A DNA stretch of 64,000 nt from Sweltsa coloradensis (GCA_024449915.1 JAMZAV010000168.1:558001-622000), one strand, 5' to 3'; counted from the stretch's first letter, positions 1 through 64,000 are shown. The notes: generated by a model from the sequence alone, not told the origin. Numbers and translations are program-made.

Positions 1-624
1 CGTTCAGCAGGCGTCATCTTGCTGAATGAGGATCTATCCCACATAATTCCGCCACGTTGCTTCGTGACGTCAGGGGCGGGTAAATCACTAGTCGTCAATT
101 ATTCTGACCGACCTTCTTTGTATTACTTATTTATTTATTGAACGTTGACCCTATTCTGGTTTATAAACTGATTTACAATGAGGACAAAGAAATTGAAACC
201 AAATTTGTAAATAATATTACAACAACAATCTACATTTTAAGACTTAATTAATGATAACATATTTAAAATGTAGGCCCTATATTTAAAGGTGTAATGAAGT
301 GATATGAAATTGAATTCTCCTAATTAAAAATAATCAAATAGAAATTCAGAGAAAGAAACCATAAAGAGAGAAAAAAATAAGAAAAGATCTTAAACAGAGA
401 AGGGGAAGAAGAAATGGATTTCCTTAGACGATCCCACTGTAACAAATATGACAATTGATAAAAATCAGACACTGCAAATGGGGAATAATCAAATTTCTGT
501 GGAAGAAAACGCCAAACAAGAGTCTTCAATCTTCTCTACAAATCTTGAAATCTTCAACCAAATCCTCTCAACTACCATCATCAGACAGAAATGAAACAAC
601 CTGTACTTGTGACTCTCCGCCTAC
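1..624. other. No gene recognised at left edge
   Basis: AT-rich DNA lying downstream of the ZAD exons on the minus strand. It is presumably intron of that gene, with the remaining exons off the window. The 69-codon open frame at 320-529 is low-complexity (runs of F, L, S, Y) and has no splice or family support. Confidence 0.4.
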
Positions 625-1513
625 CTGAATAAACTGCCTTAGTTCTCTGTCGGAAGCGTAACACCGTTGCTTGAAGATGTAAGACTGGTATAACTTGGAG
701 TAGCATTCTTGACATATCTGCGGAGGCAGACCATCACCGCTGCACATCTGTAATGATGAAGTCGGATTTATATATTTTTTACAAAGTCATTATCTTCTTT
801 ACATTGGAAACAATTTGTAAACCATACATTAATTTCTCTTCTTTGTATAAGAATATATCCATTTTATTAAGTAGATAGAGAGTATAATTTTTTGGTAACT
901 AGCAAAAAGAATAATGTTTAGGGTTTGTCATGTTGGTTTAATTTTGGCCACATTACAACAGGACACAATGTCCCACAGGTGCAATTTACCAAACATATTC
1001 ATAGGGTACGGTAACAAAACAATACATTTATACAATACAATATACAATTAGTTACATAAAGAGTACTAGGCCTATAAAAATAATATAAACATGAATGTAT
1101 GTGAGTGGTGTTGCCAATGATTTGTAATTTGTAGGTATTGTTTTAATTAAATTATTATGTTTGTTCCATTGGTTAGGTGGAAGAAACGATCTTATCAGAA
1201 GTTTTTTTTTGGGAAAAATGAACAATTTACAACTTCAATTAATGATTTGTTATAATTATCAACACTTTTTGTTTCATAAATAATATTATATGAACTGGGG
1301 AAATGTAAAACACACGCGGCTTATACTTGAGCCCTTTGAATGCCCGGTGATTACCTTACCTCAAGGCTGGTGACCCACGTAACACGATACAGCATCGCAT
1401 CAATGTTTGTCTCGTTCCGTTTAAATATGTGATACATTCTTTTCTCTTCGGACTGTTCTTTTGTGCACAGCCGACATATCTTCATCAACATCGCTTGTAC
1501 AATCTCCATCGCC
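625..1513 (-). CDS. ZAD (zinc-finger-associated domain) protein, 5' exons, partial
   Basis: Two minus-strand exons join in phase: exon A 1360-1513 (acceptor TTTCAG, ATG at 1507-1509, donor GTAAGG) and exon B 625-747 (acceptor CAG, donor GTAGGC). Together they give 91 residues with the ZAD pattern: a CRLC pair near residue 12, an IFKRNET stretch, then DGLPPQICQEC, a YIFKQRC segment and RELRQF. The four cysteines of the two C-x2-C pairs are the zinc ligands of this fold, which mediates dimerisation of C2H2 transcription factors and is strongly expanded in insects. No C2H2 fingers are seen; they probably lie beyond base 1. Reading through the exon B donor meets a stop after about 18 codons, so splicing at 624 is assumed. 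The acceptor before the ATG suggests an upstream noncoding exon. The domain call is fairly firm; the gene identity is unknown. Confidence 0.7.
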
Positions 1514-1782
1514 CTGAAAGTAAATAGTGGTAGTCTACATGAAGGTCCACTGATAGTTATGTTGAGCGCTGTAAGCTGCCGTTAGGTATCAAGTGGACTC
1601 TGGTCTACATGTCCCGGTACCAGTGATCATCTTCAGACAACACATGACCATGTGGTCCGCGGTGATGCATATTATGATTGTGGCATATGTCCGAAGAGCG
1701 ACATCAAGGGGACGTGGCTTCGAGTCCGCAAAAGTAAGTTTTTTTGTAATTGATGTTAATATTGCAAATTGTAATTATAGCA

Positions 1783-2250
1783 CCTTAAGAGTCTTCACTA
1801 GACAATTATGACTTTGGCCCGTCCGTAAGCACTCAAATTCAAATGTACAACGCTCTGGAGAAAAATTGAATCGACATACATGAATTCTAAAATGCACAAA
1901 ATACAGATATTTTTATTCAGAAGAACATACAGCAATAAACAGAATTGCTTCATGTAATAAATCCTACTATTCACCATTGTTAAGCGTAAAGTCAACGCGG
2001 CGGGAACAACCTCTTCTTTTTCCCGTTGCGTCGATTTTATGCATAACAATGGTGAATAGTAGGGTTTATTAATTATTACACACATCAATTCTGTTTGTTG
2101 TAGTATGTTCTTCTGCATAAAAATATCTGTGTCTTGTGCATTTTAGAATTCTCGTATGTCATTTCAATTTTTCTCCAGAGCGTTGTATATCTGAATTTTA
2201 GTGCTTTCGAGCGTGCCGTGTACATGTCTGTCTCGTAAACACTCTTAAAT
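1783..2250. mobile_element. Long foldback (hairpin) MITE
   Basis: The two halves of this interval are near-complete reverse complements around a short GC-richer loop near 1995-2030. Matching landmarks are ACAACGCTCTGGAGAAAAAT near 1848 against ATTTTTCTCCAGAGCGTTGT near 2170, and CTACTATTCACCATTGTTA near 1964 against TAACAATGGTGAATAGTAG near 2043. Arms are about 200 bp with scattered mismatches and extend out to CTTAAGAGT / ACTCTTAA. No transposase is present and I could not fix a target duplication. Open frames inside it are hairpin artefacts. Confidence 0.8.
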
Positions 2251-3884
2251 GGCTAAAATGAACTTAGTTTTCATAGTTTTTTCACCTAATTTAAAAAAAA
2301 ATGGCCATTTATTTTCAAATCCATCCATTGATTCCCCTCCACATTTTGCAGTGCAACCATTCATATTTCCCTTTGGCAATACCTTTACGCTGATCCTAAA
2401 CACTGCTATACGTCACTTTTGCGAGGCCCTGTATTATCCAATTTGTACTATCCCAAGAGGTACATATAAATAGTTTTTAGGTGCAAGATCGCAACACATA
2501 ATAAAAAATGATCTAATTACTTATGAGTAAACACTTTTCTCATATTACTTAATTATTTTCAAATGATTATGTTACTATCGTTTTCATATTATTTTAATTT
2601 TTTTAAATGTTCCGTTCTATTTATTGTTCACTGACTTGTTTTGTAGTCTTTAATTTGTTACACCCCGCAGTTGTGCCTTGCTTTGGCTTTGATTGCGGTT
2701 AATTTGATTGAACTGTAATATTGATTTGTTTTTGTTTGTTTGGTACAGTAATAATACTATGCTAATTTTGTATAGCCTACCTTTCCATGTCATTAATTAT
2801 TTAAAACGTTTAAAAAATATTAAAATGCAGTGATTGCTGTTGCTATATTTGTGGGAATAGAGACTGAATATTACAGTAATCTCAAAGTTGATCAGTAAAA
2901 AATAACATGCTATTGATAATGTTAACAAATATGAGCTAGTCAAATTTCAGGTTCAACGATCATGGCCTTTTGTAACCTCTCAACATTTTGTAATCTTAAC
3001 GCTAGGCCTATTAAATTCTTGAAAGCATGAATTAATTGGCAGCCCCCCAGATAATATAAATGTGCTGAACAGCATGTAACTTTGTCTCTTGTTCGTGTGT
3101 CTTCAAATTACACAACATTATTCTAAAGGCAGGGGAGGGATTAGTTTATGGACATTTTTTTAGATGTACAGTTACCATGTGGTATAGGTAACTTACGTAT
3201 CCGTTACAGGAGACACGTGGTAAATATTAAAACAGCAATGTTAAAACAAAACTTGTAGTTTCAATTTTGTTCAGGATCCTACGAATTTCATCAGATACCG
3301 ACACAGAATTTTAATGATGTGCAGAACTGCAGATATCATTAATTTCCCCCTTGAACTGGATTTAAAAATTAAATGAATTATTTAAGTAACATCAAAGAAA
3401 GTTTAGATTTACTTACAATGTTTGACGATTTCAACAAGATGTTAGATCTGAAGGATAAGTAACTATTTGATGTTAAACGACGTGATATGTGACTATTAAA
3501 AGTGGTCTTGGTTTAGATAAGAGTAGGTGTGATAACACTTTTAAACTAGGCTTAGTGAGTCCCAAGTTGCATAGGCAGTTTTCACAATCTGTAGAAAAAG
3601 GTTACAAATTGGATGGGATATAACTGATACAAGACTTGGATATCTAGTGTAAACACGTGATAACCCAGAGATAAGACAAAATACATAGACCACATCCTGC
3701 TTATTTAAATCAGCCGGGTGCAATGTTCCAGTCGATAGTCGAACTTGTATCACTTTTTGTTGTTCGATTCGACTAATCGCTGATATTTGAGTGTTGTTGA
3801 TGTTGATCATCTGTTATTTCCTTTCTCATTTGCACGTGGCCTAAGCCGTTTTACGGAATATTAATAAAAGCAGTGAGTAAAACT
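2251..3884. other. Intergenic interval upstream of DHX37
   Basis: AT-rich DNA between the divergent ZAD gene and DHX37. I see no supported coding exon or RNA gene. The promoter and 5' UTR of DHX37 must lie toward the right end, but no TATA box or initiator stands out. Confidence 0.4.
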
Positions 3885-6800
3885 ATGGGAAAGTCCAGGA
3901 AAGGCTATAACTGGGAAGCTAGAAAAGTAGTAAAAACTGTTATCGATGATTCTTCTACATCAAAGGTAGGTATTTATCGGTTTCGGGACCTTAAGGAAAA
4001 TAACATCGAAACATAACCTAATTCTTTCAGGACCGCAATGCTTGTGTAGGGCCTAGGCTTATAATAAGTGTAGTGATTATGAATGAATAGGCTATACTGT
4101 TGGGAACTGTTTTTTAAGGTGTTGTAACAAGTCAAACATGTAAGTAATAGTGTTTTCTATAATCATAAAAGGAGCCAACACCCTATTGAAGACAGTCCAT
4201 ACATCCATAGACTAGGGAAGGGTAGGCCTAGGCCTAGGCCGGTACTCTTTCGGATGGTATGCCCCAACTTTACAACACTACGCCAACATGGCGGACAGTA
4301 CTAACCTTTTTCACTAAAATACTCCACCTACAAAACCTTTAACGTTGCTAATTTAAATATAAAACACTTTCAAAGGAAAAGTACTTTCGTTTGAAATAGC
4401 GACGTTAAAGGTTGGATTGTTTTTAATGGAAAAAACAGTGTTTAAAGTTGGGGCATACCATCCGAAAGAGTACGCCTAGGCCCTAGGGCCCTGGCTCTAG
4501 GCAGGCTAGGCCTACTACCGAGGCCCAGGCCTACTTGAATAGCGAGGATTATAGGTCCTATAATGACTAAGCCTACTAGGTTAAGCATCATTCACAATCA
4601 GTTCTAAGTCGTAAGGCGCAAGGTCTAAGGCGTAAGGCGCAAGTCGTAAGAAATGCTAGGCGTTTACAACAACCATACCATTTTTCATTGCTCCTGTGTA
4701 GTGCCCTTGTTCGTGATTGGCTCGTCGTAAGAAACCGTCGTAAGAATTGGATTTTGGGCAATTCGTTAACGACATAAACCATACGCCTTGCGACTTGGGA
4801 CGTGTTGTGAACGTTCTGATTGAAATACATACTCGGCAATACAAATTATTACGCCTTAGGCCTTGCGCCTTACGACTTAGAACTGATTGTGAATGATACT
4901 TTAGGCGTACGGACATCATGCAACTTATGTGCATTGAATGAAAGCATAGTAGGCTTTTCTATTGGTATTGTGATCTCTCGCACCTTTGCGGTTTGTGACG
5001 GATATAAATCAAGAAAAAAGGTAAATGTTTGTTTTCAATTTTAGGGAACAACTATAGGCCCTACAACCACCATGCTTCACGCGATCGCGATACCCTTACT
5101 CGGAGACACACTTCGCGTTTGACCACGACATCACAACACCTTACAGACAATAAATACCTACCAAAAGGGCTCCTGATCCATTTACTTTCGGAAGCGACTT
5201 TGAGGATGCTAAATCCATATAGTCCTATCAGTATTATGGTCTAGTAGTAGATACACTTCAAAGCGGCTTCGTAATGCGAGCGCATACACAGCCTAAGTTA
5301 GACTTCAGTTTTTAACAATGCCTTCTGCAACAGGCTTGAAAAAGGCGCTTCCTAGAGTTTGTGACATGGGCGGATTCCAAGACGATTTCTATGAAATCAT
5401 TTTGATGCTTGTTTTTAATGTTGAATATTCGTAGGTAGGCCTAGTCAAGCTACGTCATAGGGCGGACGCTTTGTGTAGTAGGGCCAATGCTTGTGGACAA
5501 CAGCAGTAAGGACTAAGGATGTCAAAGGGTAGGGCTACCCATTGTACGAACAGAGTTCAAAACTTCTCAAGCTTAAACCACCTACCTAAGTAATGTAATA
5601 TAACCAATATGTACCGGTCCGGTTCCATCAATTGCCGTGAATCCCACAATAAAATACGCTCTTGACGAGAATGGGCGGCATTGCCCCCCGACCCCCATCA
5701 GGGTCCCGCCCTCTACACAACAAACATCCAACAAGGAGATTATTGTTCAGCCATTATACACCTTGCAAGCCTTCTTATATTTGTGTATGTTCACTTTACA
5801 TATAATATTTTATCTTGTGTATTTTATTTTTTATCTACTCTCATTTATAATCATGTTGGTATTTTACAACTTGTGCATATTATTGTTTAGCCGCTCTCTT
5901 CTTTAATCATGTCAGTCTTATACCGTGTATTCATTTTTTTGTAATGCCTCTCACTCTATAATCATACTTGAATTATTCTGTTTCTGTCTTGTACTGTCTA
6001 GTTGTCCAGTTGTCAAGTACTATTGTACTTGTACCCATACTTAGGCCTAGCCCTATATAATAATATAGGCCAACTGTACTTTTTGTTAAATATTATTCTT
6101 AACTAGGCTATTTTATCTATATTTTTAGTATTAATTTTGACGATATCCATATTTGTACTCTGTATGAATCTAAGGATAAATAAAAACTTGAACTTGAACT
6201 TGAACTTAGAACATGAACCTTGAACATGTAAAGGGTTTGGTTTAGAATTTAAATTATTAAAGTTTGCACAATCCTACTAAGCCTAGGCCCCTACAGTAAT
6301 AATGACACCAAGTAGCCCTATAAACATCTGGGCTTCTCCAATTTTGGCTTTGACAGCAGCTGGTGCTTTCACCAAAACTCCTTCCACCCTAGGCCTATGG
6401 AATTGTGCATTACCTACCCTTCAATGTTTTTGAAGTAGTGACCGGTTTTTATCTTCTTGTATGTGATGTGGCAACCCTTTTCTCGGAGTATCGTTATGCC
6501 TTTTGTTCACAATTTTGCATAGGCCTAAGTTGAATTACCTACCATGATTGTTTGTAGCCTAGCCCTTGCCTTTAATAGGAAGGGCAGAACCATCTCCATG
6601 ATTTGAGTACCTACCTACCGGTATTAATTTTTTTGAAAAATTAATCACATTTTTTATTTTTTCAGATTAAACTTGATTTGGAAGCTGTTCAAAAAGGACG
6701 ATATGACCAATCCAATCCTCTTGTCATACCGTCTAAAAAGAGGAAAACCAAGAAAAAGAATGAAAGTACAACAGTCACAAAAATATTGTCAAAAAAGCAA

Positions 6801-9800
6801 AGAAAAAAACTGGAAAAAATTGTAGAGCAAAAATCAAAGAAAGACAAAGTAAGTATTACCTACCCTAGATACCTTGGCTTTAACCAGTTTTAGGTCTTTA
6901 ATCTTAATAATATCTGAATAAGCACTATTTGGAAAATGTGCTCAGATAGTGACAATCACACATTCTTACTTGACATTTGGGTGCAAACCACAACACGAGT
7001 ACAAAAGTGATCCAGACCATAGCTCTGCATCCGGCATCAAAGCCTGTTTTGCTCGAGCTCATCCAACAGTCTGAACCGTGCAATGATAATAATAGCACCC
7101 AATAAAGATGCGAACTCTCATCCGGCATATATGCATCTAGTTTGGTTTGGTGTTAACAAGCAAATCTAAATAAAACATCTAGACCTATTAGTTCAATCGA
7201 TGTCAACGAGTCACAATGGGTCATGATTTTGTGGTTTGTTAGTCTTGTGGTTATGGTTAGTAGAGTCTCTGCTTCCAATGCAAAAGGTACAGGCAGAATA
7301 TGTTTAACTTCTGATGAGGACTTAAGTCCATCATTTTTTGGCTTAGAAATGAGTAAACGGTGACTTTGGAGCCGTCCTAATTCAAGTCTTAGTCTTTTGA
7401 AAAGACGTGTTTAATTGATTGATTGATTGCTGTTTATTGTACATAGATCCCTAGAGAATAACATAAATGTACATTCATGGATATTATACATTGTCAAACA
7501 TATGATCTACAAAATACACAATGATTATGTTGCTAAATAATGAATAATAAAACATTGTGGTAACTCCAGATTTAACTACAGAACTCATCAATTGAATAAA
7601 ATGCCTTATCAATAAGAAATGCTTTTAATTTGCTTTTAAAGCAGTCGTCACTGGTATTAATTGTTTTCAACTCCATGGGCAGGTTGTTGTAGAGCCGCCT
7701 TCCACAACTTCTGGGGTTCCTGAGACCAGCTGTAGTAGTTCTTACTGATTCAAGATGCAGGTCACCCCGATGCCTAGTATCATACCCATGAAAGTCAGAA
7801 TTCTTTTTAAAGTTAGCTAAATCTTTGCGAACATGTATAACTGATTCGTAGATGTAAAGACCAGCAAGGGTTAGTAAGCCGAGCTCGGGAAATAGTAGTC
7901 TGCACGAATGCCGTTTACCAACACCCACTAGAGTACGCACCGCTCGCTTCTGTATCAAGAAGATACTGGTGAAAACTCTCTTGCTAGAGGAGCCCCATAG
8001 TATAATACCGTAACGTAAAGAGACTCAAAATATGCAGAATAAACAATCTTAGCAGAACTAAGGCCAATACGCTGTCTGATAATTCTAAAAGCAAAGCAGG
8101 CTTTTACTTAGCTTCTTAATAAGGTTGTCAGCTTGCGAGTCCCACTTAAGTGTTGAGGCTATGGTAAGTCCAAGGGAAGCTACAGTTTCAGCCTCGGGCA
8201 ACAAGTGCCCCTCGAAGTGTAGATTCAGCTTGCTGACATTACTGGCATTACTGGGGTTGAGACTAAAGAGTGTAGTTGTAGTCTTCTCTGCATTCATCGC
8301 AAGCTGATTTTCGTAAAGCCATGCAGCTTCCTGGTCCAGTTCTTTTTGCGCGGCTTTGATGACTTCAGTGATGTATTTCCCCCAGCAAACGTAAGTAAAG
8401 TCATCTGCGTACATATAGACTTCACACCTCGGAGTACACGGTTGTAGATCATTCACATAAACAAGGAAGAATGTTGGCCCAAGTACAGTGCCTTGTGGTA
8501 CCCCGGTAGTGGTCTTCATCCAAGATGATCTAACCAATTTGGTCCTTCCGTCATCCGAATCTCTGACTTGTACCGACTGTTCTCTACCCTCCAGGTAGGA
8601 CGCAACCCATTTTACAATATAGTCTGGAAAGCCCAATGCTCCAAACTTACCAACAAGCCTATTGTGGTTCACGCAGTCAAAGGCTTTTGACATGTCACAG
8701 AATACGGCCAGTGCAGAGTCCCCAGCGTCGATGGTTTCGCTTAGTTTTTCTATTACTCCACATAAGGCTGAGGTTGTAGATCGGCCCTGACGGAAACCGT
8801 GTTGACTGTTAGTAAAGAGCAAGTTAGATTCGTAATACTGTATGATCCTAGCTTTCACAAGCTTTTCTAAAACTTTGGACAAGGCTGTAACCAAGGCAAT
8901 AGGGCGATAATTGCCAATCACTGATTTGCAGCCCTTCTTGTGTATCGGGACCACAAGGCTGTTCTTCATCGCCTTTGGGAAGACCCCGAGTTGTAGCGAT
9001 GTGTTAAAGATTGTTGCAAGAACATCCGCAACCGGTCTGAACATCTACGGATAACGCGGTTCGGAATTTCATCCACACCAGCAGAGAGAGTGTTCCTTAG
9101 GGTCCTGGTAATGTTGAGGACTTCAGTCCCTGTAATGGGTTCACAGGGGAAAGGCGTTGAAGTGACCAGCAGGTCCTCCTCCTGTATGCCAGAATTATGT
9201 ACTCCAGGATCCACCAGAGGGGGGGTCCTACTCTTAATTATGCTTTCTGCCGCTGTTACAAAAAACCTATTGAAGCTATTTGCAACTTCGGTTGGTTCTG
9301 AAATAACTTGTTTTCTAGGCTAAGGTGGATCGACGTAGGCTTTGCTTTATTGCCGTGAAGTTCACCGTTTACTATCTTCCAGACTGCGGCACTCTTGTTA
9401 GCTGCTGTGTTTATTTTCTTATTGCAGTGGAGTGATTTTTTAGTTCAATAATAGTTTTATACTTTTTCTTTATCTCCCTGTAAAGTATTTCCTTGTCTGG
9501 AGTTCTCCAAATCGTCCAATCTTCATATGCCTTCCGACATCTTTTACCCCATTCTTTCACTTCTGCAGTAACCCAGGTCTTTGTGTTATCCTGGTGCTTT
9601 AGTGGCTGAAGGGGGAGTGACCTATCAAAACAGCATTTGAATTTATCAAGAAAGGTATTATACATAAAGTCTACATTATTTGGCTCCGTGATAACTTCCA
9701 TCCAGGTTTCTGACGAAATGTTGTTCCAGAATGTGTCGATGCTCCTAACGCTGAAGTTTCTCCGTAACTCTCTACAGTGTGTAGGCCTAGTCGTTTTGTC

Positions 9801-12800
9801 AAGAGAATCTTCCTTCTTTCTGTGTAGGAGGTCACTACCGTCAATGTGGCACCATATAGCCCCGTGGTCCGAGAGCCCGTTGTGGTTCACCTCTATGTTG
9901 ACTGTAAGAAGATTAGTAGTAAAAAACGTTATCGATAATGGTCCCTACCCCCCTTGAATGAAGTCTTGTAAGTTCCTGAACTCTGGGAGTGTATCCAAAT
10001 GCCAGTAGCAGGTTTTCAAGATCTCTCTTTGAACTGGAATCCTTGGAGAAATCTACGTTGAAGTCTCCACCTATAAGAGCGTGTGTTTTCTTTTGGGCCA
10101 GAATAGTTAAGCATTTTTCAAGCTGTTGTAGAAACACCTGGTTGCAGCCCGCTGGAGGTCTGTACACGGCAACAATGACGATAGGCTGAAGAGTCCCTGT
10201 ACTAAAGTTAAGTTCAATCCTGGTCGCGGCTACCTCGAAATGATTGGGTATACCTAGCATGTTGATTCTCTCAAATGGCGTATGGGTATGGTCTTGCCGC
10301 ACAAAAATGCACGAACCCCCGTAGGCGGTATTAAGAGCCACTCTGCAGAATGCTGCGGCTAATCGATAGCCACCTAACTGAGTAAGTTTAATCCGGTCAT
10401 GGTTCAGCCAATGCTCTGTTAAGCTTTCTGTCAGGCTTTCTTTGATGCAACAGGCAGCATTTGCAGGCAAGATTGAGAGGTACCAATCAAAGCTGGTTTA
10501 TGGGTGCTCTTTTTCTTCACGATTCGGTTTACTTCTTTAGGCCTAGGACTGGTCCTACCAGGCCCAGTGCCCTTGTCAGGTGTAGGCCTAGGTAGGCCTA
10601 CAACAAGTTTCCCCATGGGGCCCGGACCGCAATTTTGGTTGCCTTTGCTCTCGTTGTAGTCTTGACGTACTAATATTGTGTTTACTTTGGGTCTGTCTTC
10701 ATGGAGCTTCACTTCTTCTTCTTCTTCTGCTAGCGACGCCCCCTTCTTTCTTCGAGCCATCTCGCTGTAGGATGCGGTGGTTGGCATCGAGTCTGGCTCT
10801 CCCCTTTCTATTATTCCACGTTTGGGTAAAAGTGGAGATTGCTCTGTCAGCGTAGGCATTTGCCTATCATGAGGAGGTATAGGCCTACCTTGAGGAGTAG
10901 TCATAGTGTTGATTTTAGTCTGCAGCCTAGTCCTGGGCCTGACAGAGTCAGAAAGGTTATTCCCCTTGTTTTTATCAGCATATGGCTGAGAAGTTGGTTG
11001 TAGGCCTATACTTATTTGCTTAGCATTGGCACTTACCCTGCTAGATAAGAGGTGTAGCGCTTCCTTCATCATGTTAAGTTCCATGACCAAGTATTCCGAG
11101 GAAGTGAGGTTATGGTGCACACACGAGACACACTTCCAGCAAAGTGATTTATTTTCCTGCAGAACTTTGAAAATTTTTTCCGTAACTTCACTGCACTTCA
11201 CGTGAAATGTTTGGGAACATATCCCAACACAATTGACCACTCGGTCACTCTCAATTATTTTCAATTGGCAGGACCCACATATCAGATGATCCTCACTGTC
11301 AGCCATCTTGGCTACTAGCTAGCTTATAATGTATTGTTTAACTTGTTTATCTTGTCATAACATTGTAATATTATATGCTAGTATTAGGTATACAAAACAA
11401 GACAATAAAATGAAATGAAAGGTAGGCTACATAATAAATATTAAGATTGTTGTGAATTAGCCTTGTTGATTCTGCCGCTGTCCACGGATGGAATCATGTC
11501 CAACTGGTTTGGCTCGTGTTTCCTATTTTAAATACTGGTCTCTAGTTGGTCACTCGTCGATGGTGTCGGTGCCAACAGGAACTAGCTTGGTCTGTATAAA
11601 AGTTAAAACTTAATGTCCCCTACTGAAAATCAGTTTTGTGACTGAGTGGGTCGACAGTCGACACTAAGTACGTTAGGGCCTACATGTTTATTTTATTTTT
11701 GTGTTTTAGCGAGCAGACCTATTAGATGCGCTATCAAAGGTCCAAGCTCCGGCAGACGTTTTGAAACAACTCACCTCAATAGCCGCTATGCAGACAAAGG
11801 GTCTGAAAAGGCATTTCTCTGAGGTTGAAAGAGGGCATGTTGAAACAGAGCTTGCTTCTGAAGACGAAGGTAGCACGTTCAAAGTTAACAGTATAGCTGG
11901 CAGTCGCAAGAGAAGGAGGCTTCTTGCAATAGGTGCAATACAAGAAGAAAATACAGCAACGGAGGATCCTAATGTGGTTGGATTTCAGGTAGGCATAGGC
12001 CTATGTAACTTAAGAAAAGGCTAAATGCCAAAGGGAGATGCAGCATGTAGCTTATGTTTAGAGCAAATTACAGTAGGGCTGAAACGGTTAAACATTTAAT
12101 CATTTTATTGTGTAGGATTGCCATAGGAAGGAGTCCCTAAATAGACCCTAAAAATAAAGGTAAAATGTAAAAATTTAATTATTTTGAGCTTTACCTTTGA
12201 CCAATATAGCTCTACAGTAGTTCATGCAAATCCCTCATTCATGGATTGTTTTAATTATGGTAGCCTACCCCGTTCACACATGGACCAAATATCAACAAGT
12301 TTACAAGCTGTTTTTAGACTCCCGAGGCTACTAGTAGTATATTTTAGTAGGCTCTGGCTAGAGTTGTTCAATTTTTTAATGAAATCCCCCTATTTTTGTA
12401 CAGTTACTAGGCCTACTTTTTAAAATATTTGTTTGAAATGTTTTCAGGGTGCCAGTGATTCTAGTGACAATGAGTCTGATGAATCAGCTGATAATATTGA
12501 GGCTTCTGTGAATGCGGATGTTCAGGAAGATGATGAGCCTGATTCAGACACTTCTGAAGTCTCTGATGACGCCAAGGAGTCTGATTCAACTAAAGCAGAT
12601 GGTGTAGATAGCAAAGCGCTTAAAAACAGCACCGAAACCAATAATAGTACAAAAGCTGATGCTCGTAGCGATTGTCAAGTCATTGCCGATGAAAATAAAA
12701 CCAAACTGCCTGCTGTGAGTAATGCTGTGAGTAAAGTGAGCGTGCCCGCTGTATTCGTTCCCGTTGACAGGAGGGAAGAGATTAACGAATCACGGATGAA

Positions 12801-15800
12801 GCTGCCGATTCTTGCCGAAGAGCAGACAATCATGGAAGCCATCAAAGAGAACCCGGTTGTTATTATTGCAGGGGAAACGGGAAGTGGTAAAACCACGCAA
12901 GTGCCACAGTTTCTCTATGAGGCGGGATATGCAAGGTACGTTATCCAACTACCAACCATATTCATGGGTGCTAGAATATGTATGTTTAGAGCATAGTTGT
13001 AGGTATATGTTGAATAAAATGCCACTGGTCAAAGTTTTTATTATTCCTTATAACATCTTTGACACTTTGTTAATAAGTACTTTATAATTTGCATTATTTA
13101 AAGATGTGGGCCTACCAAACCCTAACATTTAGGATTAGATTTATTAGGTTAATGGTAGGCCTATGTTAATAAAATGTCAATCACATTGGCTGGAGTATGT
13201 TAGGATAGAAACCTTCAAGATGAGGTGGAACCGTAGAAGTTGATGAAACATCTCAAAGATAGGCCTAAGCTGTTGGATTAGATGTATTTTACACTGATAT
13301 GTCTATTTATTCTTATTAAGTTATTACAGTAATTTAATTGTAATATTATTTCACGATACCGGTACTTTACCCAAGTATTCTTTCTTTCCTTGTGGCGAGC
13401 TCCTCACAATCTGGTTGTTGTTTCTCTAGCGACGGCAAGATGATTGGCGTAACGGAACCGCGCCGTGTGGCCGCCATCTCCATGGCAACGCGCGTCGCCG
13501 ACGAGATGAACCTGAGCGGGCGAGAAGTCTCCTACTTGATCCGCTTCGAGGGAAACGCCACCGACGACACCAAGATCAAGTTCATGACTGACGGCGTTCT
13601 GCTCAAGGAGATTCAAAGTGTACGGTCGTGTTTTGTTTAGTTCATTGTTTGGTGTTGAGCGGTGACAGCCGCTCTGTCAATACAGCTGCTGAACAATCAT
13701 TACCTCGGTGTTGTTTGCATGTCTATTTCAGTGCTGGCTGTTGTATTCCACTTAAGACTAATGGTAGTGATGGACCATGGTGGTGACTGGTGTTTGTTGT
13801 TTCAGAGCTCCACAATTATATTTTATTTGGGGCTATGAGTGGAATAAAGTTACAAAGATCAATGAAAAATTACTAAATTATATTAGAAAATACAACCAAC
13901 ACAATCTTTAATATAGCCCAAGTACTGAACTTACAAATTTTTTATTTATTTATTTATTATTAATTAATTATTAATTAATTAAAAGTTTTATACATAGGCC
14001 TACAGTAAATTAAACCAGGGTTGCTGTTTTTACGGATTTTATCCGTTTTAACAAATTTTGAGGGTGCAAAACGGATTGATGGATTTTTATTCCAATTTAT
14101 GGATTTAAAAAAAAAGTTTTTTTAGTTCTTTGTTTTACACTGTTTTTAACTAGGGCTGGGCAAAAAATCTATATTTCAATGCGATATTGATTAGTGAGAA
14201 CATTTTCGATATATAAATATCAAAATTTACACAAAAAATGCCAAATTTCATAATTTTGGTGGAGATGCCTGGTAGGTAGTCAAAATTAAATGAATCCTGG
14301 CTGGATCACGGTAGAGGTGCCGGGTCATAAAACGCAATTGTGAGATAGTAAAAATCGTTAAAAATGCAAAATGCATGCAACCCTATTTTGGCCTCAAATC
14401 ATTTAAAATAGGCCTACTTTTTAAATTTTTTTAGCAACAGTTATTACATTTTGATATATCGATAGCATCGATCCGAGATCTCATTTGGAACAGAGAAGTA
14501 CCAAAGAAGTACAAGGTTACCACCATCTACCAGACCTACTTTGTTCCAATACTGACATATGCAGCAGAGACTTGGAATATTAAAACAGTGGATGAGAGCC
14601 TTGTGCAGGCTGTAGATATGAAGTTTTTGAGAAGCATTGTAGGTAAGGTAAGACTAGATGGGACCGAATACGGAATGAGGATATCCGAGATCAAGTAGGC
14701 GTGAGGAATTTAATCGAGCGAATTGGAGAGAGAAGATGAAAGTGGTTCGGACAGTCAAAAGGATGGAAGGAGCAAGATTACCAAGAAGGATGATGGAATT
14801 GGAAATTCCAGGTAGGAGACCAAGGGGCAGACCACGACAACAATGGCAGAATAGTGTGAGAAAAGATGTAGAACAGCGGGGAGGAGAGTGGAATGTGGTG
14901 GAAGAAGAGGAGTGGTGGCAGGACAGAAGAAGATAGAGAGACCTGTCTTCAATGCCCACCCAACGCAGAGTTGGACGTGGCAACAGATAATGATGATGAT
15001 AGCATCGAAATTGGTACATTTTAGCATTAAAAGGATTTTTAAGGATTGGAGTGTTTCATTTATGGATTTCTAAGGATTTTTGATGTGCTCAAACAGGATT
15101 TTGATTTTTTCTAGGTGGAAACCCTGAATTAAACCATTTTACAAAGTCCCTAAGTAACATTTTCAAATTTAACATATAAGTAACCTAAGTAGCATTTTCA
15201 AATTTGTCTCGTGTCTTTCAGGACTTCTTGCTATCAAGGTATTCTGTGATCATCCTCGACGAAGCCCACGAGCGCAGTGTCTACACGGACATTCTGATTG
15301 GTCTGCTGTCGCGCATCGCCCCGCTCAGACACAAGCGAAACAACCCTCTGAAGCTGATCATCATGTCGGCCACGCTCAGGCTCGAAGACTTCACCACAAA
15401 CACGAGACTATTCAAGACACCCCCTCCAGTCATCCAGGTGAGCGTGATGTGCGAGGGTTAGTGTTGGGACTTGAAATTTTTTCAATAAAAAAAATATCAA
15501 AATTCAATCAAATTCAATCTAATTTCAAAAAGAATATTTACCAATCAACAAGATATTGCATATTAGTACCTATCAGTCACTTATTTCTCCTGAGCCTGAA
15601 CTCCTGCTATACATCCTTGATAAAAATAAATTGTTTTGATTTATAATGGTAAAATACAGTTCAAACAACAGATTAACAAACCTTGAAAATTTTCATGAAA
15701 TTTTCAAGATTATTTTTTCATGAAAATTTCCATGTTGTCATTGTCATTCACAAGTGAAAATCACAATTTGCTAAAGAAAAGTGGTTCCACAAAAGAAATG

Positions 15801-18800
15801 AATTTATTTTCCCAACGTAACGACTGTCTCAACTCTGTTCACGCTAGCTCAACGAGGATCTATCACACCAAGGTAGTCCATGATCTAGCACAGATTATTT
15901 TTATTTGTGCTAGCTACACATATTTCTTTTCAATCATACACAAATGCGACATTCCTTTCACCGCGCGTTCATACTAAGCGCACCACTACCACACGTAGCG
16001 AGAGCATCTGCACTCTTTGGTTGGAGCTAGTTTCAAACACACAGACCACGTTCATCACTTGAGCCGAGTCCGGACTGACTTGGGTTCGAACTGAATTTTC
16101 AGTTCAGTTTACTAACGTTTACCACACGGGTCGAGTCCGAACTAGATTATAAGAACTCAGTTCGTACTCAACGGGGGCGTGGTTTTACAAAATAATACCG
16201 ATTGTTAAACGTGACTGACATCAGCTCAGGATCCACTAGATACTTATGTCGAGCTGCTGCTTCACGACTAATCGATTAGTCGAACGCGGCTAGCGCACTG
16301 TCTAGTAGATTTCTTTGAGGTGATTTAATTATAAAGATGGCCGTGAGCTGTCATTTGAGTTCGCTTGCGCTTATCACGTATATCTCAGCCCGCACAACCG
16401 AGCTCGGCGCGGCTTCGTTACCGAGCTGGACTCAGTCCGTACTGATGTGTTTAGCAGGCGATTTCAGTTCGTACTCAGGTCAGTTCGTATGTTTCAGTCC
16501 GGACTCGGCTCGAGTGATAAACGTGGTAACACACTCATTTCACATTTCAAATACGTTCAAGTGTAATTCATACACATATTTCATGTTGTGTTTTAGGTTG
16601 ATTCTCGACAATTTCCTGTAACTGTTCATTTTAACAAGCGGACAGCATCGGATTACTTAACGGAAGCATACAAAAAGGCGTGTAAGATCCATACACAACT
16701 GCCAGAAGGGGGTATTCTTATATTTGTCACCGGTAAGTTTTAATTAAACATGAAAGCAATGCTGAATAGTTAGTTGTTACATATTGACATGTAATGTGTA
16801 GTTGAATGGGAAGGAACAGCAAGCTGGGCCACAGGTTTCTCAAGATCCAGCTGTTGACACTTTGAGGGTGGCTAGTCATGCGGGGTCTCAGGCCTACATA
16901 ATCCGACTGAGTGCATTTGAGCTGGTAGACCACGTTGGAAGGGAGGCAGTTGTTGTTGTGTTGTTGTGTATGGATGGGGTAGATGACACCTGTGGCTTCA
17001 GCAGTGAACGTCTTGGTACAGTTGTCGTTCGACAATTTGAACTCTTATAGTTCAAAATTTGCCGAATTTTGGATTTTGGATTTTTGGTTAATTTGAATTT
17101 GTATATTTCGAACTGGCTTTTGGAGCGTCCCCTCGACTTCGAATTATTGAGCAACTACTGTAGGTGGATGCATACCTGGCGGTTGCAGGGATAAGATCCC
17201 GCTGGAGGAGATCTCTGCGTAGGGTCCCGTTTAGGTTGAGCGTCTCCCATGTTCGGAAAAGAAGAAGCCGTCACAAGTATAGGGAGTCTACTATTCCACT
17301 CCTCTTCTCACACACTTCTCCAAGTTATATTTAATTTTTATATTCAAAAGGGTTTAATATGTGTAGGTATTTGTTACGTATTAGATTGGGTGCATTCTCT
17401 TAATACTGTTCATTTGCTTTTCATTCTAGGTCAACATGAAGTTAATAGCCTTGTTTCGAGGTTACGTAAATCATTTCCGCTTTCTAAGAAGAAAAGAAGG
17501 TTACAACAATATGATGAAAATGACGATGAGGTGCGTTAACGTTACAGAATTGTTTTGTTATGCATTGCTACTATTTTGACTTTTTACTATTACCGTATGG
17601 CGTATTGGCCCGAATATAGCGCAATGTTTTTTTCCGAAAATATAATGTCAAAAACAGCACTTGCCTTGTTTTTGCAGTCATTGCCTAAACCCCCCCCCCC
17701 CCCCACTCGACGTGCGGCAAGCGGGTGTCATCATCACGAGCTCTTCAGATAAAGACCGAGGTAATATCGCCACGTATCACGTGTTCCGCGGAAAATGAAC
17801 ACCAAAATAACTGTGCGACAATTAAAAAGTTTTTAATGTTCGATTCCAATTTTTTGGAATCGATGTCATCCCTTAATCAGACTGGTGAACTGTGGTTGGC
17901 CTATGTGATCTTGTGCTTGGCCCTACACTGTTAAACATTGTTCAAAAGGTTTTGTTTTAAGAGTGAAATTTTAGGCTATTCATTCATTGTATTGTAAATA
18001 AAAAATGTTTGTTGTACATTACATTTTAATTTTCTTTGTTTTTTTCTTTTTCTTGAAATGATTTCGAAAAATTTGAGGTTGTTTTATATTCAAGATCGTG
18101 CTATATTCGGGCCTATACGGACGTAGATGATTTATTTTTGGTAATGTTTTGCTCAATAGTTTATTCTGAATATATATAATAACTGTGTGTCTCTTCACAG
18201 GTAGAAGAAGAAAAGAACTTGAGAAATGTTATCAGAAATGTCCGCGATGCTCGTAAAAAGCGAGCCGCAGAAATCAAACTTCCAAACATCAATCTTGATA
18301 ATTTTTCTGTAGTTCCTAGTGATGATACCGATATGGATTTACTAGGTAAGTTGTGTGTCTTTCATGATTTTATTGTGTATTTCAAATATCACTCTACACA
18401 GTAGTCCTACTTGGAAACAAGTTTTACACATGTTAAAACTAGTAAAACACACATGTTTTTAGGCGGTGATGAAGATCTGGAAGATGAAGATGAGCCGACT
18501 ATAACTCCCGTCACCCACGGCCACCCTATGTGGGTTCTTCCTCTATTCTCTCTGTTGCCAAGCAATCGACAGGCAAAGGTAAATTATTTACCCAGCTTAC
18601 ACGAATAGAGCTGAGTTTGAATGCACAAACCTTGGCCAATAAAATGTTGAACAAAAAGGTCTGTTGCTTATTATTGCATGTTTTCTCTTGCTATGTGCGG
18701 TACAAAGCCTGGGCTGGTTACTTTTTATTCCCACATACAATTGGAGTTTAGAACCCTATGAAATTATTTTCAAGTTATTGTAACTATAAATGCTAAGTTT

Positions 18801-21800
18801 GATAAGTTGTCTTTTCTAGTAGTAGCTACTGGTACTAATAGCATAATATAATAATAATTATTTAGCAATTGCTATTTTATTTTTTCATCAGTACCCTATT
18901 GAAATATCATTTGTTCTACAAATCAATTAAATTTTGACTAATAAATGCTGAAATTAGTATTTAGTCCAAAATACAGAGTTAAGACCAGAAATGAGCTACA
19001 AAATAGGCTACAATGCAGGAATTTGATTTACTTTGCAAAGTATGTAAGACTTGTTCAATGGTGCAAATTTAAAATTGAAAACAAATGTTGAATACTTTTG
19101 AGTTTCAGTATGCTGCCAGCTGTTGCTTGGGGCTTAGATTGCAATCATATAGTGTATATCTAGAGACTCACATATTTTAAGAGTGTGGCGGATATGCTCT
19201 TAGACCTTAGTGGTGGACAGAAGAAATGACCTAGGAGTATTAATGTCATGGAAATTGGAAAAATTGCTCGGTTATTCAGTTAAAATACTGATTTTCAAAG
19301 GACAACTAAATAAATCTAATTACAATAATGCAGTTGCATACAATAATGAACAATAGTTATTACGTAAAGTTTGAGATGTTGCTTAAAATGTCAGTGCATT
19401 GGTTAATCAAAGTTACCATATTTAATTTCTGTATCCCTATGTTTGTCCAGGTGTTTGACCCGCCCCCTGCCGGCTGCCGGCTGTGCATCGTGTCCACCAA
19501 CGTTGCGGAAACCTCGCTTACGATCCCCGGCGTGAAGTACGTAGTGGACAGCGGCCGGGTCAAGTCTCGTCTGTACGACAAGGTGACCGGCGTGTCAGCG
19601 TTCCACGTCACGTGGACCAGCAAGGCAGGAGCCAATCAGAGAGCCGGGAGGGCTGGACGGACGTCCGCGGGTCACTGCTATAGGTAGGTCGGAGCAGAGT
19701 TGGTTGGGTAAGCTACTTTATAATTCCTTTGTTTTTAAAATAAAAATAGAAAACAAAGTTGATGCGTTTTGTGAACCTTGCAAATATACAAAAAAACTGG
19801 TATCTTCTTAATTATCTCATCATCTCACATCTTTTTGTCACCAATATTATGTACCGGTAATTCATAATTTTATTTTCTACTTTACTTTATCTTACCTCGC
19901 CTATTTTAGTTCAATTTAGTCAAATCACTATGCAACAGAGCTCTATTGAGCTTGCTTAGGCCTAATCAATTTCAAGAATATTATATTATGTGCAGTTATT
20001 TGTTATGAATGTACCTTCCCTTATATCAGTTATATGTAATTCAGATTTATACATCCCTACAAAAGGAAATATGTGAAATACAAAAGGAACTTGTTACCGT
20101 CCCAGTTATTTATTAAAAAAATTGAACCACATAGTTCCATTTACAATTCCTACAAAATAATTTAGGAACTATGGCGTTCCTAATTTCTTTCCAAATGGAC
20201 CAAGCCAAGTTATATTACGTATTTATGCGATTGTGTAGTACCTACCTACCTAGTAATGCACCATGGAGTAATGCTTGCACCACTATTATACCAATGAAAT
20301 TTTAAGAAGTAATTGTTGTGCTATTAGAACATAATATGTTTTTGTATCGTAAATGTACTTCTTACAAGTGAAGTAGCCTAAATTGTTTTAACTATTCAGT
20401 ATTGTTTTCCAGGTTATACTCATCGGCCATGTTCAACGATCAGTTTGACGAGTTCGCTAAGCCCGAGATTCAGCGGAAACCGGTCGACGACTTGGTTCTT
20501 CAAATGAAAGCCATGAACATAGTCAAAGTGGTGAACTTTCCTTTCCCCTCGTCACCCGACGAAGTCCAGTTGAAGTCGGCAGAACGCCGGCTGCAGTTAC
20601 TGGGAGCATTGAAAGCTCCGGACAAGGGAGAAGGTAGGACATGCTGTTGACTTTACTATTTACTTTGTGATGGAATGATGTTGATTAAGGCATTTCTGCT
20701 GATTGGGAAAGGAGAAAGGAGACCAACGCCCTATCTGAAACTTGGAAGATATAGTGATCCCAACGAAAAAATGCAGGTGGCTCGAAATTCTTTTCCCAAC
20801 ATAACAACTATGTCAATTCTATTCACCCTAGCTCAGCGTGGATCTTGCACACGGAGGAACTCTGTGATCTAGCACAGATAAATTTTGCTTGCGTTGGTAA
20901 AATATATTTCTCTTTCATACACAAAGGCGACATTCCATTTACCGCGCATTCATTCTACCCCCACCACTACCAAGCATCTGCATTCTTTCGTTGGAGCAAG
21001 TATAGCTGTGTGAGACTAGATGATAACAGTATTGGTAGCCTCATGTTTATGATTTATGGGAAGCTAGCTATTGCTGTTGCCTTGTCGATTTAGCTCTCCA
21101 AAGAAATAACAAAACCTCCAGTCCCTTTATACCCCCCCCCCCTTCCCCCTTTGTTGATCAAGTGACTGGCAGCAAGCAAATGCAGCTAGTTTTCTGTGCA
21201 GTCATTTATATTTACATGTAACTTATTAGTTATCATATTCATCATATTCATCATATTCATCATATTATATACCCTACCTTGTCCATCTCCATGTCATATC
21301 ATATTTCATAATGTACATTTTAAATTAAATTAAAATTAAAATTGTTATCTTAGGGTACAAGATCTTTATTTTGTGTTCCTACACTTTTTTTAAACGTTCA
21401 AACATATCCAGTTATCTAAAAAATAATATTACATAGGGCCTACAAAACAAAATAAAAACATTTCTTATTGTATATTTTATTTTGTGTGCCACATATTTAT
21501 ACCATGTATATGCTAGGAAGCTTCGCAAACGCTTTTTCAGGCGCGTTGTTGGATGAGCATAATTTTTTTAAACGAAAAAAGCGTAAAATTGCCATTTTCA
21601 TGAGAAATTATTTTTCTATTGCGCTCAAATTTCACAAGAATATATTAATTTATAAAATTAGGTTTTTTTAAAAAAATTGTTACAATCGGATAAAGCATGT
21701 ACCGGTAGGTGTTGCAAGTCAAAGAAATGTAAAAAAACAAAAAAAACGTAAAATTGCGATTTTTTGGAAAAGTTATTTTACGATTCCGCTAAAAATTTTA

Positions 21801-24800
21801 CACCAATATGTAAATTCATAAAATTAAGGTTCTGTGAAAAAACCATTACAATCGGATAAAGCATGAAGGTGTTATAAGTCAAAGAAATGTTTGAAAAAAA
21901 AAAAAAATTGTACCATTGCAATTTTCATAAGAAATAATTTTTCAATTGCGCTCAAATTCCACACAAATATAGTAATTCATAAAATTTAGGTTCTGCGAAA
22001 AATTCATCACAATCGGATGAAGTATGTAAGCCTAGATGTTATAAGCCGAAAAAAGTTTTTAAAAATTAAAAAAAAAACATAAAATTGCGTTATTCTTGAG
22101 AAATAATTTTTAGATTGCGCTTAAAAAAGTGGCAGTTCTAAGTTCAGAGATTTCGAAGGCCTCCAGAAAATTTCATCGCAATTAGAGTATCAGTTTAGCT
22201 GGAATCGTGTTAACAGACGTACAAAAATACAAAAAAAAGCATTCCGGATTTGTTTCTCCAGTGTAGTGAAATGGAATCTTCGTTTTGCTCGCTATGCTCA
22301 TCCAATCAGTTAGCTGATTAAAATAATTTTATCATGTTATAGATGCCTAGAAATACAGTGAAACCTCTATCCATAGTTTCTCAAACTACTATTTTCCTGC
22401 ATCTATAGTGTTTTTTATACACTCCCATAATAAGCTTTATTGTTATTTTCTATTTGATCCATAGTTTTTCCGGATCCATAGTTTTTTTCAAGTACTCCCC
22501 TGAAAAACGATGCATAGAGGTTTCACTGTACTGTACTTTTGTGTTTTCTATGCCTGGATATTATAAACTGATGATCTTGCTGGTTCTAGACGAGTGGAGC
22601 AGCCGCATCACCCAACTGGGCCTGGCTATCTCTGCGTTCCCTGTGTCCCCGCGCTACGGCAAGATGCTGGCGCTCAGCCACCAACACGACCTGCTGCCGT
22701 ATACAGTTTGCATGGTGGCAGCACTGTCTGTGCAGGAGGTGCTGCAAGAGGTGCCCATATCGAGCTCTCTGGAGCAAGGCTCTCACAAGACCAAAGCGGA
22801 GTGGGCCAGAACAAGAAGACAGTGGGCGGGAACGGGCAACTCTCTCCTCCTGGGTACGTCTAGCTTCCTTCTCTTATATCTCGAGACGGACAGGGATATA
22901 TCGATACAGAATGGAAACCTTGTTTTATATTTAGTTAAATAATGATTTATATTTAAATTTAATATTTCCTATTAAAAAATATTGATCTTTGGTTGGTTAT
23001 CGCTTACTCGTCGATTGCGTCGGGGCCTGCAGGGTTGGCTTGGTCGCTTCGGTTTACTGTCCCCCACTGAAAATCAATTATATGACTGAGTTGGTAGACT
23101 CTAAATACAATTTGTAATTTTATATTTTTTATATTTAAATAAAAGCAAAAGCAATATTCAAATTTATTTTGTGTGGTGTTAGCCACTTAGGATACTACTT
23201 AGAATACAGAACAATTAAGATATACCGGGATTGTTACTGAATTTTATTTGATGGTAGGTGATCCTATGGTTCTGCTTCGGGCGGTGGGAGCGGCAGAGTT
23301 TGCGGGCGCGCAAGGAAAACTGGAAAAGTTCTGTACTGAAAACGGTCTGAGGTAAGTGAGGCGCTGTTGTTTAGTTATTGTGTACTTCTATGAAACTTCT
23401 ATCCTGCTCACTATATTTAGCTATAAAAACTGATAATAAACTTCAGCTAACATTAGCTATTTTGGAGGGAGGTTAGCAGTACCGTACATAATAATTGGCT
23501 CCATTAAGAAACTAACAAAAAACTTTTTAAAAATAAATTAACAGGTTTGGCATAAATTAGCAAAAATTAGGATAGTCAATTTCACAAACCTAATACGTAA
23601 ACGACATCAAACAAGCTCTTAAACAAATTTCTATGAATTATTAAGCCCTGCATGCAAATCCATGTTAATAATATAGATAGCTCTGTTAAAACAACTAATG
23701 ATGAAGTCCCTACAGAAGCTTTGTGGATTCAAATTTTGTAAATTCAAAATGTGTCTTTAGATCCCTTGGAATTTAAATTAAGGATGGATTCATCATCATC
23801 ATCATCATCATCAATCATTATCCATCGCCACTTCCCGCTTCAGGCAGAATAAACTTGGGTTTAGCAACCAAATTTGTCCACTTCTTTTTATCCTCTTTCA
23901 ATTGTATCTTTCCTACATCTTCCCAGCTCTCTCCTCTTGCCTCCAAGTCTCGTAAGGTATCCTTCCATCTCTGTTGGCCTCCCCCACCTTCTTCTTCCTT
24001 TTCTCACACATTCTCTTGGGCATCCTTTCTTCCCCCATTTGTTTAATATGTATGGATCACTGAGTTAAAAGTTAATTTACGGGACCCTAATTGTTATGAA
24101 TGTCCCACCATCTGATGAGCACAAACACTTCTCCTCCGCAGACACAAGGCGATCACGGAGGTGCGCAAGCTGCGTCTCCAGCTGACGACCGAGATCAACC
24201 TGAACGTTCCCGAGCTGAACCTGTGCGTCGACCCGTCCATGCGGCCGCCCAGCGAGGAGCAGGCGCGACATCTCCGACAGATCCTGCTGGCGGGCATGCT
24301 GGATCAGGTCGGCAGGAAGGTGGGGGAGGACGAGGTCAAGGAGACGCAAGACAAGGCCAAGATGAAACATGCCTACAGGTACAGACTACAGGTGTTGTTG
24401 CTTGTGGGAACGTTCTAAACTAGAAGCTAGAAGTAGTTCGAACCGAGAAATGTTTTATAATTTCACTTTCACGAACACCACTGGCTATCATTTTGGATAG
24501 CTAGGAAGAAAAATGATTGAAGAATCAAGCTTTCGGCATAGGAGAAAAAAAAATACTAATTTAATTTGACATCTTCTTCTGTCCTGCCACCACTTTGCCA
24601 CCACCAGAAGAAGATGGAGAGGCCTGTCTTCAATGCCGACCCAACGCAGAGTAAGACGTGGCAACAGATAATGACGATGATTAATTTGACTAATGTTTTA
24701 GGTATTTCACACACACGATCAATGGTCAGTTTTAATTCAAGCCATTCTCTAAGATAAAGTTACAGATTGTTTTCAGAAGGTTTTTGCCATTTCATCGTAA

Positions 24801-27800
24801 AGCGCAAGTTTTTGGCAAATGCAAACTTGGCCAACCATGATCCTGAACACTGTTTGTTACTGATAATATGCAAGAGCAAGATTAAATGGTAAATAAAACT
24901 TATGAATTTCGTTGAATTTAATTCCTTATTTCGTGTTAAAAATGGACAAAAATATGCATATTTCGGTGAATAAAGTACCAATTTTGGTAAAATATTAGAT
25001 CTTTAAAGCAATACTTTACTTTAATACAGCGATAGGAGCGGACTTACAATATTGGTGCAGTGTGTGTCAGTTTAAAATGCAAATTTAATAACGTTAATGT
25101 TCTAATTCAATAGGATTAAATTAATATTTCTTCAGTTGCATTACAAATGCTTTGGACAAGGTGCCATAACGCGTAATTTCACCATTTGTATTGACAATAA
25201 ATAGAGTTTTCAGTGAATAATACAGATATATTTGTATTTTTTGCACTCAAAAATCATTAATTTCGGTATAAAAAACAATTTTAACTCAATTTCGGTATAA
25301 AAAACAAATTTCTCCCAATTTCGCTGTAAAAGCTATTATACCGCCACTTACGAAAAATGCGGGGCCCTAATAATATGCCTTTAAGTTCAGTCCGAGTGTG
25401 TTTCAGGTTTGGTTAGAATGTTTCCAGCTATCTTCTCTTGCTTGTCGTTGTCGGTCTCCTTCTATGCTCTCCTTGGCCTCCTCGTCTTCTTCAAGAAATC
25501 AATTTATATTTATTAGGGCTGTGCGAGACTCGAAATTTCGAGCCGAGATCGAGCACGTCAACATTCTCGCTCGCTCGCTCGTGTGATTTTTTTGATGCTC
25601 GAAAATTCGAGTCTCGAAATGACTCTAGAATTGTTCGAGAACGAACGAAAATACGGCCTCGGCGGCGTAATATTCCATATTATGACGCGCTCTGCAACAT
25701 TCTTCACGTCGACAGCGAACAGCTGACTGGTAATGGGCATTGCGCAGGCGCAGGCCACTCGATGCTCTCGCTTTGACGCCGTGCCCGTGCGCACCGACAC
25801 TGCGCATGTCTCCAAAGAACTCGGATAAAGACATGCCAACCTCTTCTTTGGTCTAATATCGATATGTCGCAGACATGCGTTCGACTTTAAATCGACTATC
25901 GACTTTTACGAATTACGACGTACGTCACAAGGCTGCAAGTTGTTTAGCGTCTGTCATTCCGTAAACAACTGAATCAATTTGAAATGTATATATAATGCGA
26001 CGGACCTATGTTTTTTTTACTTTCCGTATTATTTGAAGAAATTAGTGTTCCCAATATGTGTTTTAATACAATTTGCAGGTAAAGCGCAATTGAAATACGA
26101 GGTGAAATGAACATAGTTATGACTGCCTTAACCCTACTTATTGTGTAATGGCCCACATCAACTTAGAGCATTAATTCAATGCACAAGGATGTGAGCTGAA
26201 CTACTGCTGGCCTAGGCCTAGCTAGCCCTACAAGGCTAGGCCTAGAGGCCCCTTAAAGGCTTCTAGGGCCTAGCTAGGCCCACCCTAGGCCTTGCCTAGG
26301 GCCAAAAATAATATTGTTCTTTGAACTTCAAATAGAAAGAACACAATTGTTAATAGTAGAGGCAATTTAGAAATGAGCCTAGGCCTAGGCTAGCTTAGCC
26401 TAAGCAGTAAGCCTATGATTAAAATGATTTTAGATTAATGTTTTATCAATTGGCAGGCCCAACACTGTAATAACATATTGAAAATTTTGTGTTTATAACA
26501 TCGTGACAAAATGTATACCAGCATTTGGAACTGGTTCGGTTGAGAGTGGCCAACTTTTAAACACTTGTAAACTGTGTTGTGTGTGTTAAGGTTTTGAAGG
26601 TTTTTTGTTTAAAATAGCGACGTTAAAGGTTTTGAAGGTTTTTTTTGTTTAAAATAGCGACGTTAAAGGTTTTGTAAGGTTACTTAAAGTGAGTGTACGG
26701 CTCGGTGGAAGTGCTGGTGAAAAGTTGGCCACTCTCAACCGAACCAGTACCCAGCATTTGTGGTAAATTAAATTTTGGTCTGCTCGCTCGAATCTCGCTC
26801 GAAAATCAAGCAAAAGACCAAATACTCGCTCGATCTCGCTCGACTAAAAAAATCCCTGCTCGCACAGCCCTAATATTTATAGTCGACCCAATCGGTCCCA
26901 GAACTGATTTTCAGTGGGCGACATTAAATTTAAAGCAGACCAATCCAACCCTGTAGACGTCGACACCATCATTCTATCATACGTTCTTTTTGGCATCCCC
27001 TCTTTCATCATTCGTCCATGGTAGTCATGAATGATAAAAATGTTATTGATTTATGATTTGATGTCCTCCTTTGTAAATCAGTTTTTCAACTGAATAGGAT
27101 AGACGTTCATCATCATTATCTGTTGCCACGTCCAACTCTGTGTGGGTCGGCATTGAAGACAGGCCTCTCCATTTTCTTCTGTCATGCCACCACTCCTCTC
27201 CTTCCACCACGTTAAAAAAATAAAAAAAAAAAAAAAAACGCTTTTTATACTAATTACGCCCCTTTTATCTTTTTCCATAAAACTATCAACTGTAAATCGT
27301 GTTTCCTCATTCATGCTGGGAATGGTAATTGATGTTATTGACTTCCTTACTCTACGTGTCCATCTTGTCGACACAGATGCGGTGACATGGAGGATCCGGT
27401 GATCAACCAGAGCCCAGGTTCGATGTGACGACCGACAAGATGTATTGCAGCGTCTCCGGATCTTACGGTGAGCAATCTATGAGAACAGTTTCAATAAAAT
27501 TACACGTGTACCTACAGTGAGTAATTCAAATTTCTAATTAACCAAAACAGTATTGAAATTATGTTTGTTCCCTTATCTATTATGATGACTGTTTATTGAA
27601 CTTTTTTTCTTTCTTTATTTAACGTGTATCCTATTCAGTTGAAAAACTTATTCACAAAGGAGGACAACCTTTTACCCTATTTAGTTACTGTAAAAACTTA
27701 TTCACAAATGAAGACAAATCCTTCACGAGTTCATTTCTATGTTAGGCTTGTTCAAATGAACAACAAATCCCCACCATCCAAAGTTTCTGTTATTCAAGCT

Positions 27801-30768
27801 ATTATCCATCTCATTCAGTATGATTGGAGAAGGGTTGACAGGTTGGGAAAGCATAGAGAACATAAATCCCAGCCTGAAGGGCTGGGGGCAACAAAACTTT
27901 TCACCTGCTGATGACAACTGCAGCTAATTTAAAGTTGTTTGTTACCTTAATCCACGACGCGTTTCGTCCTTCTGGGACTCATCAGGCGGATGGTGGCCAC
28001 TAAAAATCAGCTAACTACATGCAAACAAAACTCACAACACATAACCAAACCTGTGGTAGGGCCACGCAAGAAGTAAATTCTGCAAGCATGTTGTCATCAT
28101 CAGCAAGGTTACTTCACACACCATTCATACTGGGGCACACAGTCAGCACAGACAGTAAGGGGGTGCTCGGGAGACAAGAAATCCATGACTTACCCTGGAT
28201 TCGAACCAGGACCCTTGGCAACAAAAGAAAAGCTGCCCCTCCTGCTGTTGCTGGGCAAGGGTGCCTCTTCATTCATTCTAAGAGAAAAGGTTAGAGATAG
28301 GAAGGGTGGAAAGTCACAACACAGCACAACCAGTGAGGGGGCTTCCCTCCTAGACTCTGGTGCTTGGGCGACACAAGAACCATGTACCTGGATTTGAACC
28401 AAGACCCGTGGCAACGAGAGAGGCTGCCCTACTAATTGTGACTGGGATTCGAAAACGAAAGTTTGAATGATCATGTTTTATCTATCTCTATTTTTCTTTG
28501 ATGTAATGGAATAACTAAAGAATGTAATTTTCCATTGGCATGCACACAGCGAGTGCAGGGATGTCATCACTATCAACCATGACTTGAATCACATTACAAC
28601 ACCGATGAAATGTAAAGACAAGTGGCAAATCAGTGTGCACCATTGCGGCCAATGGAAAACGCTAGAGTTGGTCTTTCGATTATTAATTCGTAATCGATGT
28701 CAAACCAATAATTTTGACTTCACATCAAGAAAAAAATCAACCTCATAATTTAAAAAAATGGGGGGGGAAATGTGATTTAAATAAAAAAGAAAATCCTCGT
28801 TAATGTAAAAACTAAAAATAGGTAATGTAATGACGAAAAAGTAAAATATATGGTCAAAAGCAAAATAAATTACCCTTTATTTTTTAAAAAAAGATGGCTA
28901 ATCGATGTTGAATCGAAAGTCAATTTTTGCTTCGACATCGATGTCCAATCGAATAATCGAGGTCAAGTCCCAACCCTAGAAAACGCTATAAGAAAGGACC
29001 TGCAATGTATTTTAAGGATTCTATTCCATAGCTCGGCCGCCTGAGAGTAAGCTACATTACCAGGCACTAACCAGCTTTCATGCGTTGTGTTCTCATTCAC
29101 AGGGCGAGCAGGATGGCAGCTACCGGTCGTTGAGATCGAGTTCCCCGTGACTATCGACTGCTACAAGTGGTTCGCTAGATTCCTGCTAGATGGCAGCGTT
29201 TGTCCCCGTCTTAAGAAGTACACACCTTGCTTGCTCTCCACTCCCTCGACGATGGTGAAGTCGTGGGCCAAGTAAGTGATCCATTATTGCTCGAGGTATG
29301 TGCCACATAGCTCGTTGCTCTCGGAAATGTACGTATGTATTTCTACTGTCAGTGCAGATGGTTGCAAATCCCCTGCTTAATGTTTGTTGTAGGAGGTTCT
29401 AAGATATAAGTATTGACCTTTTTTTTTAATATAGGCCGCCATCGAGTATTAGCTGAATTGCGATTTTGTCCATTCAAATTTTAAAGTAGGCCTACGTTAT
29501 AATTTTATATTATCATCACCAAAATGCCTGTATTTAATAGCTGCACTCACTTTTTTAACTAGTACATTTTTTTATTAATACCTATGGCATGTATTTGCAC
29601 TAATATTAAATATGGTACTCAAGTGTATTTTTTAACCTTGTAGTTCTTAATCTGCTACTTGAGTAGCTAACCACTTTTTGGCAATGTAATTGTTTTATTG
29701 AAAACTTTTCTGTAATTGCTATAATTCACCTTAAAATTCTGATGCTAAATCATAGCACGGCACGGGTGTCTGATTGTAGTGGATTAGAAGTCCGTGGAGA
29801 CCTGGGTTGTATGTCCCAGTTAGGCCTCAATACTGTAATTTTTGGATTCTACCTTAGAGCTTTTTTGAAGGAATGTTTATCTAATAATTGTCTCTTCAAT
29901 TGTAGTCTGCAATCGAGAACGTCTGTTTTGCTGAATGCCCTGTTGGATAAAGAAGTTCATACGAAAGAAAAACTACTTCAAATGTGGGAAAAGGAACCAT
30001 CATGTAAGTTGTTGCATTCAACTGACGTAGTGTTAAGTTTTACCGCCTCAATGTTTTGTACAGAACAAAATCTGTTAACAATTTAAACTACATAATCCCA
30101 AGATGCATTGGCTCCGCACTGACAAAAAATATAAAGTTAATCTATTGCTCTTCCTTTTATATAGCGCCAGTGAACCTATTTTAATATAGGCCTAACATTT
30201 TTGATTACACATTGTAAACTCCACTCATTTTTTTGAGATATCCTTCCAAATGTCAATTTCTATTTTCCAGGCAACATTGTCTTTGGATTTTTTTCATTTG
30301 TTTAATTTCAGTTAATTTGTCACACTGCCATTTTAAAACCATTTTATTTTTCTTCTCGGCCCTTTGAGTACTTGTTGCTTAGCCAAACATATTGCACTAC
30401 CTACGTACTTTCTGTGTTATGCATTTATTTATAAAAGCCTTCTACATTGGTCACTCATATGCACATCTCAAGGACATGCGAGCATATGAAGTTGTCAAAT
30501 TTGTGCTAAACTACAGCCCATGTACAAATTTACATTTCGATAACATGGGTCTTGATAAAACGTAAAAACAACAACATAAAGTGTCATAAACCATAAAACC
30601 AAAACATTTAAAACAACTGGATAGAGCAATGTTGCAATTATGCAATAGTCATACTCAACGGTAGCCACCACATTACAACTTATTATTCCAGATTTATTGA
30701 AACAATACCAAAAATGGCTGCCAGAGTCTGCACACAATGACGTATCAATAAAGTGGCCTCCGCTCTAA
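3885..30768 (+). CDS. DHX37: DHX37/kurz, DEAH-box ATP-dependent RNA helicase (damaged near 27.4 kb)
   Basis: Nucleolar DEAH/RHA helicase that in eukaryotes works with U3 snoRNP in 18S rRNA and 40S assembly. Exons: 3885-3965, 6666-6848, 11710-11988, 12448-12935, 13430-13619, 15222-15437, 16597-16732, 17430-17530, 18201-18345, 18463-18578, 19451-19683, 20413-20633, 22590-22853, 23258-23351, 24142-24378, (27377-27467 damaged), 29103-29271, 29906-30003, 30692-30768. Apart from the joins around the damaged exon, phases agree at every junction. The N-terminus MGKSRKGYN and a lysine-rich exon 2 suit a nucleolar protein. Motifs: [11 protein letters not shown] (about residues 323-332), Ia [14 protein letters not shown] (420-423), [28 protein letters not shown]. 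The WH/ratchet/OB region ends in a tryptophan-containing WPPL tail, like the family C-terminus. About 50-60 residues expected before 29103 are missing. Identity is firm; integrity is doubtful. Confidence 0.92.
4241..4473. mobile_element. Foldback MITE, Mutator-like, family member 1
   Basis: Near-perfect terminal inverted arms of about 33 bp: CTCTTTCGGATGGTATGCCC on the left and its complement on the right. The element sits between two copies of GCCTAGGCC (4232-4240 and 4474-4482), a 9-bp direct repeat. Nine-base target duplications with long inverted ends are typical of Mutator-like elements. The internal sequence contains GCGACGTTAAAGGTT, shared with the element at 26528-26751. The surrounding DNA is full of GGCCTA, so this copy alone would not prove the duplication. 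Lies in DHX37 intron 1. Confidence 0.7.
4586..4899. mobile_element. Foldback MITE with repeated CGTAAGGC-type motifs
   Basis: Terminal arms of about 50 bp are near-perfect reverse complements: ATCATTCACAATCAGTTCTA on the left against TAGAACTGATTGTGAATGAT on the right. They continue through AAGTCGTAAGGCGCAAGG. The interior repeats GTCGTAAG several times. There is no coding capacity and no clear target duplication. Lies in DHX37 intron 1, 110 bp after the previous element. Confidence 0.75.
5640..6215 (+). mobile_element. LINE 3' end with (TTGAAC)n tail
   Basis: Begins with a C-rich GGGTCCCGCCCTCTACACAA stretch, runs through a T-rich 3' UTR-like section and ends in AATAAAAACTTGAACTTGAA repeats at about 6178-6207. 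A short tandem tail of this kind is the usual 3' terminus of CR1/L2-type non-LTR elements. No reverse transcriptase frame remains. Lies in DHX37 intron 1. Confidence 0.5.
8085..9044 (-). pseudogene. LINE reverse transcriptase segment
   Basis: A 319-codon open segment with the RT blocks in order: [40 protein letters not shown], and the thumb start SLGLTIAS. The catalytic YADD is intact. The frame is cut at both ends by shifts: the upstream part continues at 9214-8966 and the downstream part at 7958-7572. Confidence 0.85.
10431..11306 (-). CDS. LINE ORF1, PHD-finger protein
   Basis: A 291-codon intact frame. Residues 10-65 hold Cys-x2-Cys, C-x4-C, H-x2-C and C-x2-C arranged as a PHD-type zinc finger; the rest is low-complexity and basic, with Pro/Arg-rich runs. 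ORF1 proteins with a PHD-like finger are known in CR1- and Jockey-type LINEs. Its end overlaps the start of the endonuclease frame by about 40 nt. Confidence 0.75.
   Translation of the reverse strand: MADSEDHLICGSCQLKIIESDRVVNCVGICSQTFHVKCSEVTEKIFKVLQENKSLCWKCVSCVHHNLTSSEYLVMELNMMKEALHLLSSRVSANAKQISIGLQPTSQPYADKNKGNNLSDSVRPRTRLQTKINTMTTPQGRPIPPHDRQMPTLTEQSPLLPKRGIIERGEPDSMPTTASYSEMARRKKGASLAEEEEEVKLHEDRPKVNTILVRQDYNESKGNQNCGPGPMGKLVVGLPRPTPDKGTGPGRTSPRPKEVNRIVKKKSTHKPALIGTSQSCLQMLPVASKKA
11540..11675 (+). repeat. Dispersed short repeat family R1, copy 1
   Basis: Shares ACTCGTCGATGGTGTCGGTG, then CCC-x-ACTGAAAATCAG, then TATGACTGAG-type sequence with copies at 22990-23115 and 34008-34125 and an inverted copy at 26884-26975. 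About 120 bp, noncoding, SINE-like in size, but no pol III boxes are certain. Confidence 0.55.
12448..12935 (+). CDS. DHX37: DHX37 exon 4: acidic region plus Walker A
   Basis: A 488-nt exon of 162 codons plus two bases. The first third is rich in Asp, Glu and Ser (12448-12620), as in the family's acidic linker. The second half starts the RecA1 domain, with a Q-motif-like approach and the P-loop GETGSGKT encoded from 12871. Acceptor TTTTCAG, donor GTACGT; the split AG|C serine codon is completed by exon 5 at 13430. Confidence 0.9.
14016..15126. mobile_element. hAT-type nonautonomous element with nested insertions
   Basis: Ends CAGGGTTGCTG and GGAAACCCTG are inverted and flanked by perfect 8-bp duplications AATTAAAC (14008-14015 and 15127-15134). 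Eight-base duplications are the hAT signature. The interior holds a partial second hAT-like end at about 14154 (TAGGGCTGGGCAAAA) and the LINE fragment 14472-14997. Lies in DHX37 intron 5. Confidence 0.85.
14472..14997 (+). mobile_element. 5'-truncated LINE (RTE-like), with 11-bp target duplication
   Basis: Flanked by GATAGCATCGA at 14461-14471 and 14998-15008. It encodes the C-terminal part of a non-LTR reverse transcriptase protein; [12 protein letters not shown] followed by a WWQDRRR motif is typical of the end of such polyproteins. It ends in a TGATGATGAT tail. Shorter copies of the same 3' end lie at 24580-24680, 27110-27215 (minus) and 49247-49390 (minus), and an upstream segment at 37695. 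Confidence 0.85.
15222..15437 (+). CDS. DHX37: DHX37 exon 6: DEAH box and SAT motif
   Basis: A 72-codon exon in phase 0 on both sides, between TTTCAG and GTGAGC. It carries [10 protein letters not shown], the catalytic DEAH of motif II that coordinates Mg-ATP, and MSATLR, motif III. It follows a 1.6-kb intron filled by a hAT element with a LINE fragment inside. Base composition is clearly more GC-rich than the flanking intron. Confidence 0.92.
15780..16050 (+). repeat. Dispersed repeat R2, copy 1
   Basis: About 250 bp, partly similar to 20785-21030: shared landmarks are TTCCCAAC, GATCTAGCACAGATTA, ACACAAATGCGACATTCC or close variants, and CGCGCATTCAT-type sequence. No coding potential. The adjacent inverted-repeat element follows directly. 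Confidence 0.55.
16045..16530. mobile_element. MITE with about 33-bp imperfect inverted ends
   Basis: Left end ACCACGTTCATCACTTGAGC and right end GCTCGAGTGATAAACGTGGT are inverted and extend inward through CGAGTCCGGACTGA. The interior repeats GTTCGTACTCA and ACTCAGTTCG-type words. The target duplication is unclear. Lies in DHX37 intron 6, close to exon 7. Confidence 0.7.
16738..17010 (-). pseudogene. Penelope-like element fragment, GIY-YIG endonuclease region
   Basis: The minus-strand frame contains [17 protein letters not shown] followed by DYVGL. This is the cysteine-flanked 'NVVY-x-L-x-C ... Y-x-G' signature of the Penelope-type GIY-YIG endonuclease; the same pattern recurs at 61956-62354. 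Truncated and degenerate. Lies in DHX37 intron 7. Confidence 0.6.
17019..17160. mobile_element. pogo/mariner-type MITE
   Basis: Ends CAGTTGTCGTTCGACAATTT and AATTATTGAGCAACTACTG are imperfect inverted repeats bordered by TA on both sides (17017-17018, 17161-17162), the duplication expected for Tc1/mariner-pogo elements. No coding sequence. Confidence 0.6.
17593..18120. mobile_element. pogo-type element with CCGTAT ends
   Basis: Inverted ends share GGCCCGAATATAGC and CCGTAT. The left end is preceded by TA; the right border is degraded. The interior has a C14 run at about 17692 and no recognisable transposase. Lies in DHX37 intron 8. Confidence 0.55.
19451..19683 (+). CDS. DHX37: DHX37 exon 11: helicase motifs V and VI
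   Basis: A GC-rich exon encoding the end of RecA2. Visible motifs are [11 protein letters not shown] (V) and QRAGRAGRT (VI, with the arginine finger). Acceptor GTCCAG, donor GTAGGT; the split AG|G arginine leads into LYSSAMF in exon 12 at 20413. Confidence 0.92.
20785..21030 (+). repeat. Dispersed repeat R2, copy 2
   Basis: Matches 15780-16050 over most of its length, including TTCCCAACATAACAACTATG, GTGATCTAGCACAGATAAA, CTTTCATACACAAAGGCGAC and CATCTGCATTCTTTCGTTGG. Divergent and noncoding. Lies in DHX37 intron 12. Confidence 0.55.
21525..22312 (+). mobile_element. Element family E1, copy 1: GGATGAGC/GCTCATCC ends, internal tandem blocks
   Basis: Bounded by TTGGATGAGCAT on the left and ATGCTCATCCAATC on the right. 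Between them are about four diverged tandem blocks of roughly 160 bp (starting near 21580, 21745, 21910 and 22078), each with AAAATTGC, TTTTCATGAGAAAT and CAATCGGATAAAGCATG-like words. The last part (CAGTTCTAAGTTCAGAGA) matches the copy at 43318-44107. No protein recognised. Confidence 0.6.
22356..22528. mobile_element. pogo/Tigger-type MITE
   Basis: Ends CAGTGAAACCTCTATCCATAG and GCATAGAGGTTTCACTG are inverted and flanked by TA on both sides. CAGTgAAACCTCT is the typical start of pogo/Tigger inverted repeats. Length 173 bp; the interior repeats CCATAGTTTTT. Lies 61 bp before DHX37 exon 13. Confidence 0.85.
22990..23115 (+). repeat. Dispersed short repeat family R1, copy 2
   Basis: Contains CTCGTCGATTGCGTCGG, CCCCCACTGAAAATCA and ATGACTGAGTTGGTAGACTC. 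See copy 1 at 11540. Confidence 0.55.
23780..24045 (-). mobile_element. RTE-like LINE 3' fragment with (TCA)n
   Basis: Starts with eight TCA units (the tail of a minus-strand insertion) followed by CT-rich DNA whose complement reads like the basic C-terminus of a non-LTR polyprotein. Resembles 25400-25500. Lies in DHX37 intron 14. Confidence 0.4.
25514..26872. mobile_element. hAT-type nonautonomous element
   Basis: Ends TAGGGCTGTGCGAG and CTCGCACAGCCCTA are perfect inverted repeats flanked by the 8-bp duplication ATATTTAT (25506-25513, 26873-26880). Subterminal regions are rich in CTCGCTCG and TCGAAA words on both sides. No transposase frame. It carries a nested Mutator-like foldback element at 26528-26751. 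Lies between DHX37 exon 15 and the damaged exon. Confidence 0.92.
26528..26751. mobile_element. Foldback MITE, Mutator-like, family member 2
   Basis: Arms CTGGTTCGGTTGAGAGTGGC and its exact complement continue through CAACTTTT. The pair is flanked by CAGCATTTG on both sides (26519-26527, 26752-26760), a 9-bp duplication. The interior has two direct copies of AAATAGCGACGTTAAAGGTT, also found in the element at 4241-4473. It inserted into the older hAT element. Confidence 0.8.
26884..26975 (-). repeat. Dispersed short repeat family R1, copy 3 (inverted)
   Basis: Reverse complement of the R1 core: CCCAGAACTGATTTTCAGTG and GACGTCGACACCATC. It begins right after the hAT element's right target duplication. 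Confidence 0.45.
27377..27467 (+). pseudogene. DHX37: Damaged DHX37 exon: apparent fusion of two exon remnants
   Basis: After acceptor CGACACAG the phase left by 24378 reads CGDMEDPV, fitting the conserved (A)Y-[KR]-C-x(3)-EDPV start of this region. About 12 bases later a different frame reads DQPEPRF then [10 protein letters not shown] and ends at donor GTGAGC with one base over, exactly what GRAGWQLP in the exon at 29103 needs. The roughly 50 residues normally between these two stretches (the FIHPSS to LLPxYC part of the OB-fold) are absent. The 91-nt exon also breaks frame: the length needed is 2 modulo 3, but 91 is 1 modulo 3. It could be a genomic deletion, a bad assembly join, or a real exon pair misread here. 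Confidence 0.55.
27829..27956 (-). repeat. Repeat R3 (Penelope-associated), copy 1
   Basis: A 128-bp unit beginning at the ribozyme cleavage site and reading on the minus strand through CAGCTGATG-like sequence to CCTGTCAACCCTTCTCC. Copies on the plus strand are at 55125-55245, 58428-58530 and 62555-62695. Each has CAGCAGGTGAAAAGTTTTGT, CCCAGCC(CTTCAG)GCTGG and CTTTCCCAACCTGTCAACCC. Its position next to a hammerhead motif and near Penelope fragments suggests Penelope pseudo-LTR debris. Confidence 0.7.
27950..27991 (-). ncRNA. Type I hammerhead ribozyme motif
   Basis: Minus-strand reading: stem I ATCCGC; core CTGATGA; stem II GTCC with loop CAGAA and GGAC; core GAAA; stem III ACGCGT; cleavage triplet GTC; then stem I GTGGAT. 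ATCCGC pairs with GTGGAT over six positions (one G-U). Every conserved core base of a hammerhead is present. Stem III is only A-U and C-G closed by two bases, the minimal form known from Penelope-like elements and retrozymes, where the palindrome ACGCGU lets two copies dimerise. Predicted cleavage is between 27956 and 27955. Activity is inferred, not shown. Confidence 0.85.
28180..28445 (-). repeat. Two tRNA-like (SINE-type) modules in tandem
   Basis: On the minus strand, GTCCTGGTTCGAATCCAGG (near 28190) and GTCTTGGTTCAAATCCAGG (near 28390) each resemble a pol III B box, about 200 bp apart, both followed by similar GTTGCCA-type sequence. This suggests two tRNA-derived SINE heads. No cloverleaf can be drawn fully, so these are not tRNA genes. 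Confidence 0.4.
28663..28978. mobile_element. hAT-type MITE
   Basis: Ends TAGAGTTGG and CCAACCCTA are inverted and subterminal regions repeat CGATTATT / AATCGATGTC. Flanked by the perfect 8-bp duplication GAAAACGC (28655-28662, 28979-28986). 316 bp, noncoding. Lies 120 bp upstream of the DHX37 exon at 29103. Confidence 0.9.
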
Positions 30769-32400
30769 ATCCACGTGTGCTACGAGCTGCACAGAGGAAG
30801 CATGGCAAGCGCGCACACGTAAGAATGCCAAGATATCTCTCGAATCTAGAGATATTGGCGAAATTGAAATACGTATTTTGGAAAAGCATCATAGTTGCCG
30901 GTTGAGATTATCTCTGGATAGACCAAGGTTGAGTGAGTGTGGTTGTCACAACTTGATTGGTAAACCAGCCGTGACAAGGGTAGGCGCCCACAACCAAGGC
31001 TGGACATTATGCACGGCTGTCATCCAAAAACCAATGCCGAAACTATAAACGCATGCTTTTCTTGCCACTTTCATTTTATTTATCACTATCAGCTAGTATC
31101 ACATGTTCATACGTGTTGATGATTTTAGCTGGAAACGAGAATAATATCAGAGTTCAATCTTAATATCTCCCAGCACTATCCCATAAGGTGCACGAACCGG
31201 CAACTTGGATTCTCGTCCAAACTGAAAGTAATTGCTATCTGGTTGAAGGTGATACAAAACAAATACAAGTTGTTGTTACCACCTTGGTATGATGCTGAAC
31301 CTAACCTGGGTAGTGGCACCAGACAAGAAAAGCTCACAGAGAAACTCTTAGACTAAGTATAATATTATATTGATAATAATAATATCCAACCCTATTTCCA
31401 ACAATGACATCGGGCAGCGGCCTCGTAACCAAGATCACCTTATCGCGTCGGCGTTTCACTTGCCCTGTATGACAGACATGGACATATTCTTCCAAAGGGC
31501 TAAACGTGTTGCTGAAAGACTAGGATACTTAAACTGGGAACATGAATAAACATGTTCAGTGAGGGGAAAGGTACAGGACGACAGCACAGACACAAATAGA
31601 TGAGAAGACAAAGTTGCTGATACGTTTCGACCAACTTGGCGTCGTCCTTCTGTACCTTTCCCCCCACTGAAACATGTTTATTCATGTTCCCAGTTTAAGT
31701 TGTTCAAGTATTATACGTAAACAGCCAGATTAATTGAAATTGAAAACAATACAACTAAGTCAACAAGGTACACCTATGACAGGAAAGACATCTATGGGTA
31801 AGCATTATTTAAACGTCAGAAGTAGGTTTCTTGGTATGGTATTTATTTTTGCTGATCTATACACATAGACATTTTAAAATTTCATTGTAAAGTAATACGC
31901 TACGTAATGCGCAAAGGAAGCCTCACCAGATATCGGGAGCTTCCTTGATGTATAAATACTTAATAGAATCATAAAAGAAAGTTGATGATTTACATAAATA
32001 AAATAGACAAATACTATTGGTTTGGTACAGATCAACTAGAAGTTATATACTTTTAACTTTTATCAGTTTTATGTAATTTATTACGTTATCTTATGATTTC
32101 TTTCTTTGTATATGACCTAACAAAATTGAATATATAACGCAAACAGTTTAAAAATAAAACTACTTAAATAAATATAAGGTTAAATAGAACTCGTAATATG
32201 ATCGCTTACAAATCTGACGTTTCCAGCAATTCCAGGTCTTCCTTTTCCAGCCTAGCAGCAAATCTTTATTTTACTTATTTATAAGCCATTTATTTTACTA
32301 TTAGAACATGTAATTTCAACATGAAAGTGTTAAGTGTATAGTTGTTCCAAAGGAAGCTTGCCAATGCCAGCATCGAGGCATGAATTATTGTAAAATCCAA
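30769..32400. other. Downstream of DHX37, no gene
   Basis: AT-rich intergenic DNA after the DHX37 stop. The only structured part is the inverted repeat at 31527-31698. The polyadenylation site of DHX37 is not certain; an AATAAA occurs within the inverted repeat near 31546. Confidence 0.4.
31527..31698. repeat. Inverted repeat with about 57-bp arms, Penelope-like terminus
   Basis: ACTTAAACTGGGAACATGAA on the left is the complement of TTCATGTTCCCAGTTTAAGT on the right. The arms continue through CATGTT and GGAAAGGTACAG. The loop includes GTTTCGACCAACTTGGCGTC, a GTCGAAAC-type word often seen at Penelope-like element ends. No open frame remains. Confidence 0.65.
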
Positions 32401-32409
32401 TCAGTGATC

Positions 32410-32507
32410 AGCATTTCGAATAGTAATATGGTGTCCGCTAAGTGGCTAGATTCGCTAGCTGAGGAAACATCGCCAGCATCGCCAAACTTGGTTGGAACAA
32501 CTATAGG
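32410..32507 (+). CDS. Candidate isolated first exon, unrecognised
   Basis: An ATG at 32410 opens 32 codons (MVSAKWLDSLAEE at the start, PNLVGTTIG at the end) up to a good donor, ATAG|GTAGGC. Composition is more coding-like than the surroundings. I found no matching downstream exon before TMX2, and the protein is not recognised. It may equally be chance or part of an old transposon. Confidence 0.2.
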
Positions 32508-32509
32508 TA

Positions 32510-35500
32510 GGCCTGCTATATTCATCGTCCATATACGTATCAGGTTTCCTATAATTTGTTGATGTTGAAATTGATATTATGCATCTAATAAGTAATAACT
32601 TAACTCAATTCAAGCCCATTTCTTCTCAGATGCTTTCATAACTTCACTCTAGTTTAAGTGCCAAAAATATAATTAATATACCATTTTAGTTTGCTACCCT
32701 TGCTCATACCTGCATTAGGAATTGACATTAATAAATTAATAATTAACTAATGTTTAGTTAGTTTTCAAAGGTAGCAGAATTAGTAGTTAGTAATTGCAGT
32801 ACTATTTCAATCTGTTCAGGTCTATTCATCAACAACCCAGAAGTTATTAAATTAACTTTCTCAGTAGTTGGGGTAAAACATCCAAATCGCATTCGCTACT
32901 CGGATTTGTTACCTGGCCAAGGCAAATTTTAAAACAAATGTTGGATTGATTTAATGATTTCCATTTAAAAAAACGCCATGGAATAATAGCAATGTTTTTT
33001 TAGGTTTGCCAATCAATGCTATGGTCCTATGGTGGATGGAAACTTTAAAAGTGACATTGCATATTTATTTGGTATAATAGACTAGCTTTGGAACATTTCT
33101 GTCTGCTATCAGAGCTGACATTTTATTCCCCATTTTAATTTATCATTAATGGCTTTTTCATCATTAATTTATATCCTAGGGAATCACCTTTACGGTCAAA
33201 AAATGCATATTTATTAATTTAGAGTACGTATGTTGATACAATTTTCTGGGACCGTGTGACAATTTGTATCCGTACGGCATTTAAAAAAAATATTTAAGTG
33301 TCCTCTCTCTGAAATTATGTACTTTGTGTATGTACCTATATAGTCCCAAGAGTAAATGGATACTGCATAGGACAAGTCTGACCATATTGTAGTAGCATGT
33401 TGGTTTGGTTGAAGGTCAAGCGGACGCCAAACGATCAACATAGTTGCCTAACAATGTTGCTATGGAGTCGGTGTGCATTTGATAACATGCATATTGCCGA
33501 CTCTCCGCCAAACGGTCAAGTCGAGTTGCGCAACACCCCAAAAATGTTCAACATCTGAACTAATTGGCAATAAAAGTTAGCAACTTCCTGTGGCAGGGCT
33601 AGCAATAAAGTTGGGCAACTTTGTTGATTGTTTGGCTGCCGCTTACGGCTGATGGACCAAGAAGAGATTGAACTGACAAGTTTGGAATGATTGTGAAAGA
33701 GTGAGAGGGAGGAGGATTTGATGTATAACCATGTTACATAAATATGAATTCTTGGCAGTCGGGGTTAACATATTAAATACTGTCATGGTGGCCAATAAAG
33801 TGTGAATGATGAGGAAATGAAATGAGGAATGTGTTTATGGGATGATGTGTGAGAGGCAAATCGTTTCTGGTTTGACTACAACTCACGCACTTAACTTCCA
33901 GCCTGATTGATCGGTGTTTTCCACTTAAATATGCCGGTCTCCAATTAAAATAATAATACTAATAATAATCATCTTTATTTAGCTCTTGCTAATAATAGCA
34001 TATTGGCCATTGTTCGCTCGTCGATAGTGTCGGTGCGTACAGGGTTGCTTTAAATTTATTGGCTCACCTGAAAAGCAGTTATGTGACTCAGAAGGTAGAC
34101 TCTAAATACAAATTTAATTTTTATATACGTAGTCGCAGTGTTGTTTGATAAAAATAATAACTACTATACAGCAGTCTACTACAACCATAGTGTAATTAAA
34201 TTAAAATTTACTGTTGACAGTCCCATTACAATTTGCCATAATGAACGACAGGATTGAAATTTGAAATACTAGTACAAAATATTTCTTTCAATGTTCGATT
34301 ACTAAATATTCTGTGAATTATTGTGAATAAATTCAAGCTAAAATCGAGACATCTCTTTCACTAAACTAAAGTCATAATACAATATATGTAATTTCACCAG
34401 TGTTAAGTAAAACCATGTTAAATGTGGAAAGAAAGGCCTACCATACATTGGTTCTAATTTTACAAGAACATTACGTAATGAAACACTTTGAAGTTTGAAC
34501 CAAAATTGGAAAATCATAGGCCTACATAATATTACAACACCAAAACTGGTAAGAATCAAAACCTGAGGGTGAATTAAATGCCACATAATTTTCTATTTCT
34601 CTTTTATATTTATTATTTACTATTTAGACTTTTAATCTGCAAAAGAAAAACAAATTGCCAGCATTTCAACAAAAACTGAATAGTATAGGACTACACATAT
34701 TGACACACACATGTACATTTCAATAAATAATAACCAAGAGCCAAAACAATTATTTCACTGAGCTCTACACACAATTGTAACAAATCTAATTTAGGTATTG
34801 TAACAAATAATTAACGAGTGAAAAGTTCCTCAACAAAAATCACACAATTCAAAGTAAAAAGGGATAACTCTCAATAACAGTTTGTATTTTACCAGCAAAC
34901 AAAACCCTGCCACTGCCATTAATTCCTCTGCAATTTATCTTAAAAAGTGTTTGAAACTTGAAAAGCGCCGAGCCACATAATGGCTTTACCGGTCAATATC
35001 GCCTTTTAGTTTTGTTTTACATTTGTATTTATTTGTTTGAATAACTTGTTTTAATTAAGTTTAATTTAAGCTTTAATATGATCAATACAAGGATTTGTTC
35101 ACAATTAGGCCTAAACCGTTAAACGAGGATTGTACATACCGGTACCTAATTTTACTAGCTGTTGTAGGCCATATCAGAGTAGTACAGAGCCACATTAGCA
35201 TGGGTTCGTATCCCACACATGGTTTACGTATTACGTGCGATAGTCTTCCATCCTAAACCTTATCTATAAAATACGAGACGACAAATACAATTAAAGCCTT
35301 AATGCAGGAAGTAAAACAATAAACAGCACAGCACACGTAAAACAAAATATATTAATAGTAGACCCTACTTGAAAACTAGTAGGTGTAAGCAAGTAAAGAA
35401 TTGCACTTACACCTTTCTTTCAAATTCCAAAATTATTTCCCCAATTATCTTGCAAGTTTAACTCATTTCAACTGTTTTCTTAAAACTTGGCGACGTTTGT

Positions 35501-36338
35501 TCAGTGCTAGCTACTCTTTTAGTTTTTATTGTGTATCCAATCCATAGATTCCATTCTAAGCAAAAGCAAATGTTCTAAATTGTCTCCGCAAACCAGTTAC
35601 AGGCTGAGAGTGGTTTCATCTTTCATCCATCATTGAAACAGTTACCTACCATATAATAATTAGTTAGGTCCAATATCAGCATCATTAAAAAAAAAAAAAC
35701 GCTCAGCTATCGTGTTGCCAGTTCTCGGCTTAGGCCATGTACAAGAAAAAATTGATTAGCACCGAACGGCATTAAGTTTAACCCATTTCATTGTCCACGT
35801 AGAAACTATGTTCAAGCACATAAAAGTGTTTCAAGGGAGTTTTTAAAATACTGGAAGCAGTAGGGCTATCAGTATCACTATCAGTACACATAACCGGTAA
35901 AGAATAACCATACAAATATGAGCATACATAACCGTATAAATGCAATTTTAGTTTCTGCCACTGGGAATGGGATTTTAGAAGTAAAACTCATGTTTTAAAA
36001 ATTGAATGTAATCACGTATTCATTATGCACAGTATTAGTATTTTCCAATACATATTGCATCTTGCAACCTAATTTACTATTTTTTTAATAAACATTTGAC
36101 TGGCTTTAGATTACTAAATTGAAGTTTGTAAATGTGTAACTGGTAACTGGCTTGTGGAAATTAGGATAAAATAACCAGCCTATCAGTAACATACATAGTA
36201 CTACATAGCACTACCAAACGAGTAAAATCTTTGAACACAATAATAAATAATGCATATGATTGAATGTGGCGACGATACAATATGATGAGGGGACATGGAA
36301 CAGATGACAGAAGTCTTGAGATTGTGGGCTGATGGTGA
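32510..36338. other. Intergenic interval, largely featureless
   Basis: AT-rich DNA between the converging ends of DHX37 and TMX2. It holds one R1 repeat copy (34008-34125) and AT-rich simple sequence. I see no supported gene. The 3' UTR of TMX2 (minus) must lie at the right end. Confidence 0.4.
34008..34125 (+). repeat. Dispersed short repeat family R1, copy 4
   Basis: Contains CGCTCGTCGATAGTGTCGGT, ACCTGAAAAGCAGTTATGTG and GGTAGACTCTAAATACAAAT, the last closely matching the copy at 22990. Confidence 0.55.
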
Positions 36339-39300
36339 TTATTCTGCCTTGACATGTTTTTCTTCCACACCCTTCTTCTTTACCATCGTGGATTTGCATG
36401 TGTTGTAAATGTTGTTGAGATCAAATGAGGCTTTCATATTGTCCTGTTGAAATGCAATCAGAAAAAAGAACAATTTGTATTACAAACAGTAGAGTTGAGG
36501 TTGATTATCAATGTTAGTGGTTGATTGCATGATTGTTTTAATTGGGTACTGGACAAAGTAACATGGGGGGGGGGGGGTGAACCAAATACTAGAGGTCACT
36601 TGCTGCTGCTGGCTATTAATTTTAAAGTTTACAGTTTACAGAGATGGAGGGAGCTATTACAACAGACCTCTGGTAGGCCTAGTGGAGGAGGTGAGCGAGG
36701 AAGAAGCTGAGGACGTGGTTGTGTCAGGCCTGGCTAGCCGACAACCAAGATGTTAGCCCAAGAAACGGAGTAGTGCGCTACCTACTGCTCCCCCCAACCC
36801 GATTTAATGTTGGAAATGGGTATACTCTTTATCCACAACACGTTTTTTAATTCTGGAATTAAGGTAACTTTAATTTACATTAGCTCAGTCTTACCAGAAG
36901 GTGAACTTTATACCGTTTGTTTCATCCTTTTGAGGCATTGTTTTTTTTATCTAATTTTTGCGTAGGCCCACCTTGTAATCTGTATTTCCTCGATTTTACC
37001 TACCCTGCCATTTGGTTTCATTTCAAACTCAATTTAATAGGTTGACTTAAAATAAGAACTTGAAAATTATTGTCAAATGTATTCTATTTCTATGACGACC
37101 TCTCTATAACCTTTTTTTTTTTAAACAAACAAATTCTTTATTTTAGAGTTGTAGACATAACACAAAAATAAATAATAAAGAAATACCTGGGAATGCCCCC
37201 TTAACTTTCTACTTTAAATTAATGTTACACAAATTTACTTTAAGATATAGAGATAGGTACTCCAAACATAATGTAAATTATTTATAACAGGAAAAAATGG
37301 GTAAAAAACCTGCTGCAAACATAAAAACTTGAGAAAATTTTAAGGCAGGTAATAGGTAATGGTAGTAATTAAGGTATTTACTTAGTGTAGTAAGTAGTAA
37401 CCTTACCTCAGAGAAGAAGAATTTGATGACTTTCCCTTTGGTGTCGACCGCTGGCCGTCGTGTTACTTCCTTCCCGTCTTTGAACAGGATTACAGTCGGC
37501 AGCTGACTGCTCATTGCTCCCTCGTCAACCTTGAATTTCTTAGCTGCGTCCGGATACCTTCCGATGTCAATCTTTCCAAACTTCAAGTTTTCAAGACCAT
37601 AGCTAGGATGGAACAATACCAATATCATTTAGTAAGCAGAAACACCATTAATAAACAAGCGGTTGAATTGTTCCAATCTATTTGGTACGTTATTTAGAAC
37701 AGAGAAGTACCAAAGAAGTGCAAAGTTGCCATCTACCAGTCCTACTTTGTTTCAATACTGACTGACGTATGCAGCCGAGACATGGTGGTACTATATGACA
37801 AGTTGACAACACTGGATGAGAGCTTTGTGCAGGCGCGGACTGGGTCGAAAAGGCCCGGAATGCTGGCATGTAGTAGGGCCCGTTTGAGGTCGCGTAGTAA
37901 AGCAGGGGTCTGGGGCGAAGCCCCAGCCGCCGGAGGCAATTTCGGCGAAGGCGAAAAATTTTTGGGTGGTTCGTTATATTTTATGGCCCAGAACGCTATT
38001 TTAGGACGCGATTAACAGGCGCCAACTAAGTAACACTACCCGAGCTCGCAATTCAAATCTCGCAAAATTATATTTGAGGAAGCCTTACAACCAATAATGT
38101 AACTCGCGCAAGTACCAAATTGACACTCGCAAAATGCGAGCTTGGGGGATGAGTGTATACTGGACATTTTGATTGAATCATGCATAACTTTCCAATTATA
38201 ATGTGTAAGCGTAAGCTGTAACCTGTAATGAGACGATTCACGGTACTACTTCTAAATCCCCTCGCCAGTGCCGGCTCCCCCCCCCCCCCCACCACCCAAC
38301 GCCATCCCCTTGCTAGTTGGAACTGGCAAACCAAAACCAAAATACTTGCAATCACATCGAAATTTCTTCTCGTAGCGCGGCGGCGAGAAAGTCAATTAGC
38401 TATAGATGATAGTCACTAGTTCCTAATGAAAACTGAAAAGTGAGAACACTGAACAACCATTCTCTTTTGAAGAGCCGCCTAAGGCACCCCATGAGTCATC
38501 GTTAATATTATCTAATGTATTTTGTTCGGCAACTCTTTTTCGCAGTAAATAAATATACAATCATATATATTTTGTCTGAAACTGAAAGTGTAGTGTGTAC
38601 AAATGTTCCACAGGGGCCCGGAATGTCAAAAGCCCGGGGTGCGATCGCACCCCAGCACCCCCTGCCAGTCCGCGCCTGGCCTTGTGCAATCTGGGGACAT
38701 GGAGTCTCTGAGAAGCATTGTAGGCCTGCATGACCAGATGAGAGAACAGAATGAGAATGTCAGGTAGATGGAAGAATAAAATGGAGACATGTAAAAAGGA
38801 TGGTTATAACTTATAAGGAGGTATAATCATAAGGTAATAAGGAAGTATTAAGACATTGGTACGGTATGTAAGAGCAGGTACAGTACACCTTAAAATGTCC
38901 TTCCTGCTGCCCATCCATCCATGACTATCACTCTTGGGTACGGCATGGTTGTATTTGTAAAGTAATTTGTCCTAGTTGTATATTTACAATTATCTTGGTG
39001 GCCCTACTTCCTGTACCTCTTGTTTAGATAAGATAACTGTTCATTTTTCACTGCAATTACCTGGTGGCAATTTCAGCTGTTTACTCTCTGGAGTTACTAG
39101 CAAATACACAGTATTCAGTATGCCATAGACCCCCCCCCCCCCCCACTGCTTTGCTTTGCTTGCTGAGCAGATGAAAAAGTGGAATCAAAAAAATATATGC
39201 CAAAATTAATTTTCTTGAACTCTTTAAGAAATTGCATTGTGCAATAGCTAATAAATAAATACTCTTTCTCCTGTAATGCTTTGCGCACGCGATATTGAGG

Positions 39301-41688
39301 CCACTGGTGATTTTGAAAATTGTCTATTGGTGAATGCACTGCCTTACCTACTTGCTTTTGTGAGCAAAATCAAATAATATTCTAATGGTCATTTTTGTCT
39401 GTATGTGCATAGAATCATCAATTCACAGGGAAATAATAGGCCTATTGATAGTTTAGTTAGATGCCACGGCTCTAAAGGATCACGTAGGCTTAAGCCTAGG
39501 GTAGTTTTGAAATGTAATTTTAAAAGTTATGCTAAGTGCTAACCTACCTGGTTGATAACCGAGCATACGTAGGCGCAAAATTTGCGCAAGCTGGATTCCA
39601 AGCAGTGTAGAACTCGACCAACCATGTTATACGCTTATCATTTTCTAATTCATCTTCCAATGCCGTTCCTGTACGGAAGTATACTACATTCTCGGGGCCG
39701 GAATAGGTTGGCTCAGGGAATATTAGTCCAAGCACTAAAACAAATAAGAAGAAAATTCTTTATTGGGTTACCGGTACAACAATACGATTGAGTAAGCAGA
39801 CTTCTTACAATAAGCTAGGGTACTTACACACAAATGCGACAGCGTACATAATTCCCATTCTCGCATCAGCATAGAACCAAAGAACGAGGTTGGCAACTTT
39901 GTTGTAGATAAAACTGGACGTTAAATAATTAATCATAGTTACGCTTCCAGATTTCTTTGTCCGAATCATGACCACAATTAATAAGAAAAAAAGTATCTCC
40001 GATTCTCTCTGGAATGAAGAAGCACAATATTCATTGAATGAAGGCCTTCTGATAAATGGGTACGTACCGGTAGGGTATATGTTGGTCTTTTTGGGAAAAT
40101 GGCTCGTCGAGGTTAGCTCAGAGGTGAGTTTAGTACATTAAGGTTTCCGTTTTCTCTGGTAAGGTACGTAAATTGTAAAATGCCTTTCTTATCACATGAA
40201 ACTAATTTCATGTGAAAGTTAATATAAAGAAGTTAAAGAACCAATCAAACAGAGTGGAGATGAACATTCCTAATTGAATTGATCAATAACAAGACGGTGT
40301 CTACAGAAATTCAGGAAATGTTCTCACGGTCTCACCCTTTAGTCTTTACTATCAGCAGAGAACTGCTCTAGGCCCAGAGGAGGCAACTATGCCTTGATAA
40401 ACTACAGCCAGAATGGGTGGATGAGTGGAATGACCTTTCTGAGGGGTTAGTGGGGGAAAAGAATTTGATTGGATTAAAAAAATCACTAAAGCAGTTCCAA
40501 AGGTTTATCCTGACTAGGGAAGAGAGAGAATTGGAGATGAGAGTAAGAAGAGGCCTTACTTGGAAAGGGAGCGATAGAGATTACGAGGGGAACTTGTGCA
40601 TTGGTCAATGGACATAAGAGAGAGATAGAGAGCGAGCGAGGAATATAGGCCTATATATGGAAGCTGAGGGATGTAGAGGTGGGAGAGTGGAAGAAGAAAC
40701 CTGCTACCAACTAATAGTAATTAGCAGAGGATGAAGATAGGCCTACATATACATAGATAACATGGAATAGGGATTTACAGATTTCACAACATTATTGAAG
40801 GTGTGGGGATTAAAACTCAACTAGCAATGCCAAACTTTTCTAAAGGCCCTACATTTGAATGTAGGGCTATGTCTAGAATTATACGGCATTTTTACCACAA
40901 CTTGGTCAAGGAGAATGAACAAAATATTTAGGCCTATGCTAATGAACGCTAAAACACTTGTGAACATCTTATTGCTCTAGATAGGTCTAATCCTATGCCT
41001 AGTTGCTGGTGCGCTTTCCTCAGAATAATTTTAGACGATTGTCTGAATATCGCCTCCACTTTATTCACTGTGACAAGGTGAATACACTCTGGAGTAACCT
41101 AATTAGGGGTCGAGTGGTTGCCACTGGGCGGACGGGCTCATTTGCAACCAGAAGCAGGCGCCTAGCCTAGCCTAGCCATTCTAGAGGCTAAGCCGATTGA
41201 CTAGGCCTACATAGGCTTGGTACACAAACCAACAAAGTATGTTATACATAGCCAATGGCCTGACTTGGGGATGCAATCAATCAATTCATGTTTTATTGCA
41301 AGTAGATCACATTTGTTTTACAGTATTTGTAAAGTGACATTTTACATGGTCAATTGATTGGCCTCAATCTGGCTACTAGACGAAATGAGGGAGATTCCTG
41401 GGTCTAGGCTCTCTCTCTCTCTCTAGTAGGCCTAGCCCTTGGCCAAGGGGGCCCAAGACTAGGCCTAGCCTAGGGCTAGCTACCTAGCCCCTAGGCCCTA
41501 GCTAGGGCCTAGATTGCCCTAAAAATTTCTTTACTCACAGTATCTATTTCGCACATTGGATTTGCTTCGGGAAATGCAAATTCACACATGTATGGTAGTT
41601 TTTTTGCAATAATGTACGATAAACTTAAAAGTATATTAACAAAGTAATAAGGTTTAAGCAATAACACCAAATCATTTTTTAAAGTCAT
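36339..41688 (-). CDS. TMX2: TMX2, thioredoxin-related transmembrane protein 2
   Basis: Five exons: 41539-41688, 39828-40008, 39548-39734, 37407-37602, 36339-36443; 272 residues, slightly shorter than the human protein. ER and mitochondria-associated membrane protein of the PDI-like TMX family. Order: hydrophobic segment about 9-28 (PYYFVNILLSLSYIIA), then ESEILFFLLIVVMI (52-65) and MGIMYAVAF running into LLGLIF (101-116), then a thioredoxin fold about 140-240 with KFGKIDIGRYPD and the cis-Pro segment QLPTVILF. The redox site reads WNPAC (156-160): only one cysteine, as in insect relatives. The ATG at 41686-41688 was chosen because the open frame upstream offers only a GTG. The C-terminus is KHVKAE, without the KKxx ER signal of vertebrate TMX2. 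All junction phases agree. Confidence 0.93.
37695..38790 (+). mobile_element. RTE-like LINE fragment, interrupted by a hAT element
   Basis: ACAGAGAAGTACCAAAGAAG at 37700 matches the LINE fragment at 14490. The match continues through CCTACTTTGTT and GGATGAG to CTTTGTGC, breaks at 37830 and resumes after 38678 with GAGAAGCATTGTAGG. Lies in TMX2 intron 3. Confidence 0.7.
37830..38678. mobile_element. hAT-type element with CAGGCGCGGACTGG ends
   Basis: Inverted ends CAGGCGCGGACTGG and CCAGTCCGCGCCTG. Flanks GCTTTGTG (37822-37829) and GCCTTGTG (38679-38686) match at 7 of 8 bases, and the split LINE sequence on either side rejoins, confirming insertion. Subterminal GGCCCGGAATG words occur on both sides. 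No transposase frame. Confidence 0.85.
40330..40740 (+). pseudogene. LINE polyprotein C-terminal remnant
   Basis: The frame around 40417-40500 reads DEWNDLSEGLVGEKN, then GLKKSLKQF. This matches the C-terminal 'EWN-x-L-x(3)-VV...LKKSL' block found after many non-LTR reverse transcriptases; a minus-strand relative is at 42870-42965. Lies in TMX2 intron 1. Confidence 0.5.
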
Positions 41689-42095
41689 TTTTTCTGATCG
41701 ATCTTTCGCACAGCCTAAAATTGTAACAGCTGATGACTTATCACCGCCCACTATTATCGAATTGCGGATGTACCAACAGTTTTACTTTACAAATTAATGA
41801 TTAACGTCATATTTATTTTCTTTCCATTAATTTATGAAATATTAAATCGTTACAATAATTAAAAAAATAATATAATACACTCTCTGACATCGATTTAACT
41901 GAAAGCCTTTTCTATTTAATAATTAATAGATTTAATACAGCGTTTGCAATTTTACTGTTATAAGTTTGCTAGCCTGATCTTTGGTCTGTGGCCAGCGCCA
42001 TCTATTGATAAAAGTAGAAACAACGCTGCTGTTGGTGCTGTGGTGGTCATTGATTCTTTTATCGTTGTTTATGCAAATTATATAAATAATTAACC
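41689..42095. promoter_or_regulatory. Bidirectional promoter interval TMX2 / ANAPC7
   Basis: 407 bp separate the start codons of TMX2 (minus) and ANAPC7 (plus), so both promoters must lie here. A GGCCAGCGCCATCTATTGAT word near 41990 contains GCCATC, a YY1/Pho-like core. No TATA box is in an obvious place. The interval is free of the transposons that fill the flanking introns. Confidence 0.5.
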
Positions 42096-43983
42096 ATGTC
42101 TGGTCTTTTTGAGCAGATCAAACTTCTTTATGAACATAAACTTTATAGTAATGTTGTGTCACTGGTAAGTTTTTTTGTTACTTTGACATGCTATTAACAC
42201 AGTTTTATGCTTGGTAGATATGAAGTAAGGTTATGTTGCCGTGAACATCCGTCATCTCAAGGGCTAGGTAGGCCTAGCTAGCCCTAGGCCTATTCTAGTC
42301 ACAGTCGGAAGTCTGATAAAAATAATAATCGTATTTACTCAGCTATACTGTTTCATGCTACCTACCAAATTATTATCTTATATAATTTGGTAACCCCCAG
42401 TGTCCCGATGCCTAGGCTAGACCAAGGCTCCTAGGCCTATGCCCCAGTCTTTGTGTGTGAGTTAAATATTCGGGGGATAGGGATAGGGCTAATATATTAT
42501 TATGGACAATGCCTCTATAGTCTAGCAGGCTTAGTATTATGCCTAGGCCATCTCTCTCCTCCCGCAGTTGATCCTTTTTGTATCTTTTTTTGTATTGTAT
42601 CTCTCTCTCCTACTATTGACTAGGCCTATTATAGTCGGTGGTAGGTTTCTTCATCCTTCCTTCCTTTCCTTCTTAGTTGCATTCATCCTTTCGTTCACCA
42701 TATTTCCCTGTTTCTTGTTTACTTCCCATCTCTCTTCTTGCTTTATTTCCATTTTTCCTTTGATTTGCATCTTCCGTCCATGTGAACCTTATCACACACT
42801 CATTGGCGAGCCCTTTCCTCTTACTTATTTAGACCGGGCGAGCCTTAGGCAGTAGTTTTAAAGACTTTTTAAAACCTTTGATATCCTTTTCACCCACTAC
42901 CCCCTCTTTCAGGCCATTCCATTCCACCACCGTTCTGGCCAAGAACGAGTTCCTCCCTACGTCAGTAGCCCATGTAATGTAATGTAATGTAATGTGTTTA
43001 TTGACCAAAATGAGCTTTCGCTCTTTACAGTGGCAATTTTACAAAACTAACTTAAATACTAATGTATTTTATATTAGGAGTACAGCTGCTCCTGTTACAG
43101 TATAGTAGAGAATACCCTACTAGTAGGCCTAGTATGATCTAGGCCTACACTAATATATTATATAAACTACTAGAAAAGCAAAAGCAAGAACATAAATGAT
43201 AAATAATATAGTAAGATGATTATTTAAATTGTACATGACAGATAGACAAGAAGCTTTTAACGTTAAGGTAAAGTATTTCACATAAATGTTTGATACTACT
43301 AGGAAAACGCTAAAGTCCCGCCGCGTTGATGGATGAGCGTTTTTTTTGTAAGTTTTTTTTTGCGTTTTGTGCGTTTGTTTGCACTTTTCCTTTGCAAGTG
43401 CTTTTTGAATGCATTGTGGAGGTGATTGTTGTCAAGTTACTATTGTTATTTGTTAATTGGTATTACTAAACTTCAAAAAACTCATATTAAAACCTTAATT
43501 TCTGTAGATTCTGACTAATTTTTTCAACTTTTTCTTTCAAAAGGTACTACATCACCATAACCTTAATGTCCATGTGAAATCTGAACGTTGTAGCCCTACC
43601 CGTTTTGTCAGAATCGGCCCAAATGTGACGAAAATATCGCACTAAAAATTGAAAAACTAATATTAAAACCTTTATTTCTATGGATTCTAGCTAACTTTTT
43701 CAACTTTTTCTTTCAAAAGGTACTACATCACCATAATATTAATGTCCATGTGAAATATGAACGTTCTAGCCCCACCCGTTTGGTCAGAATCGGCCCAAAT
43801 GTCACGAAAATATCGCACTAAAAATCGAAAAGTATCGTAACAGTACGATGTTTATGAGAAATATTTTTTCTATTGTACCCAAAAACAATACAGTTCTAAG
43901 TTCAGAGAAAACGAAGGTCCGGTCAAATTTTCATCAAGATCGCGTATGCCGTTTGACCGGAATCGAGCGAACAAAACAGACGG

Positions 43984-44029
<46 letters not shown>

Positions 44030-47000
44030 ACCCGAGCTAAATTTTTTGGGGGGTCAGTGAAATTGAAGTCTTCGCTTCCGCTCGCTACGCTCGCTCGCTC
44101 ATCCAACAAGCTAGATAGACAAGACTTTTAACATTAGGATGGAAGTCACTCACAAGACAACAAACTACGGTAATGGCCTACTGTAGATTATGGTGGTACC
44201 CTAAAGGTAGCCAAACTTGAAAACACTCACTCAAAACAGTCTTCAAGTTCATTACACAATAGACTTTCCCTAACTTGTTTCCTGAATGCTCGGTTCCTTA
44301 GCGTTTTAACTTTTGTAGGAAGCTGTTATATTGGATGAAACCTCTATGTTTTATATTTACGCTGCCAAACTTACAAGTGTTGACGTGTTCAATGTAAAGG
44401 TTATTTTTGTTGCGAGTATTGTAAGCATGTTTGTTACTATTTAGATTGTAGTCTAAATTACATAGAGAATATTTGTTTACCATGCTATGCACAAATGAGA
44501 GGGTTTGATGTTTGTTTACGAGTCTAAGTGGTAGGATTTGATTGTTCCTATACATGTCTGTGCGATGCATGTCTCTTGGATAGTTGAAAACATTACGGAT
44601 TGCTCTATTCTGAGTGACAATTAGAGTGTTTAGTTTTGATTTGGATGCTGTTCCCCATATGGTGTTAAGATAAATCAGGTGGCTGTGTATGTATGAGTAA
44701 TAGAGACTCTTAAGAGTAGATACGTTTATTATTATAGAAATTCTTTTCATAATGCCTGTGATAGGTAAATTTTTTTTTCCACATGAGCTATGTGTTTTTC
44801 CCATGACAGTTGGTCATCCAGCATTAACCCAAGGTACTTAACCATGGATACTTGAGTAAGTGGTGTGTTATTAACTGTTAGTTGTAAATTATTATTGTCT
44901 CCATTCTCATTCCGAGATTTAAAACACCATATAGTTGGTTTTTAAAATGTTGAGGGAGAGCTTATTTAACCTAAGCCATTCACTTAGTATGTTTAAATCG
45001 TGTTGCATTACGATAGCCAAAGATTGAAGAGATGTTGCAAAGTAGAACAGGCTGGTGTCGTCTGCAAAAGATTGAAGATGGCCTAATATGCCCGATTGAA
45101 AAAGGTCGTTAATATACACAAGAAAAAGAAGAGGTCCAAGAATTGAACCCTGCGGAACACCACAACTAATGCTTTCTTCTGTTCCATTCACTCCATCAAT
45201 AGTAACAAACTGTTTCCTGTCTTCCCTCTCTCATATTTCCACTTATGATCCCCTCTTGCTAGATAGTTAGCCTTCCTTAAAAGGCTGTTCATCTCCCCCA
45301 TCCTTCGTGATCTCTAGTCACTCTATAGGCCTAGGCCTACATTTTCCCTAGTCTGTCCATCCTTTGTCTGACCTCTAGATCTTCCCATCCTAGATCTCTT
45401 ACCATACTGGAGACACTCTCATACTTCCTTACTACATGTCCATTTACTACTTCCTCCTTCCATGTATTCCCCCTTTCTAAGAACCCTTCTTGCGGCTCTT
45501 TTCTGTAGCCTCTATCTCATCTACTTCCCCCTTCCTATACGGGTCCCATATAGCTCCAGCATACTCGACCACCGGTCTCACTAGGGTTTTGTATGCATGC
45601 CCTTTTAATTCACTACCGGGTACTTGCCCCTTTTAGTGTCCGCATAACAAAATTAAGGCATCTAAAACCTTTCTTAGAAACCTCCTTGACGTGTTCCTCC
45701 CAGCTGAGCTTATACTGCAGCCACACTCCTAGATATTTAATTTTTTCCACTTTTCCAGTTCCTTCTCCATGAGTGAGTAACCTTCCCCTAGTCCTCGGAC
45801 TATCCTCCTTCTTGTGAACCTTACCCATTTACATTTTCAGTGTTAAGGCTCATCTCATTGCCCTTTACCCATTCCTCCAGTATAGTCAAGTCCTGCTTTA
45901 GGTCCGTTACATCCCTAATATTCCTTATGATTCTATATATTACACAGTCATCTGCGAATAGTCTTACCTTGGCCCCATCCTGTCAGCAATGTCATTTATA
46001 TATATTGCAAAAAGTAAGGGTCCCAGTACACTCCCTTGCGGTACCCCTGATGTCACTTCCACTTCATTCGATAGATCCTCCCCTACCTTGACCCTTTGTT
46101 TCCCTATCCCTAGAAATTCCTTAACCCATCTGTTAACCCTTTAATAGTCATCTATTACTCCTTCCAGCTTCCCTATTTTTTGTCATGGGGAACCTTGTCT
46201 AATGCCTTTTCAAAATCAAAGAAAAACCCCCAAACCACCCAATTTCCCCCCTTTTCAAGTGATCTACCCAGGTCATTTACTAGCCTAAGAGCTGCGTCTC
46301 GCATGAGTACCCCTTTTCAAACCATGCTGACCCCTTTTTATCCACTTTTTCCCTCTTATGATTCCTTATGTAGTCCCCACTCACCCTTTCCATAATCTTG
46401 TCCAACGATGTCAGTGATATTGGGCCCATAGTTCCCTAGTTTCCCCCCTTTTCCCCCCCTTTTTATGGGATAACTAAATAAGGTAAATTAAGATCTGTGG
46501 CAAGCCGCAAGACTTTCTCTTAAGATTTTCCTCCATTCCACCTTGTGGTTCATACTCCATTACTGATGTCACTGGCCTTAACTCCTTTCTGCTTTTCGGT
46601 GAGCCCATTCCAATCAACTGTTCTACCCAGAATGGATTAGACTACTTGCCCAAATCCGTCCTCCACATTCCTCTCTTGTACTTCTATATGTGACTTGACA
46701 TTGTGATCATTTCTGCCTAGGTTGCAAGTTGCACTATATGCAGCCCTAACATAAACTCTCTGGAAATTGGTTGATTTGTTTGACCCTGGGCATATGATTA
46801 TTTATTCTGATAAACCCGCAGCATACAAACTCACAAAGACACGCCAAAGACGTAACAAAAACAAAAAGTCAAATTTTCTTGTAGCGGTGGGGTGGGGGTT
46901 CCCTCTTAGAGATCTGAGTCACAGAATAATTACACACTTGCAGATGATTGAGTGACTTGCTTAATCCAGCTTGCGGTATGTGAGGCTTCCACTTGTTTAC

Positions 47001-50000
47001 AAGAACTCGCCGATAGAGCCAACTTTCCCCAGCTTGCGCGAGTCCTTGAATATGTTAACCTTCTCCAACTTTCTTACAAGTTGAGTTAGCAAGTGTCTAT
47101 TAAAATCTGCTACCATCCTGTTACCAGTGAACACTAATGATGACATTTTTTTACCTTTATTAGGCCCTAGGCCTTTGTGCTGACGTAATACTATATTATA
47201 AATAGCAATATACTTCCGTGAGGCACCTCACTCGAGTCTATGCTTATCACGACTTTAATGGGATTAAAGTTTGATTTCGTACACCTGTATTCAACATAGT
47301 CCCTACCGTCCATACATTGTGAAATCTGTTCTAGGCAAGTCTTGTGTTGACTGTGAGTGAGCATAGTTCAGACTCTTTAACACATGCCAACAAATTCCAA
47401 GTGTACGTTTATTATGGAGACTCGTTATTTTACACTGGACAATACCGTAAAGCTGAGCGAACTTACCACACAGCCTTGCAATACAAGAAGTCGTTATCAA
47501 AGTCTAAAGGGGCATTCAAACCTCATGAAACCCAGAAAGAGCTTACTTCCGACATTGGTAAGTACCGTACATGATAATAATTAAGACAATTTCTACTTGA
47601 TTAGCCTCGTTATTAGGATACCTTCTTTCTAGTAGTTCAAGAGACAGCCAGGTATTTCTACGTTTGTATTTATTTGTTCAATGTTTTTGCAATGGTGTAG
47701 GTATCAACACAATGTCTCACTATCTGTTAAAAAGACTCGTCCATCATGATGGCTGGCCTGTCTTCTTGGCTCGGCAGGTGGGAACGTCAAGATCAACCCC
47801 ATATTATTTGAAGATCTGAGGTCTTCTTATCCCTCCAATATATTATATTTTTAAAAAATATTATATTTCATAATTGTATTGGTGCAGTAGGCCTACCTTA
47901 CATTTTCAGGGGTAACCGGAATTGAAATTTGCATTTAGAAATGCATGTAGAAATGTTGCTATCAATGTCATAGGCCTACAGTACTGAAGTTGACGGCTGT
48001 ACCTAGATCTTTTCCGTAACTTTAATATACCATACTGCTTTAACTATTATAGGCCTGTCTAATACATTAAATCTGTTTACCGATGTTAGATTTTCGACAA
48101 ATCAAATCGACAAAACAAATAACAATTGCTGTAAGTCCTCTTTCTTTTGTGTTATCTCTAACTCTCGCCATTCATTGTACATTTAGGATCTGACTCTTCT
48201 GTCGCTGACTATTTGTAGGTTTAGGCTCAAGTGAATCCTCTTCTCAGGTCTTTACATGATTATATGCTTTTTTGCAGATATCAAGTATCAAATGTACATG
48301 TGTTATATACAATTGGGCCATACACATCAAGCCATGCATGTTTTACAAGAAATACCAGCAAAGCAACGAAATTCAAGAATTAACATGGCACTTGCTAAGT
48401 TGTACCAGCAAACGGGCAACGAACGATCAGCAATAACGTGCTACAAGGAGGTTCTTAAGGTAATGATGCATTGCGTCTAGTCTAGCTTGAAATCTGAGGT
48501 TGAGATTAATGTACACAATTAATTGGTAAAAGGTTTAATATTTGATATTAAATGCTGTTAAAGAAATGGTTGGACTTAAGTTAAGGTCCATTTACATTGA
48601 AAATTAACAGCAACTTTTTTCACTTCACCTCACTATAACTTTTTCCTTCTGCTAGCTATATGCACATTAAAGCCTCAACTCTCTAGTCTCCATTCTAACC
48701 AACAGTGCATGCAGTTTTCAATATTTAGTCATGATAAAAATAAATTAACATATGCACCTAAAACCTTGGAATTAACACCTTGTTGCTAGGGTGGCTCCAA
48801 AGTAACCGTTCAACCGTTCAAAATTTTCTGTCTGTAGTGGGATACGAACCCGGAACATTCTGCATACCTTATCAAGTATCTTACCGGTAGTTCTTAATAT
48901 TCTTAATAGGTAATCAAGTGTATTTTTCCCCCAGGAATGCCCACTAGCGCTAGAAGCAGCTGAAGGTTTGCTGAGTCTTGGGGTGAAGGGAATAGAAGTC
49001 AATGCCCTTGTACTGGACGGAACATCTCAATGTGGAGGAAACGTGGAATGGTAAATTTAACTCCTGCATAATATATTCACAGTAATGTGTCACCCTTGTT
49101 GCCTAGGCATTTGTACAATACCTAGATACTGATTGCGGATGTCTACTAAATTAAGTATTGGTAGTACCAGTAGCCTACTCACCGTAATCATTTCCTTTTT
49201 GTAAAAATGCAAAATTATAATGCTTCGGCTATAGTAGGATACTCATCGTCATTATCTGTTGCCACGTCCAGCTCTGCGTTGGGTCAGCAATCGGCATTAA
49301 AGAGAGGCCTCTCCATCTTCTTCTGTCCTGCCACCACTCCTCTCCTTCCACCACATTCCAGTCTCCTCGCTGTTCCACATCTTTTCTCACACAAACAAAT
49401 ATATAGGTACCAATTACCTCTAGTACATAAAAGAACAAGTGGGTCTTCGGTCTTTCTCTCTTTAGCTTATTTTCTTTGCGAGCAGTAGGTAACCAGAACA
49501 TACATGTCTACTTGCCGACGCTGAGTTACAATGGAACCACAATTTTTATAACATCAAGCTAGGTATGTAGGCCTACTGTACTAAAGAAATTGATAGTTAC
49601 TGAAGCATTATGTAGTCTGCTGATTATTGATAAGTACTAGGACGTACTTTATAGAAATCCGTAACTCAACGCAGTGTACTAGGGGATTTTCTGGATTTTT
49701 CATACTTTCCCTAAAATACCTGCCATACTAAATCTGTAAACAAAGTCCCTGCCCCTCTTTATGATGTGCCACTTGTACCAATCATGTTGTTCTAGGACAA
49801 TATCAATTGGCTTATTTTACTGCATATTTCTAGACAGATAAACCTGCAATCTGTTAAACCTGTAGCAGTCTGGGAATTTGCTAACTTGAAATATGTTGAC
49901 GAGCTATTATTTTCAGGCTTAACTCTTGGATCAAGGCCCACGCGCACTTCCACAACCGCGAGTACCTGCCGGCGATAACGACCTTCCGTCAGCTGGACGA

Positions 50001-53000
50001 GCGGTCGCCGCTGCGAGGGAACCTCAACCTCCTGGTCGCGTGGGGCGAGAGCTACCACTACACCGGCGAGCACAAGAGCGCACTCAAACTACTAATGCGG
50101 GTACAAGACTATTAGGCACAATCATTAATTCTCAATTAGTACATATATTATTTTGATTAAGGAATCAAGTAGGCCTATGTTATGGATCCTTTTTTTACAA
50201 ACCACCACAATTGTATTTTTTATTTTTATGATTATCGTAATTTTCTCTACTTACTTGATTGAACACAATTCTAGGTGTTCGCTTGAGCTCCTAGATTTTG
50301 TACAACATTTTACGTTAAAAAGCAATATAGAATAGTGTCAAATTCAATTTTGCCAAGCTTGGCAAGGATCAAAGTCAAAGGGCAAAGTGATTATCATGTG
50401 TTTAGTGTGCAAATGTAGAAGGAGCTTGTCCCTTCTTTTAGATCTCAATACTTTTCAGAATGTAAGGTTTGGCTGTCTTTTTACAAGTAGTTTGTATATG
50501 TGTATCTATGACCCATTAGGAGGATAATAAATTTAACTAAAATGCATAATTTACACTCCACTAAGTACTTGATTGTGCTGTCTTTCGTAGGCGCACGCCA
50601 TCGATCCGTACATCACACGAGGGCTGGACATCCTGGCTAGCCTCCTAGCCAAAGAGAAGGATCTGAAACGACTAGAGCAGCTGCTGCCTCAGCAGATCGC
50701 AGTCTCAGAATATGGACCGGAGAGGTGGATAGCGATGGGGTACTTCCTGTTTGCAAACAAGAAGAGCTCAAAGGCAGCGTACCTGGCACAGAAAGTAAGT
50801 TTCTCATCCATTTGATAAACGTGAGGCTACGACTAGATAGTGGGGACTCAACTCCCTTGTTCGTATTCTATGGGGTGACCATCCGTTCCGGAATTCTACC
50901 TCTCGTCCCGTTGTCCCGAAAAATTAGGGATGTCAAACGATTAAATTATTATAATCGATAATCGAATTCACTTTCACCTCCATAATCGATTATTAATCGA
51001 TTTTAATCGTTTTGTACAATGTCGGTATAGTAGCAAGTTTCTTTCAAACTTCGGTCTGGTTTCGGTTAGTTGAATCGCCCGCGCAAGGCATGAGTTCGCA
51101 TCGGCGCCGTGGCGGGGACTTGAGCACGCACAACAATCTCGAAGAAGACAGTCGGGAGCATAATCAAGAGGAAGTGGCGGGGTAGATAAAGCATAAGAGA
51201 TGAAATAGACATCAATGCTGTGATCAAATTCAATTGTTTGATGCCATGTTGTCGAAAACTCTTTGCCTAGGCCGAAACACAACACCAGAGCAATCACTTT
51301 TGTCACACTCAAGACGCCATGTTACGTAAAGGTGCAACTACTGCTCGGCGTTTCAGGCGCGTTGAGTGCGTTTACTGTTGTTATTGACTGCCGCGCCAAC
51401 TACGCCGCGTGGAACGCTTAAACAGAATGCAGCTTTAACTCCGCCCACTCCTTCCGACCTTGCACGGCCAGCGCATGCGCACATGATGACAAGGCAAGGC
51501 TGGTACGAACGATGTATTTTGCGACGTCGCTTCAATCAAATGTGGATCGGGAACAATCTCGCGTGCTAGAAATTGATGGAAACGTATCTCACGGGCGAGC
51601 AAGACATTAAATCGGCGGTTATCACGGCGTATTTGGCGGGAAAACGTAATGTACGGGAACGTTTCTCGCGGGTAATAAGCGGCGGATCTTGAAAACTAAA
51701 TTTTAAAAAAACGCAAAAATTTAAAATCGATTATTTTTTTTAAAAATCGATTAATCGTTTTAAAGTTAATAATCGATTAATCGAATCGATTTAATCGTAA
51801 TCGTTGACACCCCTACGAAAAATGCTTTCGGGACAAAAATTAAAATCTCTTCTTTTCGGTAGGTAAAAAAAGTTTAAATCAGTATTCTTTGAGCGTGAAG
51901 TGCTGTGCTCTTTAAAAAATTAACCACTCGTGCAGTAGCAGGCAACAGTATTCTTGGAACATGAGACGCGACGACGCGCTCGCCGCCTACCCAACCCACT
52001 CCACTCTCGAGTCGCAGCCTTGAGAGACAGTCTAGGCAGAACCTACCCTACTGTGCAGTTCACGCGGGGTTGTATTGTCAGCAAATAGGCCTAGGCCTAA
52101 TTAATGATTATGCCAAAACCAAAATGTAAATGTTTGTTCCAAGAATATATTCGGACGAAAATCGAAAACGATTGTTATTTCATATTTTATTATCTTCCAT
52201 ATTATCCCGTTTCAAAGCAATCAAAAGTGACTAAAATTAAAGTAGGGGTGTGCGAATCCAAGTTTTTGCTTTCGAATCCGAATCTCGAATCCTGAGCAAG
52301 AATATCCTCGAATCCGAATCCGAATCCAAAGATTATTATTTTCCTAAAGCTGTTGTGCGTGGCATTACCGGCAACTTCCACGTTTATGTTATACCTGAAA
52401 GAGACACGTGCCCTCTGTTCTGCACAATGAGGCCACTATCTGCATATTCCACATGTGCACTATTGAATAAATTAAAATGCATTATTTTATTTAGTTGAAA
52501 AGTTAAGATTTATTTATAAAAAACACATAGTAGGTGCATAATATTTGGGATTTTTTCTGTAAGAACACTAGTGCTGCTGACAAAGACACTTCCATGTGCA
52601 ACACATGCAAGAAAGTACCGGTATTTAAAACTCCAAGTGGTAAGTTTATTTTGTATAACTCATATTTTTGTTTATAACTTTGTTTATTTTGTATTTAGTG
52701 ATCATCCTAGGCTAGGCCTAGGCCTAGGCCTAGGCTACCCTATCTTTCCAAATTACAATAAATGTGCACTTGCTAGGCCTAGGCCTAGGCCTAACACTTC
52801 TAAACATTATCTATTCCTAGTCCTATTTCGATTTGTAGGCCTATTCTATTAGATTAGGACTAGGCCTAGGCCTAACACTTCTAAACATTATCTGTTCCTA
52901 GTCCTATTTCGATTTGTAGGCCTATTTTATTAGATTATAGCCCCAACATAAAGCCTAGGCCTATGTGTATTTCTTGCCCACACACTAATGGTGAAAGACA

Positions 53001-56000
53001 GATCACACAAACAGTAGGCCTAGACATCCTTCCAAATCATAATGCGGACTAGGCCTAGGCCTAGCGCCTAGGCCTAAACTACTGAGCTTGGGATAAGCCT
53101 CTAGTATGCCTACCTAGGCCTAGCCTAGGCCTAGGCTAGCAAGTGCACATTTATTGTAATTTGGAAAGATAGGGTAGGCCTAGGCCTAGGCCTAGCCTAG
53201 GATGATCACTAAATACAAAATAAACAAAGTTATAAACAAAAATATGAGTTATACAAAATAAACTTACCACTTGGAGTTTTAAATACTTTCTTGCATGTGT
53301 TGCACATGGAAGTGTCTTTGTCAGCAGCACTAGTGTTCATTACAGAAAAAATCCCAAATTGCACTCTTAGCCCTTTTTTTGGACGTCGCTTCAACCGGCT
53401 GCGGATCATCCGCATCTTCCTCGTCATTATTATTCATAACTTTTAGTTTTTTGACTTATAAAAAAATTATAGGTGTAAAATGTAAAAACGTTTTCCGTGT
53501 GCGTGATATGAAACAGCTGGAGCTTCAGTGACGCAATGACGGCCATATGCACACCGGTATATCGATCGATCGCAAATCGCAGTAGTGGCCATATAATTAT
53601 ATCGACCGATCGCAAATCTCAGTGGCAGTCAAATATATCGATCGATCGATCACAAATCGCGAAGGCGCAGATTTGGCGCCGGATTCGAAATCGGCCGAAT
53701 ACTTCGAAATTTTGGATTTGGATTCGACTGACGAATCGAATTCGAATCTTCAAAAGATTCGATCCAGATTCGATAATTTCAAAGCTTCGCACACCCCTAT
53801 AAAATACCTTCAAAAAAAGGTTTAAAAAACAATCCTGCGGGGCAATGTTGGGGGGGCCTCACCCCCCTAAACTCTCCGCGCTTTGCCGCTATTGTATCTT
53901 GTATTTGTGTTGTCCCGGATTTTATTTTCAGGAATATTGTCACCCTAGTTTCCTACCCATTCTATGAAGGCCTCTATATAATACATACCACTTCCACATC
54001 AATGCTATTTTTAGCTCTAAATTTAATTTGTTATATTTCACCCTCATTCATTCTCTTTCATGTCAATCATGAAATCTTACAAAAATGTTTAATTAAAGAG
54101 GTAATGAGCATGTACAATACTAACTTTTTCACATCCTGTAATGTAGGCTCCACCCGACGTCAGAACTAAATGAAGGGGTCTGGTTATTGATCTCGCTTGT
54201 GGATATTCGGTTAATTTTGGTGTCGTTATAGTCGCGGAGCCATCACTCGATGAGGTCATCTAACAGACCGTGGGGGAAAATGGTGGCCCTATTTTATTAT
54301 TACATTTGGTCTATTGGGACTTTAAACACTTAGCCCAGGGCATAGTTAATATTAGAACAAGGTTTGTATAAATGGATTCCCAAACACTGCATAACCTTAT
54401 ATGCAGGCTTATTTCTAGTGTAGAAATCAATTAAAGCCAGTTTTTCTAGTTAGGCCTACATTAATAGGGCAAGTCGTCCTTTTCTTGCCCATCCACTGGG
54501 TGCTAGCTTAGTGTGACTTTAAAGGAGCCCTTTAGAAAAAATCCAATATTCACCGAGTGAGTGTCATTGGTGTCATTAAAATATTACCCTTGATTTAATT
54601 CTGACGCCTAGTGTACATTATAGTTAATATTTTTTTTAATCTGACAAGAGATAGCTAAGACAAATCAATGGTGTTGCAGGCATGCTACTTAAGTCCTCGC
54701 AACGTTGAGGCGCTTATCTTGAAGGGAACCATCTTGATCGACCTAAAGAAATACGAAGACGCGGCGTCACATTTCCGAGAAGCCATGCAGGTGAGTGACT
54801 GAGTATTAATGATGCAATAGAATAGACTCACTAGTTTACATGATCTGTCTGTGACAAACTGACATCTAGTTTTTAATAATATGGTTTTAGTGCCACTTTT
54901 TTCAATGAAAATACATGATAATATTAAATCTACAATCTACAAATGTCTAATGTACACATCGTATGGAAATCACATGCCTGCCTAACCAAAATCAATCCAT
55001 AAAATTGCCACGTGTAATAGATTTGTTAAAAATAATTAGTATTGTAAAGATTTGCTAGCCGTCAGCTGCCAGATTTTATAGGACCTAAAAATGTGTTGGA
55101 AAATTCACTCATGTATAACAACTTTTAATCAGCTGCAGTTGTCATCAGCAGGTGAAAAGTTTTGTCGCCTCCAGCCCTTCAGGCTGGGATTTACATTCTC
55201 TTTACTTTTCCCAACCTGTCAACCCTTCTCCAATCTATAAATGATAAATATGTACCAGCTAACCTGTTCCCTATTAGAGGTAATGAAAAATGGTGATATA
55301 AAAACGCAAATTTCATTTTAAAAAACCCAAATTTCGTGTTTTTCGCGATTTCGAAAAAAATGTCAAAAACGTTTCAAATAAATCCAAAAATCCAAAAAAA
55401 ACAAAAAAAACGGAGCCCCTTAAGTTAGGGATGACATTGATTCCAAAAAGCTAAAATTGATCATTGTGACCTAAAAATCCATTCAGAGTCGATTCCCAAC
55501 AAAAAATAAATATTTGTACGCACCATTATTTTGGTGGACTATTTCCGCGGAGTCCAAATAGGCGCCGTTATTTCCGCGGTCTATTTCCGTGAAGCCCGTG
55601 ACGCGCGCGTTACGTTGTCTCGTGGGGTAAGAGGTAAAACTGAAGTCCACATTTGACCAATATGCATGCTTGGTATCAAAACATTCCAAATTTCAACATC
55701 TTTCTATTGCAAAACTGTCTAAGTCCACTTTAGGTCTAGTAACTGAGAATTGCATGTTGTTTTATTGAGTAAGTCCACTGTGTATACAGTTTTGTTGAGA
55801 AGCTAAAACTGTTTAAGTCCAAAATGGACTTATTCACTTTAAGCGTCTATATTTTCAAAGCATAAAGTGATTAAGTCCACCACATTTTGATCAGTCCATC
55901 TAGAAGGCTACTCTTAGTTATTTCAAGTCAGAAAGAAGAAACTCATCTTTAGTATTTTTTAAAGTTAATAACTAATGTAAGTGAATGTCATAATTAAATC

Positions 56001-59000
56001 AAACAACTGGCATAACATTGATCTTACTTTGATATTAAAAGTGAATAAGTCCTTCCGAACATAATAACCATCCAAACCAAAACTGCTTAAGTCCTTCACC
56101 TAATTAATAACTCTTCAGATATTATTATTTTATCTGATTTAATTGTTTACTATGTTTCAAGAATGTTTTATAAGTGTTATAGTGAAATTACATCAATATC
56201 TAACTTAATTTGATTTTAGCAAACTTTCAAAGTCCCCTAGCTCAAAACTACCTTTTTGGACTTAATCAGTTTTAGCTCTTACCCCACGTCTGTTTGATGA
56301 CTGTATTGCCTACCGCACGCGTAATATTCAGTCTGGACCGGCACCTCCACCAAAACTGGACCGGCACTTCCACCATCCCTTACATTTTGCACTCTAAACG
56401 GTGCAATTTCGCGATTTAATTCGCGTTTTGACCAGTTTCTTACAATTTTGTTCGTTATTTTGCGCTATACACGATATTTCGCGAATTTCGCGATTTCATA
56501 ATGTGTTTTTTCCATCTCTAAATGATGTAATTCGTCGACAATATTACATTTTAGGCAATAAAAAGGACATTTTTTAAAAAAGTCGCAAATTTCGTTATCA
56601 CCATTTTTCACTACCTCTACCTATAATAAATTTATTCAGCAAATTATAGGTTTTGGTGATAGGCCAGCATTGGCAAACCTCCTCTAACCAGAGTAGTAGG
56701 CCTGGCGTTTCTAGTGACTCAGGGTACAAGTTGGCGTACCGGACGTCTATACTAATAATATCTTGTTATTCAAATGCTATCAATTGTCTTTGTCATGAAT
56801 GGGTAGGTAATGTTATGTTTGTCATCATGTCACATCAACATGGGCATGCCGGATATTTTAAACTTTTAATCTTCTGAACTGTGGGCGTAGCTGAAACCCA
56901 GTCTGAGTTCATATCGTAATTCCTTTCTTCTCAGATCTCACCACATCGATACGAGCCACATCATGGCCTGGTGGAATGCTACACGGCTCAACGCAAGTTC
57001 CGAGAGGCACTGACATTTAGCGGGAACGCTCTGAAACAGCTCGGAGAAACGCCCAGATCTCTTGCCGTAAGCGCTATTCTATTAGATTATCATGTGTACT
57101 TGATGGCTGAAATGCTTCTGATATTAATTGTCACTTCTACGAACTCATAATAATCAACAATATTGTTTAAAGACAGATTTGATTTCATTTCATTACACTT
57201 GGTTATAACATATCCCACAAAGTTCTCAAATAAGTATATCAGGTATCAAACAACTAATTAATTATACTTAAATAATGATGATATGATAAAAACACAGTCT
57301 AATATGGTATTGCCAATTCATTGGTTCTGAAAGTCGTGCATAGTTAAGAGAGAAACTGAAATAGACCTTTACATAGTGAAGATAAGGAGGTAATGAACAT
57401 GTAGCCAGTGTGTGCATTGGAATTGGAAGTGTAGGCCCTACATATTTTTACTGTATTATTATATCAATATCAGTTATCTTCTCAGAAGTGTACACATTTA
57501 CTAAGTTGTATAATTCTTCCCTGTACCCTTCAAATGTGAACAACTGTCCGTAATGTTAATGTTCCTCAAACTGTGTACTACTAGTACAAATATTTCAACC
57601 CTGTGGTGTCTCTCCAGCTGAACGCATCTGTGCTGGTGAAGGACGCTATCGGAGTGAGCGTCCACGGGTGGTCTCGAGCCCGTCAACAACTAGAGAAGGC
57701 GCTGAGTCAGGACCCGTTGTATCTGCCGGCCGTCTACCTGTTGGTCGAGGTGTTTGAGCAGGAGGTGAGTGTTCCGTTTCTCTTGTGTCGTCAACAATGT
57801 GTTTTGTCACCTTATTAATGTTGATTTAGATTCGTCAAACTTATTTCCCCCTGAATTAGTAAGACTAGATTATAGTATTGTTGTTGTTTATACTGTACCC
57901 TAGTAATATTTTTCATTCCCCTTAAAAACTAAGTTTATGATTTCTCGATAAACATGAAAGTGTTATGTGGCCAAATGAATGAGTTTAAACTAAAGATTAC
58001 TTAGCAAATATACTTAATGTTTGCTTATTCTGCAAATATACAGTTATGAATTGACCTGGTTCATATTAATACAGCCACCATGTGCACCTGTAGGTAACAT
58101 AGTTGATGTATCTCACTTGTCATTGTTCTTGCCTTCTAGCAAGGGAATCTCAACATGGCCATCAGTCTGCTGGAGAAGCAGGTCGCTCTGCAGCCGTCGT
58201 GTAAGCTCCACCAGATGCTGGGGGACTTGCTCGTCAGATCCAACGAGGACGAGAAGGCTCTGAACCACTACAACTGTGCACTCAAGTGAGTCAATCTTAC
58301 TCTTACAGTGAAACCTTGATGTATCGTTTTTGAAGGGAAACAAGAAAAAATGCGGGAAAACACAAAAAGACCAAAAACGAGAAAAAACACTTTTTACTAT
58401 CTGCGGAAAAAAATGAAAACTTTAAATTAGCTGCAGTTGTCATCAGCAGGTGAAAAGTTTTGTTGCCCCCAGGCTGGGCTGTATGTTCTCTTTGCTTTCC
58501 CAACCTGTCAACCCTTCTCCAATCTCTCATATTTATGCCTAGGGGTTTATCACCACAATGCAAAAATACAACCGGTGGTCTATATCTGTCTGTTAGAGGT
58601 TATTTTGTATTCAAATTTGTAGTTTGTAGAAGTTTGTAAAACAAAATGTACTTATTTTAAAATTTAAATTCTCATCATCGGGGTAGGCTACATTTTTTCC
58701 TATTTTTTAAGCACATTTCAATCGTGAATCGATTTAAAATGTAGATTGAGAAAATATGTGATTCTAATTTGCAATTTCAGCGCCAAAAATAGTATTTTTA
58801 TTATGTATAAGAAAGTTGTGCATTATATATAATACACTAGCATCAGCTGTTAAAACATTCATTCCATTTCAATAAAAAAAAACTGTTTCCCCTTGCTCCA
58901 GATTGGATCCGGACAACCGACGCGTGTTGGAGGGAATCCACCGTATCGACAACTCAACGCACAAGCTCGACACGACGTACTACATGGCTGTGAACGACGA

Positions 59001-59115
59001 GGACGGAAACACGACTTACGAGAAGATCGCGGACTCGGACAACGAAGCAGACGGGGAGGGGAGCGAGACGGAAGCCGTGTGGTCCGACATGGACCTGGAA
59101 CCCAACAGCCAGTGA
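42096..59115 (+). CDS. ANAPC7: ANAPC7, anaphase-promoting complex subunit 7
   Basis: Eleven exons: 42096-42164, 47335-47557, 48278-48459, 48935-49050, 49917-50100, 50591-50794, 54680-54790, 56935-57066, 57618-57764, 58140-58285, 58902-59115; 575 residues, close to the human length. APC7 is a TPR scaffold of the APC/C ubiquitin ligase, which drives cyclin and securin destruction in mitosis. TPR-like repeats fill the protein: YGDSLFYTGQYRKAERTY, CYIQLGHTHQAM, LAKLYQQTGNERSAI, LILKGTILIDLKKYEDAASH, LGDLLVRSNEDEKALNHY. The acidic end (DSDNEADGEGSETEA) mirrors the acidic tail of APC7. Phases agree at all junctions with GT/AG sites. The stop at 59113-59115 begins a minisatellite. Start MSGLFEQIK suits the family's short N-terminal helix. 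Confidence 0.94.
42870..45200 (-). mobile_element. LINE with (TACAT)n tail, interrupted
   Basis: The 3' tail lies at 42972-42992 (ATGTAATGTAATG on plus). Minus-strand frames 45191-44919 and 44804-44298 give an RT palm with [20 protein letters not shown] and FADD, then a C-terminal HAYNTRNK domain. The adjacent 42870-42965 piece reads FLARTVVEWNGL and belongs to another LINE. The element is split by the E1 copy at 43318-44107. Lies in ANAPC7 intron 1. Confidence 0.8.
43318..44107 (+). mobile_element. Element family E1, copy 2, with 45-nt poly(A)
   Basis: Starts TTGATGGATGAGCG and ends CGCTCATCCAAC, like the copy at 21525-22312. It contains two direct blocks beginning TACTACATCACCATAA (near 43546 and 43720) and an A tract of about 45 at 43984-44028. 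CAGTTCTAAGTTCAGAGA is shared with copy 1. No protein recognised. Confidence 0.6.
45240..47290 (-). pseudogene. Degenerate LINE reverse transcriptase remnants
   Basis: On the minus strand near 46030 the text SGVPQGSVLGPLLF then IYINDIA is clear, followed by a frameshift before a FADD-like LFADDC region. The 45613-45828 frame reads KYLGVWLQYKLSWEEHV, the RT thumb. A second weak VPHGSIL-like stretch lies near 47215. Multiple stops. Lies in ANAPC7 intron 1, up to exon 2. Confidence 0.6.
49247..49390 (-). mobile_element. RTE-like LINE 3' end
   Basis: Complement of the 3' end seen at 14850-14997: GTTGCCACGTCCA, then GAGAGGCCTCTCCATCTTCT. The minus frame encodes RKDVEQRG and WWQDRRRW. Lies in ANAPC7 intron 4. 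Confidence 0.7.
50925..51815. mobile_element. hAT-type nonautonomous element, nested
   Basis: Ends TAGGGATGTCAAACGATTAA and CGTTGACACCCCTA are inverted; flanked by the perfect 8-bp duplication CGAAAAAT (50917-50924, 51816-51823). Subterminal AATCGATTAATCG words repeat at both ends. The core (51050-51690) is GC-rich but has no recognisable protein. Confidence 0.92.
52243..53799. mobile_element. hAT-type foldback element carrying BED-finger exon arms
   Basis: Ends TAGGGGTGTGCGAA and TTCGCACACCCCTA are perfect inverted repeats; subterminal CGAATCCGAATC / GATTCGAATTCG words repeat. Inside are long inverted arms, 52560-52735 and 53163-53342, each encoding a BED-type zinc-finger half (SMCNTCKKV...KTPSG) followed by a splice donor GTAAGTTT. 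Between the arms lies GGCCTA-rich DNA. No clear target duplication. Confidence 0.8.
53226..53427 (-). pseudogene. BED zinc-finger 5' exon of a hAT transposase
   Basis: The minus frame gives a basic stretch (SRLKRRPKKG), then FSVMNTSAADKD, MCNTCKKVFKTPSG, ending at donor GTAAGT. The MC-x2-C pair plus the spacing to TPSG fits the first half of a BED finger (the histidines would be on the next exon). The next exon is not present. A mirrored copy lacking part of this and with a short insertion is at 52579-52640 on plus. Confidence 0.6.
55125..55245 (+). repeat. Repeat R3 (Penelope-associated), copy 2
   Basis: CAGCTGCAGTTGTCATCAGC through GTCAACCCTTCTCCAATCT, matching 27829-27956 in reverse. Lies in ANAPC7 intron 7. 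Confidence 0.7.
55275..56619. mobile_element. Element with TAGAGGTA ends and a nested insertion
   Basis: Inverted ends TAGAGGTAATGAAAAATGGT and ACCATTTTTCACTACCTCTA extend inward through GATA and GCAAATTTC. Subterminal TTTCGCGATTTCG words occur on both sides. It carries the inner element 55622-56287. No coding sequence. Fills much of ANAPC7 intron 7. Confidence 0.75.
55622..56287. mobile_element. Nested element with repeated AAGTCCA motif
   Basis: Ends GTGGGGTAAGAGGTAAAACT and GTTTTAGCTCTTACCCCAC are inverted. The motif AAGTCC(A/T) or its complement occurs at least eight times across the interior, usually as TAAGTCCA. No open frame of note. Confidence 0.7.
58428..58530 (+). repeat. Repeat R3 (Penelope-associated), copy 3
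   Basis: AGCTGCAGTTGTCATCAGCA through CCTGTCAACCCTTCTCCAAT; it lacks the CCTTCAG of the other copies. Lies in ANAPC7 intron 10. Confidence 0.7.
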
Positions 59116-59340
59116 TGTCCTTGGTAGGACTAGGCCTGGCCGGACGCTCCGAGTGATGTCCTTGGTGGGCTAGGCCTGGCCGGACGCTCCGAGTGATGTC
59201 CTTGGTAGGCACGGCGGGGTGACTAGGCCTGGCCGGACGCTCCGAGTGATGTCCTTGGTGGGACTAGGCCTGGCCGGACGCTCCGAGTGATGTCCTTGGT
59301 AGGCACGGCGGGGTGACTAGGCCTGGCCGGACGCTCCGTC
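59113..59340 (+). repeat. Minisatellite starting at the ANAPC7 stop codon
   Basis: Five tandem units of about 41, 40, 53, 41 and 53 bp. Each begins TGATGTCCTTGGT and ends GGCCTGGCCGGACGCTCCG. Units three and five carry an extra CACGGCGGGGTGA. The first TGA of unit one is the ANAPC7 stop codon. GC-rich in an otherwise AT-rich 3' region. Confidence 0.9.
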
Positions 59341-59545
59341 TTCAGAAACTTACTGTCATTGATCAAGGGAGAAAATGTTGTGTTTTTTATCATACTCAAT
59401 CTAGCGTACGTTGAATTGTGGGCCCAATATAAAAGTAAAACACATCTTTAATGCCCAAAACCCAATGTTCATATTAACGGCACATTTGACACTATTGTCG
59501 AGACAAATGATTCAGTATTCGAAATCGGAACTCTGGTTTAAAATA

Positions 59546-59724
59546 CCGTATTTACTCGATTGCAAGCCGACATCGAATGCAAGCCGCCGACCCCTGATTA
59601 AAAGTTCATCTAACAGAAAAAGTGTAGCATTTAAATACTCATAAGTTTGCCATCGATTCCAAGCCGCCAGTTTGAACTGCAAAAATGTGTCAAAAAAGGT
59701 AGGCATGCAATCAGGTAAATACGG
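59546..59724. mobile_element. pogo-type MITE with CCGTATTTAC ends
   Basis: Ends CCGTATTTACTCGATTGCA and TGCAATCAGGTAAATACGG are inverted and flanked by TA at 59544-59545 and 59725-59726. The interior repeats (G)CAAGCCG. 179 bp, noncoding. Confidence 0.8.
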
Positions 59725-60192
59725 TACTTTATTCAAACTCGTACATTAAGCACACGTAAAAGCGTAGTAATAACTGTGATTGTTGCCAGAGGCTATATGG
59801 ACTAAGGTCTTGGATTGGGCAAACTATTGTTATTTATGACTTTGCCATTATATGGGGATATTCAATATTAACAGTGGCTTACCTGATTCATTGCAGAACA
59901 GAACACAGTTTATTTTACAAGTCCTTAAACGTTAGTGTGAAACAAGCATTTGCTGTGATTGACTCCGTTTTGACCACCAATTACCAACTTTTAAAAAAAT
60001 ACTAAAGAGAAGGTGTAAATAACAACTGTATATTGAACGTTGCTTAAATTTTTATATTGATTTTGATTTCCATCTCAATATTGGTAGCCTAAACAAGATA
60101 TGTCTTAGCGGGTAGCCCATCCCTACTTTGGACCAACATGAAATATTAAAATTTATGTAAAAAGGGGAAAGGGGTAATTTATACAAACTGGC

Positions 60193-60244
60193 CGGTGTAT
60201 TATACACCAGCTAGTCTGAGGTTTACTATAATAGTAAACCTCAG
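60193..60244. repeat. Two adjacent perfect palindromes
   Basis: 60193-60207 has 7-bp arms (GGTGTAT/ATACACC) around one base. 60214-60244 has 15-bp arms (TCTGAGGTTTACTAT and its complement) around one base. They could form cruciforms or RNA hairpins. Confidence 0.7.
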
Positions 60245-61609
60245 AGATTATGTTATTGACTACAACTATCGATAGCCAGGCATCTGGTTCTATTCATTTG
60301 TTAGTAATTTATTACCGTCAGTGTTGTAGGGAAAGTTTGCAACTCAATGTGAAAAGCATGTTTGGATGACGTCAGGAAATTTGTTATTGGCATTACTTGT
60401 AATCCTTGCTTGCTTTTTGCACAGATTTGGTACACTTTTACTAAATAGGTACAGTAAAAACAGTAGGGCTACAATGAGCCAAACTGGTAGATAGGCTTTT
60501 TGTAAGATTCATGGATTTGTAAATTTTTATTTTACCGCAATTCAATTCATCTTTGGGCAGTTTTAAAATACAAAATATTGTGAAGGCTAAAAGTACTTCC
60601 CCACTGGTAATGTCCGTGGTTCTATTGTTTCTAAAGAATTCACACAAGAGCCAAGAGTAAAAAATAAAATGAGGATGCACAATGGTATCAAGCCAAATAC
60701 GTGGGCATTTGAAAACAAGAACAGCGAAGATTGTTTATCCCAGAAATTCTAAATGTCATAGTTCCTAACACCACAGGATTTGCAGAAAAATCATTATTAT
60801 AATATTATTTATATTTGGTGTCTACCGGTGAAATTTAGTTTTCATATTGCTTTGGTTTTACTTTTAAGTCTAAAATACGTATCAATAAGTCTAAACTGTT
60901 ATTATATTAGCAGGAATCTGCATGCGAGCATTTGGACTGTGTAAGTTTTAGGGATAGACCAACTTGTGTTTACGGCTCTCGAACTAAGCCAGAACTTGTA
61001 AGCCAAATATGTTCAGCATTCTAAGGTTTGTGGTTTAACGTAGTTATAATAAGCAGATAGCATTATATTATGGGCCTTATGGTTTATACGTAACTTCCTA
61101 AGGTTTAACATGATAAACATATTTCATCTTGCAGCTCTTGGACACTAAACCCAGCTAATGAGAAGCGAGCTCTCATAAATCCGCCCAATGGTAGCATTTC
61201 TTAGGCCACAAACTATAAACTTGAGACCTTGGGAAAGTATGTACCGGTACATCGAGCTTAAGCTAGTTTGAATAGCATTAGTTCAAATCAAACCGGAAAC
61301 ATGTAGGGATCTCAAACAGTTGTTTTGTAATTCACATGAAGTTGGCATATTCTTCAAGTAGATAGGTACTATGCATGTCATTTTACAAGAAATTGCCAGC
61401 TATACATGGTCCATCCAAGTATTGAAACAGCTTCCGGTATGGTAGATTTGTTTGTGATCGATACGAACATTAAAATAAATAAGGACCGGCAACTTAATAC
61501 GTTTGTTGTTTTGAAGAAGTCAACGGTTTAAAATTTTAAATGAAACATAAAACACATGATGAGGTGGTCCAGCAAATATTGAAAATTAAAGGTATTACTA
61601 ATTTATGTG

Positions 61610-62830
61610 AATGACATAAAGAGATAGGGTGCCACCAGCTTACCTTGAATGGAGTAGGCGCGCCGTGAAAGATAACATAAACACAATACAAATACACAAT
61701 AAACAAATAATTTACATAATCAAAACGTTTTCGGTCCACGTGACCTTCCTCAGTGAGTGTAGAGAGAGAGACTGAGTTGAAACTAAAACTAGGCTAGCTG
61801 TTGGCTAGGGGTGAGGGGAAGGGGTGAGTGAATGAGTGTGGATTGGGTGACAGGGAGGGGGGTGGGGGAAGAGGGAGGAGAATCACCGTAGGTTTAAATT
61901 TGTTTTTTGGCGGAATTTGCAGATCCACTGGTAGGCCAGTTCCCATCTTCTCAGTTCACCAGCTTGTATGGTAGGTGGGACAGACCTTATGACACAAGCT
62001 GTGAAACAGGTCATAAAAGGTAGGCCATGCCCATAAGCGTGCAGTGCCACTGGTTTCTCCAAATTCTCTTCTCGCACGTCCTGCCTGTGCCCATTCATCC
62101 TCATGCGTAGTGTTGGTGGTCAACCCAATATACTCAGCAGGACATCGCGTACACTTAAGTTGGTACACCACGTTGCTGGTCCCACAGGTGTTGTTGTTGT
62201 GTATCTTGTAGGTCTTGCTGGTGAGGTGGGCAGTGAACGTCCTAACAGGCTCGTGCATGGGGCAAGTCTTGCACCTGGGTCGGTCGCAAGGGGAGGACCC
62301 ATGCACCACAGCTTCCGCTTGTTGGGCTTTCTGCGGATCACTTCTCACCAGCAAGTCATTTTAGTGGATAGCAACTCATTATTTTACAACATAAACAACG
62401 TTTAGGAAATTAACAAAAATTACTTCCGTCATCAGGTAATTTTGAAAAACAAAAAATCATATGATCAAAAACATATCAAAACTTTGTTTTTCTTGTAAAA
62501 TAAGGAGTTGCTTTCCACTAAAATGATTTAAATATTGTAAAATCATCTCTTCTAACGCGTTGTGGATAAGGTAACAACTTTAAATTAGCTGCAGTCGTCA
62601 TCAGCAGGTGAAAAGTTTTGTCGCCCCCAGCCCTTCAGGCTGGGATTTATGTTCTCTTTGCTTTCCCAACCTGTCAACCCTTCTCCAGTCTTTAAAAGTA
62701 TGTATGTAGTAGTATGTAGTAGATAAAGTATGTGTTTGAAATGAATGTCAAAAGGCTGTATCTGTGAATGACATAAAGTGGCGCGCCTACCCCATGAAAG
62801 GTAAGCTGTTAGCACCCTATCTCTTTATGT
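61610..62830 (-). mobile_element. Penelope-like element fragment with inverted terminal repeats
   Basis: Bounded by inverted copies of GACATAAAGAGATAGGGTGC ... GTAGGCGCGCC (61612-61663 and about 62781-62830). The minus frame 62354-61956 encodes the cysteine-rich linker and the start of a GIY-YIG endonuclease: CDRPRCKTCP, then [41 protein letters not shown] / GAAAACG stretch near 61725-61755 (minus) is a degenerate ribozyme-like or pseudo-LTR segment. No reverse transcriptase is present. R3 copy 4 lies inside. Confidence 0.7.
62555..62695 (+). repeat. Repeat R3 copy 4 with truncated hammerhead 3' half
   Basis: Begins ACGCGTTGTGGATAAGG, matching stem III and the 3' strand of stem I of the hammerhead at 27950-27991 (with GTT in place of the GTC cleavage triplet), then continues as R3 to CAACCCTTCTCC. 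The CTGATGA half is missing. Confidence 0.65.
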
Positions 62831-63026
62831 CTTTGAAACTAAACTAATTTATTAGGTACGTACTTTTAAACTAAGAATGATAGTTTAGTTTAGTTTATTT
62901 TATTCACCCTTTGACTTGTACATTATACACATGTTTTGTCAGACTAAAATATAATACAAAGATAAAAGGATAAAATACAACATATGTAATATAGGCTATG
63001 TACAGAATACAGATTCAACAATAATA

Positions 63027-63781
63027 CAGTGAGACCTCTATTATCCGAGTTGGATGAGATCGAGTGCAGCTCGAATTATCGAAAAACTCGGATGATCGCG
63101 ATTTTTGTTTATTTGCTCTCGTAGCATGGACTGATGTGGTAAAATGATATATATATGACACATGCAATGGATAAAGGAACAAAATACACATGAAACACTT
63201 CATACAGGGCATACCAAATGATTTAATAGCTTGTAAATCAAGCTCACAAACACACGTACACAAATACATGTCGTAATAAAAACTCATGTCAAGGCCTAAA
63301 CAAATCAAAGCAATAAAATACGAGTCTGCATTTCGGGCGGAAGGCCATTTTGTCTCGCCATCGTTTAATTAACAATATATCGGCAGCTGTTGCGTCATCT
63401 TGTTGTTCAACATAGTGTAATGCGGTCTCTAAGGCTGCCGCTCCTTCCGTGTGAGCTATGATGCTCGGCGCCTCAAGGTCATCATTTGGATCGTCCACTT
63501 CCTCTTCCGATACTCGCGCCACTATCTCGTCTGTCAGTTCTTGACACCCTGTTGCATCACATGTTCCATTAGCCCACGTCATCCTCGCTCAGATTAGCGC
63601 AACCGGCTAGCTGGTGAAAAACGCCCAGGGCTATCTCTTTCGCATGTTCTCTCTCTCTCTCTCTCGTAACTCTCCCCGCCCACCGCTAGGCCTACAATGT
63701 ATGTGAGGACATTTAAAAAAGCAAGGCGCAGCGTCGAATGCAGCTCGGATAATCAGTTATCGGATAATAGAAGTCTTACTA
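63027..63781 (-). mobile_element. Tigger/pogo deletion derivative with transposase C-terminus
   Basis: Ends CAGTGAGACCTCTATTATCC and GGATAATAGAAGTCTTACTA are inverted and bordered by TA (63025-63026, 63782-63783). The minus frame 63582-63289 reads TDEIVARVSEEE, an acidic run, then ALETALHYVEQQD and LLIKRWRDKMA, the usual C-terminal tail of Tigger/jerky-type transposases. The catalytic DDE core is gone. Confidence 0.8.
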
Positions 63782-64000
63782 TATTTAAAAAATTAAAATA
63801 GCCATATATAATTGTCTAAAAATAATATTCCCATATACCGGTAGGACCCACCGTATGTACATACAAGTACCCTCTAAGCAGAAGGCATCGTGTCAAGAGT
63901 TGGAATAATTCTAGTGCATTATGTACTAGTTACATGCTAGTTCAAGTGCTCTTTTGTCAATTCGTGAAGGTGCAAATGATCTGTTGATTCCCAAACTTAC

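Follow-up and report, generated by a model that had tools for sequence, protein, structure and literature searches.

A type I hammerhead ribozyme motif of the kind known from Penelope-like elements in a DHX37 intron

Introduction

Type I hammerhead ribozymes without helix III have been reported for Penelope-like elements (PLEs) in the available portions of three publications (PMC7761336, PMC6155905, PMC7229834), the first of which cites Cervera and de la Pena 2014 for the minimal type I hammerheads of these elements. The sections available on the Anolis PLE PAc describe a start codon that lies inside the hammerhead and is followed by the cut 26 bp later; PAc insertions end at reverse-transcription starts 111-118 bp into the frame, may carry an optional tail of 30-40 bp and, as the authors infer for their element, are copied from uncut RNA (PMC11167929). 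Hammerheads are also described, in excerpts of the respective papers, for animal non-LTR retrozymes, which are tandem repeats of 150-450 bp with a hammerhead in each and include amphibian representatives with a very weak helix III (PMC7229834), and for Schistosoma Sm-alpha, a non-autonomous retrotransposon whose ribozyme has tertiary contacts (PMC6155905).

Results and discussion

An initial annotation had placed a complete type I hammerhead, with each of its parts, on the minus strand of a 64-kb stretch of DNA (the window, meaning the whole stretch analysed), and had named a covariance-model search as a check. The coordinates proved exact and the core intact (Table 1): minus strand 27991-27950 matched RF00163 (Hammerhead_1) with 41.2 bits and E = 4.7e-7, the gathering score being 34, and the alignment spanned model positions 1 to 45, passing over the loop positions in helices II and III. 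On an 801-base stretch the same match reached E = 5.9e-9, and no further hammerhead was found in the window up to E = 10. From 5' to 3' the parts are ATCCGC, CTGATGA, GTCC-CAGAA-GGAC, GAA, ACGCGT, C and, past the cut, GTGGAT. Judged by RF00163, the motif has what defines type I, namely the core CUGANGA..GAA..H17, stem I (6 bp, one of them G-U) and stem II (4 bp), with stem I open; GTC precedes the predicted cut, between 27956 and 27955. A relaxed descriptor, drawn up post hoc once the motif was known, matched nowhere else in the window and in none of 100 first-order random windows. Given these figures, and a sister copy that carries the 3' part of the ribozyme, a chance match is vanishingly improbable, and at the level of sequence the motif is confirmed as a true hammerhead of type I that lacks a monomeric helix III, the kind reported for PLEs.

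Table 1 Features of the hammerhead locus and related sequences in the window
Feature	Coordinates	Strand	Basis
Type I hammerhead ribozyme with intact core bases	27950..27991	minus	Rfam RF00163 match
Palindrome ACGCGT (helix III), which can serve only between two copies	27957..27962	minus	fold prediction
R3 tail downstream of ribozyme, with common 3' end	27822..27939	minus	four-copy alignment
Second R3 copy, starts inside ribozyme (AACGCGTTGTGGAT)	62554..62690	plus	93% identity, 142 columns
Third R3 copy, without ribozyme	55117..55235	plus	92.4% identity
Fourth R3 copy, without ribozyme, deletion breaks hairpin	58418..58524	plus	90.4% identity
tRNA-like unit 2, upstream of ribozyme, membership unproven	28162..28238	minus	exact B box GGTTCGAATCC at 28197-28207
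tRNA-like unit 1, membership unproven	28359..28429	minus	exact B box GGTTCAAATCC at 28390-28400
Penelope-type endonuclease remnant, two pieces, two frames	61886..62357	minus	77% to 191-aa database protein (P0001)
Second Penelope-type endonuclease piece	17014-16850	minus	47% to same 191-aa protein (P0001)
Degenerate hammerhead-like motif CTGAGGA..GGTC..GACC..GAAAACGTT	61720..61753	minus	by eye, in 3' UTR of endonuclease remnant

The annotation as complete stands for the sequence, but not for the predicted fold of a lone monomer. The palindrome ACGCGT leaves no room for a loop and therefore a single copy has no helix III; its predicted minimum-energy fold is not a hammerhead, which agrees with the lack of monomeric helix III that marks the minimal hammerheads of PLEs. 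The homodimer is predicted to form a double hammerhead in which ACGCGT pairs with itself, with an unremarkable energy gain that was matched by 681 of 1000 shuffles. Minimal hammerheads of PLEs also lack tertiary contacts between loop 1 and loop 2; when six flanking bases were included on each side, a 3-bp outer helix I and a 3x3 internal loop were predicted here.

Such a loop leaves canonical loop-loop contacts possible, and it is one of the points in favour of regarding the locus as an animal non-LTR retrozyme monomer that spread via circular RNA. As in those elements, a type I hammerhead is carried by a short repeat that is dispersed in an animal genome and here has no recognised gene, and since very weak helices III occur in the amphibian retrozymes described, weakness of this helix alone is no argument against the assignment (PMC7229834). 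In the published description the 150-450 bp units stand in tandem (PMC7229834), whereas the ribozyme site shows no tandem array and only a single hammerhead is present; we regard this origin as improbable. The initial annotation had named PLEs and retrozymes together as carriers of such minimal hammerheads; the former half is supported, the motif being of the kind reported for PLEs, and the retrozyme reading is not. Six IMG/VR viral contigs (L001-L006, of which L001 and L005 have the same sequence) carry hammerheads with the same core and stem II pattern; unlike the motif described here, these have helix III hairpins, as judged by eye, and none reaches the RF00163 gathering score; they were taken as unrelated.

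The position within a DHX37 intron was also borne out, as DHX37 matches lie at 19.4, 22.6 and 29.1 kb on the plus strand and the hammerhead falls between exons. This placement would suit a host-recruited ribozyme that regulates DHX37. The ribozyme is, however, antisense to the gene, and the DHX37 transcript carries only its complement, so that no role in that transcript follows from its position in the intron; moreover, with a divergence of 7-10% between the copies of the adjoining repeat, R3, an intact core requires no selection. Such recruitment is highly improbable. The single copy is very likely silent, because the window has no second hammerhead and the motif is antisense to DHX37.

Alignment of the four R3 copies upheld the described junction of ribozyme and repeat, with three further copies of which one keeps the 3' part of the ribozyme; the ribozyme is whole in one of the four and absent from two. 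All four share an identical 3' end, 134 nt past the cut, whereas their 5' ends differ: three begin at positions 598, 622 and 625 of the query, and the fourth continues upstream of the ribozyme. A common 3' end with differing 5' ends fits the prediction of target-primed insertion. The copy at 62554, in which GTT replaces GTC ahead of the cut, starts 8 nt before the cut site and therefore derives from RNA that was uncut there. The R3 tail is predicted to fold into a hairpin, CCCAGCC-CTTCA-GGCTGGG, and its last 45 nt are rich in pyrimidines (34/45). At the 27822 copy, the one searched for a target-site duplication, none was convincing (the longest was 9 bp at 1.3 kb), which speaks against a PLE insertion. 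In query coordinates no more than 3 nt separate the starts of the two shortest copies. This also speaks against a PLE insertion and would fit R3 being a separate module.

Comparison with PAc, as far as the available text on that element goes, reveals a similar arrangement with different details (PMC11167929). In both cases there is no monomeric helix III, an ATG lies 26-27 nt ahead of the cut, copies end at a fixed point little over 100 nt further on, and some are truncated at the 5' end. At the present locus the ATG lies in the hammerhead core, with 27 nt between it and the cut and 161 nt between it and the common 3' end of R3; its use is putative, and a stop ends its frame after 11 codons. 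It corresponds to A6-U7-G8 of the core, whereas the PAc start codon follows G8, at stem II; the end falls at +161 rather than +111-118, and is pyrimidine-rich rather than AC-rich (PMC11167929). These differences count against a PLE origin. An insertion end that is fixed a short way past the hammerhead nevertheless resembles the pLTR and tail anatomy described for PAc (PMC11167929).

The endonuclease pieces noted in the annotation are present, as two matches to one 191-aa protein, and neither matched Pfam; we take them to be Penelope-type from their motifs. Their occurrence in the same window favours a PLE origin. No tie between them and R3 emerged: one R3 copy sits 197 bp from a remnant in opposite orientation and neither remnant leads into R3. 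With the 191-aa protein as query only these two remnants were found, none attached to R3, and Pfam revealed no reverse transcriptase in 10 ORFs of at least 95 aa near the R3 copies. That no R3 copy carries PLE coding sequence, and that the larger remnant does not run into R3, speak against a PLE origin; this remnant is context, and a family shared with R3 is only a candidate relationship. The degenerate hammerhead-like motif beside it had no Rfam match even at E = 10. Unlike PLE hammerheads, then, the present one has no joined ORF and no tandem partner in the window. A PLE would have an attached ORF with reverse transcriptase and GIY-YIG endonuclease, and the locus is at most a PLE-derived or PLE-moved fragment; instead of pLTRs or a partial tandem with a hammerhead in each, the 64 kb hold a single one. 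Insertions do end at a fixed point a short way past the hammerhead, the hammerhead being whole in one of four copies, and a LINE or SINE would look alike.

SINEs also show a common 3' end with 5' truncation, and the locus could be a SINE-like composite, moved in trans, with a tRNA-like head (two B-box units serving as RNA polymerase III promoter), the hammerhead and, as its tail, sequence taken over from a PLE or LINE. The only two exact B boxes (GGTTCRANTCC) in the window both lie on the ribozyme strand, about 200 and 400 nt upstream of it, in units that are 77% identical, one of which is preceded by a 10/11 A-box match. Against this, there is one copy only and the units may be older sequence that happens to lie alongside; no tRNA gene was called at them, the best A box of the other unit is 9/11 with its spacing off, and one-mismatch B boxes are not above chance in the window (8 versus 5.5 expected, with 8 or more in 20 of 100 shuffles). 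We consider the composite unlikely. The Sm-alpha element has a pol III promoter. The locus resembles Sm-alpha, as described in the available text, in that a short dispersed element carries a type I hammerhead with what may be a tRNA-like promoter nearby, the membership of the tRNA-like units here unproven (PMC6155905). A more specific arrangement, doubtful at best, would be a tRNA-headed SINE that combined a Penelope-type hammerhead with the reverse-transcription tail of a PLE and parasitised a PLE rather than a LINE, its ribozyme serving to trim transcripts made by polymerase III or by read-through.

We favour, as probable, an old insertion made by PLE machinery, of which the feature would be the 3' end, belonging either to a PLE or to a short element that such machinery moved. 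The insertion would comprise pLTR-like sequence, the type I hammerhead with no helix III of its own as a monomer, and ~130 nt of tail, whose end would mark the starting point of reverse transcription. If a source RNA carried at least two ribozymes, the ACGCGT helices III of two of them would pair and cutting would follow GTC. Copying by the element's protein would begin about 134 nt past the cut, yielding copies with a common 3' end and shortened 5' ends. The hammerhead itself is a real but ordinary example of a kind already known from Penelope-like elements.

A hammerhead ribozyme between DHX37 matches

The Rfam type I hammerhead model (RF00163) matched the minus strand at 27991-27950 with 41.2 bits, above the gathering score of 34; the alignment covers model positions 1 to 45, omitting loop positions. 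The E value was 4.7e-7 with the window searched against 4227 families and 5.9e-9 when the local stretch alone was searched. The initial annotation had placed a complete type I motif here and had called for such a covariance-model search, and both the location and the match were thereby confirmed. It was the sole hammerhead among 7 Rfam matches in the 64 kb, although the threshold was opened to E = 10. Read directly, the ribozyme consists of ATCCGC, CTGATGA, GTCC-CAGAA-GGAC, GAA, ACGCGT and C, followed by the predicted cut (between 27956 and 27955) and GTGGAT. A hammerhead descriptor, composed post hoc when the motif was already known, had no matches in 100 random windows of equal first-order composition. 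The looser combination of CTGA.GA and a GAAA within 6-30 bases was found four times in the window (plus 7311; minus 61753, 27985 and 3294), and only the one at 27985 passed the descriptor. Judged by its sequence, the hammerhead motif is real and of a kind already known.

DHX37 matches were found on both sides of the ribozyme, in agreement with its assignment to an intron of this gene. The ribozyme and DHX37 occupy opposite strands (minus and plus, respectively), hence the DHX37 transcript carries the ribozyme complement, and the ribozyme could influence DHX37 expression only if an antisense transcript were made.

Features of the window discussed in the text
Feature	Position	Strand	Remark
DHX37 match	19442-19684	plus	matched stretch, not exon border
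DHX37 match	22553-22870	plus	matched stretch, not exon border
DHX37 match	29060-29272	plus	matched stretch, not exon border
tRNA-like unit 1	28359-28429	minus	upstream of ribozyme
tRNA-like unit 2	28162-28238	minus	upstream of ribozyme
R3 copy 1	27822-27939	minus	joined to ribozyme
R3 copy 2	62554-62690	plus	93% identity
R3 copy 3	55117-55235	plus	92% identity
R3 copy 4	58418-58524	plus	90% identity
Larger endonuclease remnant	62357-61886	minus	
Smaller endonuclease remnant	17014-16850	minus	

Predicted folding of the ribozyme

The palindrome ACGCGT makes up the entire helix III together with its loop, hence a single molecule cannot form this helix. The predicted minimum-energy fold of the monomer (-10.7 kcal/mol) differs from the hammerhead fold, which without helix III is predicted at -9.5 kcal/mol, and the homodimer (-27.5 kcal/mol) is predicted to be a double hammerhead in which ACGCGT pairs with ACGCGT. 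The dimer energy was rejected as proof, because 681 of 1000 shuffled sequences equalled the energy gain on dimerisation. When six extra bases per side were included, the predicted fold gained an outer helix I of 3 bp and a 3x3 internal loop, therefore loop-loop contacts may be possible. Passages of three papers (PMC6155905, PMC7761336, PMC7229834) describe dimeric cutting as demonstrated for newt and axolotl motifs and as proposed for motifs of Penelope-like elements (PLEs).

Copies of the R3 repeat

The dispersed repeat R3 lies directly 3' of the ribozyme, and four copies were aligned in all, which bears out the earlier count of three copies besides the one joined to the ribozyme; the relatives compared are those within the window. 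In 3 of 3 comparisons the match to the 27822 copy stops at query 739, whereas the starts (query 598, 622 and 625) differ, one being inside the ribozyme at AACGCGT and two near the R3 start. Target-primed reverse transcription, in PLEs, LINEs and SINEs alike, yields copies that are 5'-truncated and have their 3' end in common. The ribozyme and R3 could also be read together as a retrozyme, which we regard as improbable. The full hammerhead core is present in one of the four copies. One further copy had been said to keep the 3' half of the ribozyme: the 62554 copy does start inside the ribozyme, but its triplet is GTT. The 8 nt preceding the cut site are retained in this copy, therefore its template RNA would have been uncut there.

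R3 was also considered as the start of a PLE reading frame, with an outcome counted neither for nor against it. One frame is open through R3 in the 55117 copy; in the copy joined to the ribozyme, the frame set by the ATG meets stops, as do the equivalent frames of the 62554 and 58418 copies. The few differences between R3 copies that were checked by eye alter amino acids. Beyond the shared 3' end, the flanks of the four copies gave the impression, by eye only, of being AT-rich. CTGATGA is also found on the opposite strand of every R3 copy (plus 27908-27914; minus 62604, 58446 and 55148); none of these passed the hammerhead descriptor, and they are probably a coincidence.

Two tRNA-like units (71 and 77 bp), with 77% identity to each other and at a distance of 191 bp, lie upstream of the ribozyme. 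Each contains an exact polymerase III B box, and these two boxes are the only exact matches of GGTTCRANTCC in the window; the A boxes are weak, and tRNA calling returned none at either unit. The units, seen in one copy in the window, may be a SINE-like head or an unrelated neighbour. A SINE with a tRNA-like head and a tail of hammerhead and R3 is an unlikely reading of the locus, and it is because of this possible head that the ribozyme motif has a moderate interest. Going by titles and the opening lines of abstracts, none of the open-licence papers listed dealt with a PLE-dependent SINE that has a hammerhead; a passage of PMC6685494 mentions Penelope elements of butterflies that are short and nonautonomous.

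In IMG/VR, a hammerhead pattern retrieved six contigs, all with helix III hairpins by eye, none of which reached the Rfam threshold, and R3 patterns had no matches in viral contigs. An R3 pattern match in a Flavobacteriaceae genome contig was dismissed as chance, its alignment stopping at 26 bases. Two further hammerhead patterns were run against public collections: one gave no matches, and the single match of the other was discarded, having only 18 bases in common with the element.

Penelope-type endonuclease remnants and other repeats

The endonuclease pieces reported earlier for this window were recovered as two remnants by a database protein of 191 aa (contig of 860 bases), the single one of 3 candidates passing E 0.001, with 77% in two frames for the larger and 47% for the smaller. 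Pfam gave no match in either remnant and PDB sequences none for the larger (best E 0.93), hence the name 'Penelope' is our assumption from a motif pattern and this relative. The larger remnant is followed in its 3' UTR, some 130 bp beyond the stop codon, by CTGAGGA-A-GGTC-ACGTG-GACC-GAAAACGTT (61720-61753 minus), which includes the palindrome AACGTT. This motif, to which Rfam gave no match, looks like a degenerate PLE hammerhead. The 62554 copy of R3 is 197 bp from the larger remnant, in opposite orientation.

The same region (61604-62840) has 55-bp inverted arms (61610-61664 / 62780-62834, 89%) enclosing the endonuclease remnant, a 51-bp inverted repeat (62353-62403 / 62479-62529) and R3 copy 62554, with ACTAATTTAT on both outer sides by eye; it may be a DNA transposon into which other elements were inserted. 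Elsewhere, a non-LTR-type retrotransposon remnant (8085-9044 minus; reverse transcriptase domain PF00078, E 1e-31) lies among other long ORFs of the minus strand (7572 to 11318), and another reverse transcriptase piece lies at 44919-45230 (E 6e-11). A large palindrome at 52544-53357 (arms of 117 bp at 98% and 74 bp at 88%) surrounds CCTAGG-rich repeats and an 81-bp tandem.

Origin of the element

The attached coding sequence that would mark PLE membership was not found: the endonuclease relative had no match near the R3 copies other than 62554, and Pfam detected no reverse transcriptase in 10 ORFs near R3 copies, where two matches far below the cut-offs (E 0.11 and 0.17) were disregarded. Consequently, we do not call the element a PLE. 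For PAc, a studied Anolis PLE, passages of PMC11167929 state that the frame begins at hammerhead stem II, after G8, that the cut lies 26 bp after the start codon, that genomic insertions end where reverse transcription begins, 111-118 bp into the frame, and that a tail of 30-40 bp is optional. According to the same passages, cleavage was observed only with the protein present, and the authors inferred uncut RNA as the main substrate. In the present element, the distance of an ATG is 27 nt to the cut and 161 nt to the 3' end that the R3 copies share. Unlike in PAc, this candidate start falls on A6-U7-G8 of the core, its frame ends after 11 codons, and the tail finishes in a pyrimidine-rich stretch where that of PAc is AC-rich. 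On balance, it is fairly likely that a PLE insertion, or a short element mobilised by PLE machinery, left the ribozyme and R3 as its 3' end; our confidence in this was lowered slightly, and that in the SINE and retrozyme readings raised a little, because the start codon of PAc differs in position and an outer helix I with an internal loop is predicted.

The role of minimal PLE hammerheads was called unknown in a passage of a 2020 review (PMC7761336). A genome in which a short element has both an intact ribozyme and sister tails truncated at the 5' end offers a simple natural dataset, in which the share of copies starting exactly at the cut site would show if reverse transcription uses cleaved or uncut RNA. 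The sequence of the one informative copy (62554) points to the copying of uncut RNA.
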